This document shows, one piece after another, positions 1 through 64,000 of a stretch of DNA of 64,000 nt. The stretch is from Chloroflexia bacterium SDU3-3 (GTDB lineage Bacteria; Chloroflexota; Chloroflexia; Chloroflexales; Roseiflexaceae), in assembly GCA_009268125.1 (NCBI GenBank), contig WBOU01000001.1, forward strand, positions 434,001 to 498,000, given 5' to 3'. The translations under genes were made by a program, and so were the position numbers. Below the pieces are notes generated by a model. That model worked only from the letters and a program-made list of their open reading frames with translations, made no database searches and was not told the DNA's origin. Each line of letters starts with the position of its first letter. Position 1 is the stretch's first letter.

Positions 1-419
1 ACGCTGGGGATGATCAGGCGGGTCACGGTCGAGCGCTTGGCGGCCTGGTCGCTCGGCACCGGCTGGCCGTTATTCAGCATGGGGGCCACGAAGGGAGCAG
101 GCTCCTCCTCTGCTGGGCTGCCCTCGCTCTCCTCAACCACCACCGGCGCGGGCACATCGGAGTCGCCACGGGCGGCGTAGCGGCCATAGGCATCGGTGGC
201 GTAGAGCCCGCCGACGTAGAGCAGCACCACCACGCCCACCAGCATCAGGATATTTCCCAGCGTCCAGAGCAGGCGGAAGCGCGAGGTAAGGGGGCGCGGG
301 GCCGAGCGCTGCGGGGCTGGTATGCGCGGGGTCGATGTGCGCGGGGTCGGCTTGCGGGTGGCGCGGCCTCGCGGGGTGTGGGCCACCCCAGCCGCGCGCC
401 CACGTTGGGTACGGGTCAT
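1..419 (-). CDS. Sortase family protein, N-terminal part (cut by window edge)
   Basis: The reading frame runs off the left edge, so only about 139 residues are visible. It begins with a basic, Pro/Thr/Arg-rich cytoplasmic tail (residues 1-48), followed by one membrane segment (about 50-71, LLWTLGNILMLVGVVVLLYV). Next is an acidic Pro/Glu linker and then TVTRLIIPSV at 131-140. That last motif resembles the first strand of the sortase barrel (RLxIPSI), which in class C/D/E enzymes follows an N-terminal anchor and linker. The catalytic His, Cys and Arg lie outside the window. The ATG at 419 is preceded by GGAGG. Sortases are membrane transpeptidases that attach or cross-link surface proteins. 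The gene is divergent from the beta-helix protein, with about 180 bp between them. The sortase call is an inference from this short stretch. Confidence 0.6.
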   Translation of the reverse strand, partial: MTRTQRGRAAGVAHTPRGRATRKPTPRTSTPRIPAPQRSAPRPLTSRFRLLWTLGNILMLVGVVVLLYVGGLYATDAYGRYAARGDSDVPAPVVVEESEGSPAEEEPAPFVAPMLNNGQPVPSDQAAKRSTVTRLIIPS

Positions 420-509
420 TGCGCCTCCACGATGATGCTGGCACCGATGCCCGACAATTATCCGGGCACTGAAATAGTCAGGGGTAGTATACCACTCAGG
501 GCGCTATCA

Positions 510-538
510 TTGCACGCATTTCATGGCTATGGTAAGAT
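510..538 (+). promoter_or_regulatory. Candidate sigma70-type promoter for the beta-helix gene
   Basis: TTGCAC at 510-515 and TAAGAT at 533-538 are separated by 17 nt. They lie about 60 nt upstream of the GTG start at 601, in the spacer shared with the divergent sortase gene. Spacing is ideal and both hexamers are near consensus. There is no experimental support. Confidence 0.45.
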
Positions 539-600
539 GAATGCCGGTCCGCGGTGGACAGCCGCGTAAATGCTCTCCCTGAAGCAATAAGGAGCGACGT

Positions 601-2211
601 GTGGGATCGAATGAGCAGCCGGATGGAGCCTCCGAACGTGCACTCACCCTTCGTCTAACCCCAGAAAATGTCATCCTGGCTGCTGCGGTACTGTTTCTAC
701 TTGCTGCGGTCATCCTAGCCATTTTCTTCTCGCTCGAATCGCCAAATGCCACCGGGCCAACTGGTACGCCGATCGCGATCAACCCAACGGCGCAGGGCAC
801 ATCTAGCGCCATCGGCACCGCGCCCACCAGCGCGGCCTACCCTGGGCCGGGCAGCCTGTTCCCGACCGTGTCGGGCCAGCCCTACCCTGGCCCCGGCGAG
901 CCGGGCGGCCCCACCGCAGTCGGCATCCCGGGCGAGACCACGCTGCCGGGCGGCTTCGCCACGCCCACGCCGATCGTTGGGTCGCTGCCGACCTTCGACC
1001 CCAGCCGCCCCACCGACACAGGCAACGGGGGCAGCAACCCGTACCCTGGCCCTGGCGGGCAGCAGCCCACACCGGTGATCGTCACCCCCGCTCCTGTCTA
1101 CACGCCTATCCCGCAGCCGACGCCCGACACGAGCTTCCCGACGCCCGATATCAGCTTCCCAACGCCCGATACCAGCATCCCGCCCACACCACCGCCGCCC
1201 AGGCCCACGGCCACCGCCGTGCCGCCCACCGCGGTGCCGATCGACGTGGTGCGCGGCTCGATGCACTGGACCGCCAACCAAAGCCCGATCACGCTGCCGC
1301 GCGACCTGCAGGTGGCGGCAGGCTCCACCCTGGTGATCGAGCCGGGCGTCGAGGTGCGCGTGGCCCCAGGGGCGGCGATCTATGTGGATGGCAAGCTCTA
1401 CGCCGCAGGCACCGAGGGCAACCCCGTGCGCTTCACCAGCGCGGGCGCGGGCCGCTGGGATGCGATCTACGGCAATTCCAACAGCGACATCGGGCTGGAG
1501 TACGCCAATGTGAGCCGGGGCGGCAACGGCGGCACGCTGATCGCCAGCAAGGGCGGCAACCTGAGCATCATGAACTCGCGGATCAGCGACAACGGTGGGC
1601 ATATCAGCGCCATCGATAGCCGCGTCGACATCCGCAACAGCGAGATCAGCGGCAACGACATGCCCTACGGCGGCGCGATCAACGCCAGCTACGGCATCGG
1701 CGGCGGCATCACGCTGCAGGGCAATCGCATCGGCGGCAACCGCCTGGCCCCAGGCGCTCCGCCGGTGGAGATCCGCAACGAGAACCCCTACACCACGCTG
1801 AACATGAACGTGCAGGGCAACCTGCTGGTCGGCGAGCAGGGGCCAGACATGGTGGTGTACACCGACGGCGGGCTGCTGGGCAGCCTGAGCTGCAACGCCA
1901 TGCTGAATGGCACCGACGGCCTGATGGTCAAGTCGTCGATGGTGCAGGTCGCGCCGCAGATCCAGCTCGATATCTCGAACAACGCTATCGAGGACCAGAC
2001 CCCGCCGATCATCCCGACCTACCTGAAGTACGGCATCGGGCGCGGGGCCACCAGCGATCTGTATATCGACATGAAGAACAACTGGTGGCGCAGCGACCTT
2101 GGCCCCTACCACCCCGATCTGCACGCCGACGGGCGCGGCAACTCGGTCGGCGCAAACATCACCTTCGAGCCATGGCTCACCGCGCGCCCCGGCTGCGCGC
2201 CCACGCGGTAG
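601..2211 (+). CDS. Membrane-anchored right-handed parallel beta-helix protein with PYPGPG linker
   Basis: 536 residues from a GTG start, chosen because AAGGAG lies 8 nt upstream. A short cytoplasmic tail is followed by a single membrane segment (about 25-46). Then comes a long extracytoplasmic linker (about 50-215) rich in Pro, Gly and Thr that repeats PYPGPG/AYPGPG and TPDxSFP motifs. From about 220 to the C-terminus there are short Asn/Gly-rich beta-strand repeats (NSRISDNGG, NSEISGNDM, GNRIGGNRL), typical of pectate-lyase-like or periplasmic copper-binding beta-helices. The end (NNWWRSDLGPYHPD) resembles the last coil of many bacterial beta-helix proteins. A catalytic function cannot be assigned. 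It is probably a surface protein that binds or acts on polysaccharide. There is no LPxTG signal at the C-terminus, so it is not an obvious substrate of the divergent sortase. Confidence 0.75.
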   Translation: MGSNEQPDGASERALTLRLTPENVILAAAVLFLLAAVILAIFFSLESPNATGPTGTPIAINPTAQGTSSAIGTAPTSAAYPGPGSLFPTVSGQPYPGPGEPGGPTAVGIPGETTLPGGFATPTPIVGSLPTFDPSRPTDTGNGGSNPYPGPGGQQPTPVIVTPAPVYTPIPQPTPDTSFPTPDISFPTPDTSIPPTPPPPRPTATAVPPTAVPIDVVRGSMHWTANQSPITLPRDLQVAAGSTLVIEPGVEVRVAPGAAIYVDGKLYAAGTEGNPVRFTSAGAGRWDAIYGNSNSDIGLEYANVSRGGNGGTLIASKGGNLSIMNSRISDNGGHISAIDSRVDIRNSEISGNDMPYGGAINASYGIGGGITLQGNRIGGNRLAPGAPPVEIRNENPYTTLNMNVQGNLLVGEQGPDMVVYTDGGLLGSLSCNAMLNGTDGLMVKSSMVQVAPQIQLDISNNAIEDQTPPIIPTYLKYGIGRGATSDLYIDMKNNWWRSDLGPYHPDLHADGRGNSVGANITFEPWLTARPGCAPTR

Positions 2212-2218
2212 CCCAACC

Positions 2219-2248
2219 GTGCGGCGCGGGGGCTTTCCCGCGCCGCAC
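2219..2248 (+). terminator. Intergenic GC-rich hairpin
   Basis: A perfect 12-bp stem (arms 2219-2230 and 2237-2248, loop GGCTTT) fills the 53-nt gap between the beta-helix and serine hydrolase genes. No T-tract follows, so it may be a weak or factor-assisted terminator or an mRNA-processing or stability element. Confidence 0.45.
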
Positions 2249-2264
2249 ATCCTACCTCACACCC

Positions 2265-3302
2265 ATGACACTCCACGCCACGATTGCGTCGACCATCCGC
2301 CAGGCCATCGAGCGGCACATCTTCCCGGGGGCGGTCGTCCTGCTCGCCCGCGACGGCCATGTCGCCCACCACGCGGCCTACGGCACCACCTGCTACGGCG
2401 ACCCCGGCAGCCGCCCGATCGCGCCCGACGATATCTTCGACATCGCCTCGCTCACCAAGATGTTCACCGCCACCGCCGCGCTGCGCCTGATCGAGGCGGG
2501 CGCGCTGGCGCTCGACGCGCCGCTGGCCGATGTGCTGCCGGGCTACCCCCAGCTCGCAATCACGATCTGGCACCTGCTTACCCACACATCCGGCATCGAC
2601 ATCCGCCTCTCGGCGCTGCGCGAGCTGCCGCCCGAGCAGATCCGCCAGGCTATCTACCGCACCCAGCCCCAGCGCGCCCCTGGCGAGGCGGTGGCCTACT
2701 CGAATGTCAACACGCTGCTGCTGGGCGATCTGGTGGCACACCTGACAAGCCAACCGCTCGATCATGCCATCGCCCGGCTGGTGCTGCAGCCGCTGGGCCT
2801 GCGCGAGACTATGTTCCGCCCGCCCGCTGCGCTGCGACCGCGCATCGTGCCCACCGAGGTGGATGCCGACTGGCGCGGCGGCCTGGTGCACGGCCACGTC
2901 CACGACGAGAGCGCCTACGCCCTGGGCGGGGTCGCGGGCCACGCTGGCCTGTTCAGCACCGCCCGCGATCTCCTGGGCTTCTGCCAGGCCTGGCTGCTGG
3001 CCGCCGAGGGCCAGCCCGGCGGCATCCTGGGCAGCACCATCGCCCAGCAGGCCACCACCAGCCAGACCCCGCAGCACGCGCTGGCCTGCGGCCTGGGCTG
3101 GATGATGGATAGGCCGAACTTCATGGGCGCAGCCCTGCACGGCAGCTTCGGGCACACCGGCTTCACCGGCACCGCCATGGTGGTGGTGCCGCAGCAGCGC
3201 GCCGTGGTGATCATGCTCACCAACCGCGTGTACCCCCGGCGCACCCCGGCGCAGCACCACGAGGTCTGCGCCGCCCTCGTCGATCTCGCCCTCGGCAGCT
3301 AG
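2265..3302 (+). CDS. Serine hydrolase, beta-lactamase / class C PBP family
   Basis: 345 residues from the ATG at 2265; upstream in-frame starts fall inside the previous gene. The three motifs of the penicillin-recognising fold are present in order: SxxK as SLTK (Ser62, Lys65), YxN as YSN (Tyr145-Asn147), and HTG (His297-Gly299) in place of KTG. This pattern is usual for class C beta-lactamase-like esterases, D-aminopeptidases and DD-peptidases (PF00144). No signal peptide is visible, so the enzyme is probably cytoplasmic or exported without a classical leader. An esterase or peptidase role is more likely than antibiotic resistance. The substrate cannot be told from sequence. It follows the beta-helix gene after a hairpin and may be partly co-transcribed with it. 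Confidence 0.82.
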   Translation: MTLHATIASTIRQAIERHIFPGAVVLLARDGHVAHHAAYGTTCYGDPGSRPIAPDDIFDIASLTKMFTATAALRLIEAGALALDAPLADVLPGYPQLAITIWHLLTHTSGIDIRLSALRELPPEQIRQAIYRTQPQRAPGEAVAYSNVNTLLLGDLVAHLTSQPLDHAIARLVLQPLGLRETMFRPPAALRPRIVPTEVDADWRGGLVHGHVHDESAYALGGVAGHAGLFSTARDLLGFCQAWLLAAEGQPGGILGSTIAQQATTSQTPQHALACGLGWMMDRPNFMGAALHGSFGHTGFTGTAMVVVPQQRAVVIMLTNRVYPRRTPAQHHEVCAALVDLALGS

Positions 3303-3498
3303 CCACAGAGCGCAGACCAACGCGGGAGAGATACGCGAGCCTAGAGCCACAGACCCGAAACATCCCCTTCAGCTGCCTCCCGCTCAATCGGCTGCGCTAG
3401 ATCCCGCCTGATAAAATGTATCATCTTCGACGTTTTTCATCAGAGACAGCTCATTCTGCGCGCTATTGCCTATCAATGACTTCTTCCTAGATCGCAGG

Positions 3499-3537
3499 TA
3501 TGATAGTGCCCATCCGAATAGATTGAACACCGTGTTC
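3499..3537 (+). promoter_or_regulatory. -10 element and 13-bp dyad upstream of secreted propeller gene
   Basis: TATGAT at 3499-3504 is a good -10 hexamer; the matching -35 (ATGACT, 17 nt upstream) is weak. Just downstream, GAACAC (3525-3530) and GTGTTC (3532-3537) form a perfect dyad around a single C, as in a repressor operator. The dyad lies between the presumed transcription start and the ATG at 3564. Confidence 0.35.
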
Positions 3538-3563
3538 CTCTTTATCTGCTGAGGTTCTTCTTT

Positions 3564-5273
3564 ATGAAAAAATCGCTCGTACTCGCGATCGTCGCAGCGC
3601 TCTTTATGATCCCAGCAGGCGCGGCGCAGGCTCAGCAGCCCGCGCCTACCCTGCGCGAGATCAGCGTTTCTAGCCCCATCGCTAGCGTCCAGACCGATGG
3701 CATCTTCATGCTCTATCTCAGCCAGACGCAGGGAGGCGCAGATCTATCGCTCTATGCCGCCAATATAGTGGGCGGCGACCCCATCCTGCTCGAAACGGGC
3801 CTCGCCATCGACAGCCCCTTCAGCATCGATGGCGGCATCGCCGTCTGGGCCGTGCAGAAGCCGGATGGCGTACACATCAGCGCCCGCGACCTGCGCAGCG
3901 GCGCGAGCTTCGCGATCAGCACCAGCCCCAAGCTGGCTGGTGCGCCTAAGATCCAGGGTGGCCGGGTGGTGTGGGGCGAGCTGCGCGACGACGGCGCACA
4001 TGTATTGACCAGAACTTTCACCAGTGGCCAGGTGACGGAGCTAGACAGCGGCGCGCGGCTGCTGAACGGCCCCATTATCTGGGGTGACTACGCCGCCTGG
4101 GCCATCGACCGGGGCGACGTGCGCCAGATCATCCGCCGCAACATCCGCTCGATGGATGCCCCTCAGGTGATCACATCACTCGAATTCACCGCGCCCAGCA
4201 TTTTCATGCTCAGCAACACGCACCTGGGCTGGACCGACTTTCCGCCGCTGGGGCCAAGCTCGTCGGGGCAGCCGCTAGCCAACAAAACCTATATACACGA
4301 CCTGCGCAGCGGCCAGACGCGATCCTTCGAGGAGCAGTTTGGGCCAGGCATCACCCTGGCGGGTAGCCCAGCCGTAGGCGCAGCCAGCGTGGTGCTTGAG
4401 CAATATGCCAGCAGCATCGCCGTGGTGAACCTGCAGACGGGAAAGCGCACCGACATCCCAACAACCCATGGCATCTCCTCCTACACCGACCGCCACATCC
4501 TCTCTAGCGAGCCGCGCGATGGTGCGATCGATCTGTACGGCTACGACATCCAGGCGCAGACACGTTTTAGCATTGCGGCGGACGATCGCGAGAATGTGAT
4601 GCCATCGTTGGGCAGCGGGATGCTGGTCTATCAGCATGGCCTGACTTCTCCCATCACCATACGTGCCGTGCAGATCGCACGTGCCATGCCTGCCGAGCAG
4701 AGCGTGTACTTCCCGCAGACCGGCCACACGCTCTCAGGCACCTTCCGCAGCTTCTGGGAGCGCAGCGGCGGCCTGGCCACCTTCGGCTACCCGCTCACCG
4801 AGGAGTACGCCGAGCGCAACGCCGACACCGGCCAGGTCTACACCGTGCAGATCTTCGAGCGCCAGCGCTTCGAGCTGCACCCCGAAAACGCGGGTGGCCC
4901 TTACGAGGTGCTGATCGGGCGCATGGGCGCGGCGGATGCGCAGCGGCGTAATCTCACGGCAAACGTCGCCTTTCTCCCGATCGACCACCCCGACGAGACC
5001 GGCTGCCTGTGGTTCCCCGAGACTGGCCACAGCATCTGCGGCAGCCAGCTGCGCTACTGGCGGCGCGCGGGCGTCGACCTGGACGATCCGGGCATCAGCC
5101 AGCGCGAGTCGCTGGCCCTCTACGGGCTGCCGCTCAGCCAGCCCTTCGTCGACCCTCAGCTTGCCCGCACCGTCCAGATCTTCGAGCGCGCCCGCTTCGA
5201 GGAGTTCCCCGAGAACCCCGAGCCGTACACCATCCAGTTTGGCAGGCTCGGGGCCGAGTCCGCCGGGCTGTAG
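3564..5273 (+). CDS. Secreted protein with TolB-like propeller repeats and two FPETGH-type C-terminal repeats
   Basis: 569 residues. A clear Sec signal peptide (MKKSLVLAIVAALFMIPAGA, cleavage near AQA-QQ) precedes repeated beta-blade sequences from about 35 to 370 (repeated patterns of the type ISSYTDRHILSSEPRDGAIDLY) that look like a TolB/WD40-type propeller. The C-terminal third has two copies of a repeat beginning YFPQTGHTLSGTFRSFWERS (from about 380) and WFPETGHSICGSQLRYWRRA (from about 477). Each ends with a VQIFERxRFExxPEN...GRLG/GRMG segment. I recognise this repeat from many Chloroflexota extracellular proteins, where it follows varied catalytic or adhesion domains and is thought to bind the cell envelope; no function is proven. 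The protein is probably extracellular. A strong hairpin terminator follows. Confidence 0.75.
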   Translation: MKKSLVLAIVAALFMIPAGAAQAQQPAPTLREISVSSPIASVQTDGIFMLYLSQTQGGADLSLYAANIVGGDPILLETGLAIDSPFSIDGGIAVWAVQKPDGVHISARDLRSGASFAISTSPKLAGAPKIQGGRVVWGELRDDGAHVLTRTFTSGQVTELDSGARLLNGPIIWGDYAAWAIDRGDVRQIIRRNIRSMDAPQVITSLEFTAPSIFMLSNTHLGWTDFPPLGPSSSGQPLANKTYIHDLRSGQTRSFEEQFGPGITLAGSPAVGAASVVLEQYASSIAVVNLQTGKRTDIPTTHGISSYTDRHILSSEPRDGAIDLYGYDIQAQTRFSIAADDRENVMPSLGSGMLVYQHGLTSPITIRAVQIARAMPAEQSVYFPQTGHTLSGTFRSFWERSGGLATFGYPLTEEYAERNADTGQVYTVQIFERQRFELHPENAGGPYEVLIGRMGAADAQRRNLTANVAFLPIDHPDETGCLWFPETGHSICGSQLRYWRRAGVDLDDPGISQRESLALYGLPLSQPFVDPQLARTVQIFERARFEEFPENPEPYTIQFGRLGAESAGL

Positions 5274-5283
5274 GCCAACCAGC

Positions 5284-5326
5284 GCCAAGGCCCCAGGCCC
5301 GCGATCAGCGAGCCTGGGGCCTTGGC
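5284..5326 (+). terminator. Intrinsic terminator after the secreted propeller gene
   Basis: Perfect 15-bp stem with arms 5284-5298 (GCCAAGGCCCCAGGC) and 5312-5326 and a 13-nt loop, followed by ATTT. It lies 11 nt after the stop codon. Confidence 0.75.
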
Positions 5327-5410
5327 ATTTCCTGAAATCAAGATGTTAGGCTACAAAAATGAGCCGCAGCAGCCCGCAGCAATGGTAGAATATGCTCATT
5401 CACCAACAGC

Positions 5411-5742
5411 ATGGTGCTCGCGCCGCATATCAGCCGCATCCTCAATGTCATTTTCGCCGTACCGCGTGATTATGTCATCTTCTGCGAACAGATCTTCGAG
5501 CGGCTCTTTCAGGTATCGATCACGCAACGGCATGCATTCTGCCCCTTAAAAATGGAGGCCTACGGGCAACAGTGCTGCGAACGCTACAGGTGCACAACAC
5601 ATTAGCCTAAACGTAGATCTGACAGAAATATCGCTGAGAATGCCATGTGCAGTCCGAGCGCTACAGCAAGCGCACCGGGCGCTTCATCCCGCACGATCTG
5701 CCCGCGCTCATCACTGGGCGAGAATACCACCGAAACGCATAA
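5411..5742 (+). pseudogene. Possible remnants of a decayed gene in a long intergenic gap
   Basis: The gap 5,274-5,829 has no convincing complete gene. Two short stretches carry host-like codon use. The first, 5411 to about 5551, reads MVLAPHISRILNVIFAVPRD and continues with an aromatic-rich helix. The second, 5638-5742, reads ECHVQSERYSKRTGRFIPHD, then LPALITGREYHRNA and stops with TAA; it is preceded by a stop at 5635. The second looks like the 3' end of a real gene whose start is gone. I do not recognise the family. Low confidence; both could be chance. Confidence 0.25.
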
Positions 5743-5789
5743 AGTTAGGAACAAGTCGGCTTCAACGCGATGTAAGATCATGCGGTTGC

Positions 5790-5798
5790 TGGTATAAT
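5790..5798 (+). promoter_or_regulatory. Extended -10 promoter for the PAS-STAS gene
   Basis: TGGTATAAT at 5790-5798 has a perfect TATAAT preceded by the TGn extension. It lies 32 nt upstream of the ATG at 5830. The -35 region has no good match, as expected for an extended -10 promoter. Confidence 0.55.
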
Positions 5799-5829
5799 TG
5801 CCCGAACATCCAGCCCTATAGAGGAAGCC

Positions 5830-7074
5830 ATGACTGACACGACGCCCGCCGATCCCAACGAGGACGGGACAGCGCTCCATCAGCGCATCGCCGAGCTTGA
5901 GCAGCAGCTTTCTGATGCCCAGCAACGGCTCCAGATCTTTCAGGAAACCATAGACAGCCTTCCGCTCCTACTCTACACCACCGACCGTAACGAGCAAATC
6001 CAGATCGTCAACCAGCCATTCGCGGCTTGGGCGCAGCACTCCATTGGCGACCTTGTCGGCAAAAAGCTGGACGCGATCTTCCCCGCTGCCCTGGTCGGAC
6101 AGTGGCGCGCCGATAGCCAAAAGGTCTACCAGAGCAACGCTAGCACCACATCCGAGCAGCAGATCGACAGCCAGGGGCAGGTGCGCAGCTTCCGCATTCA
6201 GCGCACGCCACTGCACGGCAGCGACCAGCAGATCTACGCCACCACGGGCACGATCTTCGACATCACCGCCCAGCGGCAGGCCGAGCAGGCCCTAGAGCAG
6301 AGCCAGCGCATCCTGGACGGTATCCTCAAGCACGCCCCAACGGTCATCTATGTCAAAGATCCCAGCAGCAAGATGCTAGCGGTGAGCAGCATGTACGCCC
6401 ATGTATTGGGCAGGCCCGTCCACGAGATCGTAGGCAAGACCGAAGACCAGCTGTTCCCCGCCGAGGTGGTGCGCCAGTGGCGCGAGAAGGACCGCGCGAT
6501 CTTCGCCCAGCGGCAGCCAGTCCAGCTCGACAACGTGTTCGAGGTCGATGGCGAGCCGCGCGACTTCTTCTCGGTGCAGTTCCCGCTCTACACCGCCGAC
6601 GACCAGCCCTATGCGATCTGCGGCATATCTACCGACATCACCAGCATCCGCCAGGCCGAGCGCGAGCGCGAGCAGATGCAGCAGACCGTGATCGAAGCCC
6701 AGCAGTCGGCGCTGCGCGACCTCTCCACCCCGCTCATCCCGATCGCCGATGGCGTGGTGGTGATGCCGCTGGTGGGCACCATGGACAGCGCCCGCGCCCA
6801 GCAGGTGATGGAGACGCTGTTGGAGGGCGTGATGCGCCACCAGGCCCGCACCGCGATCATCGACATCACCGGGCTGCCGATCGTCGACACCCAGGTGGCG
6901 GCGGTGCTGTTCCAGTCGGCCAGGGCTGTTGGGCTGCTTGGGTCCGAGGTGGTGCTCACCGGCATCGGCCCCGAGGTGGCGCAGACTCTGATCGGCATTG
7001 GGGCCGATCTCTCGTCGATCTCCACCCCTGGCACGCTTGAAAATGGTATCGCCTACGCATTGCGAAAGCTCTAA
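5830..7074 (+). CDS. RsbR-like regulator: coiled coil, two PAS domains, C-terminal STAS domain
   Basis: 414 residues. An N-terminal helical stretch (about 15-36, ELEQQLSDAQQRLQIFQETI) leads into PAS domain 1 (about 37-150) and PAS domain 2 (about 160-280), each ending in a D(I/F)T helix. A second coiled coil (about 275-292) precedes a STAS domain (about 297-412) containing IIDITGLPIVDTQVAAVLFQ and LLGSEVVLTGIGPEVAQTLI. This is the RsbR/stressosome-type anti-anti-sigma arrangement: PAS domains sense a ligand, redox state or light, and the STAS domain assembles with partners and is phosphorylated on Ser/Thr. The Thr in the IVDT motif is the likely phospho-acceptor. No RsbS or RsbT partner is adjacent, so partners must lie elsewhere. 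PAS-STAS proteins of this kind occur in many copies in Chloroflexia. It is probably cytoplasmic. Confidence 0.85.
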   Translation: MTDTTPADPNEDGTALHQRIAELEQQLSDAQQRLQIFQETIDSLPLLLYTTDRNEQIQIVNQPFAAWAQHSIGDLVGKKLDAIFPAALVGQWRADSQKVYQSNASTTSEQQIDSQGQVRSFRIQRTPLHGSDQQIYATTGTIFDITAQRQAEQALEQSQRILDGILKHAPTVIYVKDPSSKMLAVSSMYAHVLGRPVHEIVGKTEDQLFPAEVVRQWREKDRAIFAQRQPVQLDNVFEVDGEPRDFFSVQFPLYTADDQPYAICGISTDITSIRQAEREREQMQQTVIEAQQSALRDLSTPLIPIADGVVVMPLVGTMDSARAQQVMETLLEGVMRHQARTAIIDITGLPIVDTQVAAVLFQSARAVGLLGSEVVLTGIGPEVAQTLIGIGADLSSISTPGTLENGIAYALRKL

Positions 7075-7202
7075 ACACCGCTTTTGTTGTACGCTATTGT
7101 GCCACCCAACGATACGAAACACAAAATATCTGCGAATCAAAGCAAGCGCGCCGGGTGGCGCGCTTGCATACCGCGCGACGCCGCGCGGGAGGAGCAACCA
7201 CC

Positions 7203-8051
7203 ATGGACACATCCACCCCGATCGCGCTGCCGCTCAGCGCCCAGGGCTACGCCGCCGCCAACGAGGCCTTCCGCCAGTGCTGGGCCGCCGACCGCGACCA
7301 GGTGCTCTCGTGCCTGCGCGCCCACCTGCCCACCCCCAGCGCGCATGGGCTGGACATCCTAGGCATCGGCGTGGGCGACGGCTCCTTCGATCTGCAGATC
7401 ATCGACTGCCTCCAGCAGCACCTGGGCGACATGCCCATGTGCTATGTCGCGCTCGACCCCAACGAGGCTCAGCTGCGTGGCTTTCAGGCCAACCTAGCGC
7501 GCAGCCCGCGCCCCACAGTGCAGTTCAGCTTCATCGCCCAGCCCGCCGAGGCCTACCAGCCCGAGCGGCAGTTCGACCTCATCCACTTTATCCACTCGCT
7601 CTATCACATGCCCGACCACGAGCAGCAACTCATCCTCGGCGCGTACTCCCGGCTGAGGCCTGGCGGCAGGCTGCTGATCGCGCTCTCCAGCGAGCAGGGC
7701 GGCATCTACCAGATGATGCAGCGCCACTGGGGCGAGATCGACTACAGCTTCTTCACCCACGGCCTGTTTGGCCACGAGAGCCTGATGGACATCCTCAACC
7801 GAGAGGGCATCCGCTACGAGGCCGCGCGCTTCCCCGATGTGGCGATCGATGTGAGCGCCTGCTTCCAGCCCGGCTCGGCCCTCGGCCAGCAGCTGCTCGA
7901 CTTCATCATGCAGGCCGACATGCAGCGCGCCCCCGCCGAGCTGCGCGAGCACGTGCTTGACACGCTGCACCAGCTCAGCTACGAGCGCGGCGGGCGGCGC
8001 TGGCTCGCCCACCCCAGCGGGGTGTTCGTGGCCAGCGCCCCGCTGGGCTAG
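7203..8051 (+). CDS. Class I SAM-dependent methyltransferase
   Basis: 282 residues from the ATG at 7203, which has GGGAGGAG about 7 nt upstream; an in-frame GTG at 7155 lacks a ribosome-binding site. Motif I is LDILGIGVGDGSFDLQII (about 49-66), followed by VALDPNEAQLRGFQANL (acidic residue binding the ribose) and LRPGGRLLIALSSEQGG (post-motif region). The spacing and the GVGDGSFD form resemble histamine N-methyltransferase-like proteins, which methylate small amines, but the substrate is unknown. It sits alone downstream of the PAS-STAS gene and converges on an exporter gene; the stop codon lies inside a large palindrome. A link with the exporter is speculative. Confidence 0.75.
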   Translation: MDTSTPIALPLSAQGYAAANEAFRQCWAADRDQVLSCLRAHLPTPSAHGLDILGIGVGDGSFDLQIIDCLQQHLGDMPMCYVALDPNEAQLRGFQANLARSPRPTVQFSFIAQPAEAYQPERQFDLIHFIHSLYHMPDHEQQLILGAYSRLRPGGRLLIALSSEQGGIYQMMQRHWGEIDYSFFTHGLFGHESLMDILNREGIRYEAARFPDVAIDVSACFQPGSALGQQLLDFIMQADMQRAPAELREHVLDTLHQLSYERGGRRWLAHPSGVFVASAPLG

Positions 8052-8098
8052 ATCGGCCATGTGGCGCGGGGCGGCCCCGCGCCACATGGCCGATCTAG
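8048..8098. terminator. 51-bp near-perfect palindrome containing both convergent stop codons
   Basis: Arms 8048-8072 and 8074-8098 are exact reverse complements (25 bp each) around the single base G8073. The plus-strand stop TAG is 8049-8051 and the minus-strand stop is 8095-8097, at mirror-image positions. The RNA from either side would fold into a very stable hairpin, so it probably serves as a bidirectional terminator. No T-tract is present on either strand. Confidence 0.8.
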
Positions 8099-9045
8099 GC
8101 TGGCCGCACCACCCGATGCGAGCTGTAGCTATGGGCCACCATGCCCACCACGATGCAGGCGATCCCCGCCAGCCCCACCGCCGAGGGCAGCGCGCCCTGC
8201 AGCCACACGATCTCGCCCAGCAGCGTGAACACCACCTCGCCCGACTGGGTAGCCTCGACCGCCGCCAGCCGATGCGCGTCGCCATGGGCCATGTCGGTGG
8301 CGCGGAAGAACAGCAGCGTGGCCACCACCCCCGAGCAGACCGCCACCACCAGCGACTGCTCGACCTGCGGCAGACTGGGCGGCCCGGCGGTGGCCAGGCC
8401 ATATGCCGCCAGCACGGCCCAGAACGGCATGCTGGCGATCGTCATCCCGCACACGCGCTGGAAGGTATCGAGGCGCTGGCCGCACAGCTCCATCATCTTG
8501 CGGTTGCCCAGCGGGTAGGCAAACGCCGCCAGCAGCACCGGCAGCGCGCCCAGCAGCACGTCGCCCAGCGACACCCGACCCACCTGCTCGGCCTGCATCA
8601 CCACCACGCCCAGCACGATCAGCAGCGAGAAGCCGATGCCGCGCAGCGGGATGCGCCCGCGCACACGGCGAGGCCCATCGGGCGTGGGCGCGGCCACCCA
8701 TAACAGCGGGGCCAGCAGCGACCCCGCGATGATTGTCAGCTGCCAGGTGCTGGCCACCAGCCAGGCCGGCTGGAAGGCGGCGGCAAAGCACAGCGGCGCG
8801 TAGAACAGCCCAAAGCCCACCGTGCTCCAGCCCAGCCAGGCCCACAGGTGCTGCCGCAGCTCGCGCCACATGGCGCGGGCGCTGCCCCGCATATACACGA
8901 TGGCCAGCAGCATGGGCAGCATCCATACATAGCGCAGCACCGCGCTCCACATCCACGCGCCGCCGCCCAGGTTCATCGAGCGATTCAGCACGAACGAGGT
9001 GGCGAAAAACAGCGAGGCAATCAGGCCCAGCACGATCGCTTTCAC
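8095..9045 (-). CDS. DMT-superfamily exporter (multidrug resistance efflux transporter type)
   Basis: 316 residues, starting with GTG at 9045 behind GGAGGAA. About ten hydrophobic segments are visible from the first (MKAIVLGLIASLFFATSFVL) to the last (AVGLAGIACIVVGMVAHSYS). The start (FFATSFVLNRSMN) and the duplicated five-helix layout match the EmrE/EamA branch of drug-metabolite transporters (PF13536-like). The protein should sit in the cytoplasmic membrane and export a small metabolite or drug; the substrate cannot be told. It converges on the methyltransferase and has its own upstream region of 307 bp shared with the LacI regulator. Confidence 0.75.
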   Translation of the reverse strand: MKAIVLGLIASLFFATSFVLNRSMNLGGGAWMWSAVLRYVWMLPMLLAIVYMRGSARAMWRELRQHLWAWLGWSTVGFGLFYAPLCFAAAFQPAWLVASTWQLTIIAGSLLAPLLWVAAPTPDGPRRVRGRIPLRGIGFSLLIVLGVVVMQAEQVGRVSLGDVLLGALPVLLAAFAYPLGNRKMMELCGQRLDTFQRVCGMTIASMPFWAVLAAYGLATAGPPSLPQVEQSLVVAVCSGVVATLLFFRATDMAHGDAHRLAAVEATQSGEVVFTLLGEIVWLQGALPSAVGLAGIACIVVGMVAHSYSSHRVVRPA

Positions 9046-9306
9046 GGCGAGGCTTCCTCCACTTGCAAAAACGTCCTAGCAGGCAGTATACTATTGAAAA
9101 GCAAGCGCCATGCAAAAGTTTTAGGCGTGTTTTAAAAATAATCGTGGAATAGAGCAGCATAGTGCGCTGTGCACACATCCGTTTTTTTAGATATAGTTTG
9201 CATTCTAAAGCATCCTATAGCCCGACAAGCAATGCTTTCGCATACGTATTAAAATGCACCGATATAATTTAGCAAAAGTTCAGACCAAAGAAGTACATCA
9301 CAGCTC

Positions 9307-9334
9307 TTGACAGCCAAATAACACGTGTTATAAT
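9307..9334 (+). promoter_or_regulatory. Consensus promoter with internal LacI-type operator
   Basis: Perfect -35 TTGACA (9307-9312) and perfect -10 TATAAT (9329-9334) with a 16-nt spacer. Overlapping the spacer and the -10 is a 14-bp perfect palindrome, ATAACACGTGTTAT (9318-9331), whose centre ACGT has the CpG-centred symmetry common in LacI-family operators. Binding there would block RNA polymerase, so autoregulation of the LacI gene at 9353 is likely. The remaining gap, 9046-9306, is AT-rich and shows nothing else convincing. Confidence 0.75.
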
Positions 9335-9352
9335 CTACGCGGAGGCCAAACT

Positions 9353-10387
9353 ATGAGAAAGCGCCGCGCTACCAGCCAGGATGTCGCCAAGCGTGCTGGG
9401 GTTTCTCGCAGCACCGTCTCAGCCATCCTAAATCACACGCCAGGTATCGGCTACAGCGAAGAGACGCGCAAATCGGTTCTGCAAGCCATCCAAGAGCTCA
9501 ACTACAAAGTCAACGTCCAAGCCAAGAGCATGCGTACTGGCCTAAGTCGCTGCATCGCAGTCTACGGCAATGTCACCAACCCGCTGTTCTTACAGTCGCT
9601 TGATGGCATTCAAGAGGTCTGCAGCAACAACGACTACCACCTGCTGCTCTACGGGGCCAAACGAGACCCGGCCTATCGGTTTTCCATGATCGATGTCTTT
9701 CTACAGCACCGCATCGATGGGATCATCTCGGTCGACTACACCACCTTCCAAGATTTCTCGTGGTTTAAGACGATCAGCACCGAAGAGGTGCCCTATGTCT
9801 CGATCGAGGGCTACCCAACCAACAGCGATGTCTCATCAGTGCTGATGGACTATGCGCACAGCGTCACGATCGCGCTGGAGTATATGTCGCAGCGCAGCCC
9901 GGTGCTGCCGCTCTACCTTGAGCTCTACGACACCGCCGACGGACACTCGTACGAAAACTGGGCCGAGACCAACCGGCGCAACGCCTACTGCCGCTGGATG
10001 AAGAGCCACGGCAGCGAGCCGCGCGTGCTGTCCATCGAAGATCAGCCATGGGCCGCTGGCTCGCACTTCTGGATCTCGTGGCTCTCGCAGCAGCAGCTGC
10101 CCATGACCGTGCTCTCCAACTGGTCGCGCGGGGCAGCCTATCTCTACCGCGCCGCCTACAGCCTGGGGCTGCGCATCGGGCGCGACCTGCAGGTGATGGC
10201 CTGCGACAACACCGAGCGGATCAACGCGCACATGATCCCCACGCTTAGCGCGGTCGAGGTGCCCTACAAAGACATGGGTATCCTCGCCACCAAACGGCTG
10301 ATCGAGTACATCAGCCATCGTCGGCCCACCACCGACACATCGAGCCAGTGGCTCTCGGCCCGGCTCGTACCAGGCGAAAGTATCTAG
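9353..10387 (+). CDS. LacI-family transcriptional regulator
   Basis: 344 residues, ATG preceded by GGAGG. Residues 7-26 form the LacI helix-turn-helix (TSQDVAKRAGVSRSTVSAIL) with the usual hinge helix (about 46-60). The rest is a periplasmic-binding-protein-like ligand domain (IAVYGNVTNPLFLQSLDGIQ at about 69). It should bind an operator as a dimer and release it on binding a sugar or sugar derivative. The neighbours are a deacetylase-like gene, a sugar ABC importer, a GH9 glucanase and a GH38 mannosidase, so it is most likely the local repressor of this polysaccharide locus. The operator in its own promoter supports autoregulation. Confidence 0.88.
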   Translation: MRKRRATSQDVAKRAGVSRSTVSAILNHTPGIGYSEETRKSVLQAIQELNYKVNVQAKSMRTGLSRCIAVYGNVTNPLFLQSLDGIQEVCSNNDYHLLLYGAKRDPAYRFSMIDVFLQHRIDGIISVDYTTFQDFSWFKTISTEEVPYVSIEGYPTNSDVSSVLMDYAHSVTIALEYMSQRSPVLPLYLELYDTADGHSYENWAETNRRNAYCRWMKSHGSEPRVLSIEDQPWAAGSHFWISWLSQQQLPMTVLSNWSRGAAYLYRAAYSLGLRIGRDLQVMACDNTERINAHMIPTLSAVEVPYKDMGILATKRLIEYISHRRPTTDTSSQWLSARLVPGESI

Positions 10388-10457
10388 ATCTCCCCTTCAG
10401 GCCGCAGACCCCGCCGCCTTGCAGCCCTGACACCCCCGCATGCTGTTGCTCTAGCCC

Positions 10458-10524
10458 GATGGCTTGGATGCCCTGGCGCACCCCCAAGCCATCAACCCCA
10501 ACCCAGCCGCCGCTACGCGGCTGG
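10458..10524 (+). other. Two hairpins in the leader between lacI-type gene and deacetylase-like gene
   Basis: A 10-bp stem (arms 10458-10467 and 10484-10493) is followed by an 8-bp stem (CCAGCCGC 10503-10510 with GCGGCTGG 10517-10524) just before the ribosome-binding site AAGGA at 10532. Neither has a T-tract. They may affect stability or translation of the downstream mRNA. Confidence 0.35.
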
Positions 10525-10541
10525 AGCATGTAAGGATGCAC

Positions 10542-11978
10542 ATGAACCCACACCAGCTCTCCTACACGTTTGTCTGCTTCGCAGCCCACATCGACGCATC
10601 ATGGGGGCATGGCACACCCGCTATCGGCGCCAGACGCATAGCCGATCTCGCCTCAGTCTACGGCATCCCGGTGACATGGATCGTCAACAGCGGCTCGATC
10701 ACCGAGCTCCAGCCCATGATCCAGGCCCGCCACGAGCGCTGGGGCGACAGCGTGATCCTCTGCACCCCACCGCACCTGCACAGCAACGACACCGCCATGA
10801 TCAGCGCCGCCCTGCGCGAGGCGATCTGCCGCGAGTGGGAGCTGCTCACCAGCGCCTTCCCATGGGTTGAGGCCAAGGTCGCCGCCGCTGGCTACATCAC
10901 CCCCGATCTGGTGCGCGTGCTCGACGAGCTCGCGTTCGATGGCCTGTGGGGCTACTGCTGGGAGCAGAGCCGCTGGGACAACATCAGCCACCAGGGCTGC
11001 CCATGGGGCATGTGGTATATCGACCCGCTGCGCTACAAGGTGCCCAACCCCAGCAGCGGCGGCATGGTGGCCTGCGAGTGGACCGCGCGCGATCTGCACG
11101 CGGCCTACCACACCGGCCAGCCCTGCATCTACTCCACCGATCCCAACGATGTGCTGCGCGCCGGGCTGTGCAGCGCCACATCCGACCGCTACTGGCGCGA
11201 TCTGTTCGGCCAGTACATGCGCAACACCCAGCACAACCAGCAGGTCATCTTTGTGCAGCACCAAGAGGCCCACGAGATGGAGCGCAGCGACCGATTCGCC
11301 ATCTGGTCGCAGCAGGAGATCGACGACAGCGCCCGGCTGCTCGGCCAGTTCTTCCACCACGTGCGCAGCAGCGGCGCGACATGCACCAGCCTGCCCGATG
11401 CCGTCGCCCGCTATCGGCAGGCCCACAGCGCCACCGCGCCCGCCCTGATGCTCTGCCAGGGCAGCGACGTCGTCCCCCAGATCAATAGCTACACCATGGC
11501 CCACGGCGGGGTTTCCAGCGGCCCCTGGCCCGAGACCCTGCTCTACTACGACGCCGAATGCCAGATGGCCTTCGTGCGCGGCAGTGCGACGCCGCATATG
11601 CTGCGCAGCTACGTGGGTGCGGCCTCGATGGAGGGAAACTTCAGGGTCGCCAATCTCCCCGAGATCACCATCAAGCACTATACCCGCAGCGCCGGGCGGA
11701 TCGACATCCAGTTCACCATTGGCCACAGCAGCCCGATGCCCTTTGGTCTTGCCTACTGGGACGATCTCCGTAGCTACCAGATCACCGACATCCAGGGCGT
11801 GCACGAGGCCACGATCGTCGAGCACAAGGTGGTGTTCATGCGGCTCACCCTCACCGGCCTGCCCCAGATCATCCATCTCCAGCTGCACGCCGACCAGGCC
11901 AATCCTTCCCTCGATGCTTCTTCTGCACCGGCAGAACTGGCATATGCGCTCTTCTCAACAACAGGGATTGGATCATGA
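10542..11978 (+). CDS. Putative polysaccharide deacetylase-like protein with C-terminal beta-sandwich
   Basis: 478 residues from the ATG at 10542, which has AAGGA 6 nt upstream. Residues 8-60 (YTFVCFAAHIDASWGHGTPA, then RIADLASVYGIPVTWIVNSG) look like the first strands of the NodB/polysaccharide-deacetylase barrel, with Asp18 in place of the usual DDG. The section to about 310 continues with barrel-like strands and aromatic residues. The last 150 residues are predicted beta-strands ending in a hydrophobic repeat (VVFMRLTLTGLPQIIHLQLH). No signal peptide is visible. The exact family is uncertain: it may be a glycoside hydrolase/deacetylase-fold enzyme acting on imported oligosaccharides. It lies between the LacI regulator and the sugar-binding lipoprotein, 13 nt from the latter, so co-transcription is very likely. 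Confidence 0.5.
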   Translation: MNPHQLSYTFVCFAAHIDASWGHGTPAIGARRIADLASVYGIPVTWIVNSGSITELQPMIQARHERWGDSVILCTPPHLHSNDTAMISAALREAICREWELLTSAFPWVEAKVAAAGYITPDLVRVLDELAFDGLWGYCWEQSRWDNISHQGCPWGMWYIDPLRYKVPNPSSGGMVACEWTARDLHAAYHTGQPCIYSTDPNDVLRAGLCSATSDRYWRDLFGQYMRNTQHNQQVIFVQHQEAHEMERSDRFAIWSQQEIDDSARLLGQFFHHVRSSGATCTSLPDAVARYRQAHSATAPALMLCQGSDVVPQINSYTMAHGGVSSGPWPETLLYYDAECQMAFVRGSATPHMLRSYVGAASMEGNFRVANLPEITIKHYTRSAGRIDIQFTIGHSSPMPFGLAYWDDLRSYQITDIQGVHEATIVEHKVVFMRLTLTGLPQIIHLQLHADQANPSLDASSAPAELAYALFSTTGIGS

Positions 11979-11991
11979 AAGGAGACCGCTC

Positions 11992-13353
11992 ATGAAACGG
12001 TGGACATCCGCAGCGCTGATCTCGTGCCTGCTTTTCGCCATCGCGGCCTGCGGCACCCCCGGCTCTGTTACACCGCCTGTCGCCCAAGCAACGGCCGTCC
12101 CTGGCACCCCGCAGAAGATATCCTGGCTTGTCGGCGCTAGCCCCGAGCAGCTTGTCCAGTACCAGCAGGTGATGAGCGAGGCCCGGCGCGATCTTAACAT
12201 CGAGGTCGATATCAGCCCAACTACCGCCGACAACTTCAATCAGAAGGTGCAGACCCTGATCGCCGCCAAAGAGAACCCCGAGTTCTGGGTCGGCGGCACC
12301 GACTTTGTGCCCTGGGCCAGCCGTGGCGCGGTCAAGCCGATCAACGACTATATCACCACCAACAACTTCGACCTGAGCCGATTCGACCCCAAGACGGTCG
12401 ACGCCTTCCGCTGGAATGGCAAGCTCTGGCGCATCCCCACGGCCACCTTCACCGTCGTGCTGTTCTACAACGAGGACATGTTCAAGGCCGCAGGTATCGA
12501 CACGCCGCCGACCGACTGGAACAACAAGACCTGGACGCTCGATGAATTCACCCAGGTCGCCCAGAAGCTGACCATCGACAAAAATGGCAAGAATGCCCTC
12601 GACCCAGCCTTCGACCCCAACAACGTGGTGCAGTACGGAATCGCCGACATGCAGTCATTCCTGCTCTACCCATGGTATTTCGGCGGCGATTGGAGCGACA
12701 AGGAGGGCAAAACCTTCACCGGCAACTCGCCCGAGGTGGTCAAGGGCCTGCAGACCGTGGCCGACCTGAGCAACAAATACCACGTGCTGCCCACCCCCGC
12801 CACTATCAAGGCCCTAGGCGGCGACCTCTTCGCCACCGGCAAGGCGGCCATGACCATGAACGGCAACTGGGCCATCGCCAGCTACAAAGAGAAGCCCAAC
12901 CTGCACTGGAACGTGGCGGCCTCGCCTATCGGCACCAACCACTCGATCGTGCTCTTCACCGACGGCATCGGCATCGGCGACAACTCCAAGAACCCCGACG
13001 CGATGTGGAAGGTCATCGACTGGATCTTCGGCGACGAGACCCACACCAGCGAGTTCATCCAGGCGGCGGGCGGCGGCGCGGCCATCCCGGCCATGACAAG
13101 CCTCCAGCGCACCTTCATCAGCGACGCCAAGGAATCGCTGCCCAACCTGCATATCGAGGTCTTCACCGAGGCCACCAAGCACCCCGATGCCAAGCCGATC
13201 TACCTGCGCTTCAACCCCAACTGGTCGAAGATCGAGATCGCACTCAACGACGGCCTTGAGCCGCTCTGGTCGGGGAAATCGGATGCCGCGACACTGATGA
13301 ACGAGCTTCAGCCCAAGATACAAAAGCTGATGGATGAGCCAGTGTCAAATTAA
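11992..13353 (+). CDS. ABC transporter sugar-binding lipoprotein
   Basis: 453 residues. The ATG at 11992 is preceded by AAAGGAG; the longer upstream frame overlaps the previous gene and is rejected. The leader ends in a lipobox (LLFAIAAC, Cys20), then a Pro/Thr/Ala linker. The body matches family 1 extracellular solute-binding proteins (MalE/UgpB type), with PTATFTVVLFYNEDMFKAAG, LDEFTQVAQKLT, and MTMNGNW typical of the hinge region. It should be anchored to the outer face of the membrane and deliver an oligosaccharide to the two permeases that follow. A terminator-like hairpin separates it from the permeases, which would give more binding protein than permease. Confidence 0.88.
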   Translation: MKRWTSAALISCLLFAIAACGTPGSVTPPVAQATAVPGTPQKISWLVGASPEQLVQYQQVMSEARRDLNIEVDISPTTADNFNQKVQTLIAAKENPEFWVGGTDFVPWASRGAVKPINDYITTNNFDLSRFDPKTVDAFRWNGKLWRIPTATFTVVLFYNEDMFKAAGIDTPPTDWNNKTWTLDEFTQVAQKLTIDKNGKNALDPAFDPNNVVQYGIADMQSFLLYPWYFGGDWSDKEGKTFTGNSPEVVKGLQTVADLSNKYHVLPTPATIKALGGDLFATGKAAMTMNGNWAIASYKEKPNLHWNVAASPIGTNHSIVLFTDGIGIGDNSKNPDAMWKVIDWIFGDETHTSEFIQAAGGGAAIPAMTSLQRTFISDAKESLPNLHIEVFTEATKHPDAKPIYLRFNPNWSKIEIALNDGLEPLWSGKSDAATLMNELQPKIQKLMDEPVSN

Positions 13354-13391
13354 TTTACGACACAAATAATATCACAAACAAACTATTTCGA

Positions 13392-13423
13392 TTGGGTCTT
13401 GGAAGATTTATTCCAAGACCCAA
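13392..13423 (+). terminator. Intrinsic terminator between binding protein and permease genes
   Basis: A perfect 13-bp stem (TTGGGTCTTGGAA 13392-13404 with 13411-13423, 6-nt loop) is followed by CGGCTTTTTT. It lies about 38 nt after the binding-protein stop. Partial termination here is a common way to set binding-protein excess in sugar ABC operons. Confidence 0.85.
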
Positions 13424-13623
13424 CGGCTTTTTTCACAAAATGTATAACGCATTGGTAATGGCACACATATACAATACATAGTTGAGCGGGGCAAAACAGT
13501 TCCGTTTCAGCCTAGCCCAGTATATACCCATGTATTTCTTGGGCAAATTGAACATAAAACGTTCTATTCGCACAACCCCAGCAGACTGGCTCAGGGAGAC
13601 GGCCCTGGCGAAAGAGAGCATTG

Positions 13624-14571
13624 ATGGCATCATATCAACCTGTTCACAAAGTACCCTACGCAGGGCCACAGGGCCTCTCCCAGCGGTGGGCGCGCAGCTT
13701 TCGGCAAAACGCACTTTTCTTCCTGTTTATCTCACCCTGGCTGATCGGTTTCCTAGTCTTCAGCGTCTACCCGCTGCTCTTCTCGATCTGGCTGAGCCTG
13801 TCGAAATGGGACATCATCGGCTCCATTCACTATGTCGGGTTCGAGAACTATCGCACCATCTTCACCGAGGACGACTCGTTCTGGCAGTCGCTCAGGGTCA
13901 CCATCACCTACACCTTCATCAGCGTCCCGCTCAACATGATGGTATCGCTAGGCATCGCGCTGCTGCTCAACCAGAAGATCCGGGGGGTGAAGGTCTGGCG
14001 AACCTTGTTCTACCTGCCCTCGCTGATCAGCGGCGTGGCGGTCTCGCTGATCTGGACATGGGTGTTCAACCCCAACACTGGCATCATCAACCAGGCGCTC
14101 AGCGCCTTCGGCATCAATGGCCCGATGTGGATCTACGACTCCAACTGGGTCATGCCGGCCCTGATCATCATGGGTCTGTGGGGCGCTGGCGGCAACATGA
14201 TGATCCTCATCTCGGGTCTGCAGGGCATCCCCACCGCGCTCTACGAGGCCGCCGAGCTCGACGGTGCCAACGCGGCCCAGCGACTTTGGCATATCACGGT
14301 GCCCATGCTATCGCCGGTGCTGTTCTTTGTGCTCATCCAGAGCGTCATCGGCACATTCCAGACCTTCACCCAGGCCTACGTGATGACCGACGGCGGCCCC
14401 GACAACGCCAGCCTCTTCTATGTGCTCTACCTATTCCGGCATGCCTTTACCTACTTCAACATGGGCTACGCCTCGGCGCTGGCCTGGATACTCTTTCTGA
14501 TCATATTAGCCTGCACATTCGTGCTGATCAAAACACAGGATCGGTGGGTACACTATGAGTCAAAACGCTAA
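13624..14571 (+). CDS. ABC sugar transporter permease, MalF type
   Basis: 315 residues from the ATG at 13624 (a TTG lies one codon upstream, and GAAAGAGAG is the nearest Shine-Dalgarno match). Six membrane helices are visible, beginning with FFLFISPWLIGFLVFSVYPL. The cytoplasmic EAA loop reads EAAELDGANAAQRLWHITVP, which docks on the ATPase. It forms the transmembrane channel with the next gene, whose start overlaps its end by 17 nt. No ATPase gene is nearby; in many monoderm and Chloroflexi operons a shared MsmX/UgpC-type ATPase encoded elsewhere serves several importers. Confidence 0.9.
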   Translation: MASYQPVHKVPYAGPQGLSQRWARSFRQNALFFLFISPWLIGFLVFSVYPLLFSIWLSLSKWDIIGSIHYVGFENYRTIFTEDDSFWQSLRVTITYTFISVPLNMMVSLGIALLLNQKIRGVKVWRTLFYLPSLISGVAVSLIWTWVFNPNTGIINQALSAFGINGPMWIYDSNWVMPALIIMGLWGAGGNMMILISGLQGIPTALYEAAELDGANAAQRLWHITVPMLSPVLFFVLIQSVIGTFQTFTQAYVMTDGGPDNASLFYVLYLFRHAFTYFNMGYASALAWILFLIILACTFVLIKTQDRWVHYESKR

Positions 14572-15427
14572 TATCCGCCCCATGCCCAACGGCCTCGAAT
14601 CACCGATGGCCTCGCAGGGGCAGAAGATCATCACCTATGTGCTCTTGTTTGGCATCGGGACACTGTTCCTCGTCCCATTCTTCTGGATGATCTCGACATC
14701 GCTCAAGACCAGCATCGAGGCCTTTTCCATCCCAATCGAGTGGATACCCGCACGGCCCCACTGGGGTAATTATGTCGATCTGTTTACCACCGTACCGTTT
14801 GCCCAGTTCTTGGTCAACTCGATCGGGATAGCGCTGGTCTCGGTCGTCGGGCAGGTGCTCTCGGGGTCGCTGGTGGCCTATGGGTTCGCACGCCTGAGCG
14901 GGGTTGGCAAGCCCATCTTGTTTGGGCTGCTGCTCAGCACCATGATGCTGCCAAGCCAGGTGACACTCATCCCCTCATTCCTGCTCTTCCGCGAGCTTGG
15001 ATGGTACGACACCTTCGCCCCGCTCACGGTGCCAGCCTGGCTCGGCACTCCCTTCTATATCTTCATGCTGCGGCAGTTCATTATGACCATCCCGCTCGAC
15101 TATGACGATGCCGCGCGAATCGATGGCTGCTCTACGTTTGGGATCTACTGGCGGATCATCCTGCCGATGCTGGTGCCCGCGCTGATCACGGTCAGCGTCA
15201 TGGTCTTTATTGGGTCGTGGAACGATTTTATGGGGCCGCTGATCTACCTCAGCTCGATTGAAAACTTTACCGTTGCGCTGGGATTGAATCTCTTTCGTAC
15301 ACAATATACACAATATTGGAACTTGACAATGGCGGCATCGGTGATATCGCTCATTCCCTGTCTGATCATTTTCTTCTCGGCTCAAAAGTTCTTGATCCAA
15401 GGTTTTGTTGTTGATGGATTAAAATAG
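14555..15427 (+). CDS. ABC sugar transporter permease, MalG type
   Basis: 290 residues. The start overlaps the end of the MalF-type gene by 17 nt, so translation is probably coupled. Six membrane helices are visible from IITYVLLFGIGTLFLVPFFW to SLIPCLIIFFSAQKFLIQGF. The EAA-type loop is DDAARIDGCSTFGIYWRIIL. Like other MalG proteins it ends with a short QGFVVDGLK tail. It completes the carbohydrate uptake channel and is followed by a very strong terminator. Confidence 0.9.
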   Translation: MSQNANIRPMPNGLESPMASQGQKIITYVLLFGIGTLFLVPFFWMISTSLKTSIEAFSIPIEWIPARPHWGNYVDLFTTVPFAQFLVNSIGIALVSVVGQVLSGSLVAYGFARLSGVGKPILFGLLLSTMMLPSQVTLIPSFLLFRELGWYDTFAPLTVPAWLGTPFYIFMLRQFIMTIPLDYDDAARIDGCSTFGIYWRIILPMLVPALITVSVMVFIGSWNDFMGPLIYLSSIENFTVALGLNLFRTQYTQYWNLTMAASVISLIPCLIIFFSAQKFLIQGFVVDGLK

Positions 15428-15440
15428 CGCTTTCTAACGC

Positions 15441-15490
15441 CAAAAAGCCGAGGCCCTGGCTCCAGTTGGAGCCAGGGCCTCGGCTTTTTG
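15441..15490 (+). terminator. Strong intrinsic terminator after the permease operon
   Basis: A 24-bp perfect inverted repeat (15441-15464 with 15467-15490) begins CAAAAAGCC and ends GGCTTTTTG, giving a long stem with its own U-tract. It lies 14 nt after the permease stop and should work in both directions. Confidence 0.9.
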
Positions 15491-15952
15491 CGGCCAGCGA
15501 GCGTGTCGCCTGCGCTAGCACAGCGCGATCTTCTCGACGCATAAGTTAAAATATCTATACCGATGATCTGCCATTTAGGTAACGGGTCTAAACGCTCTGT
15601 TACTATATAGTAACGGAGGCATGACATACTGGCCGTGTTGCGAAAGCACTTGACCAATTGTAGCGAACCAGCGCCAAGCGACCAAGCTCCTTGGCCATCG
15701 CAGCGCCTCACAGTTCCTTTCAGACAATCGCAATATTTATTCACGGTTTCGATCACTTATCTCATCTTTTTTCTGGAATCTGGCATAATTTGCATCAATA
15801 CAGTTAATAAATGCTGTTATTCTGCAGATAATACCAGAAACCAACAAAACACAGCGTTTTGGTTGAGTGAATAGCTCACACCATTGGGTTAATATACCCA
15901 AAAAAGGATCTTTCGGAATTCGATCACGCTTTGCAAACATTCAGAGAGGTTT
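15491..15952 (+). promoter_or_regulatory. AT-rich leader of the GH9 gene with a 16-bp perfect palindrome
   Basis: No gene is apparent in this 460-bp stretch. GTTACTATATAGTAAC (15599-15614) is a perfect palindrome and a plausible regulator site. It differs from the palindrome in the LacI promoter, so a separate regulator may act here. The remainder, 15730-15900, is AT-rich with several TAATA-type hexamers, none paired with a convincing -35. Confidence 0.4.
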
Positions 15953-15955
15953 ATG

Positions 15956-18898
15956 ATGGGAGCATGCCTAAAGACAATTCTCGTCCGCTTCTGGCTGATT
16001 GTCGGTATTATCGCGATGACCCTGGATCCATTGTCGGCTGCCGCGCACCCCCGAGAAGCAAACAGCACCACGATCCAGGTGGTCGCATCCCTTGCTGGCT
16101 ATAGCAAGAAAGACATCAAGATCGGCTTCGTGATCAGCCCCTCACGCCTCAGCGACGAGACCTTCCAGGTATACAAAGAAAACCATCGCCTAGCCACCGG
16201 TGCGCTGGAATACACGGGCATCACCTGGGGCAAGCATGTCTACAAGATCACCTTCACATCCATCCAGAAGACCGGCAACAGCTTCACGCTCCGATCCAAT
16301 GGCGCCAGCTCGTCACCCTTCCCCATCCAGGCCAACGTCTGGGAGCAGTACCTCGACGAGATGACCGCCTTCTACCGCGTACAGCGCGCCAATGTGGACA
16401 CCCAAAGCGCCCTGCCGCCGAACTATACCAACACGCCACTTTCTGCAAAGGGCTACCACCAGGCAGGCCACCTAGACGACGCCGCCTCGCCCGACCGCAC
16501 GCAGCACTACGACCTCACCGGCGGCTGGTATGATGCCGGTGATTATGGCAAGTATGGCGGCAACCAGTGGGTCGGCGGTATGATCGCTCTCTCCTACCTG
16601 CGCCACGCCAACGCCAAAGAGGTGCAGTTCGACCACGACCACAACGGCACCCCCGACCTGCTCGACGAGGCCAAGGTCGGCGCACTCTACGCGATGAAGT
16701 TTGTCGATACCTTCGGCGGCGCCGTGTACAACATCGCCAACAACGCAGGCTTCGACCACCCCGAGAAGACCACCGACAATATCGTGGGCACAGCCGATGA
16801 CCGCACTATCGGCGAGCTGAGCATCGGCGGGTCGGCCAAGGCCGCTGGTATGCTGGCCGCCACCGCGCGGGCCTTCCACAAGGCCAAGGTCGACCCCAGC
16901 TTCGCCGACGCCGCCGCCCAGCGCGCCGTGATCGCCTACAACTACGCCTATGTCAACCAGCTACAGAACGAAGGGTCGTACGAGGCTATCGGCGGGCTTC
17001 CTAACAGCCTGCTGTGGGCCGAGGTTGAGCTCTACCTGCTGACCAAAGAGCAGATCTACAAGGACCGAGCGATCAGCCGCATCAACGAGCTGACCAAGGA
17101 GGACCTGCGCGCCACCAACTACTGGGATCTGCGCCCGCTGTCGCTGGTCGAGTTCTACCCCGAGGCGAGCCTCGTCCAGAAGGTCCGCATCCGCCTGCTG
17201 TTGCGTTCGCGCGTCGAGTACTTCATCTCGATGGCCGATGACACGCCCTACGGTGTGCTGGATGAGTTCACCAACTTTGGCGTGAACGAGGCCCATATGT
17301 CCTACATCGGCGACCTGATGCGCTACTACGAGCTGTTCCAGGATCCCTCGGTGCTACGCGCGGCCAAGAAAGGCGTCTACTGGATCTATGGCGCAAACCC
17401 GTGGAACATCAGCTGGGTGTCGGGCATCGGCGCGAACTCGGTGAAGTACCTGCACACCCGTCTGGACGAGCAGGCCTACGACCACGCCCTGGCTGGCATC
17501 ACCATCCCCGGCGCGCTAGTGAGCGGCCCCAATATCAAGGATACCAAAGACAAATACAGCGTCAGCCCCTGGTACGAGGATCGCCCGCTATGGCAGGATG
17601 ACGCGCAGCAGTGGCGCTACAACGAGTATAGCATCAGCATCCAGGTGAACCTGCTGTACACCATGGTGGCCCTGGCGGCAACTAACTCGAACCCGCAGGG
17701 GACCGGCATCACCCCCATGCAGCTGCCAATCACCAGCCCCCAGATCGGCGATTTCGTGGCGGGCGACGTGCGGGTATTTGTGCAGCCGCAGGGCTACCCC
17801 CTGAGCCTCACCGCCGACGAGGAGCCAATGCAGTGGAAGAACGGCTCCTACTACGCCGACGTGCCGATCGACACCTCGCAGCCCTTCGCCTTCCACCGGA
17901 TCATGGTGCACGGCACCAGCATGCTTGGTGTCGACTCATACAGCGCCATGCACGTGAACACCGCCCCCGACCTGCCCGCGCCCGGCAGCAGCCTGCTCTA
18001 CGATGACTTCAGCGGCAATGGCACCTGGGGCGCGGTGAGCCTGGGCTGGCCCAACTGGTACAACCAGGACGGCGGCACCGGCAGCTTCGAGCAGACCTCG
18101 GTGGATGCGCGCGATGTCGGCGTCTTCAGCCAGAGGCCCGCCTCGGAGAGCTCGCTGGCGAAGTTCGAGCCGTGGAAAGATACCGTGAACGCCTCGGGCT
18201 ACCGCTATATGGAGGTCAGGGTCAAGAACCTGAGCAACACCAACATCCAGGCGCGCTTCTATGCCGAGGGCGGCAGCGGCTACGAGTTCAGCGGCGGCTA
18301 TATCAGCATCCCAACCAGCTGGACCACCCTGCGCTTCGATCTGGATCAGTTCCCCGGCCTCGACAAGAGCAACATCCACATCACGCTGTGGCTGAAGGCT
18401 GGCACCGCCCCTGGTAGCATCGCCATCGACAATATCGCCTACACCAATGAGAATGGCGGCGGCCAGCCGACCCTGACCCAGCTGAGCGTCGAGCCCAAAA
18501 CCGGCACGGAGAACACGAACTTCCAGTTCAGCACCACCTACACCGACCCCGATAACGATAAGCCGTTCGCCGTGCAGATCATCATCGATGGCGTGCTGCA
18601 CGATATGGTGGAGGCCAGCGCCAGCGACACCAACTACCGCGACGGCAAGCTGTATGTCTACGCCACCAAGCTGGTGCCCGGCAGCCACCGCTACGCCATC
18701 CGCACCGCCGACACGTCCACGCCGGTGGTGCTGACACCCCAGCAGGAGTGGCCCCAGGTGTACCCCAGCATCGGGTCGCTGCTGACGCCGCCCAGCGCCG
18801 AAACGCACATCGAATCGGCCCCCACGCCTGCAGATGACACCACCCACGACAGCGAGCTGCTGACGATGGACGCCGGGGTGAGCGCGGCGGACGAGTAG
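15956..18898 (+). CDS. Secreted GH9 endoglucanase-type glycoside hydrolase with C-terminal binding and Ig-like domains
   Basis: 980 residues. Of two adjacent ATG codons the second (15956) is better spaced from AGAGAGG. A signal peptide (about 1-30, FWLIVGIIAMTLDPLSAAAH) is followed by an Ig-like N-terminal cellulase domain (about 38-128, with KIGFVISP and YKITFTSI). The GH9 barrel then runs from about 130 to 585. The catalytic base region is YDLTGGWYDAGDYGKYGGNQ (Asp193, Asp196) and the acid is probably Glu557 in RYNEYSISIQVN. After about 590 come a short Ig-like module, a beta-sandwich carbohydrate-binding-like module (LLYDDFSGNGTWG to SIAIDNIAY) and another Ig-like module. It should cleave beta-1,4-glucan or a related polymer outside the cell, supplying oligosaccharide to the importer upstream. 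Confidence 0.88.
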   Translation: MGACLKTILVRFWLIVGIIAMTLDPLSAAAHPREANSTTIQVVASLAGYSKKDIKIGFVISPSRLSDETFQVYKENHRLATGALEYTGITWGKHVYKITFTSIQKTGNSFTLRSNGASSSPFPIQANVWEQYLDEMTAFYRVQRANVDTQSALPPNYTNTPLSAKGYHQAGHLDDAASPDRTQHYDLTGGWYDAGDYGKYGGNQWVGGMIALSYLRHANAKEVQFDHDHNGTPDLLDEAKVGALYAMKFVDTFGGAVYNIANNAGFDHPEKTTDNIVGTADDRTIGELSIGGSAKAAGMLAATARAFHKAKVDPSFADAAAQRAVIAYNYAYVNQLQNEGSYEAIGGLPNSLLWAEVELYLLTKEQIYKDRAISRINELTKEDLRATNYWDLRPLSLVEFYPEASLVQKVRIRLLLRSRVEYFISMADDTPYGVLDEFTNFGVNEAHMSYIGDLMRYYELFQDPSVLRAAKKGVYWIYGANPWNISWVSGIGANSVKYLHTRLDEQAYDHALAGITIPGALVSGPNIKDTKDKYSVSPWYEDRPLWQDDAQQWRYNEYSISIQVNLLYTMVALAATNSNPQGTGITPMQLPITSPQIGDFVAGDVRVFVQPQGYPLSLTADEEPMQWKNGSYYADVPIDTSQPFAFHRIMVHGTSMLGVDSYSAMHVNTAPDLPAPGSSLLYDDFSGNGTWGAVSLGWPNWYNQDGGTGSFEQTSVDARDVGVFSQRPASESSLAKFEPWKDTVNASGYRYMEVRVKNLSNTNIQARFYAEGGSGYEFSGGYISIPTSWTTLRFDLDQFPGLDKSNIHITLWLKAGTAPGSIAIDNIAYTNENGGGQPTLTQLSVEPKTGTENTNFQFSTTYTDPDNDKPFAVQIIIDGVLHDMVEASASDTNYRDGKLYVYATKLVPGSHRYAIRTADTSTPVVLTPQQEWPQVYPSIGSLLTPPSAETHIESAPTPADDTTHDSELLTMDAGVSAADE

Positions 18899-18928
18899 GA
18901 TCCATTTCTCGGCAGACCAAACGGCTTG

Positions 18929-18953
18929 GAGCGCTGTCAACGTGACAGCGCTC
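18929..18953 (+). terminator. Intrinsic terminator after the GH9 gene
   Basis: Perfect 11-bp stem GAGCGCTGTCA (18929-18939) with 18943-18953 and a 3-nt loop, followed by TTTTGTT, 30 nt after the stop codon. Confidence 0.85.
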
Positions 18954-19096
18954 TTTTGTTGGGATCGTGTTATCCTATAGGCTCGTGACATGTGGAAGGC
19001 TGCTCAACGGGGAAGCAGCTCTGTCACCATCATTGTTCCACCCTTTTCGCACAGAGTGGCAGCATTCGGCGAAAAGCCCATCGCAGGAGAAACAAG

Positions 19097-22273
<3,177 letters not shown>

Positions 22274-22283
22274 CATGGCTGGC

Positions 22284-22311
22284 GAGGCGGCCCTCCGCTG
22301 GGGGCCGCCTC
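22284..22311 (+). terminator. Intrinsic terminator after the alpha-mannosidase gene
   Basis: Perfect 10-bp stem GAGGCGGCCC (22284-22293) with 22302-22311 and an 8-nt loop, followed by ATTTTC, 11 nt after the stop. Confidence 0.8.
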
Positions 22312-22329
22312 ATTTTCATGCGGCGGCAT

Positions 22330-22406
22330 GTTTTTACCACCAAGGCGCCAAGACACCAAGGGCACGCATGCGCACAAACACCACGACGACCCGAAGGTGC
22401 CAAGGG
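22330..22406 (+). repeat. Dispersed CACCAAGG-type repeat, copy 1
   Basis: Contains TTTTTACCACCAAGGCGCCA followed by AGACACCAAGG and, further on, ACCACGACGACCCGAAGG. The short unit CCAAGRCRCCAAGR recurs at 37087, 37621, 49679, 61757 and 63811, always between genes and usually just after a gene end. Confidence 0.7.
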
Positions 22407-22441
22407 CATCCGGCAAACCATCGTATAGGCGGATCGCGCTG

Positions 22442-22484
22442 GGGGAGAACGTAGGCAATGCTTGCAGCATTGCCGGTTCTCCCC
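22442..22484. repeat. 43-nt imperfect palindrome
   Basis: GGGGAGAAC (22442-22450) pairs with GTTCTCCCC (22476-22484). Inside, GGCAATGCT (22454-22462) pairs with AGCATTGCC (22466-22474) with a 3-nt loop and a small internal bulge. It lies between the dispersed repeat and the tnpB element and could be a REP-like or MITE remnant or a small structured RNA. Confidence 0.45.
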
Positions 22485-22566
22485 AATCCATTGCGTTTGG
22501 AGAACACAGAGACCCTGATGAAAACAAAAGCAGCTTTCACCCCATGCATAAGTGGAGTATAGTATT

Positions 22567-22750
22567 GTGACTACTCCCACGGGTAACCCCGTGGGCTTCT
22601 AGGGACTCGCACCCAGGCATTGTAGTCCCAATGCCAATATGTTTATCGCGGCGTTCTCGTCTCTATCGAGCACAAGACCGCATACAGGACAAGAATGCAC
22701 ACGAACGCTCAAATCTTTCTCGACCAACTGCCCGCACCGGCTACAGCGCT
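22567..22750 (-). ncRNA. Predicted omega RNA overlapping the tnpB 3' end and right end
   Basis: In characterised TnpB systems the guide RNA scaffold is made from the 3' end of tnpB through the right end, and the guide is the sequence just past the element. Here the 3' end of tnpB, the hairpin CCCACGGG/CCCGTGGG and the GTAGTCAC terminus fit that layout. The bases next to the end on the minus strand (AATACTATACTCC...) would be the guide. The extent is inferred from the family and not visible directly. Confidence 0.4.
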
Positions 22751-23708
22751 TGCTGGTGTTGCGTGGATCAACCAGTACGACGCGACGGCCAGCTTCTTCC
22801 GCTTTGCTCGTCGTGACCAGGACAAATTGATTCCACGCCGCATCTGCAATGCTTTTCGCCAGGCAGTGGTTCGTGAGCATTCCGTTGGTATTCACGTCCT
22901 CAAAAGCCAGGATACCGAAACGGTTGACCAGCTTCCGGCCTTCCTGATGGGCAAAGTTCGAGCGGCAGTTCGCTATCCGCTCATGCACACGACCGACAAT
23001 CTTCCGACGCTTCGTTCGTTCTGGTGTGCCTTTCTCCGCTTTCGAGAGCTTCCGCTGAACCTTCGCAAGTTCCTTCTCTTTTACTCGAAAGAAGCGCGGG
23101 TTGGCGATCTTCTCACCATTCGACAGGGTAGCGAACGAAGCGAGGCCAACATCGACGCCAACCGCGCTCTTGTCTGGTGCAAGCGGTCGTGGCGATGTTT
23201 CAACACTCAAGCTGGCATACCATTTCCCTGTAGCTGCGCGTCGGATCGTGACCGTCTTGATCGGTCCTTCGACTGGACGATGCAAGATGACGTTGACCGA
23301 GCCGATCTTGCTCAGGATGAGCGTGTTCCCTTGCAGTCGTACGCCGTTCCCATACTGCGGATAGGTGAGACTGTCATAGCGCCCAAAGCCCTTAAAGCGC
23401 GGATAGCCAACGTCCGATTCGCCCGCTTTGACGCGACGAAAGAACGCTTTGAACGCCAGATCAACACGTACCTGAACGTTCTGCAAGACCTGAGAATGGA
23501 CCCGTTTGAGCGACGGGCGATCAGCTTTCCAGGCCGGAAGGAGGGATTGCGTATCGTACAACCCAAGCGACTCCTGACGCTGCTCCCACGCCTCACGGCG
23601 AGCGGTAAGCGTCTGGTTATAGACAAAGCGACATTCCTCAAGCATCGTGGTGAGGATGTGCTGTTGTCCCCTTGTCGGACTGATTCGGTAGTTGTACGCT
23701 TTACGCAT
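22599..23708 (-). CDS. tnpB: TnpB, RNA-guided endonuclease of IS200/IS605-family element
   Basis: 369 residues from MRKAYNYRIS, the usual TnpB beginning; a longer frame to 23747 adds 13 unrelated residues. The N-terminal helix-turn-helix region (about 1-60) and the beta-barrel region (about 100-175) precede a RuvC-like nuclease: GVDVGLASF (Asp186), ILAFEDVN (Glu270) and DRDENAAINI (Asp350). A zinc finger of four Cys (322, 325, 340, 343) is inserted before the last motif. All catalytic and zinc residues are intact, so the protein is probably active. It should cut DNA next to a target motif using the RNA from its own 3' end, helping the element survive excision. Length is normal for the family. 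Confidence 0.9.
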   Translation of the reverse strand: MRKAYNYRISPTRGQQHILTTMLEECRFVYNQTLTARREAWEQRQESLGLYDTQSLLPAWKADRPSLKRVHSQVLQNVQVRVDLAFKAFFRRVKAGESDVGYPRFKGFGRYDSLTYPQYGNGVRLQGNTLILSKIGSVNVILHRPVEGPIKTVTIRRAATGKWYASLSVETSPRPLAPDKSAVGVDVGLASFATLSNGEKIANPRFFRVKEKELAKVQRKLSKAEKGTPERTKRRKIVGRVHERIANCRSNFAHQEGRKLVNRFGILAFEDVNTNGMLTNHCLAKSIADAAWNQFVLVTTSKAEEAGRRVVLVDPRNTSKRCSRCGQLVEKDLSVRVHSCPVCGLVLDRDENAAINILALGLQCLGASP

Positions 23709-23785
23709 ACATTCGTTATAGCACCATTCTGCGTAAACAGCAAACATGTACTATCTCGACTGTGGGCGAAAGCCGCTAAAGCGGC

Positions 23786-23824
23786 GCGCTTCGTCCCACC
23801 GCTGAAGCTGGTGGGACGAAGCGC
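23786..23824. other. Left-end hairpin of the tnpB element
   Basis: A 15-bp perfect stem (GCGCTTCGTCCCACC 23786-23800 with 23810-23824) and a 9-nt loop stand about 80 nt upstream of the tnpB start. Subterminal hairpins of this type are bound by Y1 transposases at the ends of IS200/IS605 elements. Confidence 0.55.
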
Positions 23825-23924
23825 CTAAAGGCAAGCATCCGTAAAGATCGCTCTTGATGTTCAAGATAGGGGTGCACGACACGCACCCACACAGCTGTAT
23901 CAAAAGGGTGAAGGAGACCACCGT

Positions 23925-24797
23925 ATGCGCAGGCTCCTGTGGCCCAGTATCCTGATCATAGGAATAAGCATCGCCATTGCCGTATACCTAACGCTCGCCA
24001 GCCAGAGCGAAGATACGCTGGCCCAGGCCCAGCGGCTTGGCGTGATCCGGGTCGGCTATGCGCCCGAGTCGCCGTTCGCCTTCCGCGACAACGCAGGCAA
24101 TGTCACAGGCGAGTCGCCCGAGATCATCAGGCATGTCCTAGGCCAGCTTGGTATCCACCAGATCGAGTGGGTGCAGACCGAGTGGGCATCGCTGATACCC
24201 AATCTCAACGCCGGGCGATTCGACATCATCGCCTCGGGGATGTTCATCACCTGCGAGCGCGCCCAGCAGATCGCCTTCACCCAGCCAACCTACCAGCTAA
24301 ATGAGGCCCTGCTGGTGCCGCGCGGCAACCCTAGGCAGCTGCACAGCTACGATGACATCCTCAAACGCGACGCGGTGCTCGTCGTCATCCAGGGCGCACA
24401 GGAGCAGAATCTGGCCATCGAGGTAGGGATCACCGACAGACACCTGCTGGCGGTGCCAGATGCGCAGACCGGGCTGGCCGCCGTGCTATCGGGCCGCGCC
24501 GATGCGCTGGCGCTCACATCGGTATCGCTCAAGGCATTTGCCAGCGGTAACCCGCAGGTGGAGCTGGCCGCACCGTTCACACCGCCGATGCTGCAGGGCG
24601 TGCCCGTGCGGGGGTATGGTGCGTTCGGCGTACGCACCGGCGACACCCCGCTGCGCAATGCGCTAGATGCCCAGCTGGCCTCTTTCATCGGCAGCCAGCA
24701 GCACCTGACAATGGTCGCACCGTTTGGGTTTACGCACGAGGATCTGCCAGCCAGCAGCAGTGCCCATCTGCTCGACCAGTGTGCCCCATCGCCCTAG
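23925..24797 (+). CDS. Family 3 extracellular solute-binding protein (polar amino-acid type), membrane anchored
   Basis: 290 residues; ATG preceded by GAAGGAG. A hydrophobic N-terminus (about 4-26, no lipobox Cys) is an uncleaved anchor or signal peptide. The mature part has the SBP_bac_3 pattern: LGVIRVGYAPESPFAFRDNA, then GESPEIIRHVLGQLGI, NLNAGRFDIIASGMFITCER and the second-lobe VLSGRADALALTSVSLKAF. The form is close to ectoine or amino-acid binding proteins such as EhuB. No permease or ATPase gene is adjacent; instead a hybrid histidine kinase begins 44 nt downstream. That suggests it captures a ligand for the kinase and is not a transport component. This role is an inference. Confidence 0.8.
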   Translation: MRRLLWPSILIIGISIAIAVYLTLASQSEDTLAQAQRLGVIRVGYAPESPFAFRDNAGNVTGESPEIIRHVLGQLGIHQIEWVQTEWASLIPNLNAGRFDIIASGMFITCERAQQIAFTQPTYQLNEALLVPRGNPRQLHSYDDILKRDAVLVVIQGAQEQNLAIEVGITDRHLLAVPDAQTGLAAVLSGRADALALTSVSLKAFASGNPQVELAAPFTPPMLQGVPVRGYGAFGVRTGDTPLRNALDAQLASFIGSQQHLTMVAPFGFTHEDLPASSSAHLLDQCAPSP

Positions 24798-24841
24798 CCC
24801 GAACATGCGCGCTATCGCCGTATCGCAGATGGTACACAACG

Positions 24842-26974
24842 ATGAAGATTGCAAAACAAACTGAGCACTGGCCGCTCTTCGCACTGATCTTGGTGGCGCT
24901 GCTCTCGATCGGCCTGCTGCAGTGGAACTACACCCACTGGAAGAGCGACCTAGAGGAAGAGATAGCCGCCATCGACAACCTCACCGAGGCGCGGCTGAGC
25001 GTAACCCGAAGCTATCTGATAACCGAGCAGTTCGCCAACAACGACCCCACCCAGCAGCCACAGTATGCCTTCGCCTACCTAGATCAGGCGCAAAACACAA
25101 TCCAGTCCTGGCGCTCGGGCAAAAGCCGACTGGACTGGGCCATCGGCAGAGCCACCGAGAGCGACCCCACGCTTGATCAGATGTTGGGCCGCTACCTCGA
25201 CCTGCTCGCTGCATTCCGCCAGCAGGCCAGCAGATCACTCGAAAGCACTCAGCCGCTGACAGCAGCGCTCACCATCGATCGCCGGATCGCATTCTCGGCG
25301 CTTGAGCAGCAGGCCGACCAGATCGAGCAGTACCTCTACCAGCAGTTCACCGAGCACAGCAAACACCGCCAGCAGCAGCACCTCATCACCCTGGTCTACT
25401 GGACCATCTTCCTCGCCGCACTCGACATCACGGTCTTCCAGTCGATCCGCGCGCGGCACGAGGCCACCGCAGCACTCGCCGCCAGCGAGGAGCGCTTCCG
25501 TGCGCAGTATAAGGGCATCCCCGTGCCCACCTACACATGGCAGCACCAGCATGCCGACTTTGTGCTGCGCTCCTATAATGATGCCGCCGAGCGGCTCGCG
25601 CCCGAGAGCATGGCCGCCATGGTTGGCAGCCACGCCAGCGAGCGCTACCGCGATCGGCCCGACATTCTGGCCGACTTCCAGTCCTGCGTCCACGATCGCC
25701 AGATCATCCAGCGCGAGATCCAGTACAACTTCCACGCGCCCGCACCGGCCAAAGACCTGTTTGTCAGCTACGTGTTCGTGCCGCCAGATCTCGTAATGGT
25801 GCACGCGGAAGACCGCACCGAGCGCAACCTGCTGGCCGCACAGCTGACCCAGGCGCAGAAGATGGAGGGCATCGGGCGGCTGGCCGGTGGCATCGCCCAC
25901 GATTTCAACAACATTCTCACCGCCATCAGCGGCTACGCCACGCTCGCCTTCGAAAGCCTGCCCGACCGAAACCAGGCGCGCAGCGACATCCACGAGATCA
26001 TGCGGGCCTCGGACCGGGCCGCCCGGCTGACCAGCCAGCTGCTGGCCTTTGCGCGGAAGCAGACCCTGCAGGCCAGCAATATCGACCTAGCAGATCTGAT
26101 CACCTCGCTGGCGGGGCTGTTCCGCCGCGTGCTGCCCGAAAGCATTCAGCTGGCGGTCCACACCGCCGCCGAGCACAGCGTCGTGTGGGCCGACCCAGGT
26201 CAGATCGAGCAGGTGCTGCTCAACCTGGTGCTGAACGCGCGCGACGCCATCGGCGAGGGCGGCAAGATCACAATTGAGACCACTAACATCTACCTAGACG
26301 AGCTGTACACCCGGCAGCGCATCGATATCGAGGCTGGCCCCTATGTGCTGCTGGCCGTAAGCGACACCGGCAGCGGCATGTCCCCCGAGGTGCAGCTGCG
26401 CGCATTCGACCCCTTTTTCACCACCAAGGGGCCAAACCAAGGCTCGGGGCTAGGGCTGGCCATGTGCTACGGCATTGTCAAGCAGCACAAAGGGCACATC
26501 GCCATCTACAGCGAGAGCGGCCACGGCACCACGGTCAAGATCTACCTGCCCCGCCAGCAGGCCGCCGCCGAGGCCCCGGCCACCCAGCCGATCAGCGCAT
26601 CGCCCCACGGCAGCGAGACCATCCTGTTTGTCGAGGACGATGAGCAGGTGCGCACCGTGGTCTTCCAGATGCTGAGCAAGCTTGGCTACCACGTCATCTC
26701 GGCCAGCAGCGGGGCCGAGGCGCTGGCCCTGGCCCAGGGCTACCAGCCCGGCCAGATCGACCTGCTGATCACCGACCTAGTGATGCCGGGCATGAGCGGG
26801 CGTGAGCTGAGCGCGCAGATCCGGCTGAGCGACCCGCAGATCAAGATCCTGTTTATCTCGGGCTACTCCGAGGTGATCTTGTCGCACCATCCGAGCCTGG
26901 GTGGCGACGTCGCGCTGCTGAGCAAGCCCTTCTCGGCAGCCGATCTGGCCCACAAGATCCGCTCGCTGCTCTAG
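24842..26974 (+). CDS. Hybrid sensor histidine kinase with receiver domain
   Basis: 710 residues from the ATG at 24842. Two membrane helices (about 11-29 and 180-199) flank a helical extracytoplasmic sensor region of about 150 residues. A PAS-like domain (about 215-325) leads to the HisKA H-box [19 protein letters not shown] (phospho-acceptor His353). The ATPase domain has the N-box around Asn465 ([10 protein letters not shown]), G1 at Asp508 (DTGSGM) and G2 ([11 protein letters not shown]). The C-terminal receiver domain (about 590-710) has the acidic pair Asp599-Asp600, phospho-acceptor Asp645 ([13 protein letters not shown]) and Lys695. There is no separate DNA-binding regulator nearby, so the output is a phosphorelay to an unlinked partner. 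The solute-binding gene just upstream is a likely sensing partner. Confidence 0.88.
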
Positions 26975-27091
26975 CGCCAGCGCCGCCCGGCGAATAATAA
27001 CCGCCCGTTGCGAAGGCGTATCTGACATGGTGAGGCGTTTCCTCTACAATCATTGCACAGCGACCGTACTAGAGGAGCATATTCACAAACT

Positions 27092-28003
27092 ATGGCAGAC
27101 AACGCATCATATGAGGCGCTGCTTCCCGCCGCGATGGCCGAAAAGGCGATCGCCACCGGCATCAAGAAAGCGCACACCAGCCTCATCAACCTGTGCCTGC
27201 TGGGGATCTTGGCAGGCGCTTTTATTGCCTTTGGCGCGATGTTCGCCACCACTATTACCGCAGGGGCCAAGGATGTGCTGCCGTTTGGCATCGTGAAGGT
27301 GCTGATGGGGCTGGCATTCAGCGTAGGGCTCGTGCTGGTGATCGTGGGCGGCGGCGAGCTGTTCACCGGCAACACCCTGATGAGCATGGCCTTCGCCAGC
27401 GGCAAGGTGAGCCTGGGCGAGGTGCTGCGCAACTGGGTGGTGGTCTACACCAGCAATTTCGTGGGGTCGATCCTGGTGGCGCTGCTGGTGTTCTATGGCA
27501 AGCAGCACACCTTCGGCCATGGCGCGATCGGCCTGAACATGCTGAGCATCGCCGAGTCGAAGGCCAACCTTGAGTTTGGCCAGGCGGTGGCGCTGGGCGT
27601 GCTGTGCAACTTTGCGGTGTGCATGGCGGTGTGGCTGTGCTACAGCTGCCGCACGACCACCGACCGCATCACGGCGATCATCCTGCCGATCACGGCCTTT
27701 GTGGCCGCCGGGTTCGAGCACAGCGTGGCCAACATGTACTTCATCCCCATGGGTCTGCTGGTAAAGGGCGGCGGCGGCGAGGCGTTCTTCGAGGAGATCC
27801 AGAAGCACCCCGCCGACTTCCCGCACATCACCTGGGGCAACTTCCTGCTGGGCAATCTGCTGCCGGTGACGATCGGCAATATTATCGGCGGGTCGGTGTG
27901 CGTGGGCCTGATCTACTGGGCAGTCTACATCCGGCCCGGCCTAGCCGAGCGGCCCGCGCCCAGCTACCGCGCGGCGGGGCACAGCAGGTCGGCCAACGAC
28001 TGA
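27092..28003 (+). CDS. Formate/nitrite transporter (FNT) family channel
   Basis: 303 residues from the ATG at 27092 (MADNASYEALLPAAMAEKAI). Six membrane helices are visible, with the FNT features GLAFSVGLVLVIVGGGELFTGNT, GVLCNFAVCMAVWL and FEHSVANMYFIPMGLL. The central His of FEHSVANMY is the conserved pore residue. FNT pentamers move formate, nitrite or similar small anions across the cytoplasmic membrane. No formate lyase, nitrite reductase or hydrogenase gene is near, so the substrate stays open. The last 40 nt of the gene overlap the end of a convergent HAD gene. Confidence 0.9.
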   Translation: MADNASYEALLPAAMAEKAIATGIKKAHTSLINLCLLGILAGAFIAFGAMFATTITAGAKDVLPFGIVKVLMGLAFSVGLVLVIVGGGELFTGNTLMSMAFASGKVSLGEVLRNWVVVYTSNFVGSILVALLVFYGKQHTFGHGAIGLNMLSIAESKANLEFGQAVALGVLCNFAVCMAVWLCYSCRTTTDRITAIILPITAFVAAGFEHSVANMYFIPMGLLVKGGGGEAFFEEIQKHPADFPHITWGNFLLGNLLPVTIGNIIGGSVCVGLIYWAVYIRPGLAERPAPSYRAAGHSRSAND

Positions 28004-28668
28004 AGGTCGGGCACGGTGATGTCGGGGCGAGCCTCGGCGGGCAGCGTCGCGCCGAAGCCGGGGTTCGCCGCGCGCCGGTTGACCCAGGCGGTGTCGAGGC
28101 CCAGCTGCTTGGCGGGCACATGGTCGTGGAACAGGCTCTGCGCCACGTGCAGGATGCGCTGCTGCGGCACCCCGATGCGCTCAAACGCCACGTGGAAGTT
28201 GTTTAGCGAGGGCTTGTAGCTGCCCGCCTGCTGCGCGGTGATCACGTCGGCAAATCGCACCCCCAGCCGCGCGTTCGACAGCGCAAACAGGTCATCATCC
28301 ACATTCGAGATCACCACCAGGCGAAATCGGCTGGCCAGCCGCGCCAGCGCCGCAGGCGAGTCGGGGAAGGCCGGCCAGTCGCCCACCGAGCCTGCGAAGC
28401 GGGCCTGCTCCTCGGCGCTGGGCGCAAAGCCGTAGCGCTGCCCAAAGCCGCGCACGCAGCTGGCCAGCACATCGCGGTAGGCCATGTACGGCCCGGCTTC
28501 GGCGGCGGACTCAAGCTCGGCGAAGAGCTGCAGGGCCTGCTCGCGCTCAAGCGCGACCCCGTGCCGCTGCAGGATGGGCAGCAGCGCGGCGGCGATGCCG
28601 CTCTCCCAGTCGATCAGCGTGCCATAGCAGTCGAACGTCAGCACCTCTTTGGTATCCAGATCTACCAT
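27964..28668 (-). CDS. HAD-superfamily hydrolase, haloacid dehalogenase type II-like
   Basis: 234 residues; ATG preceded by GGGAGG. Motif 1 is LTFDCYGTLIDWESGI (nucleophile Asp13, with Tyr-Gly-Thr as in L-2-haloacid dehalogenases). Motif 2 is LVVISNVDDDL, motif 3 lysine is in AGSYKPSLNNFHVAFE, and motif 4 is truncated to a histidine-rich stretch (LFHDHVPAKQLGLDTAWVNR), where the usual second acidic residue is in part replaced. It is a cytoplasmic hydrolase of a small phosphate or halo-acid. Its 3' end overlaps the FNT gene by 40 nt on the other strand. Confidence 0.8.
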   Translation of the reverse strand: MVDLDTKEVLTFDCYGTLIDWESGIAAALLPILQRHGVALEREQALQLFAELESAAEAGPYMAYRDVLASCVRGFGQRYGFAPSAEEQARFAGSVGDWPAFPDSPAALARLASRFRLVVISNVDDDLFALSNARLGVRFADVITAQQAGSYKPSLNNFHVAFERIGVPQQRILHVAQSLFHDHVPAKQLGLDTAWVNRRAANPGFGATLPAEARPDITVPDLQSLADLLCPAAR

Positions 28669-28689
28669 ATCGAGCCTCCCTCGCGAATC

Positions 28690-28723
28690 AGAACACCGCT
28701 CGTACTGAGACGAGCGGTGTTCT
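28690..28723 (-). terminator. Hairpin between STAS and HAD genes
   Basis: A perfect 14-bp stem AGAACACCGCTCGT (28690-28703) with 28710-28723 and a 6-nt loop fills the gap. It has no T-tract on the minus strand, so termination may be partial. Confidence 0.55.
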
Positions 28724-28738
28724 CGTATACCCTATATG

Positions 28739-29740
28739 TTAGGCCCGGGCCTTTGGCGCGGCGCTGCGCTGGCGCGCATACTCAAGCGCCGCCTGCGGGG
28801 TGGCTACGGTCTGCACATCGCCGATCGGCAGATCCATCTTGGCCATGGCCATAGCCAAGCTGCCCGACACACCGCAGAGCAGCACATCGGTGCCCAGCAG
28901 CCGCACCGACTGGATCATCTGGATCAGGGCGCTGGCCACCGAGATATCGGCCTCGGTGAGGCCCGAGAGATCCATCACGATCAGCTGCGCGCGCTGCTTG
29001 TAGACCGCATCAAGGATGCGGCGGTTCAGGTGCGAGGCGCGGCGGGCGTCGATATAGCCCAGGATCGGGGCCAGCAGCACGCCATCGGCGATCGGGGTCA
29101 CCGGCGTCTCCAAGGCATCGATCAGATCCAGCATGCGCTTCTGGGCCTCGGCCTGCTGCTGTAGCTCGCGGTTCGCGCCCTCGGCCTCGCGCGAGCGTGC
29201 CTCGGCCACCGCCAGGGCCTCCTCGGCGCGCCGCTGGTTCTGCTGCGAGCTGCGCAGCGCGGTGGTGGTGACCAGCCGGATGACGCAGATCATCGCCAGG
29301 CACGCTATAAAAATCACCACATTCGTAGGCGACACGATCGCGCCCTGCCAGCCGACCCGCAGCCCAAGGCCCAGGAAAATCGCTAGGCCGCAGCCCAAGA
29401 TCCAGCGAAAATCGAGCAGCACCGCCGCCAGCAGTGCGGGTGTGATGATCGCAAGCGACACCTGGTTGACCACAAAGTCGGCTGGGATACCAAAGATCAA
29501 GATGAGCGTGTAGATCGAAATGGTGAGCGGCGGAATGATCGATGCGAGCCAGTTCGCGCGGTAAGCCAGCAGCAGCCCGGTGAAGAGCAGCCCCCCTACA
29601 AGATTCGGCAGAAGATCGATCATGCTGGCACGCTGCAGCAGCGCGGCGACTGTCGCCAGCCACGCCCCCGCCGAGGCAATCGCAAGAAGGCCGATCCCTG
29701 CCTGACGCTGAGTCATTGAAATGTGCATGCCACCGTCCAT
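28739..29740 (-). CDS. Membrane-bound RsbR-like STAS protein
   Basis: 333 residues; the start is uncertain because ATG codons at 29740, 29728 and 29716 all lack a good ribosome-binding site. The N-terminal half (about 10-165) has five or six membrane helices (e.g. LLPNLVGGLLFTGLLLAYRA, LAIITPALLAAVLLDFRWIL). A coiled coil follows (about 175-210, EEALAVAEARSREAEGANRE). The STAS domain (about 215-320) contains TPVTPIADGVLLAPILGYID and LIVMDLSGLTEADISVASAL. In the usual phospho-acceptor site (DxT/S) there is an Ala-Asp-Ile-Ser, so Ser may be the target. It probably transmits a membrane signal into a stressosome-like or anti-sigma network. It resembles the cytoplasmic PAS-STAS protein at 5830 in its STAS domain only. 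Confidence 0.78.
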   Translation of the reverse strand: MDGGMHISMTQRQAGIGLLAIASAGAWLATVAALLQRASMIDLLPNLVGGLLFTGLLLAYRANWLASIIPPLTISIYTLILIFGIPADFVVNQVSLAIITPALLAAVLLDFRWILGCGLAIFLGLGLRVGWQGAIVSPTNVVIFIACLAMICVIRLVTTTALRSSQQNQRRAEEALAVAEARSREAEGANRELQQQAEAQKRMLDLIDALETPVTPIADGVLLAPILGYIDARRASHLNRRILDAVYKQRAQLIVMDLSGLTEADISVASALIQMIQSVRLLGTDVLLCGVSGSLAMAMAKMDLPIGDVQTVATPQAALEYARQRSAAPKARA

Positions 29741-29896
29741 AGGTAGAGCGATGATTCAACAGAGTTGATGGAGCAGAGTGGGGCAATATTGCATGGGGTG
29801 CAGACAAAAATACCACTCATTCACACATATAGTTAAAAATAAACGTGGAATGAGTGGTTGTCAAGAGACGATCGCTACTAATATGACATCTAGAGA

Positions 29897-31414
29897 TTAC
29901 AGTTCGCCATATCCCGCATCAATCCCAGCGAGCAGAGCGCTCAGCTCGATCACGCGCGAGATGCGCAGCGGGCGATACAGCTCTTTGGCGGCCCAGCAGC
30001 CCCCCAGCTCGGTGCCGCCGCTGCGGTAGTAGGCCGCCATCCACGCAGTGGCGCGGCGCAGCGACTCGTGCCCGGCCACCTCCAGCACACCGGCGCGGGC
30101 GGCGGCTAGCATGCCCACCATACCGTAGGCCGTCTCCTCGGCGTAGGCCGATGTGACGCCCCAGCTGCCATCGGGGTGCTGGTGCGCGATCATGGTCGGC
30201 ACCACTGCTGCGGCATCTTGGGCACGGCCAGCCGCGCAGAGGGCATGCATCGCATGCCCCGTTAGGTATAACCATGAGGCATGCCATTTATCATCAACCC
30301 AGCGGCCATCGTCGCTACGCGCCGCTTCCAGCCGCTGAAACAGCGCGGCGGGGTCGCCGCCCAGCATCGCCTGGGCGTGGGCCGCGTGCACCGTGGCCGA
30401 GAACGAGCGCTGCAGCTCATTGGCGTAGGTCAGGCACCAGCCATCCACCAGGTATGCATCAAGCATCCCAGGGTCAACCGCATGCCCGGCATGCGAGAGC
30501 ACGGCCAGCACCATCGATGTCAGATCGCCATCGGTCGAGAACTCGTCGCTGATGCCCTGGCCAGTGGCGCGCAGGCCCTGGCGCATCGAGTCGATCTGGG
30601 GCTGCAGCGCATCCTGCAGCTCCGGGTGATCGAGCGAGCCAGCCAGCAGCAGGCAGAACATGCTCACCGTCTGCTCGTTGCGGTTGTAGGGCCACACGGT
30701 AGGCACCACGCCGGGGATGTCGAGGCCTGTGGCGTAGGCGGCGGCATCTAGGTAGGCACGCGCCGCCTCGCGCAGGTTGGCGGGGCACTCGCGGTCGGCA
30801 AAGTCGTGGAGCCAGCGCGCGGTGGCTGCCGGGCTATGGCCGATGCATCCAGCCAGATCGAACAGGTGCGCATCCACATCATCGCCCCACGACTCCCACG
30901 AGTGGATGGGCGAGGTAGCCGGGCGCAGGCGTGGCCTCAGGCGGGCGATCAGGTCGCGGCGCTTCTGGCCAAGCGCGGCCAGGCCCTCGTAGGGCTGCCG
31001 GTCGAGCGGCATGCCGTGGCGCTGGGCAAGATCGAGCAGGTGGGGAATAAGCAGCTCGGCGGCCAGCGGTATATCATTTGGCACCGGGCCATGCCAGATC
31101 TGGCTGTGCTGCGCCAAGAAGGCCAGCCCAGACGCGATCCGACGGTGGTCGCTCGGGTCATCCAGATCGTGCAGCGCAAGCAGGGCCGCAAGCGTGGGGG
31201 TATCGCGCGCCCGTGGGATGCGCGGGTCGCCCCAGCCGCCATCGGGCTGCTGCTGGGTACGCAGCCAGGTGTAGGCATCGCGAGGATCGGCGGGGGGAGC
31301 ATACAGCAGCACCAGCGCGGTGTCATACACCGATGGGCCGATCTTGCCGCCCTGGGTGCCAAGCGCTTGGATGTTGCGTCGTAGCTCGTCAAGAAGTTGA
31401 GGGTAGAGTGTCAT
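29897..31414 (-). CDS. Class II terpene (diterpene-type) cyclase
   Basis: 505 residues from MTLYPQLLDELRR; a longer frame to 31483 adds a Cys-rich tail without support. The all-helical prenyltransferase/squalene-cyclase repeats are visible: QQQPDGGWGDPRIPRARDTP (about 54-73), HQHPDGSWGVTSAYAEETAY and KWHASWLYLTGHAMHAL. The length and motifs fit bacterial class II diterpene cyclases, which protonate geranylgeranyl diphosphate and leave the diphosphate on; a related enzyme is known in Herpetosiphon. The catalytic DxDD motif appears as DGDL (Asp295, Asp297) followed by Thr. The middle Asp, the proton donor, is kept and the last is Leu. No prenyltransferase or class I synthase is adjacent, so the gene stands alone between a STAS protein and a glycosyltransferase. 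Confidence 0.8.
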   Translation of the reverse strand: MTLYPQLLDELRRNIQALGTQGGKIGPSVYDTALVLLYAPPADPRDAYTWLRTQQQPDGGWGDPRIPRARDTPTLAALLALHDLDDPSDHRRIASGLAFLAQHSQIWHGPVPNDIPLAAELLIPHLLDLAQRHGMPLDRQPYEGLAALGQKRRDLIARLRPRLRPATSPIHSWESWGDDVDAHLFDLAGCIGHSPAATARWLHDFADRECPANLREAARAYLDAAAYATGLDIPGVVPTVWPYNRNEQTVSMFCLLLAGSLDHPELQDALQPQIDSMRQGLRATGQGISDEFSTDGDLTSMVLAVLSHAGHAVDPGMLDAYLVDGWCLTYANELQRSFSATVHAAHAQAMLGGDPAALFQRLEAARSDDGRWVDDKWHASWLYLTGHAMHALCAAGRAQDAAAVVPTMIAHQHPDGSWGVTSAYAEETAYGMVGMLAAARAGVLEVAGHESLRRATAWMAAYYRSGGTELGGCWAAKELYRPLRISRVIELSALLAGIDAGYGEL

Positions 31415-32048
31415 TGAACAATTGCCTTCATAATGAACAACGATGGTACAACACACCATGCTTTGTCCACAATGCGAATCCACCCAGCATCAGTGAGCAG
31501 ATGTGCTTGCGCCACGTCAGTACAGAGACGATCATATAGAGGTATTTACATCTCTCTAACAATATAAGCAGTTCTGGAGCCAGAAGCAAGGCATCATGGC
31601 GATTCTTTTAATATTTTTTAACCAAAAAACACAACAACTACCAAGTAGCAGCGGCATCATTTGATGGTGATCGCTCAAAAAGCGCTCCCACTCTGCAAGT
31701 CAGCCATACTCGATAAGATCGGCGTGCCTTTTCCGCAGCCAAGGAGCCTACGAACCGTGTAAACAGTTCAACAGAATGTCATCTTGGCGCTCCACAGCTT
31801 GCAATTCTCTCAGCCAAGGCCATGTACAAGTGTTAGCCATCCCTTAGCACAGGCTTAACCGGATGATATTCTCCCCGCAATCTCGCCGCCGTACACTCTC
31901 CTAGGCTGCTGGAGCAGGAGAACGCCAGCAGAGGCCAACCACGGGGTCGCGCCCTCGCGGCGTCCCCTTGCTATAGCCGCAGCGGCGCTGGGCACCCGCC
32001 CGCTGCGACACGGACACTCGCGCAGCCGATTCTAGCCCGGAGCCTGCC
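31415..32048. other. Long intergenic region between divergent terpene cyclase and glycosyltransferase
   Basis: 634 bp without a credible gene. The first half (31,540-31,640) is AT-rich. The second half is GC-rich close to the glycosyltransferase start and may hold a structured leader. No clear promoter pair stands out. The longer frames here overlap only GC-rich composition. Confidence 0.5.
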
Positions 32049-33230
32049 ATGCGCATTGCGATGATGACCGAGACATTCCTGCCCGATGTCAACGGCGTGG
32101 TGACGACGCTGTGTCGGCTGCTCGAACACCTGAACCGGCGCGGCCACGAGGCGCTGGTGTTCGCGCCCGAGGGTTCGCCCAGCAGCTACCAGGGGGCGCA
32201 GATCATCCCCCTGCCCGGCGCGCCGCTGCCGATCTACCGCGACCTGAAGCTGACCCCGCCCCAGCTGGGCATGACGGCGCGGCTGCGGGCGTTCCGGCCC
32301 GACGTGCTGCACCTGGCGGGCACCATGCTGCTCAGCCCGGCGGGCTGCGCCGCCGCCCAGGCGCTGCGCCTGCCGCTGGTCTCGGTCTACCACACCGACT
32401 GGCCCGCCTACGCAGGGCACTACGGCATGGGCTACCTGCGCGACCTGGCCTACCGCTACCTGCGGCTCATCCACTCCTACTGCGCGCTCACGCTCTGCCC
32501 CTCGCGGGCCACCAAAGACGACCTGCGCAGCCACGGATTCCGCCGCCTGCGCGTGTGGGGGCGCGGGGTGGATACCGCGCTGTTCCACCCGCGCCACCGC
32601 AGCGAGGCCTGGCGCAGCGCGGTGGGCGCGCGGCCCGATGAGAACCTGCTGCTCTACGTGGGGCGGATCGCCAACGAGAAGCGGCTCGATCTGCTGGTGG
32701 AGGCGATGGAGGGGCTGGAGCATACGCGCCTGGTGCTGGTGGGCGACGGCCCAGCACGGCCCGAGATCGAGCGGCGGCTGCGGCACCTGCCCGCCCATTT
32801 CACCGGCTACCTGCGCGGCGCCGATCTGGCCACCGCCTACGCCAGCGCCGACATGTTCGTGTTCCCATCCGACACCGAGACCTTTGGCCAGGTCATCCAG
32901 GAGGCCATGGCGTCGGGGCTGCCGGTGGTGGCCGCGCGGGCGGGCGGCGCGCTCGACCTCGTGCGCGACGGCGAGACCGGCGTGCTCTGGCAGCCCGGCG
33001 ACGCGCGCGCCCTGCGCAGCAGCATCGCCCAGCTGGCCCACAGCCAGCCGATGCGCGCCGCGATGGGCGCGGCTGGCCGCGCCGCCGCCGAGCAGCGCTC
33101 GTGGGAGCGCGTGATGGATGAGATGGTGGGCTACTACGAGCGGGCGCAGCGCCACCGCGTGCGCTACGCCCGCCTGCTAGGCGTGGCTGGGTCACGCGGC
33201 CCACTCGCTCAGCGCGGGGCCAGCCTCTAA
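32049..33230 (+). CDS. Glycosyltransferase family 4, mannosyltransferase-like
   Basis: 393 residues. The GT-B fold is clear. The N-terminal half opens with MRIAMMTETFLPDVNGVVTT and contains VYHTDWPAYAGHYGM. The C-terminal half has LLYVGRIANEKRLDLLVEAM, LVLVGDGPARPEIE and FVFPSDTETFGQVIQEAMAS, the EX7E-type donor-binding motif. The start PDVNGVVTTL and HTD form resemble GDP-mannose-dependent alpha-mannosyltransferases (MgtA/PimB type), which mannosylate diacylglycerol or phosphatidylinositol at the inner membrane face. The donor and acceptor are inferred from this resemblance. Its last 39 nt overlap the end of the convergent GH67-like gene. Confidence 0.85.
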   Translation: MRIAMMTETFLPDVNGVVTTLCRLLEHLNRRGHEALVFAPEGSPSSYQGAQIIPLPGAPLPIYRDLKLTPPQLGMTARLRAFRPDVLHLAGTMLLSPAGCAAAQALRLPLVSVYHTDWPAYAGHYGMGYLRDLAYRYLRLIHSYCALTLCPSRATKDDLRSHGFRRLRVWGRGVDTALFHPRHRSEAWRSAVGARPDENLLLYVGRIANEKRLDLLVEAMEGLEHTRLVLVGDGPARPEIERRLRHLPAHFTGYLRGADLATAYASADMFVFPSDTETFGQVIQEAMASGLPVVAARAGGALDLVRDGETGVLWQPGDARALRSSIAQLAHSQPMRAAMGAAGRAAAEQRSWERVMDEMVGYYERAQRHRVRYARLLGVAGSRGPLAQRGASL

Positions 33231-35141
33231 GAAGATCGAGGGCAGCAGAAAGTAGCGCCGGTTGAGCCAGGGCAGCGCCTGGCGCACCAGCCACGGCGCG
33301 GCGGGCAGCAGCGCCAGCAGCGCGGCGGCCCACACCAGCTGCGCTGGGTTGCTGCGGGCGCGCATCACGCCCAGGCCCAGCAGCGCGGCCACCAGCACCT
33401 GGGCCACCGGCGCGCTACGGCGCAGCACGGGCGCGGCGGCCATACGCTGCACCGCCAGCGCAGATGCGCGGGCCTGCGCCCAGGCCATGCGCGGGTGGCG
33501 CCCCAGCGAGACCAGATACGCATCCACCTCGGCAAGCTCCAGCGCGGGGAAGTCGGCGCGCACGCCCCAGGCCTCGCGGTGGGCGCGCAGCACCGCGCGC
33601 GCCTCGCCCGCACGGGCGGTCAGCACATCCCAGCGGGCGCGGTCCTGGGCGTGGGCGGCGGCGAACAGCGGCAGCAGGGTGCGGCGGATGGCCAGCGCCA
33701 CCCCGAACACGCCCGCCATGTAGCGCAGGCTCTCGGCGGCGAAGGCCGCCTGGGGGTGGGCGCTGGCGCAGGCGGCCACAGCCTGTGCGTGCTCGGCCAC
33801 GCGGCGCTGGGCCCGCTCGGCGCGCGCCACCGCCTGCGCGCTATCGCCGGCCAGCGCGGCCAGCAGCGCCCAGACCAGCGGCGCGGCGGTGGGCCGCATC
33901 CACCACACCCACAGCAGCGCGGGCAGGTAGATGCCGCCCATCATCCGCGACTGCACGGCCTGCTGCGGCAGGTACCAGCCATCGCCAAAAAGCTCTGCCG
34001 ACTCCTCGTAGGCGGTGGCGATGCATGGCCCCACATCCGCCCCGAAGCGCTCGACGCACCACGCCTGGATGAGGCCCCCCGTGTCGGCGCTGGGGTCGCG
34101 GGCCAGCGCCGCTGTCACCGCGCTGCTGATCTCGGTCCATAGGCTCCAGCCGCCCTCGCCCAGCGCTGCCGTGCCGCCGCCCCAGCCACCGGTCGCGTTC
34201 CATGCCCACACGCCCGCGAAGCTCGCGCTCGACGCGGCGCGGGCCAGCACGCCCTGGTGCAGCGCCGCAATGCTGTTGGGCACCATGCCGAACAGCTCGT
34301 ACTCGCGGCGGTTCTGCAGCTCGATAATCTGCTGCGGGCCGGGCAGGCCCAGCGTGGGGTTGGGCGGCAGGGTGCGAAAGAAATCGGCGGGGCCGTGCTT
34401 GATCGAGACCAGCAGGCTGGGCGAGCGCATGTCGCCGAACACAGCGCGGTACTGCGCGGGCGACCACAGCAGGTTGCCCAGCTTGCCGATGCCGATTGTC
34501 CATGTGCGCACCACCAGCAGGCGCTGCGCCCGCTCGCACACCGGCAGCAGCCCGCCGATCAGCTCGCGCAGCGCGGCGGGTGTGCGGTAGAGCAGGTGCC
34601 CGGTGTAGCCCGCCGCGTCGTGCGCGCCCCCGGCCTCGCCCACGCGGATGACCAGGCCGCTCACCTGCGGGAAGCGGGCGAACAGCTCCTCGATCGCCCA
34701 GCGGTTCACCTGGGCGATGCGCGGGTTGGCGCGGTGCAGCCGCCCCACATACTGCCGCAGCGGCGGCGTCATCCACTGCATGTCGCTGGTGATGAACACC
34801 TCCATACCCATGGCGGCCAGCGCCGCGAACAGCCGCCCGAAGGCCTCGGCGTAGATGCTGGCGCGGGCGGCGTAGGGGCTGCCCGCCGCATAGGCCGCAG
34901 GCGTGCCCACGAAGCCCACCAGATGCGCCATGTTGTCCATCACCACGCCGGTGTAGCCCTGGCCGCGCAGCGCGCGCGCGTGGGCGATGGCGCGATCCAC
35001 ACCAGCATCCAGCTGGACGCGATCGACATACGGCGGCGCATCAAGGTCCATCTGGTAGAACGGCAGGCTCGACCAGTTGCGAAAGGGCTTGGCCGTGTCG
35101 TAGAATGGGCCGCTCAGGTCGGCCAGGCAGCGACTGCTCAT
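33192..35141 (-). CDS. GH67-like (alpha-glucuronidase superfamily) protein with C-terminal membrane segments
   Basis: 649 residues; ATG preceded by GGAG. The central part carries alpha-glucuronidase-like elements: SLLVSIKHGPADFFRTLPPN, IELQNRREYELFGMVP and VWAWNATGGWGGG. They match the layout KxGPxDFxxREP...ELQxxxEYxG of GH67 enzymes. The N-terminal part (NWSSLPFYQMDL, GYTGVVMDNMAHLVGF) looks like the start of the same barrel. From about residue 575 come two hydrophobic segments (VLVAALLGLGVM and LVWAAALLALLPAAPWL) that would anchor it to the membrane, which is not usual for GH67. No signal peptide is seen, so topology is unclear. No experimental relative is known to me. Function is inferred. 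Confidence 0.55.
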   Translation of the reverse strand: MSSRCLADLSGPFYDTAKPFRNWSSLPFYQMDLDAPPYVDRVQLDAGVDRAIAHARALRGQGYTGVVMDNMAHLVGFVGTPAAYAAGSPYAARASIYAEAFGRLFAALAAMGMEVFITSDMQWMTPPLRQYVGRLHRANPRIAQVNRWAIEELFARFPQVSGLVIRVGEAGGAHDAAGYTGHLLYRTPAALRELIGGLLPVCERAQRLLVVRTWTIGIGKLGNLLWSPAQYRAVFGDMRSPSLLVSIKHGPADFFRTLPPNPTLGLPGPQQIIELQNRREYELFGMVPNSIAALHQGVLARAASSASFAGVWAWNATGGWGGGTAALGEGGWSLWTEISSAVTAALARDPSADTGGLIQAWCVERFGADVGPCIATAYEESAELFGDGWYLPQQAVQSRMMGGIYLPALLWVWWMRPTAAPLVWALLAALAGDSAQAVARAERAQRRVAEHAQAVAACASAHPQAAFAAESLRYMAGVFGVALAIRRTLLPLFAAAHAQDRARWDVLTARAGEARAVLRAHREAWGVRADFPALELAEVDAYLVSLGRHPRMAWAQARASALAVQRMAAAPVLRRSAPVAQVLVAALLGLGVMRARSNPAQLVWAAALLALLPAAPWLVRQALPWLNRRYFLLPSIFLEAGPALSEWAA

Positions 35142-35280
35142 CCGATTAGCTCCACGAAGACAATAAAAAAAGCAGGGCCAGCACCCCGCACGGCGCGATC
35201 TGGAATTTCAAGACCTCGCGCAGTATAGCATGGCCGCAGCACAAAAGAAGCGCCCAGCGAGACCAGAGAGATCACCCGCT

Positions 35281-35814
35281 ATGGAGAGACGAGACCCCGA
35301 CGAGGCCGCGCGGCACATGCGCCCCCTGCTGTGGGCCGTGCCGCTCAGCATTCTCATCCACAATATCGAGGAGTTCCCGCAGATCGTGCCCTACGCCCAG
35401 CGCCACGGCGTGCCCATCCGCATGCGGCCAATGGGCATCGCGGTCGCCCTGGCCACGCTGCTGCCGCTGCCGCTCACCATGGCCGCCGTCCGCCGCCCCA
35501 GCAACCGCCGCCTGCGGCAGGCCGCGATGGCCAGCGCCGCGCTCATGGCCTGCAACGCCGCCGCGCACCTGGCCCAGACCATCGCGCTGCGCGAGCGCTC
35601 GCCGGGCGCTGTCACCGGGCTGTGCGTCAACCTGCCGCTGGCCGTCGCCTTCTACCGGCGCGCCATCGCGTGCGGCTACCTCGCCCCGCGCGAGGCGCGG
35701 CGGGCGGCGCTGGTAGGCGTGGCCCTGATGGCCCCCGCCGCGCTCATCCTCCAGCTTGTGGGGCACGCCGCCGATTGGGCGCTGCGCACCATGGGGCGGA
35801 CAGGCCAGCCCTAG
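35281..35814 (+). CDS. HXXEE-domain membrane protein
   Basis: 177 residues if the ATG at 35281 is used; an in-frame ATG at 35230 has no ribosome-binding site. It carries HNIEEFP (His27, Glu30, Glu31), the HxxEE signature of PF13787, and further His in NAAAHLAQ. Four to five hydrophobic segments are visible (e.g. GIAVALATLLPLPLTMAAVR, LVGVALMAPAALILQLVGHA). HXXEE proteins are multi-pass membrane proteins of unknown activity; the conserved His and Glu suggest a metal-dependent enzyme. Its TAG stop shares the four bases CTAG with the stop of the convergent TauE/SafE gene. Confidence 0.72.
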   Translation: MERRDPDEAARHMRPLLWAVPLSILIHNIEEFPQIVPYAQRHGVPIRMRPMGIAVALATLLPLPLTMAAVRRPSNRRLRQAAMASAALMACNAAAHLAQTIALRERSPGAVTGLCVNLPLAVAFYRRAIACGYLAPREARRAALVGVALMAPAALILQLVGHAADWALRTMGRTGQP

Positions 35815-36524
35815 CGCAGCAGCATGAGGCCCAGCACCACGAGCGCGCCGTGCACCACCCGCGAGAACCGCTCGACCGGGATGCGGCGCTGGAGCCGCTC
35901 GCCCACGGGCACGGCCAGCAGCAGCGCGGGCAGCGCCAGCAGCGCGGTGGCGAGCACCCACGGCGTCCACAGGCCACTGGCCACCTGCGCGCCCACGATC
36001 AGCACGCTGATGGGTAGAAAGAAGCTCTGCATGGTGGCGCGGAACTGCACCGGCGGCCAGCCGCGCAGCGCACTGTAGAGCACCAGCGGCGGCCCGCTGG
36101 TGTTGTAGGCGCTGCCCAGCACCCCGGCCAAGAACCCGAACCCGTAGCCCCACAGCGGGTGCAGGCCCACCGCGATCTGGGGCCGTAGCAGCGAGAACAG
36201 GCCGAAGCCGATCAGCACCAGGCCCAGCAGGCGCAGACCCACCACCCCGGGCACGGCGCGCACCAGCAGGATGCCAAACGGCAGGCCCAGCAGCGCCGCC
36301 GCCAGCAGCTTCCACGTGGCCCGCAGGTCGATCTGACGCCAGTGCGCGCCCACCATCAGCAGCGTGAGCGCCAACCCCATGAACCCGACAATAGGCGTGG
36401 CCGCCCCCAGCCCGACAGTCATGACCAGCAGCGGCATGGCCAGCAGCGACTCGCCAAAGCCCAGCGTGGTCTTCACCATGGCCGCCAGAAAAATGATGGC
36501 GATGGTGGCAAGCATAATCATCAT
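35811..36524 (-). CDS. TauE/SafE-family anion exporter
   Basis: 237 residues. It begins with the family's typical first helix, IIFLAAMVKTTLGFGESLLA, followed by MPLLVMTVGLGAATPIVGFM. Seven or eight helices and the half-way repeat (GYGFGFLAGVLGSAYNTSGP) agree with PF01925. These proteins move sulfite, sulfoacetate or similar organosulfur anions; the substrate is not predictable here. It converges on the HXXEE gene with a 4-nt overlap. Confidence 0.85.
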   Translation of the reverse strand: MMIMLATIAIIFLAAMVKTTLGFGESLLAMPLLVMTVGLGAATPIVGFMGLALTLLMVGAHWRQIDLRATWKLLAAALLGLPFGILLVRAVPGVVGLRLLGLVLIGFGLFSLLRPQIAVGLHPLWGYGFGFLAGVLGSAYNTSGPPLVLYSALRGWPPVQFRATMQSFFLPISVLIVGAQVASGLWTPWVLATALLALPALLLAVPVGERLQRRIPVERFSRVVHGALVVLGLMLLR

Positions 36525-36628
36525 CGGTTCGCCATGCTATCTTTTCAATATATGGGCATTAGACAGAAGAGATCCGCGCCTCTGCGGCTGCGTATACTTC
36601 CCGTAAGACCCAACCTACATGAGGAACT

Positions 36629-37033
36629 ATGAACCCACATATGCGCATCGCCCGCCCGGTCACCTCGCTTGAGCGCACCGCCGCCCTCTACAGCAAGGGG
36701 CTGGGCCTGATCGAGATCGGGCGCTTCGGCGACCACGACGGCTTCGACGGCATCATGCTCGGCCAGCTGGGGTCGGACTACCACTTCGAGTTCACCTACT
36801 GCAACAGCCACCCGGTCGCGCCCGCCGCCACCGCCGAGGATCTGGTGGTGTTCTACGTGCCCGACCCCGCCGCCTGGGAGCAGCGGTGCGCCGCCATGCT
36901 GTCCGCTGGCTTCACCGTGGTCGAGTCGTTCAACCCCTACTGGGATGCGCGCGGCCGCACGTTCGCCGACACCGACGGCTACCGCGTCGTCATCCAGCGG
37001 GCGGCGTGGAGCAACGACCCCGGCCCGGCCTAG
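36629..37033 (+). CDS. VOC (glyoxalase/bleomycin-resistance-like) protein
   Basis: 134 residues; ATG preceded by GAGGA. It has the two beta-alpha-beta-beta-beta modules of the vicinal oxygen chelate fold: RIARPVTSLERTAALYSKGL, then IMLGQLGSDYHFEFTYCNSH and TADTDGYRVVIQRA-like end (FADTDGYRVVIQRAAW). YxKGLGL and the C-terminal DxDGYRV are typical. The metal ligands and reaction cannot be fixed from sequence. It stands alone, followed by a dispersed repeat in reverse orientation. Confidence 0.8.
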   Translation: MNPHMRIARPVTSLERTAALYSKGLGLIEIGRFGDHDGFDGIMLGQLGSDYHFEFTYCNSHPVAPAATAEDLVVFYVPDPAAWEQRCAAMLSAGFTVVESFNPYWDARGRTFADTDGYRVVIQRAAWSNDPGPA

Positions 37034-37086
37034 CTATAGGCTGTGCGGCATGCAGAGTCTATGCGTTCTGCCTGCTATTTTTCTCA

Positions 37087-37153
37087 CATCTTCGCGTCTT
37101 CGTGGTATATATTCTCTTTTGTCCCTTGGGATCTTGGGGTCTTGGTGGTAAAG
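37087..37153 (-). repeat. Dispersed CACCAAGG-type repeat, copy 2 (reverse)
   Basis: On the minus strand it reads TTTACCACCAAGACCCCAAG, ...ATCCCAAGGG and CCACGAAGACGCGAAGATG. It is bracketed by a 9-bp inverted repeat, CTATGCGTT (37059-37067) and AACGCATAG (37172-37180), and by GTGCGGCATG direct repeats outside it. The bracketing suggests insertion as a unit. Confidence 0.65.
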
Positions 37154-37184
37154 AATCTGTGGTCTGAGGAAAACGCATAGCCCC

Positions 37185-37227
37185 GGTGCGGCATGTGGGC
37201 GAACCCCAGATGCCGCACCCACATGCC
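37185..37227 (-). terminator. Hairpin at the 3' end of the ABM monooxygenase gene
   Basis: Two alternative 10-bp stems share this segment: GGTGCGGCAT (37185-37194) with 37210-37219, and GGCATGTGGG (37190-37199) with 37218-37227. There is no T-tract. It lies just after the minus-strand gene ending at 37233. Confidence 0.5.
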
Positions 37228-37232
37228 CCAGA

Positions 37233-37529
37233 TCAGCCCACCAGCCCATGCCCGCCAACCGGCACCGTCACCACGCGCTCGCCGAAGCCCGCGATCAGCG
37301 GGCGGGCCTGGGCGATGGCCTGCTGCACCTGCGGCAGCCCCAGCGACGCGGCGTGGTGCTCCTCGCTCTCCCAGGCCTCGGTGATCCAGATGGCGTTGGC
37401 ATCGGCGGCATCGCGCGCGATGATGTAGCTCAGGCAGCCCGGCATGGCGGCGCTGCTCGCGGTCAGCAGCGCGATCAGCGCATCGCGCTGCCCCTCCTGC
37501 GCGATCATCTTCCCAATCAGTCCGTACAT
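37233..37529 (-). CDS. Antibiotic biosynthesis monooxygenase (ABM) domain protein
   Basis: 98 residues from MYGLIGKMIAQEGQRDALIA, with GAGGAG about 6 nt upstream; the longer frame to 37571 has no site. It has the dimeric ferredoxin-like ABM fold: LLTASSAAMPGCLSYIIARD then AIWITEAWESEEHHAASLGL and a C-terminal strand. These small proteins oxidise or decarboxylate quinol-type substrates without cofactor, or serve as stress-related monooxygenases. A second, divergent ABM gene is at 49233. It stands alone. Confidence 0.85.
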   Translation of the reverse strand: MYGLIGKMIAQEGQRDALIALLTASSAAMPGCLSYIIARDAADANAIWITEAWESEEHHAASLGLPQVQQAIAQARPLIAGFGERVVTVPVGGHGLVG

Positions 37530-37620
37530 CGTCGTCTCCTCTCCGCTCATATGTTCGCCTCGCGCTATCATACCACAGCGCTAGGGGTTGGTCAGCGGGT
37601 GGCCAAAGCACCAAACAACA

Positions 37621-37655
37621 CTTTCACCACAAGGACACGAAGACACGCAAGGAAA
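37621..37655 (+). repeat. Dispersed repeat, copy 3 (CACGAAG form)
   Basis: CTTTCACCACAAGGACACGA followed by AGACACGCAAGG. It matches the CACCACGAAGACACGAAG variant found in the array at 61757. The flanking 37,530-37,838 otherwise contains no gene that I can support. Confidence 0.6.
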
Positions 37656-37838
37656 AGCTAAAATGAGGGAGGCCTTGACCATCCGGCGAAGGTACGCCAA
37701 GATGCCTGCTGGCCATAATCTCTACCGTAGCGGGAAAGCTAGGCCAAGCGCTGGCAGGACGATTTTTCTTGCCTTTTCTTCGTCTTATGTCGCTCTGCAA
37801 AGAACATACTCAGCCAACGGAAACGTTGCCCAAACACC

Positions 37839-38099
37839 CTACCGCCGATAGCGCTCCTCAAACGCCTGCTCGACGATCCGGGCTGGGTCGTGGCCCAGCC
37901 GCGTGAGCGCGGCCTCCAGCGTCTCGATATGCCACCACGGGCAGCTCGGGTCGTCGCACGGCACATCGGGGTCGGCCTGGTGCTCGAACTCTAGGTGGAA
38001 GCACAGCCAGTGCATGTGCTCGAACAGCTCATACTGGTCGGCCTTCGCCGTCACGGGCTGATGGCAGCGCACGCAGATCAGCGGCTCGGGTGTGGTCAT
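37839..38099 (-). CDS. Small Cys/His-rich protein of unknown function, copy A
   Basis: 86 residues, ATG preceded by GAAGGGA. It is about two-thirds identical to the next gene upstream on the same strand. Possible metal ligands are regularly placed: Cys9-x2-Cys12 (ICVRC), His28/His30-x2-Cys33 (HMHWLC), His35, His40 and Cys48-x4-Cys53 (PCDDPSCPWW). This looks like a zinc-ribbon or treble-clef-like protein. I do not recognise a named family. The last third is a helical segment (LEAALTRLGHDPARIVEQAF). Tandem duplication indicates local expansion. Confidence 0.7.
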   Translation of the reverse strand: MTTPEPLICVRCHQPVTAKADQYELFEHMHWLCFHLEFEHQADPDVPCDDPSCPWWHIETLEAALTRLGHDPARIVEQAFEERYRR

Positions 38100-38174
38100 T
38101 GTTGGTGTCCCTTCTCAGCTCACGTGATGGTGGAAATCTACTGCATCCCCGAGGGCGTGGGAAGCCTAGCACCC

Positions 38175-38435
38175 CTATAGCTGCCAGCGCTCCTTCATAG
38201 CCTGCTCGATGATCAGCTGCGGGTCGTGGCCCAGCCGCGTGAGCGCGGCACGCAGCGCCGCGAGCCGCCACCACGGGCAGATCGGCTCGTCGCACGGCAC
38301 GTCGGGGTCGGCGTGGTGCTCGAACTCCAGGTGGTAGCACAGCCAGTGCATGCGCTCAAAATCCTCGTAGTCCTCGGGGTGGGCCGTCACCGGCTGCTGG
38401 CAGCGCGCGCAGATTAGCGGCTCGGATGTGGTCAT
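38175..38435 (-). CDS. Small Cys/His-rich protein of unknown function, copy B
   Basis: 86 residues from MTTSEPLICARCQQPVTAHP; GAAGGAA lies 8 nt upstream, and the longer frame to 38549 is dropped. All the Cys and His positions of copy A are kept (CxxC at 9-12, HWLC, CDEPICPWW). The same length and the same start (MTTxEPLIC) show that it arose by tandem duplication. Both genes have separate upstream regions of about 75-110 bp, so each may carry its own promoter. Function unknown; nucleic-acid or protein binding through zinc is a guess. Confidence 0.72.
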   Translation of the reverse strand: MTTSEPLICARCQQPVTAHPEDYEDFERMHWLCYHLEFEHHADPDVPCDEPICPWWRLAALRAALTRLGHDPQLIIEQAMKERWQL

Positions 38436-38548
38436 CGTTGGGGTTCCTTCTCTTATTGCAAGAAGACCGCAATATGATACCATAGCGCGCAGGCCGCTAT
38501 GGCGGGAAGACGCGCGACCATCTGAGTCTGAGTAGAGTAAAGGCAGCA

Positions 38549-39079
38549 ATGGAGATAACCTACCGCATTCAAACCACCGACATTTTCGACTTCAAGATGT
38601 ATTGCTATCGTCAGTTTCCAAATCTTCGAAAACAGCTCTTTGGCATCCGTATTGTCCTACCCATGATTCTACTTTCCATCCTAGCTCTCTATGTAGTAGA
38701 AAGTGGTATACCTGCTTTCCAGCTCCTCTGGATCAGTGTGCTAATCGTAACACTCTACATCATCACATTTCCATTGCTCTACCGTATCGCTCTTTGGATC
38801 AGCATAAGCATCACTCTATGGCCTTCCAAAAATGCTAAAGCTACCCTGCATTTCGAGGAGAGAGGGGTCAGCATTATTATGCCTGAGAGAACTACCACCT
38901 TTGACTGGGAAATCATCCGACGTATCGTGCAAACAAAAACCTGCTACTTTCTCTTCTATGCACCAACCAACGCTATTGTGATACCCAAACATGCATTTGC
39001 CAGCCCAGCTGAAATGGATCATGTGCTCGCATTCATCGACGAGTGCCGCATCAAAATCGCTGAGGCACCAGATGTCTGA
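38549..39079 (+). CDS. YcxB-like membrane protein
   Basis: 176 residues. Two membrane helices (about 35-55 and 58-80, VLPMILLSILALYVVESGIP, LLWISVLIVTLYIITFPLLY) precede a soluble domain ending FDWEIIRRIVQTKTCYFLFY and AIVIPKHAFASPAEMDHVLA. That is the pattern of the C-terminal YcxB-like domain (PF14317: DWxxIxxIxE...IPKRAF). Function is unknown. Codon use is clearly AT-richer than in the neighbours (TTT, ATA, CTA, AGA are frequent), which suggests recent acquisition. ATG follows AAAGG. Confidence 0.75.
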   Translation: MEITYRIQTTDIFDFKMYCYRQFPNLRKQLFGIRIVLPMILLSILALYVVESGIPAFQLLWISVLIVTLYIITFPLLYRIALWISISITLWPSKNAKATLHFEERGVSIIMPERTTTFDWEIIRRIVQTKTCYFLFYAPTNAIVIPKHAFASPAEMDHVLAFIDECRIKIAEAPDV

Positions 39080-39175
39080 AATCGAACCTGCAACAATAGG
39101 AAAATACATCGTCTATGACGATGTCATCACATCCTCCCGAACAGATACTCTCGCACACCACACGAGGACACACCC

Positions 39176-39838
39176 ATGATCCAGCCCGACGCCCTGATCT
39201 TCGACCTCGACGGCACCCTGAGCGACCCGGCGGTGGGCATCGCCCGCTCGGTCAACTACGCGCTCGCCGCCCACGGCTTCCCGGCCTTCGACGAGGCCAC
39301 GGTCTCGCGCTACATCGGGCCGCCGCTCGACCACATGTTCCGTGCGCTCACCGGCGAGCACGCGCCGGAGACCATCGCGTCGCTGGTGGCCAAGTACCGC
39401 GAGCGCTACGGCCAGGTCGGCTTCGCCGAGAACACGCTGTACCTCGGCATCCCCGAGGCGCTGGCCGCGCTGACGCGGCGCGGCGCGACGCTGGGCCTGT
39501 GCACATCCAAGCGCGTCGACTTCGCCGAGCAGATCCTGGCGCTGTTCGGGCTACGCGACTACTTCCAGTTCGTCAGCGGCGGCGTGATCGGCGTGCCGAA
39601 GGGCCAGCAGCTGCGCGCGCTGCTAGCCGAGGGCGTCGTCGGCCCAGCATCCACCATGATCGGCGACCGCGACGTCGACATCCTGGCCGCCAGGGCCAAC
39701 GGCCTACGATCGGTGGGCGTGCTGTGGGGCCACGGCAGCCGCGAGGAGCTGGAGCAGGCGGGGGCGGATCTCATCCTGGGTTCGGTCGAGGAGCTTGTGG
39801 GGCTGATGGATGCCAAAGAAAAAGGTGCGTACCTATGA
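39176..39838 (+). CDS. HAD-superfamily phosphatase, phosphoglycolate phosphatase-like
   Basis: 220 residues. Motif 1 is ALIFDLDGTLSDPAVGIARS (nucleophile Asp10, general acid Asp12). A helical cap of about 80 residues follows. Motif 2 is LGLCTSKR, motif 3 is VPKGQQLRALL and motif 4 is MIGDRDVDILAARANGLRSV. This is the arrangement of PGP/beta-phosphoglucomutase-like subclass IA HADs; phosphoglycolate or a pyrimidine nucleotide are typical substrates. The stop overlaps the next ATG (ATGA), so the next protein is translationally coupled. Confidence 0.87.
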   Translation: MIQPDALIFDLDGTLSDPAVGIARSVNYALAAHGFPAFDEATVSRYIGPPLDHMFRALTGEHAPETIASLVAKYRERYGQVGFAENTLYLGIPEALAALTRRGATLGLCTSKRVDFAEQILALFGLRDYFQFVSGGVIGVPKGQQLRALLAEGVVGPASTMIGDRDVDILAARANGLRSVGVLWGHGSREELEQAGADLILGSVEELVGLMDAKEKGAYL

Positions 39839-40227
39839 TCCCAACGCCGACCGATAGGCCTATCTACGACGGCGAGATCGCCACCTACTGGCTCACGGAC
39901 GATGGCATCCTAGTCTCCCGCTCCAAAAGCATCCGGCGGACGGTGGCAAACATCGCCGCCAATGTGGCGCTGGTCAAGCAGATCACGAATGGCACGCCCG
40001 CCCCGCTGCTGATCTACCTAAGCAGATCGCCGGTGCCCGACAGAGAGACGCGCCGATTTTCCACCGAGCAGCTCCCGCAGATCTACACCGCCATGGCGAT
40101 GATCTCCGAGACCGCGCTCGCCAGCCTGATCATGAACATCCTGTTCCGCGTGCAGCCGTCGCCCATCCCGATAGCGCACTTCACCGACGAGGCCAAAGCT
40201 ATCGCGTGGCTCAAGCAGTTTTGCTAG
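39835..40227 (+). CDS. DUF7793 / STAS-SEC14-like small protein
   Basis: 130 residues. Its ATG (39835) overlaps the HAD stop codon as ATGA. The sequence starts with a strand pair (YWLTDDGILVSRSKS), then a helix (TVANIAANVALVKQIT) and a hydrophobic strand (PAPLLIYLSRSPVP). It ends with AKAIAWLKQF, the motif of SpoIIAA-like or SEC14/STAS-type folds, where the final (D/E)xAxxWL helix is conserved. I place it in the DUF7793/STAS-SEC14 group by pattern. Function is unknown; coupling to the HAD phosphatase hints that they act together. Confidence 0.6.
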   Translation: MIPTPTDRPIYDGEIATYWLTDDGILVSRSKSIRRTVANIAANVALVKQITNGTPAPLLIYLSRSPVPDRETRRFSTEQLPQIYTAMAMISETALASLIMNILFRVQPSPIPIAHFTDEAKAIAWLKQFC

Positions 40228-40248
40228 CGCACCTCTGCGCGTGCCGCC

Positions 40249-40680
40249 CTACCGCGCGCCTTCGGGCTGGTGGTCGAGGCGGATGACCGGGATCACTCGG
40301 CTGAGCTTCTGGGCATATTCTGCAAAAAGTGGAAATCGCGCCGCCTGAAGCGCAAAGATCGCATCCCGCTCCTCGCCGAGCACCTCGGTCGCGCGCACCG
40401 CGATGGTCTGGGTGCCCTTCTCGATCACGATCTCGGGGTGTGCGATCAGGTTGTAGTACCAGTCGGGGTGACGGTCCCGACCGTGGGCCGAGGCGAACAC
40501 ATACATCGCCCCGCCGTGCTCCAGCGTGCGCATCGGGACAATATGCAGCTTCCCGCTCTTCGCGCCGACCGTGTGCAGCAGCAGCATCGGGGGCGGGTTA
40601 TCATATGCGGCCTGCACCTGCCCGCCGTTCGCGCGAAACTCAGCGATGACCTTGGCGTTCCAGTTCTGTGATTCCGACAT
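40249..40680 (-). CDS. Deazaflavin (F420)-dependent nitroreductase family protein
   Basis: 143 residues from MSESQNWNAKVIAEFRANGG, where GGAGG lies just upstream; a longer frame adds 15 residues. It has the split-barrel pattern of DUF385/DDN-type enzymes: LLLHTVGAKSGKLHIVPMRT, then YVFASAHGRDRHPDWYYNLI and AHPEIVIEKGTQTIAVRATE. GAKSGK and HPDWYYNLxAxP are the family hallmarks that contact the F420 phosphate and ring. Members reduce quinones, nitro compounds or other small substrates with F420H2. Its presence suggests that the organism makes F420. Confidence 0.88.
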   Translation of the reverse strand: MSESQNWNAKVIAEFRANGGQVQAAYDNPPPMLLLHTVGAKSGKLHIVPMRTLEHGGAMYVFASAHGRDRHPDWYYNLIAHPEIVIEKGTQTIAVRATEVLGEERDAIFALQAARFPLFAEYAQKLSRVIPVIRLDHQPEGAR

Positions 40681-40914
40681 GGTGTCCTCCCTCGCTCGTG
40701 CCAGTCGCGGCTTCAGGCAAAGCATAGTAGGTCGCTACGCCAGCCGCATCGGCTCGGCAGCCCATGTCGTGCTGAACTATTGTCCAGGTTGCCGATCGCA
40801 CTGTCGATCAACGAGGATAAGATTCCCGCTGTTGATGCTGGTGTTCACGCACCTGTTCACGCCCGTGCCGTATAGTGAGCGCGTGAGAGGAAATTGCAGA
40901 CGAAAGCGAGATAG

Positions 40915-41496
40915 ATGATGGCAGCCCCCAAGATCGCAATTATCATCAGCAGCACGCGCGAGGCCCGCTTTGGCGAGAAGCCCGCCCAGTGGATCAAGGC
41001 CATCGCCGACCAGCGCAGCGATATCGAGACCGAGATCGTCGACCTGCGCGACTACCCCATGCCCTTCTTCGACGAGGTCGCCTCCAACGCCTGGGCGCCC
41101 TCCACCAACGAGGTCGCGCAGCGCTGGCAGCAGAAGATCGCCAGCTTCGACGGCTACATCTTTGTGGTGGCCGAGTACAACCACAGCATCACCGCCGCGC
41201 TCAAGAACGCGCTGGACTACGCCTACCCCGAGTGGGTGCGCAAGCCCGCAGGCTATGTGGGCTACGGCAGCGTCGGTGCGGCCCGCGCCATCGAGCAGCT
41301 GCGCCTGATCAACGTGGAGCTGCAGATGGTGCCCACGCGGGCGGCGGTCCACATCCAGGGCAGCGATTTCTTCGCGGTGTGGCGCGAGGGCAAGCCGATC
41401 GAGGAGCTGACCTACCTGAAGCAGAGCGCCGACGGCCTGCTGGACGACGTGTCGTGGTGGGCCAGCGCGCTGAAGACCGCGCGCGCCCAGGCCTAG
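40915..41496 (+). CDS. NADPH-dependent FMN reductase family protein
   Basis: 193 residues. The flavodoxin-like fold begins APKIAIIISSTREARFGEKP (phosphate-binding loop for FMN). Further motifs are DLRDYPMPFFDE and YIFVVAEYNHSITAALKNAL, followed by YPEWVRKPAGYVGYGSVGAA. This matches PF03358 NADPH-quinone or azo-type reductases. The soluble enzyme probably reduces quinones or xenobiotics with NADPH. A bidirectional terminator lies between it and the convergent efflux gene. Confidence 0.88.
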   Translation: MMAAPKIAIIISSTREARFGEKPAQWIKAIADQRSDIETEIVDLRDYPMPFFDEVASNAWAPSTNEVAQRWQQKIASFDGYIFVVAEYNHSITAALKNALDYAYPEWVRKPAGYVGYGSVGAARAIEQLRLINVELQMVPTRAAVHIQGSDFFAVWREGKPIEELTYLKQSADGLLDDVSWWASALKTARAQA

Positions 41497-41529
41497 CATC
41501 CTGCCATCGGAATACACATTGTTCCAAAA

Positions 41530-41561
41530 GACCGGCGATCTGCCAATGCAGATCGCCGGTC
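41530..41561. terminator. Bidirectional hairpin between FMN reductase and Bcr/CflA transporter
   Basis: Perfect 14-bp stem GACCGGCGATCTGC (41530-41543) with 41548-41561 and loop CAAT. It is preceded by AAAA on the plus strand, which provides a short U-tract for the minus-strand transcript. Confidence 0.75.
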
Positions 41562-41583
41562 CGCGCATGTCGCAGGCCTGCGC

Positions 41584-42837
41584 TCAGACCGCGCCGGGCG
41601 AGCGAGCCCCAGCCGCAGCCCGCAGCGCCACCACCAGCGTCGCGGCCCCGCACAGCGCGATGGCCAGCGCCATCGGCAGCGGGCTGGCTCCGCTGGCCAG
41701 GCCCACCAGCGGGGCCGCCAGCGCGCCTACCGACAGCTGGAGCATGCCCAGCACCGCGCTGGCTAGCCCGGCGGTCTCCGGGTCGACATCGGCCAGCGCC
41801 AGCGCCAGCGCGTTGGGGGCCACCAGGCCAAGGCTGCCAGTGATCACGAAGAGCGCCGAGAGCACGCCGAGCAGGCCGATGCCGCTCAGCACGCTGACCA
41901 GCAGCCAGCACGCCCCGGCGAAGATGCCCAGTGCCCCCCACAGCAGCAGCCGCTGCGGCGGCACCCGCCCCGCCAGCCGACCGCTGGTCTGCGCCATGGC
42001 CGCGAGGCCGAGCGCGTTCACGCCCAGCGCCACGCTGAACTGCTGCGCCGAGAGGCCGTAGACGCTCTGCAGCACAAAGGGCGAGGCGGAGATAATGATG
42101 ATGCCCGCCGCGAAGGCGAAGCTCGATACCAGCACGCAGGCCACAAACCGCCGATCCGCCGCCAGCATGCGCAGCGTGCGCCCGATCGCGCGGTACCCGC
42201 CGCGCTGCCGCCGCTCGGGCGGCATGGTCTCGCCCAGGGTGCAGGCCAGCGCCAGCAGCAGCAGGCCCGCCGCACCAATGGCCACAAACACGCCGCGCCA
42301 CGAGACCACCCGCAGCAGCTGGCCGCCCAGCACCGGCGCGACGATCGGCGCGAGCGAGTTGACCGCCATCAGCATGCCGATGCAGCGCGCCAGGGCCGCG
42401 CCAGCGTAGAGGTCGCGGGCCATCGCCAGCGCCACCACCATGCCCGCCGCGCCCGCCAGCCCCTGCAGCAGCCGCATGGCCAGCAGCAGCTCGATCGAGG
42501 GCACCACGGCGCACAGCAGCGACACCACGGCGAAGATCGCGCCCCCGACGATCAGCGGCATGCGGCGGCCCCGCGCGTCGCTCAGCGGCCCCACCACCAG
42601 CTGCCCAAGCGCCAGCCCGACGATCCCCACGGTGAGCGTGGCCTGCGCCATCGCCATGCTCGACTGCAGATCCCGCGCCAGATCCGGCAGCGCGGGCACG
42701 TACATGTCGGTGGAGATTGGCCCCACCGCAGTGAGGCTGCCTAGCGCCAGCACATGCCACAGCCCCACCCGCCGACCGCGCGGCCCTTCCGTATGCTCTC
42801 GCTCGCCCGCATATGCTGGCACATCTGGTATCGACAT
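41584..42837 (-). CDS. Bcr/CflA-family MFS drug efflux transporter
   Basis: 417 residues from the ATG at 42837, which has GGAGGG about 7 nt upstream; a further ATG at 42855 is too close to that site. Twelve membrane helices are visible. The early sequence TAVGPISTDMYVPALPDLAR is the signature of Bcr/CflA, and the loop GPLSDARGRRMPLIVGGAIF is the MFS motif A. The transporter should export drugs such as bicyclomycin or an unknown toxin by proton antiport. It is divergent from a LysR regulator 98 bp away that probably controls it. Confidence 0.9.
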   Translation of the reverse strand: MSIPDVPAYAGEREHTEGPRGRRVGLWHVLALGSLTAVGPISTDMYVPALPDLARDLQSSMAMAQATLTVGIVGLALGQLVVGPLSDARGRRMPLIVGGAIFAVVSLLCAVVPSIELLLAMRLLQGLAGAAGMVVALAMARDLYAGAALARCIGMLMAVNSLAPIVAPVLGGQLLRVVSWRGVFVAIGAAGLLLLALACTLGETMPPERRQRGGYRAIGRTLRMLAADRRFVACVLVSSFAFAAGIIIISASPFVLQSVYGLSAQQFSVALGVNALGLAAMAQTSGRLAGRVPPQRLLLWGALGIFAGACWLLVSVLSGIGLLGVLSALFVITGSLGLVAPNALALALADVDPETAGLASAVLGMLQLSVGALAAPLVGLASGASPLPMALAIALCGAATLVVALRAAAGARSPGAV

Positions 42838-42863
42838 CGCATCGCCCTCCTGCAAAATAGCTG

Positions 42864-42892
42864 TTGTGCGCAGTGTAGCGGGCGGCTATAAT
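42864..42892 (+). promoter_or_regulatory. Promoter of the LysR gene
   Basis: TTGTGC (42864-42869) and TATAAT (42887-42892) are 17 nt apart. The -10 overlaps an in-frame ATG at 42891, so translation must start at the later ATG (42936). The following TGATCACAAATCA is a candidate LysR-type T-N11-A site. Confidence 0.6.
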
Positions 42893-42935
42893 GATCACAA
42901 ATCATCTTTCTCATCAGCTTATGAGGAGCACGCAT

Positions 42936-43844
42936 ATGAACTTCTCGCAGCTCCAGGGCCTGGCCGCGCTGGCCGACACCGGCAGCTTCACCGAGGCCGC
43001 CGAGCGCGTGCACCTCACACAGTCGGCGGTGAGCCATGGGCTGGCCGCGCTTGAAAGCGAGCTAGGCGTGACGCTAGTGGAACGTAGCCGCAAGGGGGTG
43101 GCCGCGCTCACCGCCGCAGGCGAGCGGATCATGCCGCACGTGCGGGCGATGCTGGCCCACGCCGAGGCGGTGGAGCAGGAGGCCAGGGCCGCGCAGGGCC
43201 GCGTGGCAGGCAGGCTGCGGCTGGCTAGCATCCAGGCCTTCATCCCGCCGCGCGTGCTGGGCAGCCTGCTGGCCACGTTCCAGCAGCGCTACCCCGAGAT
43301 CGAGGTGGTGCTCTTCGAGGGCGCGCTGCAGGATGTGGGCGAGTGGATCCAGCAGAGCGTGGTCGACCTCGGGCTGGTGCTGCTGCCAGCGCGCGGCACC
43401 ATCAGCACCCAGATCGCCACCGACGAGCTGATCGTGCTGGTGCCCGCCGACCACGCCCTGCGCAGCCGCGCCGCCGTCAGGCACGAGGAGCTGCTCGACG
43501 AGGGGTTCATCCTAGAGAAGACCAACTGTGCGCTGCACGTGCTGGCCCAGGCCGGGTTCTCGTTTGGCGGCCAGCGGCCCAACATCCGCTATCAGGCCAA
43601 TGACAGCGCCACCATCTTCGCCATGGTGCGCGAGGGCCTGGGCATCACCATCGCGCCGCGCCACATGCTGCCCAGCAAGCTGGATGGGCTGGCCCTGCTG
43701 CGGCTCGACCCGCCCCAGCCGCTGCTGATCGGCCTGGCCGCCCGCGCCAAAACGCCGGTCTCGCCAGCGGCCAGCCGCTTCACCGAGGTGGCGGCAGACT
43801 GGGCCAGCCAGCAGAGCGCGGCGGACTGGTTCAGCGAGGCCTAG
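42936..43844 (+). CDS. LysR-family transcriptional regulator
   Basis: 302 residues; the ATG at 42936 follows GAGGAG and starts the typical MNFSQLQGLAALADTGSFTE. The winged helix-turn-helix is residues 1-60 (AAERVHLTQSAVSHGLAALE) and the coinducer-binding domain 90-300 begins GRLRLASIQAFIPPRVLGSL. It is divergent from the Bcr/CflA efflux gene, the common position of a LysR activator that answers to the exported compound. Its last 14 nt overlap the end of the convergent MocR gene. Confidence 0.92.
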   Translation: MNFSQLQGLAALADTGSFTEAAERVHLTQSAVSHGLAALESELGVTLVERSRKGVAALTAAGERIMPHVRAMLAHAEAVEQEARAAQGRVAGRLRLASIQAFIPPRVLGSLLATFQQRYPEIEVVLFEGALQDVGEWIQQSVVDLGLVLLPARGTISTQIATDELIVLVPADHALRSRAAVRHEELLDEGFILEKTNCALHVLAQAGFSFGGQRPNIRYQANDSATIFAMVREGLGITIAPRHMLPSKLDGLALLRLDPPQPLLIGLAARAKTPVSPAASRFTEVAADWASQQSAADWFSEA

Positions 43845-45282
43845 CGCCACCGCGCAGCTGCGCCGCCGCCGCGCCCAGCCGCCGCATGCCCTCGTCGATC
43901 TCCTCCAGCCCCTGCGTGGCGAAGTTCAGGCGCATGAACGGCTCGCCGTCGGCGGGGCTGGGGAAGAAGCGCGGCCCCGCTGCGAACTCCACCCCATGCT
44001 CGACTGCCAGCGGCAGCAGCGCGCTGGCAGTCACATCTTGCGGCAGCTGAACCCAGACAAATAGCCCGCCGTGCGGCACGCTCGCCCGAGCGCCCGGCAG
44101 CGCCCGGCCCACGGCCTGCAGCAGCGCGTCGCGCCTGCGCCGGTAGACCTGGCACGAGCGGCGGATGTGGGCGTGGTAGCTGCCCACCGTCACATAGCGG
44201 TCCAGCGCCCGCTGGATCAGCCCCGAGGTGGCCAGATCGCCCACGCGCTTAAGCCGGGCCAGCGCACCAAACACCGGCCCCTCGGCCACCAGAAAGCCCA
44301 CCCGCAGCCCCGGCATCAGCAGCTTCGAGAAGGTGCCCGCGTAGATCACGCGCCCGCCGGGGTCCAGCGCCTTGAGCGCGGGCAGCGTGCGGCCCTCATA
44401 GCGCAGGTCGCCCACGAAGTCGTCCTCTAGGATCGGGATGTTGTAGCGGTCGGCCAGCGCGATCAGCTCGCGGCGGCGCGCCAGGCTCAGGCACGCCCCC
44501 GAGGGGTTCTGGAAGTTGGGGATGCTGTAGATCATCCGCGGGTGATGCTGCTGCAGCAGCGGCTCCAGCAGCTCGGTGCGCATGCCGTGCTCATCGATCG
44601 GGCAGCCCACCATGGCGATGCGGTGCGCGCGGAACAGGTCGAGCGCGCCATCATAGCTGGGCTGCTCCACCAGCACGGTGTCGCCGGGCCGCAGCAGCAG
44701 CTGCACCGCCAGCGCCAGCGCCTGCTGCGACCCCGTGGTGATCAGCACCTGCTCGGGCTGGGCCTGGATGCCCTGGCTGGAGAGCACCTGGGCCACGGTG
44801 GCGCGCAGCGGGGCGTAGCCCTGCGGGTCTTCCAGCACCAGCGCGGCGCTGCCATCCTCGCGCAGCACATCGCGCAGCACGCGGGCGAACGGCTCGGCGG
44901 GGAAGCGGCGCGGGTCGCCAAAGCCCATGAAGCGGATGGGGCTGGGGTGGGCGCGCGGCGCGGCGGCAGCGGCCGGAGGCAGCTCCGCAAATGCGGCCTG
45001 CCAGAGCGGCCATTCGGCGCGGGCGGGGTGGCGCGGCGCGGCGGCGGGGGCCAGCACATAGGTGCCACTGCCCATCCGCCGCTCGATCAGGCCGTCGGCC
45101 TCCAGCGCGGCGTAGGCGCTCTCCACCGTGATCCGGCTGACGCCCAGCCCCTGGGCCAGCAGCCGCGTGGCGGGCAGCTGTGTGCCCGCCGCGATGCTGC
45201 CCGCGCCGATGCCCTGCCGCAGGTAGCCCTCGATCTGCTGGTACAGCGGCTGCTCGCTGTCGTGGTCGATTGGTATGCGCAT
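43831..45282 (-). CDS. MocR/GabR-type regulator: GntR helix-turn-helix fused to aminotransferase
   Basis: 483 residues. A GntR winged helix (about 1-75, QPLYQQIEGYLRQGIGAGSI ... GLGVSRITVESAYAALEADG) is fused to a fold-type I aminotransferase (about 115-470) with the PLP lysine in VIYAGTFSKLLMPGLRVGF and the arginine-binding end EPFMRLNFAT. MocR proteins bind PLP or an aminated ligand and control vitamin B6, GABA or similar genes, usually those transcribed divergently. Here the divergent genes are two aldo-keto reductases, so regulation of these is likely. The protein does not act as an aminotransferase in most studied cases. Confidence 0.92.
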   Translation of the reverse strand: MRIPIDHDSEQPLYQQIEGYLRQGIGAGSIAAGTQLPATRLLAQGLGVSRITVESAYAALEADGLIERRMGSGTYVLAPAAAPRHPARAEWPLWQAAFAELPPAAAAAPRAHPSPIRFMGFGDPRRFPAEPFARVLRDVLREDGSAALVLEDPQGYAPLRATVAQVLSSQGIQAQPEQVLITTGSQQALALAVQLLLRPGDTVLVEQPSYDGALDLFRAHRIAMVGCPIDEHGMRTELLEPLLQQHHPRMIYSIPNFQNPSGACLSLARRRELIALADRYNIPILEDDFVGDLRYEGRTLPALKALDPGGRVIYAGTFSKLLMPGLRVGFLVAEGPVFGALARLKRVGDLATSGLIQRALDRYVTVGSYHAHIRRSCQVYRRRRDALLQAVGRALPGARASVPHGGLFVWVQLPQDVTASALLPLAVEHGVEFAAGPRFFPSPADGEPFMRLNFATQGLEEIDEGMRRLGAAAAQLRGGARPR

Positions 45283-45307
45283 GGCGTGCTCCCTCCTTCG
45301 ATATGGC

Positions 45308-45336
45308 AGTATAGCAGGGATATTTCACCATGCCAA
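45308..45336 (-). promoter_or_regulatory. Promoter of the MocR gene
   Basis: On the minus strand TTGGCA (45336-45331) and TATACT (45313-45308) are 17 nt apart, 25 nt before the start codon. It lies in the 177-bp spacer shared with the aldo-keto reductase operon, where MocR autoregulation would be expected. Confidence 0.6.
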
Positions 45337-45459
45337 TCCCCTCTTTAGGCTAAATGGCCCTATCAAAACTCCTATGTATTGGCACTATCCATAGATCCAA
45401 TCTGTCGCTACAATCAGGCCACTCAAGCAGATTTGCCTCTACCGCACAAGGAGCGAGAT

Positions 45460-46401
45460 ATGCGACAGCGAGCTTTTGGCAATACCGGCATCCAGGTGAG
45501 CGAGATCGGGCTGGGCGCGTGGCAGCTGGCCAACCCCGACTGGCGGCTGCACAGCGCCGACGATGCGCTGCGGGTGGTGGCGGCCTCGCTTGAGGCGGGC
45601 TGCACCTTCTTCGACACCGCGCCGGGCTACGGCGGCGGGCGCAGCGAGGAGCTGCTGGGGCGCGCGCTGCGCCCGGTGCGCGGCGATGTGGTGATCTGCA
45701 CCAAGTTCAGCCACCACGGCGCGGATGGCTCCACCGACTTCGATGCCCAGCACATCCGCCCTGTGCTCGAAGGCAGCCTGCGCCGCCTCCAGACCGACTA
45801 CGTGGACATCCTGCTGCTGCACAACCCGCCCGCGCCGCTGATGAACGGCGAGCGACACCCGCAGATCTACGAGGAGCTGGAGCGCCTGCGGGCCGAGGGC
45901 CGCATCCGCGAGTACGGCATCTCGCTGGACTGGAGCGCCGAGCTGGAGACCATGGCCCGCACCACCAAGGGCCGCGCCGCCGAGGTGCTGTTCAACGCCT
46001 TCAGCCAGGACACCAGGGCGGCCTTCCCCGAGGCCCAGGCGCGCGGCATCGGCCTGATCGTCAAGGTGCCGCTCGACTCGGGCTGGCTCTCGGGGCGCTA
46101 CCGTGGCGCGCACCGCTTCGACGACGTGCGCGCCCGCTGGTCGCCCGAGGTGCTGGCGCGGCGCACGGCGTTGGTGGAGCGGCTGGCCGCCCTGGTGCCG
46201 CCGGGCACCCGGCTGGGGCACGCCGCGCTGCAGTACTGCCTGGCCCGCCCCGAGGTCGCGACCGTCATCCCCGGCGCGAAGACCGCCGAGCAGGCTCTAG
46301 ACAACATCGCGGCGGCCAGCGGGCGGCTTCCCGCCGAGGTGGTGCAGGCCATCGACGCGCTGTGGGAGCAGGAGATCAGAGACAGCCCGCTGCCCTGGTA
46401 G
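45460..46401 (+). CDS. Aldo/keto reductase 1
   Basis: 313 residues from the ATG at 45460, preceded by AAGGAG. It begins MRQRAFGNTGIQVSEIGLGA as in AKR families. The tetrad is visible: Asp and Tyr in FDTAPGYGGGRSEELLGRAL, Lys in VICTKFSHHG and His in DILLLHNPP. The (beta/alpha)8 barrel binds NADPH through the C-terminal GAKTAEQALDNIAAA. It should reduce sugar or other aldehydes and ketones in the cytoplasm. It is divergent from MocR and is followed after 107 bp by a second AKR gene, so the two are probably one MocR-controlled unit. Confidence 0.88.
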   Translation: MRQRAFGNTGIQVSEIGLGAWQLANPDWRLHSADDALRVVAASLEAGCTFFDTAPGYGGGRSEELLGRALRPVRGDVVICTKFSHHGADGSTDFDAQHIRPVLEGSLRRLQTDYVDILLLHNPPAPLMNGERHPQIYEELERLRAEGRIREYGISLDWSAELETMARTTKGRAAEVLFNAFSQDTRAAFPEAQARGIGLIVKVPLDSGWLSGRYRGAHRFDDVRARWSPEVLARRTALVERLAALVPPGTRLGHAALQYCLARPEVATVIPGAKTAEQALDNIAAASGRLPAEVVQAIDALWEQEIRDSPLPW

Positions 46402-46508
46402 GCAGGCCGACTCCCGACCGATGTGATGCAGGACATGGACGATCTGCCGAAGCAGAAAACAGTGCAAGACCGCCGCCCTGGCAGCGGCAAGCAAGAAAGA
46501 AGAAGACC

Positions 46509-47498
46509 ATGATCAAACGAACACTGGGGCGCAGCGGCATCGAGGTGAGCGCGCTTGGGCTGGGCTGCTGGGCCATCGGTGGGCCGTTCACGCTGGATGG
46601 CAAGGCCGACGGCTGGGGCCAGATCGACGACGCCGAGTCGCTCAACGCCATCCACCAGGCCATCGAGCTGGGCGTCAGCTTCTTCGACACGGCGGATGCC
46701 TATGGCACCGGCCACAGCGAGCGCGTGCTGGGCCAGGCCCTGCGCGGCAGGCGCGAGCATGTGGTCGTCGCAACCAAGTTCGGCTTCGTCTACGACGAGC
46801 AGCGCAAAGAGGTGGGCGGCACCGACACCTCGCCCGCCTACATCCGCCGCGCCTGCGAGGCCTCGCTGCGCCGCCTGCAGACCGACTACATCGACCTCTA
46901 CCAGCTGCACGTCGGCGATGTGCCGCCCGAGCAGTCTGGCCCGATCTGGCAGACCCTCGACCAGCTGCGCGAAGAGGGGAAGATCCGCGCCTACGGCCTG
47001 AGCACCTGGGATGCCGCGCAGGTGCGCGCCTTCGCCGCCCAGTCGAGCGGTGCGGCGGTGCAGCACCCGGCCAACCTGCTGCTGGATGCGTCCGAGGTCT
47101 TCGCGGCCTGCGCCGAGCATGGCCTAGCCAGCATCAACAACAGCCCGCTGGCCATGGGCCTGCTCAGCGGCAAGTTCAGCGCGGGCACGCGGCTGCCCAG
47201 CGATGATGTGCGCGGCAGCGGGCACAGCTGGGTGGCCTACTTCGCGGATGGCAGGCCCCGCCCCGAGCTGCTGGCGCGGCTGGCGGCGGTGCGCGAGATC
47301 CTCACAGCGGATGGGCGCACGCTCGTGCAGGGCGCGCTGGCCTGGCTCTGGGCGCGCAGCCCGCTGGCCATCCCCATCCCAGGCTTCAAGAACATGGCCC
47401 AGGCCGCCGAGAACGCCGCCGCGCTCCACGCAGCCCCGCTCACCGCCCAGCAGATGCGCGAGATCGACGACCTGCTAACAATCGAGCGCCACGTGTAG
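46509..47498 (+). CDS. Aldo/keto reductase 2
   Basis: 329 residues from MIKRTLGRSGIEVSALGLGC (ATG at 46509 after AAGAAAGAAG). It keeps the tetrad: Asp/Tyr in FDTADAYGTGHSERVLGQAL, Lys in VVVATKFGFVYDE and His in YQLHVGDVPPE. The C-terminal GFKNMAQAAENAAAL is the NADPH-binding region. It is a paralogue of the gene upstream (separate subfamily, not a recent copy). Substrate unknown. A terminator hairpin follows. Confidence 0.88.
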   Translation: MIKRTLGRSGIEVSALGLGCWAIGGPFTLDGKADGWGQIDDAESLNAIHQAIELGVSFFDTADAYGTGHSERVLGQALRGRREHVVVATKFGFVYDEQRKEVGGTDTSPAYIRRACEASLRRLQTDYIDLYQLHVGDVPPEQSGPIWQTLDQLREEGKIRAYGLSTWDAAQVRAFAAQSSGAAVQHPANLLLDASEVFAACAEHGLASINNSPLAMGLLSGKFSAGTRLPSDDVRGSGHSWVAYFADGRPRPELLARLAAVREILTADGRTLVQGALAWLWARSPLAIPIPGFKNMAQAAENAAALHAAPLTAQQMREIDDLLTIERHV

Positions 47499-47554
47499 CG
47501 ACACCAAACAGAACTATTCAGCCGCGCACTACCCCTGAAAACTTCTCCCAGATC

Positions 47555-47602
47555 ATCTCGTGAGATGATTCCATCCCTCCGATGGATATCATCCCACGAG
47601 AT
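47555..47602 (+). terminator. Terminator hairpin after the aldo-keto reductase pair
   Basis: A long imperfect stem (47555-47575 with 47581-47602; one mismatch and one bulge, loop CCTCC) is followed by TCTTCTTT. Inside the left arm is also an 18-bp dyad (47552-47569), which the large hairpin explains. The remaining 47,613-47,919 is intergenic with no recognised element except an AAGGAAAA ribosome-binding site at its end. Confidence 0.7.
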
Positions 47603-47919
47603 TCTTCTTTAGGTAAGCTATCTATTGCATACTCGCTCGACCAGTAAACCCTATCATTTTATTAGCCGAACTTGTTTACCTAGATGTTACATAGCTGTGA
47701 TATTCCTGTGAACTTCAGGCGGTACACTAGCATCACACACGCGACCTGAAAACGACTCAGAAACACGATGGTCAGTTTAATGTAGATACCTACTGGGATG
47801 GTCAGGAGAACTATCATCAGAAATACTGCGTTCTTTCACTAGCAGATCGGCCAGGAACATGCCCCTGGTAAAACGATTGAGGCTTGGCTCAGCGTATCGA
47901 CACTACGAAGGAAAAAACG

Positions 47920-48636
47920 ATGTTTAAACGATTACTCCTTACCGTCGCCGTTGCCGCACTCGCCCTCCTCTTTGGTTTCGGCAGCACCTCCTATATTCTC
48001 GCCTCCAACACCAGGATGCCGCACGATAAGCCTGTGTTGGCCAAAAAGTTCAGCGGGTGGGAATATCGCGCCTTCCAGGCGGTCTACGCCACCGGGCGAA
48101 CCTCGCCGCGCATCACCGTCAGCGTGGAGAGCACGCTCCAGGGGCGACCTGAGCTAGAGCAGGCGCTCCACGAGCAGCGCGGCGAGGCCGAGCGGCTGTT
48201 CCAAGCCCATGAGCAGATCACTGCGGTCGTCATCCCCGACACCCCGCTCGCACCCGAGCAGCTCCGCGCCTTCGCCAGCAGGCACGCCGCCCAGATCACC
48301 GGCTATACGATGATCGCCCAGAGCACCCAGGGCGAGATCATCACCCTGTTTGGAGCGCCCAAGGGCGACGAGATCTTCCCCGAGAGCGCGCTAAAGAGCC
48401 TCACCCAAGGCATTGAGGCGAATCAGCATACGTCTCTTACCTTACGCGGCATTGTCGCCATCAATGCCAGCGTTGATGCGGCATCGTTCTCAAGCATTAG
48501 CCAAGATGTGCAGATTCTTGGCATCGACATCACCTCGGCCATCGCTTCCGACGATCTCGCCAAGGCGCAGCAGATCGACCCCGCCCAGATCGACATCATT
48601 CCTGCGCCGCTCTACTGGGCAAATGTCGCTCAGTAG
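47920..48636 (+). CDS. Secreted or membrane-anchored protein of unknown function
   Basis: 238 residues from MFKRLLLTVAVAALALLFGF, with AAGGAAAA upstream; a longer frame adds 12 residues without support. A signal peptide or anchor covers about 1-30. The rest is soluble with mixed alpha/beta character. A region reading LRAFASRHAAQITGYTMIAQ suggests an extracytoplasmic sensor domain. I do not recognise a family. It is followed by a hairpin and a small membrane-protein gene; the pair may form a unit. Confidence 0.6.
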   Translation: MFKRLLLTVAVAALALLFGFGSTSYILASNTRMPHDKPVLAKKFSGWEYRAFQAVYATGRTSPRITVSVESTLQGRPELEQALHEQRGEAERLFQAHEQITAVVIPDTPLAPEQLRAFASRHAAQITGYTMIAQSTQGEIITLFGAPKGDEIFPESALKSLTQGIEANQHTSLTLRGIVAINASVDAASFSSISQDVQILGIDITSAIASDDLAKAQQIDPAQIDIIPAPLYWANVAQ

Positions 48637-48649
48637 CCATCTATGCTTG

Positions 48650-48685
48650 TGCCCACGCTGGGGGAGTTCATTCCCAGCGTGGGCA
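48650..48685 (+). terminator. Hairpin between secreted protein and membrane protein genes
   Basis: Perfect 13-bp stem (TGCCCACGCTGGG 48650-48662 with 48673-48685), 10-nt loop, no T-tract. It lies 14 nt after the stop and could attenuate transcription into the next gene. Confidence 0.55.
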
Positions 48686-48699
48686 TGTGAGGTTTGACT

Positions 48700-49125
48700 A
48701 TGCATCGCTCGTGGATCTGGACTATTGGCATCGATGCCACCGTGACGCTTAGTTTTCTGGCCTTCTTGATCGCACAGACTTTGAGCACTGGCGACACCGA
48801 CATCGAGAAGGTCATCATTCTGGGCATCGCTCCGGCGGCACTAGGGGTGAATGTCGCGCTGCTGGTGGGCCTGCTGGCCATCCTCCAGCAGCGCCGCCCA
48901 CGCACGCTGCGCACGCTGCTGCTGGCAGCGGTGGCCTGGCTAGCCGCCTACCCGTCGTTCTTCCTCGGTGCGCAGCTGTCCACAGCGCTGCGCTTCAACC
49001 ACGCCACCCAGGAGGCGGCGGAGCTGTGGGTGTTCTTCCTAGTGCCGTGGGTAGTCACGCTCATTATCGGCGCGGCGGGCGCGCGCTGGGCCATGGGCGA
49101 GCAGCGGCAGCAGGCCGCGGCCTAG
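48700..49125 (+). CDS. Small four-helix membrane protein of unknown function
   Basis: 141 residues from MHRSWIWTIGIDATVTLSFL; GAGG is upstream (TTG two codons earlier is a poor alternative). Four hydrophobic segments are visible (about 7-27, 42-63, 70-90, 110-130; e.g. VFFLVPWVVTLIIGAAGARW). No family is recognised. It follows the secreted protein after a hairpin; function unknown. Confidence 0.6.
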   Translation: MHRSWIWTIGIDATVTLSFLAFLIAQTLSTGDTDIEKVIILGIAPAALGVNVALLVGLLAILQQRRPRTLRTLLLAAVAWLAAYPSFFLGAQLSTALRFNHATQEAAELWVFFLVPWVVTLIIGAAGARWAMGEQRQQAAA

Positions 49126-49232
49126 CTCGGCCCTGCGGACGATGGCCCGCGCGCCCCAGCGCTGCTACAATAGAGAGAAGAATCAGCTCAGCACCCCAGC
49201 ACCACACCAGAACACCGCCAAGGAGCGCCCCA

Positions 49233-49553
49233 ATGATCAGCCGACTGTGGCACGGCTGGACCACGCCCGCCAATGCCGACGCCTACGAGTCCCTGCTTCG
49301 CGAGGAGATCTTCCCCGGCATCCACAGCCGCGCTATCCCTGGCTACCGTGGCATCCAGCTGCTGCGCCGTGAGCTGGGGGAGGAAACCGAGTTCATCACG
49401 ATCATGTGGTTCGACTCGCTCGACGCGGTGCGCGCCTTCGCGGGCGAGCAGTACGATAGCGCAGTGGTGCCGCCCAAGGCTCGCGCGGTGCTGGCCCGCT
49501 TCGACGAGCGCTCGCAGCACTACCAGGTCGAGATCGACCTGCCCGTCCTCTAG
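49233..49553 (+). CDS. Antibiotic biosynthesis monooxygenase-like protein (second copy)
   Basis: 106 residues from MISRLWHGWTTPANADAYES, with AAGGAG 7 nt upstream. The dimeric ferredoxin-like fold is seen in IHSRAIPGYRGIQLLRRELG, TEFITIMWFDSLDAVRAFAG and the C-terminal HYQVEIDLP. The pattern RxW(H/R)G...ExE...GxxG is common in a subgroup of ABM proteins without known substrate. It is not closely similar to the ABM protein at 37233. It is a single gene. Confidence 0.78.
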   Translation: MISRLWHGWTTPANADAYESLLREEIFPGIHSRAIPGYRGIQLLRRELGEETEFITIMWFDSLDAVRAFAGEQYDSAVVPPKARAVLARFDERSQHYQVEIDLPVL

Positions 49554-49678
49554 CTGGCGGGCAATGCTTGGTGCGCTACCTCGTCGGCCCTGCGCATGCG
49601 CATCTTCGGGGATGGCAGCCCCGCCGATCAAGAAGGGCCATGGGCAGCGCTGAACTGCACGTCCCGCCCCTTGCACTT

Positions 49679-49748
49679 TGCATCTTCGTGCCCCCACGGC
49701 AACAATCGCTTGTGCTCCCTTGGTGTCTTGGTGTCTTGGTGGTAAAAG
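49679..49748 (-). repeat. Dispersed CACCAAGG-type repeat, copy 4 (reverse)
   Basis: On the minus strand it reads TTTTACCACCAAGACACCAA, then GACACCAAGGGAGCACAAGC and CACGAAGATG. It sits between the ABM gene and a terminator, like the copies at 22330 and 37087. Confidence 0.65.
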
Positions 49749-49764
49749 ATCTTCCGACAAACAC

Positions 49765-49804
49765 AGCGCCGCCGCCCAAGGAGAAACCCTCGGGCGGCGG
49801 CGCT
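49765..49804 (-). terminator. GC-rich hairpin after the GT1 glycosyltransferase
   Basis: Perfect 13-bp stem AGCGCCGCCGCCC (49765-49777) with 49792-49804 and a 14-nt loop, 20 nt after the minus-strand stop at 49825; no long T-tract. Confidence 0.6.
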
Positions 49805-49824
49805 ATGTCCTGGGCCAGATTCTG

Positions 49825-51147
49825 CTAGGGTGCGAACGAGCCAACCGCATTGGCCCAGGGCTGCGAAGCGGCAACGATCGCATCGGCGGCGGCGCGCGGG
49901 CCGCCGTAGCGGGCCAGCCTGGCGCGCAGCGCGCGGGCCTGCGCCGCCTGCTCGGCGGAAAGCACGCTGCGCATAGCCTGCCCCACCCGCTCCACGGACA
50001 GCCCGGGCAGCTCGCAGGCCACGCCCACGCCCAGCTGCTCAACCCGCTGGCCGTTGACCACCTGTGCGCCCGAGCTGGGGATGACCATCATAGGCCGCCC
50101 TGCCGCCAGCGTCTCCTGCACCGTGCTGTTGCCGCCCGTGCAGATCACCGCATCCACCTGCTGCATCAGCGCGGCCTGCGGCACATGCGGGAAGATCGCC
50201 ACGCGGTCGCTCTGCCAGCGCTGCAGCGCGGCGCTGCTGCCGCCCGCGCTCACCACCGCCTGCACTTCCAGCTGGGCCAGCGCCTGCATGATCTGGGCTG
50301 CGGCCTGCGGCGCATGCTGCGCCAGCGAGCCGAGCGCCGCATAGACCTTTGGCAGGCCCAGCTGCGGCAAGTTCAGCGCTGGGTGGGCGTAGTCGGCCTG
50401 CGCGGGGTCGGGGAAGCACGGCCCCACCATCTGCACCGGCCCGCGCATCTCGGCCATGCCCGGCTCGATCTCGGGCGCGGTGGTGTAGATATTCAGCGTG
50501 TCCGAGATCGGGTGCAGCAGCAGCCCGCCGCCCTCCATGCGCATGCCCACATTCCGCGAGGCCGAGCGCACCGTGCGGTCGAAGTGGTCGCTCATCTCCT
50601 GGAGCCGCTGGGCCTGCCGCCGCCACGCCGCGCTCTCGCGGGGCAGCCCCGCCAGCATATAGCTCAGCGGCGATTCGTCGGACTGCGGGAAGGGCAGGGC
50701 CGCGTGGTAGAGCGCCACGTAGGGCACATGCGCGATCTGCGAGCCGATCATGGCGGCGGGCATCAGGTAGTCGCCCACCACAATATCGACGCTCAGATGG
50801 ACTGCGTGGATGGCGATGTTCATCGCGTGGCGCTCGATGCCAGCCGTGTAGAGCTGCATCAGCGTCGAAAGCTCGCCCATGCCGTACCGCCGCTGCAGCT
50901 GCAGCGCGTACCAGAGCATGCGCGGCGAAAAATCAAGCGGGGCCAGCTGGATGCCATCCTGCGCGAGCTGCTGGGCAAGGCCGATCGAGACCTGCACCGG
51001 CGCAGGCCAGAGCGACGCCCCTGGCAGGGGGCTGCTGACCGTCGCCAGAGCGACGCTGTGGCCATCGGCCACCAAGTGCCGTCCAATCGCGCGCAGCGCC
51101 TGGGTATGGCCCACGGTGGGGTGGGCGGCAAGAAGTACATTCGTCAT
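49825..51147 (-). CDS. Family 1 (UGT/MGT-type) glycosyltransferase
   Basis: 440 residues from MTNVLLAAHPTVGHTQALRA; a longer frame to 51237 lacks a start signal. The N-terminal domain has the acceptor-side His in the GHT motif. The C-terminal domain has the donor motif VDAVICTGGNSTVQETLAAG followed by RPMMVIPSSGAQVVNGQRVE, the UGT/MGT signature. Enzymes of this group transfer a sugar from a nucleotide donor to a macrolide, carotenoid, sterol or phenol. The substrate cannot be deduced. It is not next to any other biosynthetic gene. Confidence 0.85.
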   Translation of the reverse strand: MTNVLLAAHPTVGHTQALRAIGRHLVADGHSVALATVSSPLPGASLWPAPVQVSIGLAQQLAQDGIQLAPLDFSPRMLWYALQLQRRYGMGELSTLMQLYTAGIERHAMNIAIHAVHLSVDIVVGDYLMPAAMIGSQIAHVPYVALYHAALPFPQSDESPLSYMLAGLPRESAAWRRQAQRLQEMSDHFDRTVRSASRNVGMRMEGGGLLLHPISDTLNIYTTAPEIEPGMAEMRGPVQMVGPCFPDPAQADYAHPALNLPQLGLPKVYAALGSLAQHAPQAAAQIMQALAQLEVQAVVSAGGSSAALQRWQSDRVAIFPHVPQAALMQQVDAVICTGGNSTVQETLAAGRPMMVIPSSGAQVVNGQRVEQLGVGVACELPGLSVERVGQAMRSVLSAEQAAQARALRARLARYGGPRAAADAIVAASQPWANAVGSFAP

Positions 51148-51363
51148 CGAACCTATTTCTTTCCTCAATGCTGCGGCATATCGGGGGCGCATCGCATAAT
51201 AAAATAATAACAGAGTATAGCACGTGCTTTCGGCCATGGCTATAGGCTTTTCTCGGGGCCGCGCGGCTCCTTGTGCGGGGCGCTCGCGCCTAGCGAAGCA
51301 CGGGCCACGCTACGCTGTTTTCGGCACGCTATCGCCTTTTCCTCTGACCGTGTGCAGACAAGA

Positions 51364-51399
51364 ACGCAGGCCCCACTATTTTTTGGGCAGGGCCTGCGT
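51364..51399. other. Hairpin in the 51,148-51,630 intergenic gap
   Basis: ACGCAGGCCC (51364-51373) pairs with GGGCCTGCGT (51390-51399) around a 16-nt loop containing TTTTTT. It may be a terminator for an unseen small transcript. The rest of the 480-bp gap has no gene I can support. Confidence 0.4.
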
Positions 51400-51630
51400 G
51401 CAAGGGTACGATAGAGCTACGTAGCGCGTGCTGCCAGAAACTGTCGCAGGGGAAGTGCGCAAAGCCATCCTATCCTGTTGCGCTGTTTGGCGGGGCAAAA
51501 GCCGGTGGGGCGGGGGTGTGGCGCAGGCGCGGCCACAGCCGTACACATGTGGGGCAATATGTCGCGGGGCGGAGCGGGGCTGCGACAGCTTCGGCGGGAA
51601 ACGCGGGCCACTGGCGGGCGGGTGTTGAAC

Positions 51631-51996
51631 CTAGGGCTTGCCGCCCTTGGTGCGCACCGGGCGCTTGCGGTCGGACAAGCGCTTCAGGCCTAGCGAGCGC
51701 ACCTCGTCGGAGTCACGGCCATACTGGGCGATCACCTGGGCCTTCGAGCGCATCACATCTTCATGAAGATCAGAGATCGATATCTGCAGCTTGCTACGAG
51801 CTACCACCACCGCCTGCTGTGAACTACTGAGATCTTCTTGATTGGCCTCCACCTGCTGGTTTTTTGCAATCAGATCATCCACGGTGGGCGTACCCTGGGC
51901 TGGAGCATAGCCAGGCAGCTGTTTCAGCGCGATAATCACCGCACGATCTTCCTCAAGCTGTTCAGCGCTGATCTGTTTGCGTGATGTTTTTGCCAT
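51631..51996 (-). CDS. Conserved hypothetical helical protein
   Basis: 121 residues, ATG preceded by AAGGAGAG. It is basic at both ends and predicted helical throughout, with a central coiled-coil-like stretch (about 38-85). The C-terminal AQYGRDSDEVRSLGLKRLSD, followed by basic residues, resembles a family of small uncharacterised bacterial proteins ending YG(K/R)NSxEVKxxGLKRxSE(Y/R)K. No enzyme motif is seen. Function unknown; a structural or nucleic-acid-associated role would fit the charge. Confidence 0.65.
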   Translation of the reverse strand: MAKTSRKQISAEQLEEDRAVIIALKQLPGYAPAQGTPTVDDLIAKNQQVEANQEDLSSSQQAVVVARSKLQISISDLHEDVMRSKAQVIAQYGRDSDEVRSLGLKRLSDRKRPVRTKGGKP

Positions 51997-52289
51997 TTCA
52001 CTCTCCTTGTTGTTGAATAAAATGTGTTATCATCAACATCCATCCACAAACATCTTAACCTACATGCGTGCAAAGAGTGTATACAGATGTATTGCATTTT
52101 GGCAAATAATATGACTCATAGTGCTAGGCTTTATACCTAAAATACTACGGCTAACAAATATCATGTGACAAGAAATATCCTTAGCAGAAAATACCTATGT
52201 ACCGCTCTGAAGAGCCGTTGTATCAAGATAGTTTCTTGCTGACCCATGATATTTTTCCAATGATGCAATATTCGTATCATCTAGTGCGC

Positions 52290-52536
52290 TCCTCGATCCG
52301 CACCGCGCATTCCTCGATCCGCGCCGCGCATTCCTCGATCCGCACCACGCATTCTTCGATCCGCACCACGCACTCCTCGATCCGCGCCGCGCATTCCTCG
52401 ATCCGCACCACGCATTCTTCGATCCGCACCGTGCACTCCTCGATTCGCGCCGTGCACTCCTCGATCCGCACCGTGCACTCCTCGATCCGCACTGCGCACT
52501 CCTCGATCCGCACTGTGCACTCCTCGATCCGCACCA
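52290..52536. repeat. 21-bp tandem repeat (minisatellite), 11.8 copies
   Basis: Eleven complete units starting at 52290, 52311 and so on every 21 bp to 52520, plus a partial unit. The consensus is TCCTCGATCCGCACCGYGCA plus C/T. Units differ at a few positions (C/T and G/A in the last eight bases). Because 21 is divisible by 3 the array leaves open frames on both strands: SIRTAHS repeats on plus, RIEECTV repeats on minus. Neither frame has a good ribosome-binding site. The flanks (51,997-52,289 and 52,537-52,770) are AT-rich and carry no other gene. Confidence 0.92.
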
Positions 52537-52774
52537 GTGTTTTGTTTAAAAAGAAAATGTCCGCTCAAACAATACTGTCACAAAGAAAAAGAAAGTAAGC
52601 TTTTTTCTCCTCTATCCTATTTGCCAACAAAACCATACTTCCCTTCTCCCCTAAAAAATAAACATCACCCATTTATAGGTTGACACGCTCGCCAAAAACA
52701 CCCTATGCTTAAAGTGACCGCTAGCTATGCACTTGTTCACGCGCTCGGCTTTTGAGCGCACCAGGAGAAATAGT

Positions 52775-53188
52775 ATGAGCATCCAGGTTCTTATCCTCTG
52801 CACCGGCAACTCGGCGCGCTCGCAGATGGCCGAGGCATTGCTGCGCGAGATTGCAGGCGACCGCATGGATGTGTTTAGCGCGGGCAGCAAGCCCTCGGTG
52901 GTCAACCCCACGGCGATCATCGCGATGGCCGAGCGCGGCATCGACATCGGCGGCTACCGCTCGAAGCATCTGAGCGAGTTCTTGCAGCAGCCATTTGATT
53001 ATGTCATCACCGTGTGCGACAACGCCGCCGAAGCCTGCCCGCTCTTCCCCGGCCCGGCGCGGCGCATCCACTGGAGCTTCCCCGACCCGGCGGCGGTGGA
53101 GGGCAGCGCCGAGGAAACATTGGCCGCCTTCCGCATCGTGCGCGATGCCATCGAGCAGCAGCTGCGCAGCTGGGCCGCCACCCTCTAG
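52775..53188 (+). CDS. arsC: Arsenate reductase, thioredoxin-coupled (low-molecular-weight phosphatase fold)
   Basis: 137 residues from the ATG at 52775 (AGGAGAAAT upstream; an ATG at 52727 adds 16 residues without support). The P-loop is LILCTGNSARSQMAEALLRE, with nucleophile Cys9 and Arg15 in CX5R. Cys81 and Cys88 lie in ITVCDNAAEACPLFPG, at the positions used for the disulfide relay in thioredoxin-linked ArsC, and the ending matches. In this group the residue before Arg is often Cys; here it is Ala14. It reduces arsenate to arsenite in the cytoplasm. No ars efflux gene is next to it; an ArsR-type gene lies 7 kb away. No operon partner is visible. Confidence 0.9.
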   Translation: MSIQVLILCTGNSARSQMAEALLREIAGDRMDVFSAGSKPSVVNPTAIIAMAERGIDIGGYRSKHLSEFLQQPFDYVITVCDNAAEACPLFPGPARRIHWSFPDPAAVEGSAEETLAAFRIVRDAIEQQLRSWAATL

Positions 53189-53390
53189 CTCGACAGCGGC
53201 GGCGCGGCGCACCCCCAGCCGCGCTGCCCACTCCTCCCTTGCCAACCCACACCGCAAAAGATAGCGCCCGGCCAACCGCCTATCGAGCCTAGCCCGATAG
53301 GCACTCAGCCAACGCGTGCGCTACAAAAGAAAGTTGAGAACAGCACCCAGCGGCGGCGCTTCAGCTGATCGCTTGCATAGAACAGAAATC

Positions 53391-53407
53391 ACGACAGGTT
53401 CTGTCGT
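53391..53407 (+). promoter_or_regulatory. Operator-like dyad upstream of the WYL regulator
   Basis: ACGACAG (53391-53397) and CTGTCGT (53401-53407) form a perfect dyad with a 3-bp centre. A -10-like TAGGAT follows at 53419-53424, about 40 nt before the ATG. The position fits autoregulation by the WYL protein. Confidence 0.55.
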
Positions 53408-53464
53408 ATTCCTCTGCTAGGATACGCTTATCCCAGAAGGACAAGAAGGCTGAGGGAGCGCACA

Positions 53465-54445
53465 ATGGCGAATACGGCGACTCGGTTGATAACCCTGATC
53501 ATGCTACTTCAGCGCCAGCCAAATCAAACCGCCGCACAGCTTGCCCAGGAACTTGCGGTGTCGGTGCGGACCGTGCAGCGCTACATCGCGATGCTGGAGG
53601 AGATCGGCATCCCCGTGTACGCCGAGCGCGGCCCCCATGGCGGCTACGCGCTCGTGCGTGGCTACAAGATGCCGCCGCTGATCTTCACGCCCGAGGAGGC
53701 GGTGGCGGTGTCGCTCGGAACCAGCCTGCTGGAGGAGATCTGGGGACGCCTGTACCAGGAGGGGGCGCGCGGTGCGCTGGCCAAGATCGAGAACGTGCTG
53801 CCCGACGACCAGCGCCACGAGGTCGCATGGGCGCGCCAGAACGTGCTCTCGATCGGCACCAACTGGCTCGACCCTAATCTCGCCGTGTCCTACCTGGGGC
53901 AGCTGCGCGATGCCATTCGTGAGCGGCAGCGTATCTGCATACACTACCGGACGCGCAGCCAGCCCGAAGCCGAGCAGCGCGATGTCGACCCCTACAAGCT
54001 GGTGTCGCGATGGGGCTGGCAGTACTGCATCGGCTACTGCCACGCGCGCCAGGAACCCCGTACCTTCCGGCTCGATCGCATTGTGGCGCTCAAACGCTTG
54101 GATCAGACCTTCCCTGAACCGACCCACTTTGACCTTGCGGCCTACTTGGCCAGCAATCCCTTCTTCCAGGCCACCGTCCGGGTGCGGCTACGCTTCGGGG
54201 CAGCGGCGGCAGCGGTAGTGCTCGACAACCGCGTGTACTGGGAAAGCATAGAGGAGCAGCCAGATGGTGCGCTGGTGGTCAGTTTCACCGCGCCCGATCT
54301 GGAAGCGGCAGCCGGGCAAGTGCTGCGGGTTGGACTTGGCAGCACCATTATCGAGCCCGAAGGATTGCGCGCGCTGGTCCACGCCCAGGCTAGCGCGCTT
54401 GCCAACCATTTTGGTACAGAGCAGGATCTCGAAGGCGAACAATAG
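53465..54445 (+). CDS. WYL-domain (YafY-type) transcriptional regulator
   Basis: 326 residues. An N-terminal helix-turn-helix (about 8-60, TAAQLAQELAVSVRTVQRYI) is followed by a WYL domain (about 140-225, RICIHYRTRSQPEAEQRDVD, then YKLVSRWGWQYCIGYCHARQ and RTFRLDRIVALKRL) and a C-terminal WCX-type extension. WYL domains sense a nucleotide, nucleic acid or small ligand. The gene is followed 24 nt later by an epoxide hydrolase that it probably controls. The dyad upstream is a likely binding site. Confidence 0.88.
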   Translation: MANTATRLITLIMLLQRQPNQTAAQLAQELAVSVRTVQRYIAMLEEIGIPVYAERGPHGGYALVRGYKMPPLIFTPEEAVAVSLGTSLLEEIWGRLYQEGARGALAKIENVLPDDQRHEVAWARQNVLSIGTNWLDPNLAVSYLGQLRDAIRERQRICIHYRTRSQPEAEQRDVDPYKLVSRWGWQYCIGYCHARQEPRTFRLDRIVALKRLDQTFPEPTHFDLAAYLASNPFFQATVRVRLRFGAAAAAVVLDNRVYWESIEEQPDGALVVSFTAPDLEAAAGQVLRVGLGSTIIEPEGLRALVHAQASALANHFGTEQDLEGEQ

Positions 54446-54469
54446 CAGCGCAGCACAAGGAGAGATGAT

Positions 54470-55609
54470 ATGACCGTTCAACCGTTTATGATCAGCATTT
54501 CCGAGGCCGACCTGACCGATCTCCACGAGCGGCTGGCCCGCACCCGCTGGATTGAAGCTGCCGAGGAGGATGGCTGGACATACGGCATCGACCGCGCATA
54601 CCTGCAGGAGCTAGCCCGCCACTGGCAGCAGGGCTACGACTGGCGACAGCACGAGGCCGGGCTTAACCGCCTGCCTCAGTTTCGAGCCGAGGTAGGGGGT
54701 GTGGGCATCCACTTCATCCATCAGCGCGGCAGCGGCCCCAACCCCACGCCACTGCTGCTGCTCCATGGCTTCCCCGACTCGTTCTACCGCTACCACAAGG
54801 TCATCGATCGGCTGGCCAACCCTGCAAACTATGGCGGCGACCCAAGCGCATCATTTGATGTGATCGTGCCATCCATCCCTGGCACCGGCTTCTCCGACCG
54901 CGTCACGATGGATGCCGAGGCGAACGCCGATCTGTTTGCCCAACTTATGACCGAGGTGCTGGGGTACGAGCGCTTTATCTCGGCGGGCGGCGACCATGGG
55001 GCGATTATCACCCAGGCGCTCGCGCGCAGACACCCCCAACTGCTGATCGGCATCCACCTGACCGATGTGGGCTACCCCGATCAGTCGACAGATTTCTCAA
55101 CGCTCTCGCCCGCCGAGATCGAGATGGCCCAGTGGGTGCAGAAGTGGTTTATGGAAGAGGGGATCGGCGTAAACATGATCATGGCCACCAAGCCGCAGAC
55201 CTTGGCCTTCGGGCTGAACGACTCGCCGATCGGTCTGGCCGCCTGGCTGGTCAGCTACGCCAGCGGAGGGGTGAAGGGCAAGGCCGAGTTTAAGACCCGC
55301 TTTCCCGCCGATGAGGTGCTGACCAATGTGATGATCTACTGGGTGACGCAGACCTTTCACACCGCAGCCCGGGCCTATTATGCCAACGCTCATATCGCTC
55401 ACGGGGGATCGATCAAGGCGAGCGCCGCCGTGCCAGCTGCCGTGGCCCACTGCCCCTACGATCCGCCGCTGCCACGCGAGTGGGCCGCGCGCCAGGTCAA
55501 TCTGGTGCACTTCACCGACTTTCCGCGCGGGGGGCATTTCATGGCATGGGAAGAGCCAGAGCTGTACGCCGCCGATCTTCACAACTTTGTGCGAACACTG
55601 CGCGCCTAA
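54470..55609 (+). CDS. Epoxide hydrolase, alpha/beta-hydrolase fold with EHN domain
   Basis: 379 residues; ATG preceded by AGGAGAG. The N-terminal EHN domain (about 5-110) is typical of EphA/juvenile-hormone-type epoxide hydrolases. HGFPDSFYRYHKVI (about 99-112) is the oxyanion-hole motif. The nucleophile is Asp175 in AGGDHGAIIT and the base is His356 in RGGHFMAWEEPE. It should open epoxides to diols in the cytoplasm; the exact epoxide is unknown. The upstream WYL gene is 24 nt away, so they form an operon. Confidence 0.88.
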   Translation: MTVQPFMISISEADLTDLHERLARTRWIEAAEEDGWTYGIDRAYLQELARHWQQGYDWRQHEAGLNRLPQFRAEVGGVGIHFIHQRGSGPNPTPLLLLHGFPDSFYRYHKVIDRLANPANYGGDPSASFDVIVPSIPGTGFSDRVTMDAEANADLFAQLMTEVLGYERFISAGGDHGAIITQALARRHPQLLIGIHLTDVGYPDQSTDFSTLSPAEIEMAQWVQKWFMEEGIGVNMIMATKPQTLAFGLNDSPIGLAAWLVSYASGGVKGKAEFKTRFPADEVLTNVMIYWVTQTFHTAARAYYANAHIAHGGSIKASAAVPAAVAHCPYDPPLPREWAARQVNLVHFTDFPRGGHFMAWEEPELYAADLHNFVRTLRA

Positions 55610-55983
55610 GCTGCTTTAACGCCCAGCCATAGCGGGGAGCAGCGATCGGTGCGTGCCGCGCACCAGCTCGGCTTTCTCTTGCCCAAACAGCATCCAGCAG
55701 GCCGCCGAGCGCAACCCACCGAGAGTCAGCCGGGTTGCACTCGGTGCGAACTTGAGCAGAGTTGCAGCTTGCGCCGATTGGGCCTCGCCTCGCAGTTTAT
55801 GCGGTTTTTTGTGCGGTTTTATGGTTAAAAAAGTGTAGATCTTTTGCCCACTCCATGCTGTAATACCTCTGCACCCCACGCGCCAATGAAGGACCGACCG
55901 TGCCACCCCCGAACGGAGAAGAGCGGGGCTGGCATGACCAGCGCTGGGATGCGCATGAGCGAAGCAGAGAAGGAGTAACCCCC
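55610..55983. other. Intergenic region between epoxide hydrolase and chloroperoxidase-like genes
   Basis: 374 bp. No frame looks coding to me. GC content falls towards 55,790-55,860, which may hold the promoter of the next gene. Nothing else is seen. Confidence 0.5.
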
Positions 55984-56823
55984 ATGCCATTCATCACCGT
56001 AAAAGACGGAACCGAGATCTATTACAAAGACTGGGGCACCGGGCAGCCGGTGGTCTTCAGCCACGGCTGGCCGCTGACCGCCGACGCCTGGGAGTCGCAG
56101 ATGATGTTCTTGGGCAGCCAGGGCTACCGTGTGATCGCCCACGACCGCCGTGGCCATGGCCGGTCGAGCCAGCCCTGGGATGGCAACGAGATGAACACCT
56201 ACGCCGACGACCTGGCCGCGCTGATCGAGCACCTCGATCTGAAGGATGCCGTGCTGGTGGGGCACTCCACCGGCGGCGGCGAGGTGGCGCGCTACATCGG
56301 CAGGCACGGCACCGCGCGGGTGGCCAAGGCCGTGCTGGTGGGCGCGGTGCCGCCGATCATGCTGAAGACCGAGGCCTACCCCGGCGGGCTGCCCATGGAG
56401 GTGTTCGACGGCATCCGCGCGGGCGTCTCCGGCGACCGCTCGCAGTTCTTTAAAGACCTGACCACGGCCTTCTTCGGCGCGAACCGCCCGGGGTCGCAGG
56501 TGTCGCAGGGCATGCGCGACTCGTTCTGGCACCAGGGCATGCAGGGCGGGCTGAAGAGCCTGTACGACTGCATCACAGCCTTCTCGGAGACCGACTTCAC
56601 CGAGGATCTGAAGCGGTTCGACATCCCCACCCTGTTCATCCACGGCGACGACGACCAGATCGTGCCGATCGACGCAGCCGCGCGCACCGCCGCCAAGCTG
56701 GTGAAGGGCGCGACTCTGAAGGAGTACCCCGGCGGCGGCCACGGGCTGGCCGACACCCACAAAGAGCAGCTCAACCAGGATCTGCTGGCATTCATCCAGT
56801 CCAGCAGCGAGCGCGCCGTCTAG
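55984..56823 (+). CDS. Alpha/beta hydrolase, non-heme chloroperoxidase-like
   Basis: 279 residues from [20 protein letters not shown] (ATG at 55984 after AAGGAG; a longer frame to 55900 is dropped). The catalytic triad is Ser95 ([14 protein letters not shown]), an Asp in [12 protein letters not shown] and the His of [12 protein letters not shown]. This pattern is that of the cofactor-free haloperoxidases/perhydrolases. In vivo they most likely hydrolyse esters or lactones. It is a separate transcription unit from the epoxide hydrolase or a weakly coupled one, and is followed 23 nt later by another hydrolase. Confidence 0.88.
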
Positions 56824-56846
56824 CGATATGGGGAAGGAGTGCGCCC

Positions 56847-57674
56847 ATGGCAACCAGAACTATCGTACTCATCCACGGCCTTTCGGTCAGCAAACACAGC
56901 TGGGATGGCTGGGCAGCCCACTATGCGGCCCAGGGCTACCGCGTGATCGCGCCGGTCTACCACCCAGGGCTCGATAAGCCTTTCGAGATCCTGCGGCAGA
57001 ACGTCGATGACCCGATCCTGCAAGCGATCACGCTCCCCCAGGTGATCGCGCACCTGGTGGACACGATCTCGGCGCTGGATGAGCAGCCGATTATCATGGG
57101 CCACTCGTTCGGCGGGCTGCTCACCCAGCTCATGCTGCAGCGCGGGCTGGGCGTGGCGGGCATCGCCATCGACAGCGCGCCGCCCAAGGGCGTGCTGCCG
57201 ACGCAGTGGTCGTTCCTGCGCTCGGCGTGGCCTGCGGTGAACCCGCTGATCCCGGCGAGCACACCGTGGATGATGACCTTCGAGCAGTTCCAGTACGCCT
57301 GGGTGCACCCGCTGCCGCTCGACCAGCAGCGCGCCGCCTACGAGTCGATCATCGTGCCCGAGTCGCGGGGCCTGTACCGCAGCGCCCTGACCGATGATGC
57401 CAAGGTGGAGTGGAACAAGGCGCGCGCGCCGCTGCTGCTGATCGGTGGAGAGCAGGATCACATCCTGCCCGCCGCGCTGAACCGCGCAAACTACCAGAAG
57501 TACGCCCACGCCGACGCGATCACCGAGTACAAAGAGTTCCCAGGCCGCACCCACTACACCGTCGTGGCGGGCGAGAGCTGGGAGGAGGTGGCCGACTACG
57601 CGCTCGACTGGGCGGTGGCGGCCCAGGCGCTAGGCGCGAAGCGTGCCATAGGCGGCGCGACCATGCCGATCTAG
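56847..57674 (+). CDS. Alpha/beta hydrolase
   Basis: 275 residues; AAGGAG is 7 nt before the ATG. The start TIVLIHGLSVSKHSWDGWAA carries the HG oxyanion motif. The nucleophile is Ser87 in IIMGHSFGGLLTQLML. The acid is in IGGEQDHILP and the His in PGRTHYTVVAGESWEEVADY. It is a serine esterase or thioesterase type of unknown substrate and lies 23 nt after the chloroperoxidase-like gene, presumably in the same operon. It is not closely similar to that neighbour. Confidence 0.85.
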   Translation: MATRTIVLIHGLSVSKHSWDGWAAHYAAQGYRVIAPVYHPGLDKPFEILRQNVDDPILQAITLPQVIAHLVDTISALDEQPIIMGHSFGGLLTQLMLQRGLGVAGIAIDSAPPKGVLPTQWSFLRSAWPAVNPLIPASTPWMMTFEQFQYAWVHPLPLDQQRAAYESIIVPESRGLYRSALTDDAKVEWNKARAPLLLIGGEQDHILPAALNRANYQKYAHADAITEYKEFPGRTHYTVVAGESWEEVADYALDWAVAAQALGAKRAIGGATMPI

Positions 57675-57681
57675 ACGCACA

Positions 57682-57765
57682 GCGGGCGCGCGGCCACTGG
57701 CCACGCGCCCGCCGCAGCGCTAAGCACGATAGACAGAGGGAGGAGCGGCAACGCCCCTCCCTTTT
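57682..57765 (+). terminator. Double hairpin terminator after the hydrolase operon
   Basis: A first stem GCGGGCGCG (57682-57690) with 57704-57712 is followed by a second near-perfect stem (GGGAGG 57738-57743 with CCTCCC 57756-57761 and inner GCG/CGC pairs) that ends in CTTTTC. The second has the standard intrinsic terminator shape. Confidence 0.7.
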
Positions 57766-57778
57766 CGCTGCGCGCCGC

Positions 57779-58747
57779 CTACCAGGCGTAGGCGTTCGGA
57801 GCCTCGCCGCCCGGGCCAGGCCAGATCTCGTCGAGGCGGGCCAGCGTCTCATCCGAGAGCGTGATCTCCAAAGCGCGCAGCGAGCCATCCAGCTGCTCCA
57901 TGGTGCGCGGCCCGATGATCGGTGCCGTCACCACCGGGTTCTTCAGCAGCCAGGCCAGCGCCACATCGGCAGGCTTCTCGCCCAGATCCTTGCAGAGCTG
58001 CTCGTAGGACTCCAGCTGGGGGCGGTACTTCTCGATCTGCTTCTGCTGGCGCTCATCGGCGCGGCGGCCCTCCGTCACCTTCTGCAGCACGCCGCCCAGC
58101 AGGCCGCCGCCCAGCGGGCTCCAGGGGATGATGCCCAGCCCATAGTGGCGGCAGGCGGGGATGACCTCAAGCTCGATGGTGCGGGCGTTGAGGTTGTAGA
58201 GGCTCTGCTCGGAGACGAGGCCCATGAAGTGGCGGGGCGCGGCGCTGCCCTGGGCCGTGGCGATGTCCCAGCCCGCAAAGTTGCTGCTGCCGACATAGAG
58301 CACCTTGCCCTCGCGCACCAGCTGCTCCATGGCCTGCCAGACCTCCTCCCAGGGGGTCGAGCGGTCGATGTGGTGCATCTGGTACAGGTCGATATGGTCG
58401 GTCTGCAGGCGGCGCAGGCTATCCTCGCAGGCCTTGCGGATGTGGTAGGCCGAGAGCCGCAGGTCGTTGGGGCCGTCGCCCATCTTGCCATAGACCTTGG
58501 TGGCGATCACCACCTGATCGCGACGCCCGCCCTGGGCGAACCAGCGCCCGATGATCTGCTCGGTGATGCCCTCGCCCTGCTTCCAGCCGTAGACATTGGC
58601 CGTGTCGAAGAAGTTGATCCCCAGCTCCAGCGCCTTGTCCATGATCGCAAAGCTGTCGGCCTCGGTGGTGAGCGGGCCGAAGTTCATGGTGCCCAGGCAC
58701 AGTCGGCTGACGCTCAGGCCGGTGCGGCCCAGATGGGTGTACTGCAT
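57779..58747 (-). CDS. Aldo/keto reductase 3
   Basis: 322 residues from MQYTHLGRTGLSVSRLCLGT, with AAAGGA about 9 nt upstream; the longer frame to 58876 is dropped. Tetrad: Asp/Tyr in FDTANVYGWKQGEGITEQII, Lys in VVIATKVYGKMGDG and His in DLYQMHHIDRSTPWE. The C-terminal GPRTMEQLDGSLRALEI is the cofactor-binding part. The YQMHHID form and the PWEEVWQAMEQLVREGKVLY segment are of the YghZ/KAB-type branch. It converges on the hydrolase operon. Confidence 0.88.
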   Translation of the reverse strand: MQYTHLGRTGLSVSRLCLGTMNFGPLTTEADSFAIMDKALELGINFFDTANVYGWKQGEGITEQIIGRWFAQGGRRDQVVIATKVYGKMGDGPNDLRLSAYHIRKACEDSLRRLQTDHIDLYQMHHIDRSTPWEEVWQAMEQLVREGKVLYVGSSNFAGWDIATAQGSAAPRHFMGLVSEQSLYNLNARTIELEVIPACRHYGLGIIPWSPLGGGLLGGVLQKVTEGRRADERQQKQIEKYRPQLESYEQLCKDLGEKPADVALAWLLKNPVVTAPIIGPRTMEQLDGSLRALEITLSDETLARLDEIWPGPGGEAPNAYAW

Positions 58748-59142
58748 GTCGATAGTCCTTTTCTGCTGGTGAGGCAGCCATATCTTCTTCAATATGGCCT
58801 GCCGCTGCCGCTTCCTGCGCCGTCGAGGGCGGCGGGCGCACAGCAGCATCACGAACTCATCGCGCGTATCATACACAACCTAGAGCGCTCAAAGTCAAGG
58901 GGGAATATGGCTTGCGCTTCTCTTGCGCAAGCTGCCCCAGAGGCGCAGCGGCAAGCAGATCCTGCACCAGCAAAACGGTACGGTTCTACGTTCTTCTGGT
59001 AGAGAGGTTCACCCGACACATCAGCAAAGAAGGGAGGCATCTATACTGCTCGCGCATCCTCATCCAGGATAATTGCGCCATACCCACACGCGGCACAGGC
59101 CACGAGAAAAACCTACGATACGAAATTGAGAAAGGGGCGACT
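58748..59142. other. Intergenic region with small hairpin between AKR 3 and SHOCT genes
   Basis: 395 bp with no gene. A small 8-bp hairpin GCTTGCGC/GCGCAAGC lies at 58910-58932. Longer frames through this stretch to the SHOCT gene are discounted because the AAAGGGG site fixes the start at 59143. Confidence 0.4.
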
Positions 59143-59760
59143 ATGCGATCAGTACGGAATAGCCTGATCGGCTGGCTCATCTTCGGGATCGTGATCGTTC
59201 TCATCACCACCATCGCACCAACCTTTTTCTTCCAACAATCGTTTCCCTTCGGCGGCTCGGCGGGCGGGCCATTCGGAGGCTTCGACGCGCTCGGGATCAT
59301 CATCCCTATCGTCGTCGTCGCGATCATCATCCTCTCCGTCCTGCCGTTCCTACGCATGCTGTCGCCCGCCAAGATCAAGGATGGTATCCCGGCATCTGCC
59401 AAGATCCTTGAGGTGCGGGACACTGGCGCAAGCATCAACGACAACCCAATGGTACAGCTGCTGCTGGAGGTGCGCCCTGCAGGCGCTGCGCCCTACCAGG
59501 CGACGGCCAAGGCCCTCGTCTCGCGGCTCAAGGTGGGCTATCTGATGCCGGGCGGGACCGTGCAGGTCATCTACGACGCGCACAAGCCCGAGCGGGTGGA
59601 GATCACCGAGATCGACGCACCCACGCCAAATGTCGACAGCCCCACATCCGCAGGCGGTCCCGCCGCCGCGCTTGAGCAGCTGGCCGCGCTGCATGGCAAG
59701 GGCCTGATCACCGATGAGGAGTTCCAGCAGAAGCGCGCGGAGGTGCTGCGCACTATGTAG
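59143..59760 (+). CDS. Membrane protein with C-terminal SHOCT domain
   Basis: 205 residues from MRSVRNSLIGWLIFGIVIVL, with AAAGGGG about 6 nt upstream; a longer frame to 58912 is rejected. Two membrane helices (about 9-29 and 46-68) enclose an external Gly/Phe-rich loop (GGSAGGPFGGF). A soluble beta domain (about 75-150) with KILEVRDTGASINDNPMVQL is followed by a short linker and a C-terminal SHOCT helix pair (AALEQLAALHGKGLITDEEF). SHOCT motifs occur at the end of many membrane proteins and are thought to mediate oligomerisation. Function unknown. Confidence 0.78.
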   Translation: MRSVRNSLIGWLIFGIVIVLITTIAPTFFFQQSFPFGGSAGGPFGGFDALGIIIPIVVVAIIILSVLPFLRMLSPAKIKDGIPASAKILEVRDTGASINDNPMVQLLLEVRPAGAAPYQATAKALVSRLKVGYLMPGGTVQVIYDAHKPERVEITEIDAPTPNVDSPTSAGGPAAALEQLAALHGKGLITDEEFQQKRAEVLRTM

Positions 59761-59916
59761 GCTGCGCTGCAGCGAATAGGAGCTGCCCAGAGCCATGGGC
59801 CAGCATCTATCGCCGCACAGACACCCCAAGCCAGACACGCGACCACAGCTGAGATAGCTATCGCGCAGGGCTGCTACAATAGCTTCGCCAGATCACAGCA
59901 GAAGGAGCGCACCGCC

Positions 59917-60009
59917 ATGCAGCCCACCATCAAGCCGCCGCGCCTAGAGATCGGCGCGACCATCGGCATCGCTGCACCGACCTACGCCGAACAGCACCAA
60001 GGTGAATGA
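59917..60009 (+). pseudogene. Truncated duplicate of the S66 LD-carboxypeptidase start
   Basis: The first 18 codons, together with 4 nt before the ATG, are identical (58 bp, 59913-59970) to 62781-62838, the beginning of the intact gene at 62785. After MQPTIKPPRLEIGATIGI the frame carries only AAPTYAEQHQGE before a stop at 60007-60009. It retains AAGGAG before the ATG and could be translated to a 30-residue peptide. It is best read as a dead or partial duplicate. Confidence 0.8.
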
Positions 60010-60033
60010 GCGCCGATAGCGCTGGCCAACTGC

Positions 60034-60729
60034 CTAGCGCGGCCCGACATCTATGCCCCACTCATGTGCAAAGCCAGCGCGGCCCACATCGGTCAAACGT
60101 AGCGCGCGGCTCGTCGCCACGCGGCTGAGCCAGCCCTGGGAAAGCAGCCAGTCGGCCAGGGCCGCCCCAAATGCACCGGCCACGTGGTAGCGGCGCTCGC
60201 TCCAATCCAGGCAGGCGCGGGCTGCCGCCCTTCGCCCGTGCACAAGCTGCTCGCCATCGATCCCGCGCTGGGCCAGCCAGCCAATGCCCTGCGGCGTCAT
60301 GTGGTAGGGCTCGCCTGCCTGGGAAAGCAACCCGCGCTCGACCAAGCGATCGGTGAGCTGCACGCCCAGCGAGCCAGCCAGATGGTCGTAGCACGAGCGC
60401 GCAAACCGCAAAGCCCGTGCGCTTTCCGACTGGCGCAGCGATATAATCTTCGCGGGAGCCGCGATCGAGGCCAGGGTCTCCAAAGCCCGCGCCACATCGG
60501 CGCTGGCAAGCCGATAGTAGCGATGCCGCCCCGAGGCGACTACATCTATCAGCCCACCCTCGCGCAACCGCGAAAGATGAGAGCTGGCGGTCTGCGGCGT
60601 GACGCTGGCGCAGGCCGCCAGCTCGCTGGCCGTAAGCGCCCTGCCGCCAAGCAGCGCGGCAAGCATGGCGGCGCGGGCCGGATCGCCGATCAGCGCGGCG
60701 GCCTGGGCAAAGTTCGGATCTGCTGGCAT
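60034..60729 (-). CDS. ArsR-family transcriptional regulator
   Basis: 231 residues from MPADPNFAQAAALIGDPARA. A GAGGAG lies upstream; a longer frame to 60819 is dropped. The winged helix is residues 15-85 (GRALTASELAACASVTPQTA, then SSHLSRLREGGLIDV). A C-terminal helical part (about 100-225) has no recognisable metal-binding Cys pattern, so ligand type is unclear; Cys residues are single. The gene is divergent from an OsmC-family protein and is likely to regulate it. Confidence 0.85.
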   Translation of the reverse strand: MPADPNFAQAAALIGDPARAAMLAALLGGRALTASELAACASVTPQTASSHLSRLREGGLIDVVASGRHRYYRLASADVARALETLASIAAPAKIISLRQSESARALRFARSCYDHLAGSLGVQLTDRLVERGLLSQAGEPYHMTPQGIGWLAQRGIDGEQLVHGRRAAARACLDWSERRYHVAGAFGAALADWLLSQGWLSRVATSRALRLTDVGRAGFAHEWGIDVGPR

Positions 60730-60769
60730 ACTTCCATGCTCCTCTAACCAATGGCGCTCTACAATAGGT

Positions 60770-60812
60770 CTATCGATGATAGCACGCCAGCCCTTCGATA
60801 GCGGTCGAAGGG
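60770..60812 (+). promoter_or_regulatory. Operator-like dyad and hairpin between arsR-type and osmC-type genes
   Basis: CTATC (60770-60774) and GATAG (60778-60782) form a dyad with a GAT centre, in the middle of the divergent spacer. An 8-bp hairpin CCCTTCGA/TCGAAGGG (60791-60798 with 60805-60812) follows in the osmC-type 5' leader. Confidence 0.4.
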
Positions 60813-60839
60813 TGGCCAAGGCAGAGGGGCGATCCTTTC

Positions 60840-61346
60840 ATGGCAAAGCACAGAGCAACTATTCTATGGGAGCGCAATGGGGCAACGTTCAGCGACAACC
60901 GCTATAGCCGAGGCCATCGCTGGCTATTCGACGGCGGCAGCGAGGTTGCGGCCTCATCATCGCCCGCTGTCGTGCCACTGCCGCTCTCGGTGGCGGCGGC
61001 GGTCGACCCCGAAGAGGCATTTGTCGCCAGCCTGTCGAGCTGCCACATGCTATGGTTCCTATCGATCGCGTCCAAGCATGGCTACACGGTAGAAAGCTAC
61101 CGCGACGAGGCCGAGGGGATGATGGGCTACGACGAGGGCGGCAGGCAGCTGATGGCGCAGGTGACACTCCGCCCCATGGCGCGCTTCGCCAGCCACGACC
61201 AGCCGAGCGCGGCGGATGTGGAGGAGATGCACCGCGACGCCCACGAGCAGTGCTTCATCGCGCGCTCGGTGAAGACCGATGTGCGCTGCGAGCCTATCTA
61301 TGCAGAGCATGCGACCGACATAGCCATCAGGAGAGCACACCTATGA
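60840..61346 (+). CDS. OsmC-family protein
   Basis: 168 residues. It shows the OsmC/Ohr fold: ATILWERNGATFSDNRYSRG, then the first catalytic region FVASLSSCHMLWFLSIASKH with the peroxidatic Cys, and EQCFIARSVKTDVRCEP with the second Cys. These proteins reduce organic hydroperoxides using a thiol relay. The gene is divergent from the ArsR gene, and its stop overlaps the ATG of the following ACT-domain gene as ATGA. Confidence 0.85.
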   Translation: MAKHRATILWERNGATFSDNRYSRGHRWLFDGGSEVAASSSPAVVPLPLSVAAAVDPEEAFVASLSSCHMLWFLSIASKHGYTVESYRDEAEGMMGYDEGGRQLMAQVTLRPMARFASHDQPSAADVEEMHRDAHEQCFIARSVKTDVRCEPIYAEHATDIAIRRAHL

Positions 61347-61746
61347 ATGATCTAGCCATCCTGCTTGAGAACCAGCCCGGCGCTCTGGCGAAGATGGGCG
61401 AGGCCCTGGGCCGCGGGGGGTAAGCATCGAGGGCGGCGGCGCGTGGGTGGCCGATGGGCGCGGGGTGGCGCACTTCCTCTTCGCCGACGGCGCGGCGGCG
61501 CGGCGGGCGCTTGAAGATGCGGGCATCCACGTGCTTGAAGAGCGCGAGGTGCTGATCCAGAAGCTACGGCAGGATGTGCCCGGCCAGCTCGGCCTGCTGA
61601 CCAGACAGATGGCCGAGGCCGGGGTAAACATCGAAGTGCTCTACAGCGACCACAGCCACCAGCTTATTCTCGTAGTCGACGACCACGCGCGCGGGCGGGC
61701 GGTCTCGGAGGCGTGGCAAAAATCGGTCTCGTCGCCAAACCGCTAG
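61343..61746 (+). pseudogene. ACT-domain protein with an apparent -1 nt frameshift
   Basis: The first frame reads MNDLAILLENQPGALAKMGE, then ALGRGG and stops at 61421-61423. The second frame continues as VSIEGGGAWVADGRGVAHFL, through LEEREVLIQKLRQDVPGQLG, to KSVSSPNR at 61746. Together they make a normal ACT-domain protein of about 134 residues with two ACT-like beta-alpha-beta units. The shift falls at a run of six G (61415-61420): one more G would restore GRGGVSIEGGG. The ATG overlaps the OsmC stop (ATGA). It may be a sequencing error, a pseudogene or a slippage switch. Confidence 0.8.
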
Positions 61747-61756
61747 GGGGAGAGCG

Positions 61757-61991
61757 TTTCACCACGAAGACTCGAAGACCCGAAGAACAAAAGACCATTT
61801 ACCACCAAGACGCCAAGGCTCCAAGATCTGCAAAAGACCATTTCACCACGAAGACGCGAGGGCACGAAGCAGGGAAGGACGTTTACCACCAAGACGCCAA
61901 GGCTCCAAGTTTCGCGAGAGACCGGTTTACCACCAAGACGCGAAGACACGAGGCGGGGAGAGCTGTTTAGCTCCAAGGCTCCAAGGCCCCG
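61757..61991 (+). repeat. Array of six dispersed-repeat units at about 42-nt spacing
   Basis: Unit starts are at 61757, 61798, 61841, 61882, 61926 and 61966. Units alternate between TTTCACCACGAAGACNCGAR and TTTACCACCAAGACGCCAAG plus GCTCCAAG, with short variable joins (e.g. AACAAAAGACCA). The last is TTTAGCTCCAAGGCTCCAAG. The regular spacing is CRISPR-like at first view, but units vary and there is no cas gene. Confidence 0.85.
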
Positions 61992-62047
61992 AGAAAGAGG
62001 AGAGCGCAGGCATATAGGCGCAGCAGCGGCGGGATACCGCACAAAGA

Positions 62048-62094
62048 AGCCGCCGCCCTATGCCCAGATCAGATCTGGGCGTGGGGCGGCGGCT
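62048..62094 (-). terminator. Two-part hairpin covering the end of the membrane protein gene
   Basis: Outer stem AGCCGCCGCCC (62048-62058) with 62084-62094 and inner stem GCCCAGATC (62062-62070) with 62072-62080. The minus-strand stop (62069-62071) sits in the inner loop. It should terminate transcription of the gene. Confidence 0.7.
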
Positions 62095-62545
62095 CGCTGC
62101 CTGTTGTGGCCTGCCTATTCAGGAAGGCCAGAAGCATTTTTATGGCATTCAGCAGATACCAGACAAGATAAACGCCAGTGAGCACGACCCAGAAGACTGG
62201 CTTCACGACAAAGCTCACCAGATCGAGGTCAGGCGTAGCGTATTCCGGTAGGCCGCTGAGGCCGTAGGCAATGTTGATCTTGGCCCCTTTTTGCGTATTC
62301 TGCCAGATCGTATAGGGGGTGGGGACTTTCACCTGCTCGCGCTTCGGGCCGCCAATCGTCACACACTCCAGATAGTACGAGTGCTGAGAACTATCTTTGC
62401 TCACCACCTGCGCCTGCACCAAGCGCGCCCCTGGGATCTTCCCCATGACCTGGAGATTGGTACACAGATCGAGCGCGTTATACAAAAACGCACCGATCAT
62501 CAGCAAAGTAAACAGCGTCGGATCGAACTCACTGCGGCGACGCAT
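62069..62545 (-). CDS. Two-helix membrane protein of unknown function
   Basis: 158 residues; ATG preceded by AAGGAGTG. The first helix (about 10-30, TLFTLLMIGAFLYNALDLCT) and the second (about 112-140, VVKPVFWVVLTGVYLVWYLL) enclose a soluble beta-rich domain of about 75 residues with VVSKDSSQHSYYLECVTIGG. The layout resembles DUF3592-type proteins but the match is not firm. Function unknown. Confidence 0.6.
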   Translation of the reverse strand: MRRRSEFDPTLFTLLMIGAFLYNALDLCTNLQVMGKIPGARLVQAQVVSKDSSQHSYYLECVTIGGPKREQVKVPTPYTIWQNTQKGAKINIAYGLSGLPEYATPDLDLVSFVVKPVFWVVLTGVYLVWYLLNAIKMLLAFLNRQATTGSEPPPHAQI

Positions 62546-62784
62546 AGCGTCACTCCTTCATGTGGCCCACGGCAAGACTGCGCAAAGCCACCTACACCCA
62601 CAGAACAACAGCAGAGCGACAAAAACAAAAACGAATCTTCCAATAGGCGAGCAGAAGCGTGCTATAGTAGACCGATCAGCAGCTGCGCCGCATCGAAAGC
62701 AACGTTATATACGCCCGAACTACGCCGATGTTTCGCAGAAACCAAGAATCTACCACCGCACCACAAAAAGGATCAGATCTCGCC

Positions 62785-63762
62785 ATGCAGCCCACCATCA
62801 AGCCGCCGCGCCTAGAGATCGGCGCGACCATCGGCATCATCGCGCCGTCGAACGCGCTGCTGCCCGCCCGCGAGGAGCACTACCGCCGCAGCGTGGATGC
62901 GCTGCAGCGCCTGGGGTTCCGCACCAAGGAGAGCGCGCAGCTGCGCGAGCGGCACTGGTGGAGCGCGGGCGCTCCCGCTCAGATCGCCGCCGCCATCCAC
63001 GAGCAGTTCGCCGACCCCGAGGTGCATGCCATCGCCACCACGGCGGGCGGGGCCACCGCCATGCTCGTGGCCGACCTGCTGGACTACGACCTGATCCGGC
63101 GCAACCCCAAGCCGTTCATCGGCATGAGCGACATCACCACCTACCAGTGGGCCATGTGGGCGCGCAGCAGGCTGGTGGGCTTCCACGGCAACTGCCTGAC
63201 CGCCGGGTGGAGTGAGTGGTTCGCCGCACACCCCGCGCCGTACCAGCGCGCCATCGAGGCCAGCTACCTGCGGCTGCTCACCGAGCCAGCGCCGCTCGGC
63301 CCGCTGCCCGAGCTGATGCCCTGGGAGACGTGGCGCGAAGGCCGCACCCATGGCGTGCTGCTGGGCGGCCTGCTGCGGCGCTTCGCCGACCTAGCGGGGA
63401 CGCGCTACTTCCCGCCGCTGGAGGTTTTCGACGGGGCCATCCTGTTCTGGGAGGAGGTCGACCGCTCGCTGCCGGACATCACGCTGAACCTAGCCAAGCT
63501 GCGCAGCCTGGGCGTGCTCGACCGCATCGGCGGCATGGTGGTGGGCAAGGTCGCGCTGCCGCCCGAGAGCGTCGCGCCGCACCACCCGAGCCTGCGCGAG
63601 GTGGTGGTGGAGCTGACGGGTGGCGCGGGGGGCTGCCCCATCCTGGCGGGCGTCGATTTTGGCCATGGCGTCTCGATGCTGCCCATGCCGATCGGTGTGG
63701 CGGCGCGGCTGGACAGCGGGACGCGCCTGCTGGAGGTGACCGAGCGGGCGACCGAGGGATAG
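62785..63762 (+). CDS. LD-carboxypeptidase, peptidase family S66
   Basis: 325 residues from the ATG at 62785; a longer frame adds 19 residues. The S66 triad is present: Ser115 in FIGMSDITTYQWAMW, Glu223/Glu224 in ILFWEEVDRSLPD and His294 in DFGHGVSMLPM. The spacing is close to characterised enzymes. LD-carboxypeptidases remove D-Ala from muramoyl-tetrapeptides during peptidoglycan recycling in the cytoplasm; some relatives cleave microcin-type or other peptide conjugates. The gene has no operon partner. Its first 58 bp are duplicated at 59913. Confidence 0.9.
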   Translation: MQPTIKPPRLEIGATIGIIAPSNALLPAREEHYRRSVDALQRLGFRTKESAQLRERHWWSAGAPAQIAAAIHEQFADPEVHAIATTAGGATAMLVADLLDYDLIRRNPKPFIGMSDITTYQWAMWARSRLVGFHGNCLTAGWSEWFAAHPAPYQRAIEASYLRLLTEPAPLGPLPELMPWETWREGRTHGVLLGGLLRRFADLAGTRYFPPLEVFDGAILFWEEVDRSLPDITLNLAKLRSLGVLDRIGGMVVGKVALPPESVAPHHPSLREVVVELTGGAGGCPILAGVDFGHGVSMLPMPIGVAARLDSGTRLLEVTERATEG

Positions 63763-63810
63763 GGAGTAGGGCAATCACAGCACAGTATAAATGTATAGAT
63801 ATAGAAGGCC

Positions 63811-63915
63811 CCTTACCACCAAGACTCCAGGACACCAAGGAAAAAAGGGTGTACTATCACAAGGCGCAAAACACGAAGGGGAAACCGATTGCCCCAAGAT
63901 GCCAGAACGCGAAAA
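63811..63915 (+). repeat. Dispersed CACCAAGG-type repeat, copy 6
   Basis: CCTTACCACCAAGACTCCAG, then GACACCAAGG, and 20 bp on TATCACAAGGCGCAAAACAC then GAAGG, ending with GCCCCAAGATGCCAGAACGC. It follows the S66 peptidase gene and continues near the window edge; the last 80 bp show no gene. Confidence 0.6.
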
Positions 63916-64000
63916 GAGAGCAGACAAAACCCATAGAGCCTGTTCTGCACATTTGGCATCTTTACAACGCCATGGCCACATGCTAGAATCATCGGCGCGG

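Follow-up and report, generated by a model that had tools for sequence, protein, structure and literature searches.

The solved enzyme that best matches the fold of the cyclase described here is Rv3377c (6vpt), a halimadienyl (tuberculosinyl) diphosphate synthase, whose partner Rv3378c is encoded next to it. In the fourth place of the DxDD motif Rv3377c has Thr (DCDT). Leu and Ile are unable to form hydrogen bonds, as Thr and Asn can. The cyclase of Herpetosiphon aurantiacus (locus L047) is by gene order presumably Haur_2145, that order reportedly being the one given by Nakano 2015, and its product is probably kolavenyl diphosphate.

In Tpn2 (7xkx), a terpentedienyl diphosphate synthase, D296 is described as the general acid, H342 as the residue activating it and K383 as the diphosphate-binding Lys, and one further residue decides between product skeletons (PMC9814783). 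A review describes the DxDD residues of Arabidopsis CPS as cooperating as the acid, so that the loss of one Asp could cost much activity (PMC11795633). Nevertheless, Thr in the fourth place is reported to be functional in drimenol synthases (DxDTT), and AsDMS, one such enzyme, is active, with the middle Asp essential (PMC9128629). A transferase gene closely located to Rv3377c is mentioned in PMC7321100. Our literature searches found no DGDL or DGDI class II cyclase, no assay of one and no cyclase-STAS pair.

Fold and catalytic residues of the SDU3-3 cyclase

The DNA analyzed, called the window below, is a 64,000-nt stretch of Chloroflexia bacterium SDU3-3 (GCA_009268125.1; contig WBOU01000001.1, positions 434,001-498,000, forward strand). 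Across 29897-31414 the plus strand contains stops, and the minus strand is open for 505 aa from an ATG start, with an in-frame GTG upstream at 31483. These coordinates agree with the original prediction, which gave no strand and which had called the product a class II cyclase, an assignment borne out by the sequence profile, the fold and the retained catalytic residues. Pfam SQHop_cyclase_C matched at E 7.7e-06, slightly short of its gathering score, and phmmer retrieved 6vpt at E 2.7e-24. Scoring 21.5 bits against the NCBIfam hopene cyclase cut-off of 431.1, the protein falls outside the squalene-hopene cyclases.

An AlphaFold model built from 41 aligned sequences was confident (mean pLDDT 93.6) and matched solved bacterial class II enzymes from end to end. 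The top matches by Foldseek and VIA-align were 6vpt (VIA Z 40.9, 460 residues, 25% identity), PtmT2 (5bp8; Z 38.0, 463 residues) and Tpn2 (Z 37.8, 448 residues). The predicted beta-gamma double alpha-barrel, the fold of the superfamily, spans the whole chain. Judged from sequence and model together, the gene is a genuine class II (type II) terpene cyclase.

The motif reads D295-G-D297-L298-T299 (30518-30532, minus strand), established from both the codons and the alignment columns: GAT (30532-30530) for D295, GGC for G296, GAT (30526-30524) for D297, CTG (30523-30521) for L298 and ACA for T299. Because a change from GAT or GAC to CTG requires three base changes, a single-base sequencing error is excluded for L298. 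This motif had been predicted with the same residue numbering, and relatives read DGDDT in the same columns. We found no alternative acidic motif at the DxDD columns in any alignment; DGDL always sat on the DGDD of relatives, and on the DCDT of 6vpt. The middle Asp, D297, the expected general acid, is retained as predicted, with Asp at this position and at 295 in 63 of 63 non-redundant rows. The enzyme therefore has the central Asp of the Asp-rich motif that marks the class II superfamily and, with L298 in the fourth place, is a variant outside the strict DxDD consensus.

The columns of the activating His and the diphosphate-binding Lys hold H343 (30386-30388, minus strand) and K376 (30287-30289, minus strand; Lys in 61 of 63 rows), so that D296, H342 and K383 of Tpn2 correspond to D297, H343 and K376. 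Tpn2 and PtmT2 thus resemble the SDU3-3 cyclase in fold, general acid, His and Lys, and differ in reading DGDD and DSDD, respectively. At the product-steering position, residue 476 is Ala, as in Rv3377c, whereas the equivalent is Gly in Tpn2 and Asp in PtmT2. Rv3377c also shares the lack of the fourth Asp and a Tyr four residues beyond this Ala, although it has Thr rather than Leu in the fourth place and is only 25% identical. Haur_2145 is 39% identical and falls in the same family in trees, a group to which the SDU3-3 cyclase belongs, but it reads DGDD and has Arg in place of H343 and Asn at 476. AsDMS likewise has its fourth Asp replaced; unlike the SDU3-3 cyclase it is a HAD fusion, uses FPP and carries a Thr able to hydrogen-bond.

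Arg occupies column 343 in 14 of the 41 rows of the larger tree alignment, the H. aurantiacus enzyme included. Thirteen of these rows have Asp in the fourth place and one has Thr, while all nine rows with Ile or Leu there have His at 343; as the rows are related, this is only a hint of covariation between the two positions.

Distribution, descent and selection of the fourth residue

Replacement of the fourth Asp is not confined to SDU3-3. At column 298, Asp is retained in 49 of the 63 non-redundant rows; the other 14 have Ile (4), Thr (4), Asn (2), Gly (2), Leu (1) or Met (1). One of the four Thr rows is the odd row L070.

We also searched 76 genomes of the Archangium family, 11 of which had cyclase relatives. 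The 22 loci recovered are not all distinct: in some cases two loci are parts of a single gene, and others duplicate L029 and L030. Among loci near the DGDI type, DGDI was found in L127, L128, L129, L131, L133 and L144/L147, DGDL in L130, and DGDT in L132 and L134. A second cyclase type read DGDD in 8 of 8 loci (L135, L136, L138-L143), and the distant cyclases L137 and L145 read DSDD and DLDD. L146/L148 gave no motif match.

In a tree built with the motif columns removed, the SDU3-3 cyclase and the DGDI enzyme of Oscillochloris sp. ZM17-4 (L031) were sisters (support 100/98), and this pair joined a myxobacterial clade of seven rows, the Archangium-family loci L029, L030 and L129-L133 (support 89/93). 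The fourth residue in the resulting nine-row clade is Ile in six, Leu in two, Thr in one and Asp in none. In earlier trees the joining to the myxobacterial clade was weak (83 SH-aLRT) or unresolved, and an AU test did not reject a single origin of the five hydrophobic-variant rows then known (p-AU 0.298). In the larger tree, a further DGDI enzyme (L034) lay outside the variant clade, giving at least three changes overall, and the terminal branch of the SDU3-3 cyclase was long (0.76). Its identity to L029-L031 is 43-47%.

Since the nearest relative of the SDU3-3 gene is too distant for the purpose, dN/dS was taken from its myxobacterial relatives. Values for their DGD[I/L/T] pairs (0.18-0.40, 9 pairs) resembled those for DGDD pairs (0.17-0.42, 9 pairs), indicating that the non-Asp variant is maintained; the clade, as measured on its myxobacterial members, is under purifying selection. 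In the SDU3-3 cyclase itself, 6 of 75 near-invariant columns are changed, the near-invariant Q34, R37 and L348 among them, compared with a range of 0-15 among the 45 rows examined. Given this count and the low dN/dS of the relatives, we judge a dying gene unlikely. The original prediction had also raised the possibility of lost activity. We found no support for this: a clade spanning two phyla shares the non-Asp residue, its myxobacterial members show low dN/dS, and the catalytic residues are intact. Lost activity is thus unlikely, and the DGDL cyclase looks like a working variant rather than a dead gene, similar changes having been kept in two bacterial phyla. It combines an ordinary fold with a real, maintained variation in a motif taken as diagnostic, and very probably cyclizes linear terpene precursors despite the Leu in its active-site motif.

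Partner enzymes and neighboring genes

The cyclase had been predicted to be an orphan. Within the window this holds, as neither a class I synthase or prenyltransferase nor an Rv3378c-like gene lies beside it, and it differs here from Haur_2145, which has an adjacent Rv3378c-like gene and a methyltransferase. Across the genome it is not an orphan. SDU3-3 has a single Rv3378c-like gene on another contig (G000:C2:251843-252694), one PF19086 class I synthase, which lies beside a second cyclase (DGDD), and four PF00348 prenyl synthase matches.

An Rv3378c-like match was present at 20 of 47 related loci (the L033 query found 19, and a second query alone found L059), and the L033 homologue matches Rv3378c structures at E 4e-10. 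At first sight, loss of the fourth Asp seemed to go with loss of this partner, which was found at none of the four DGDI loci among the 47 and is missing from the SDU3-3 locus; no such gene was found in the genomes of any of the four (L029, L030, L031 and L034). However, this is not a rule, since in L151, a myxobacterial DGDI locus, the cyclase and an Rv3378c-like gene are 2.2 kb apart, as would be expected if the L151 product is a cyclic diphosphate. The surroundings of L031 and L034, with PrsW-like and HisB-like genes, are the same as those of the partner-keeping loci L033, L043 and L045. For PF19086, the L031 and L034 genomes gave no match, and the Archangium genomes of L029 and L030 gave nine and six.

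The next gene downstream of the SDU3-3 cyclase, on the same strand after a 156-bp gap, encodes a 333-aa membrane protein (28739-29740, minus strand) with a hydrophobic N-terminal half (segments within residues 14-163) and a C-terminal STAS domain (Pfam E 1.3e-13). This neighbor, to which the original prediction did not refer, is recurrent: at 9 of 47 related loci (L031, L033, L034, L041, L043, L045, L057, L061 and L071) a STAS homologue is found no more than 1.5 kb from the cyclase, another adjoins the second SDU3-3 cyclase, and the SDU3-3 Rv3378c-like gene is flanked on either side by STAS-type proteins, one of them with an intervening gene. The SDU3-3 genome has at least 36 STAS matches, so that by chance roughly one gene in 80 should have a STAS neighbor (36 x 2 / ~5,800 genes, the gene number being estimated); its presence at 3 of 3 SDU3-3 terpene genes is well above this. 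Nevertheless, a role as a dedicated cyclase partner is not supported, given that the family is large and also widespread among genomes that lack a cyclase, and that its cyclase-linked members form no clade in a STAS tree.

Two further observations concern the STAS family. Six cyclase-linked members (L031, L033, L034, L041, L043 and L045) read DIAGV where most of the family reads D(I/V/L)TG. The Thr of the latter motif is presumably a phosphorylation site, as in RsbR; if so, the DIAGV proteins could not be phosphorylated there. Separately, at 7270-11815 of L102 (G000:C3), three STAS-type proteins surround a divergent polyprenyl synthase (PF00348, 49 bits).

The third gene in the same direction encodes a HAD-like hydrolase (27964-28668, minus strand; Pfam Hydrolase E 6.9e-08), which, from its family, could remove phosphate; it had no match at E 1e-6 in the 48 cyclase loci searched. 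The divergent glycosyltransferase, GT4-type by Pfam, also lacked a match in 48 loci and is therefore not part of a conserved module. Elsewhere in the window, a 382-aa ORF (22599-23747, minus strand), TnpB/OrfB transposon protein-like by eye, has a third-position G+C of 0.61, below its neighbors. A 649-aa ORF (33192-35141, minus strand) has no Pfam match at 0.01. Two adjacent small ORFs (37839-38549, minus strand) share a cysteine-containing ICxRCxQPVTA stretch and are probably a tandem duplicate.

In the myxobacteria the neighbor is a chemoreceptor (MCP) and not a STAS protein. An MCP gene adjoins the cyclase at 7 of 10 loci examined, 7 of 7 with DGD[I/L/T] and 0 of 2 with DGDD; the tenth locus, L153, gave no motif. 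The conserved cyclase-MCP pairs are those of L029 (10001-13373; its MCP matches Pfam MCPsignal), L030, L149, L150, L151, L152 and L154. In Herpetosiphon, upstream of the cyclase lies a BLAST match to the hybrid histidine kinase of the SDU3-3 window. Signaling genes thus accompany the cyclase in three lineages, and a recurrent membrane sensor in this place suggests that the product may be regulated by, or read by, a signaling protein.

Proposed reaction and alternatives

From these observations we infer an activity, a substrate, a product and a user of that product. We consider it quite probable that the SDU3-3 protein is a working class II cyclase whose cyclic prenyl diphosphate is used in trans or dephosphorylated. 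In this proposal the substrate would be a prenyl diphosphate bound by K376, most likely GGPP, and D297, activated by H343, would deliver a proton to its terminal alkene. The fourth Asp, normally the support of the acid, is replaced by Leu, and by Ile, Leu or Thr in the nearest relatives; the variant would work with the His-Asp pair alone. The resulting bicyclic cation would rearrange and then lose a proton, leaving a cyclic prenyl diphosphate. Because residue 476 is Ala, as in halimane-forming 6vpt, a rearranged skeleton of the halimane or clerodane type seems likelier than a plain labdane. The unusual cyclized prenyl diphosphate of the original prediction is possible. The product might then be taken up in trans by the Rv3378c-like enzyme or the class I synthase, or be dephosphorylated.

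Alternatively, loss of the fourth Asp might have ended catalysis, with the fold now serving another purpose, perhaps that of a regulator associated with the STAS membrane protein or with a chemoreceptor. We regard such a pseudoenzyme as improbable. The adjoining membrane signaling genes, STAS in SDU3-3 and MCP at all seven myxobacterial DGD[I/L/T] loci, would suit it, as would the DGDI genomes of L031 and L034, in which neither type of partner searched for was found. However, a regulator would not need D295, D297, H343 and K376, all of which are retained, and STAS genes also occur near DGDD cyclases (L033, L041, L043 and L022), so that this neighbor is no mark of a dead enzyme.

Another set of loci bears on how the cation of a working cyclase might be quenched. 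At 11 of 47 loci, the cyclase has an inosine-uridine nucleoside hydrolase (Pfam IU_nuc_hydro) no more than about 2 kb away. At nine of these, in Chloroflexota and kin (L033, L035, L040, L043, L045, L052, L055, L057 and L065), it occurs together with an Rv3378c-like gene; at the other two (L060 and L072) the cyclase stands at the contig end. Such gene sets point to terpene nucleosides in Chloroflexota. In myxobacteria, L056 (Archangium violaceum Cb vi76; 5284-16001) and L058 (5301-14493) encode MetH, a class I synthase, a DGDD cyclase, a 283-aa protein, a hydrolase and MetE, with a P450 after the cyclase in L056 only. With gene names assigned by match to the published cluster table, their order and sizes are those of sora13, 9, 8, 7, 6, 5 and 4 of the 2-hydroxysorangiadenosine cluster, and Cb vi76 is named as having a similar cluster (PMC7321100). 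The same paper calls sora8 (518 aa) and sora12 (509 aa) eudesmadiene transferases, a role that it proposes, and places sora12 beside a 609-aa sensory transducer and a 387-aa protein (PMC7321100). The counterpart of the proposed transferase in L056 and L058 reads as a class II cyclase with DGDD. In L029 and L030 the DGDI cyclase is grouped with a 430-aa protein and a 605-608-aa MCP in the order 430-aa protein, MCP, cyclase, a trio resembling sora10-12 in order and roughly in length. By this analogy of gene order and length, Sora8 and Sora12 may both be class II cyclases, with Sora12 in the variant clade.

These clusters raise the prospect of a proton-initiated coupling enzyme, in which the cation would be trapped by an outside nucleophile such as adenosine rather than deprotonated, giving a terpene nucleoside or similar compound. 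The DGDD relative in a sorangiadenosine-type cluster, the trio with the DGDI cyclase and the nine loci with a nucleoside hydrolase are consistent with it, but Sora8 and Sora12 are matched by the order and lengths of the genes, their role as transferases is one that the paper proposes, and no nucleoside gene adjoins the SDU3-3 cyclase; for this enzyme we give coupling a slimmer chance than loss of catalysis. It is very improbable that the hydrophobic residue reshapes the pocket floor of an active cyclase for a different substrate, be it FPP, GFPP or a terpene lacking the diphosphate, for although SDU3-3 and L031 read WPYxRNEQ in place of the WPIxRFEQ, or a near match to it, of most relatives, and the related class II folds SsDMS and AsDMS among our structural comparisons act on FPP, K376 is retained as in diphosphate enzymes.

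A bolder reading, to which we attach little probability, is that the DGD[I/L/T] clade of Chloroflexota and Myxococcota forms a separate functional class. A neutral pocket floor would here replace the acidic one, the cation would either be captured by a nucleophile from outside, such as water or a nucleoside, or live long enough to rearrange further, and the product would be read by the adjacent membrane sensor, a STAS protein or chemoreceptor.

DxDD is the motif by which class II cyclases are found and named, and searches or annotation rules that demand it would discard the DGD[I/L/T] clade or call it dead. With Ile, Leu or Thr in the fourth place and the rest retained, the clade is a natural test of the role of the fourth Asp.
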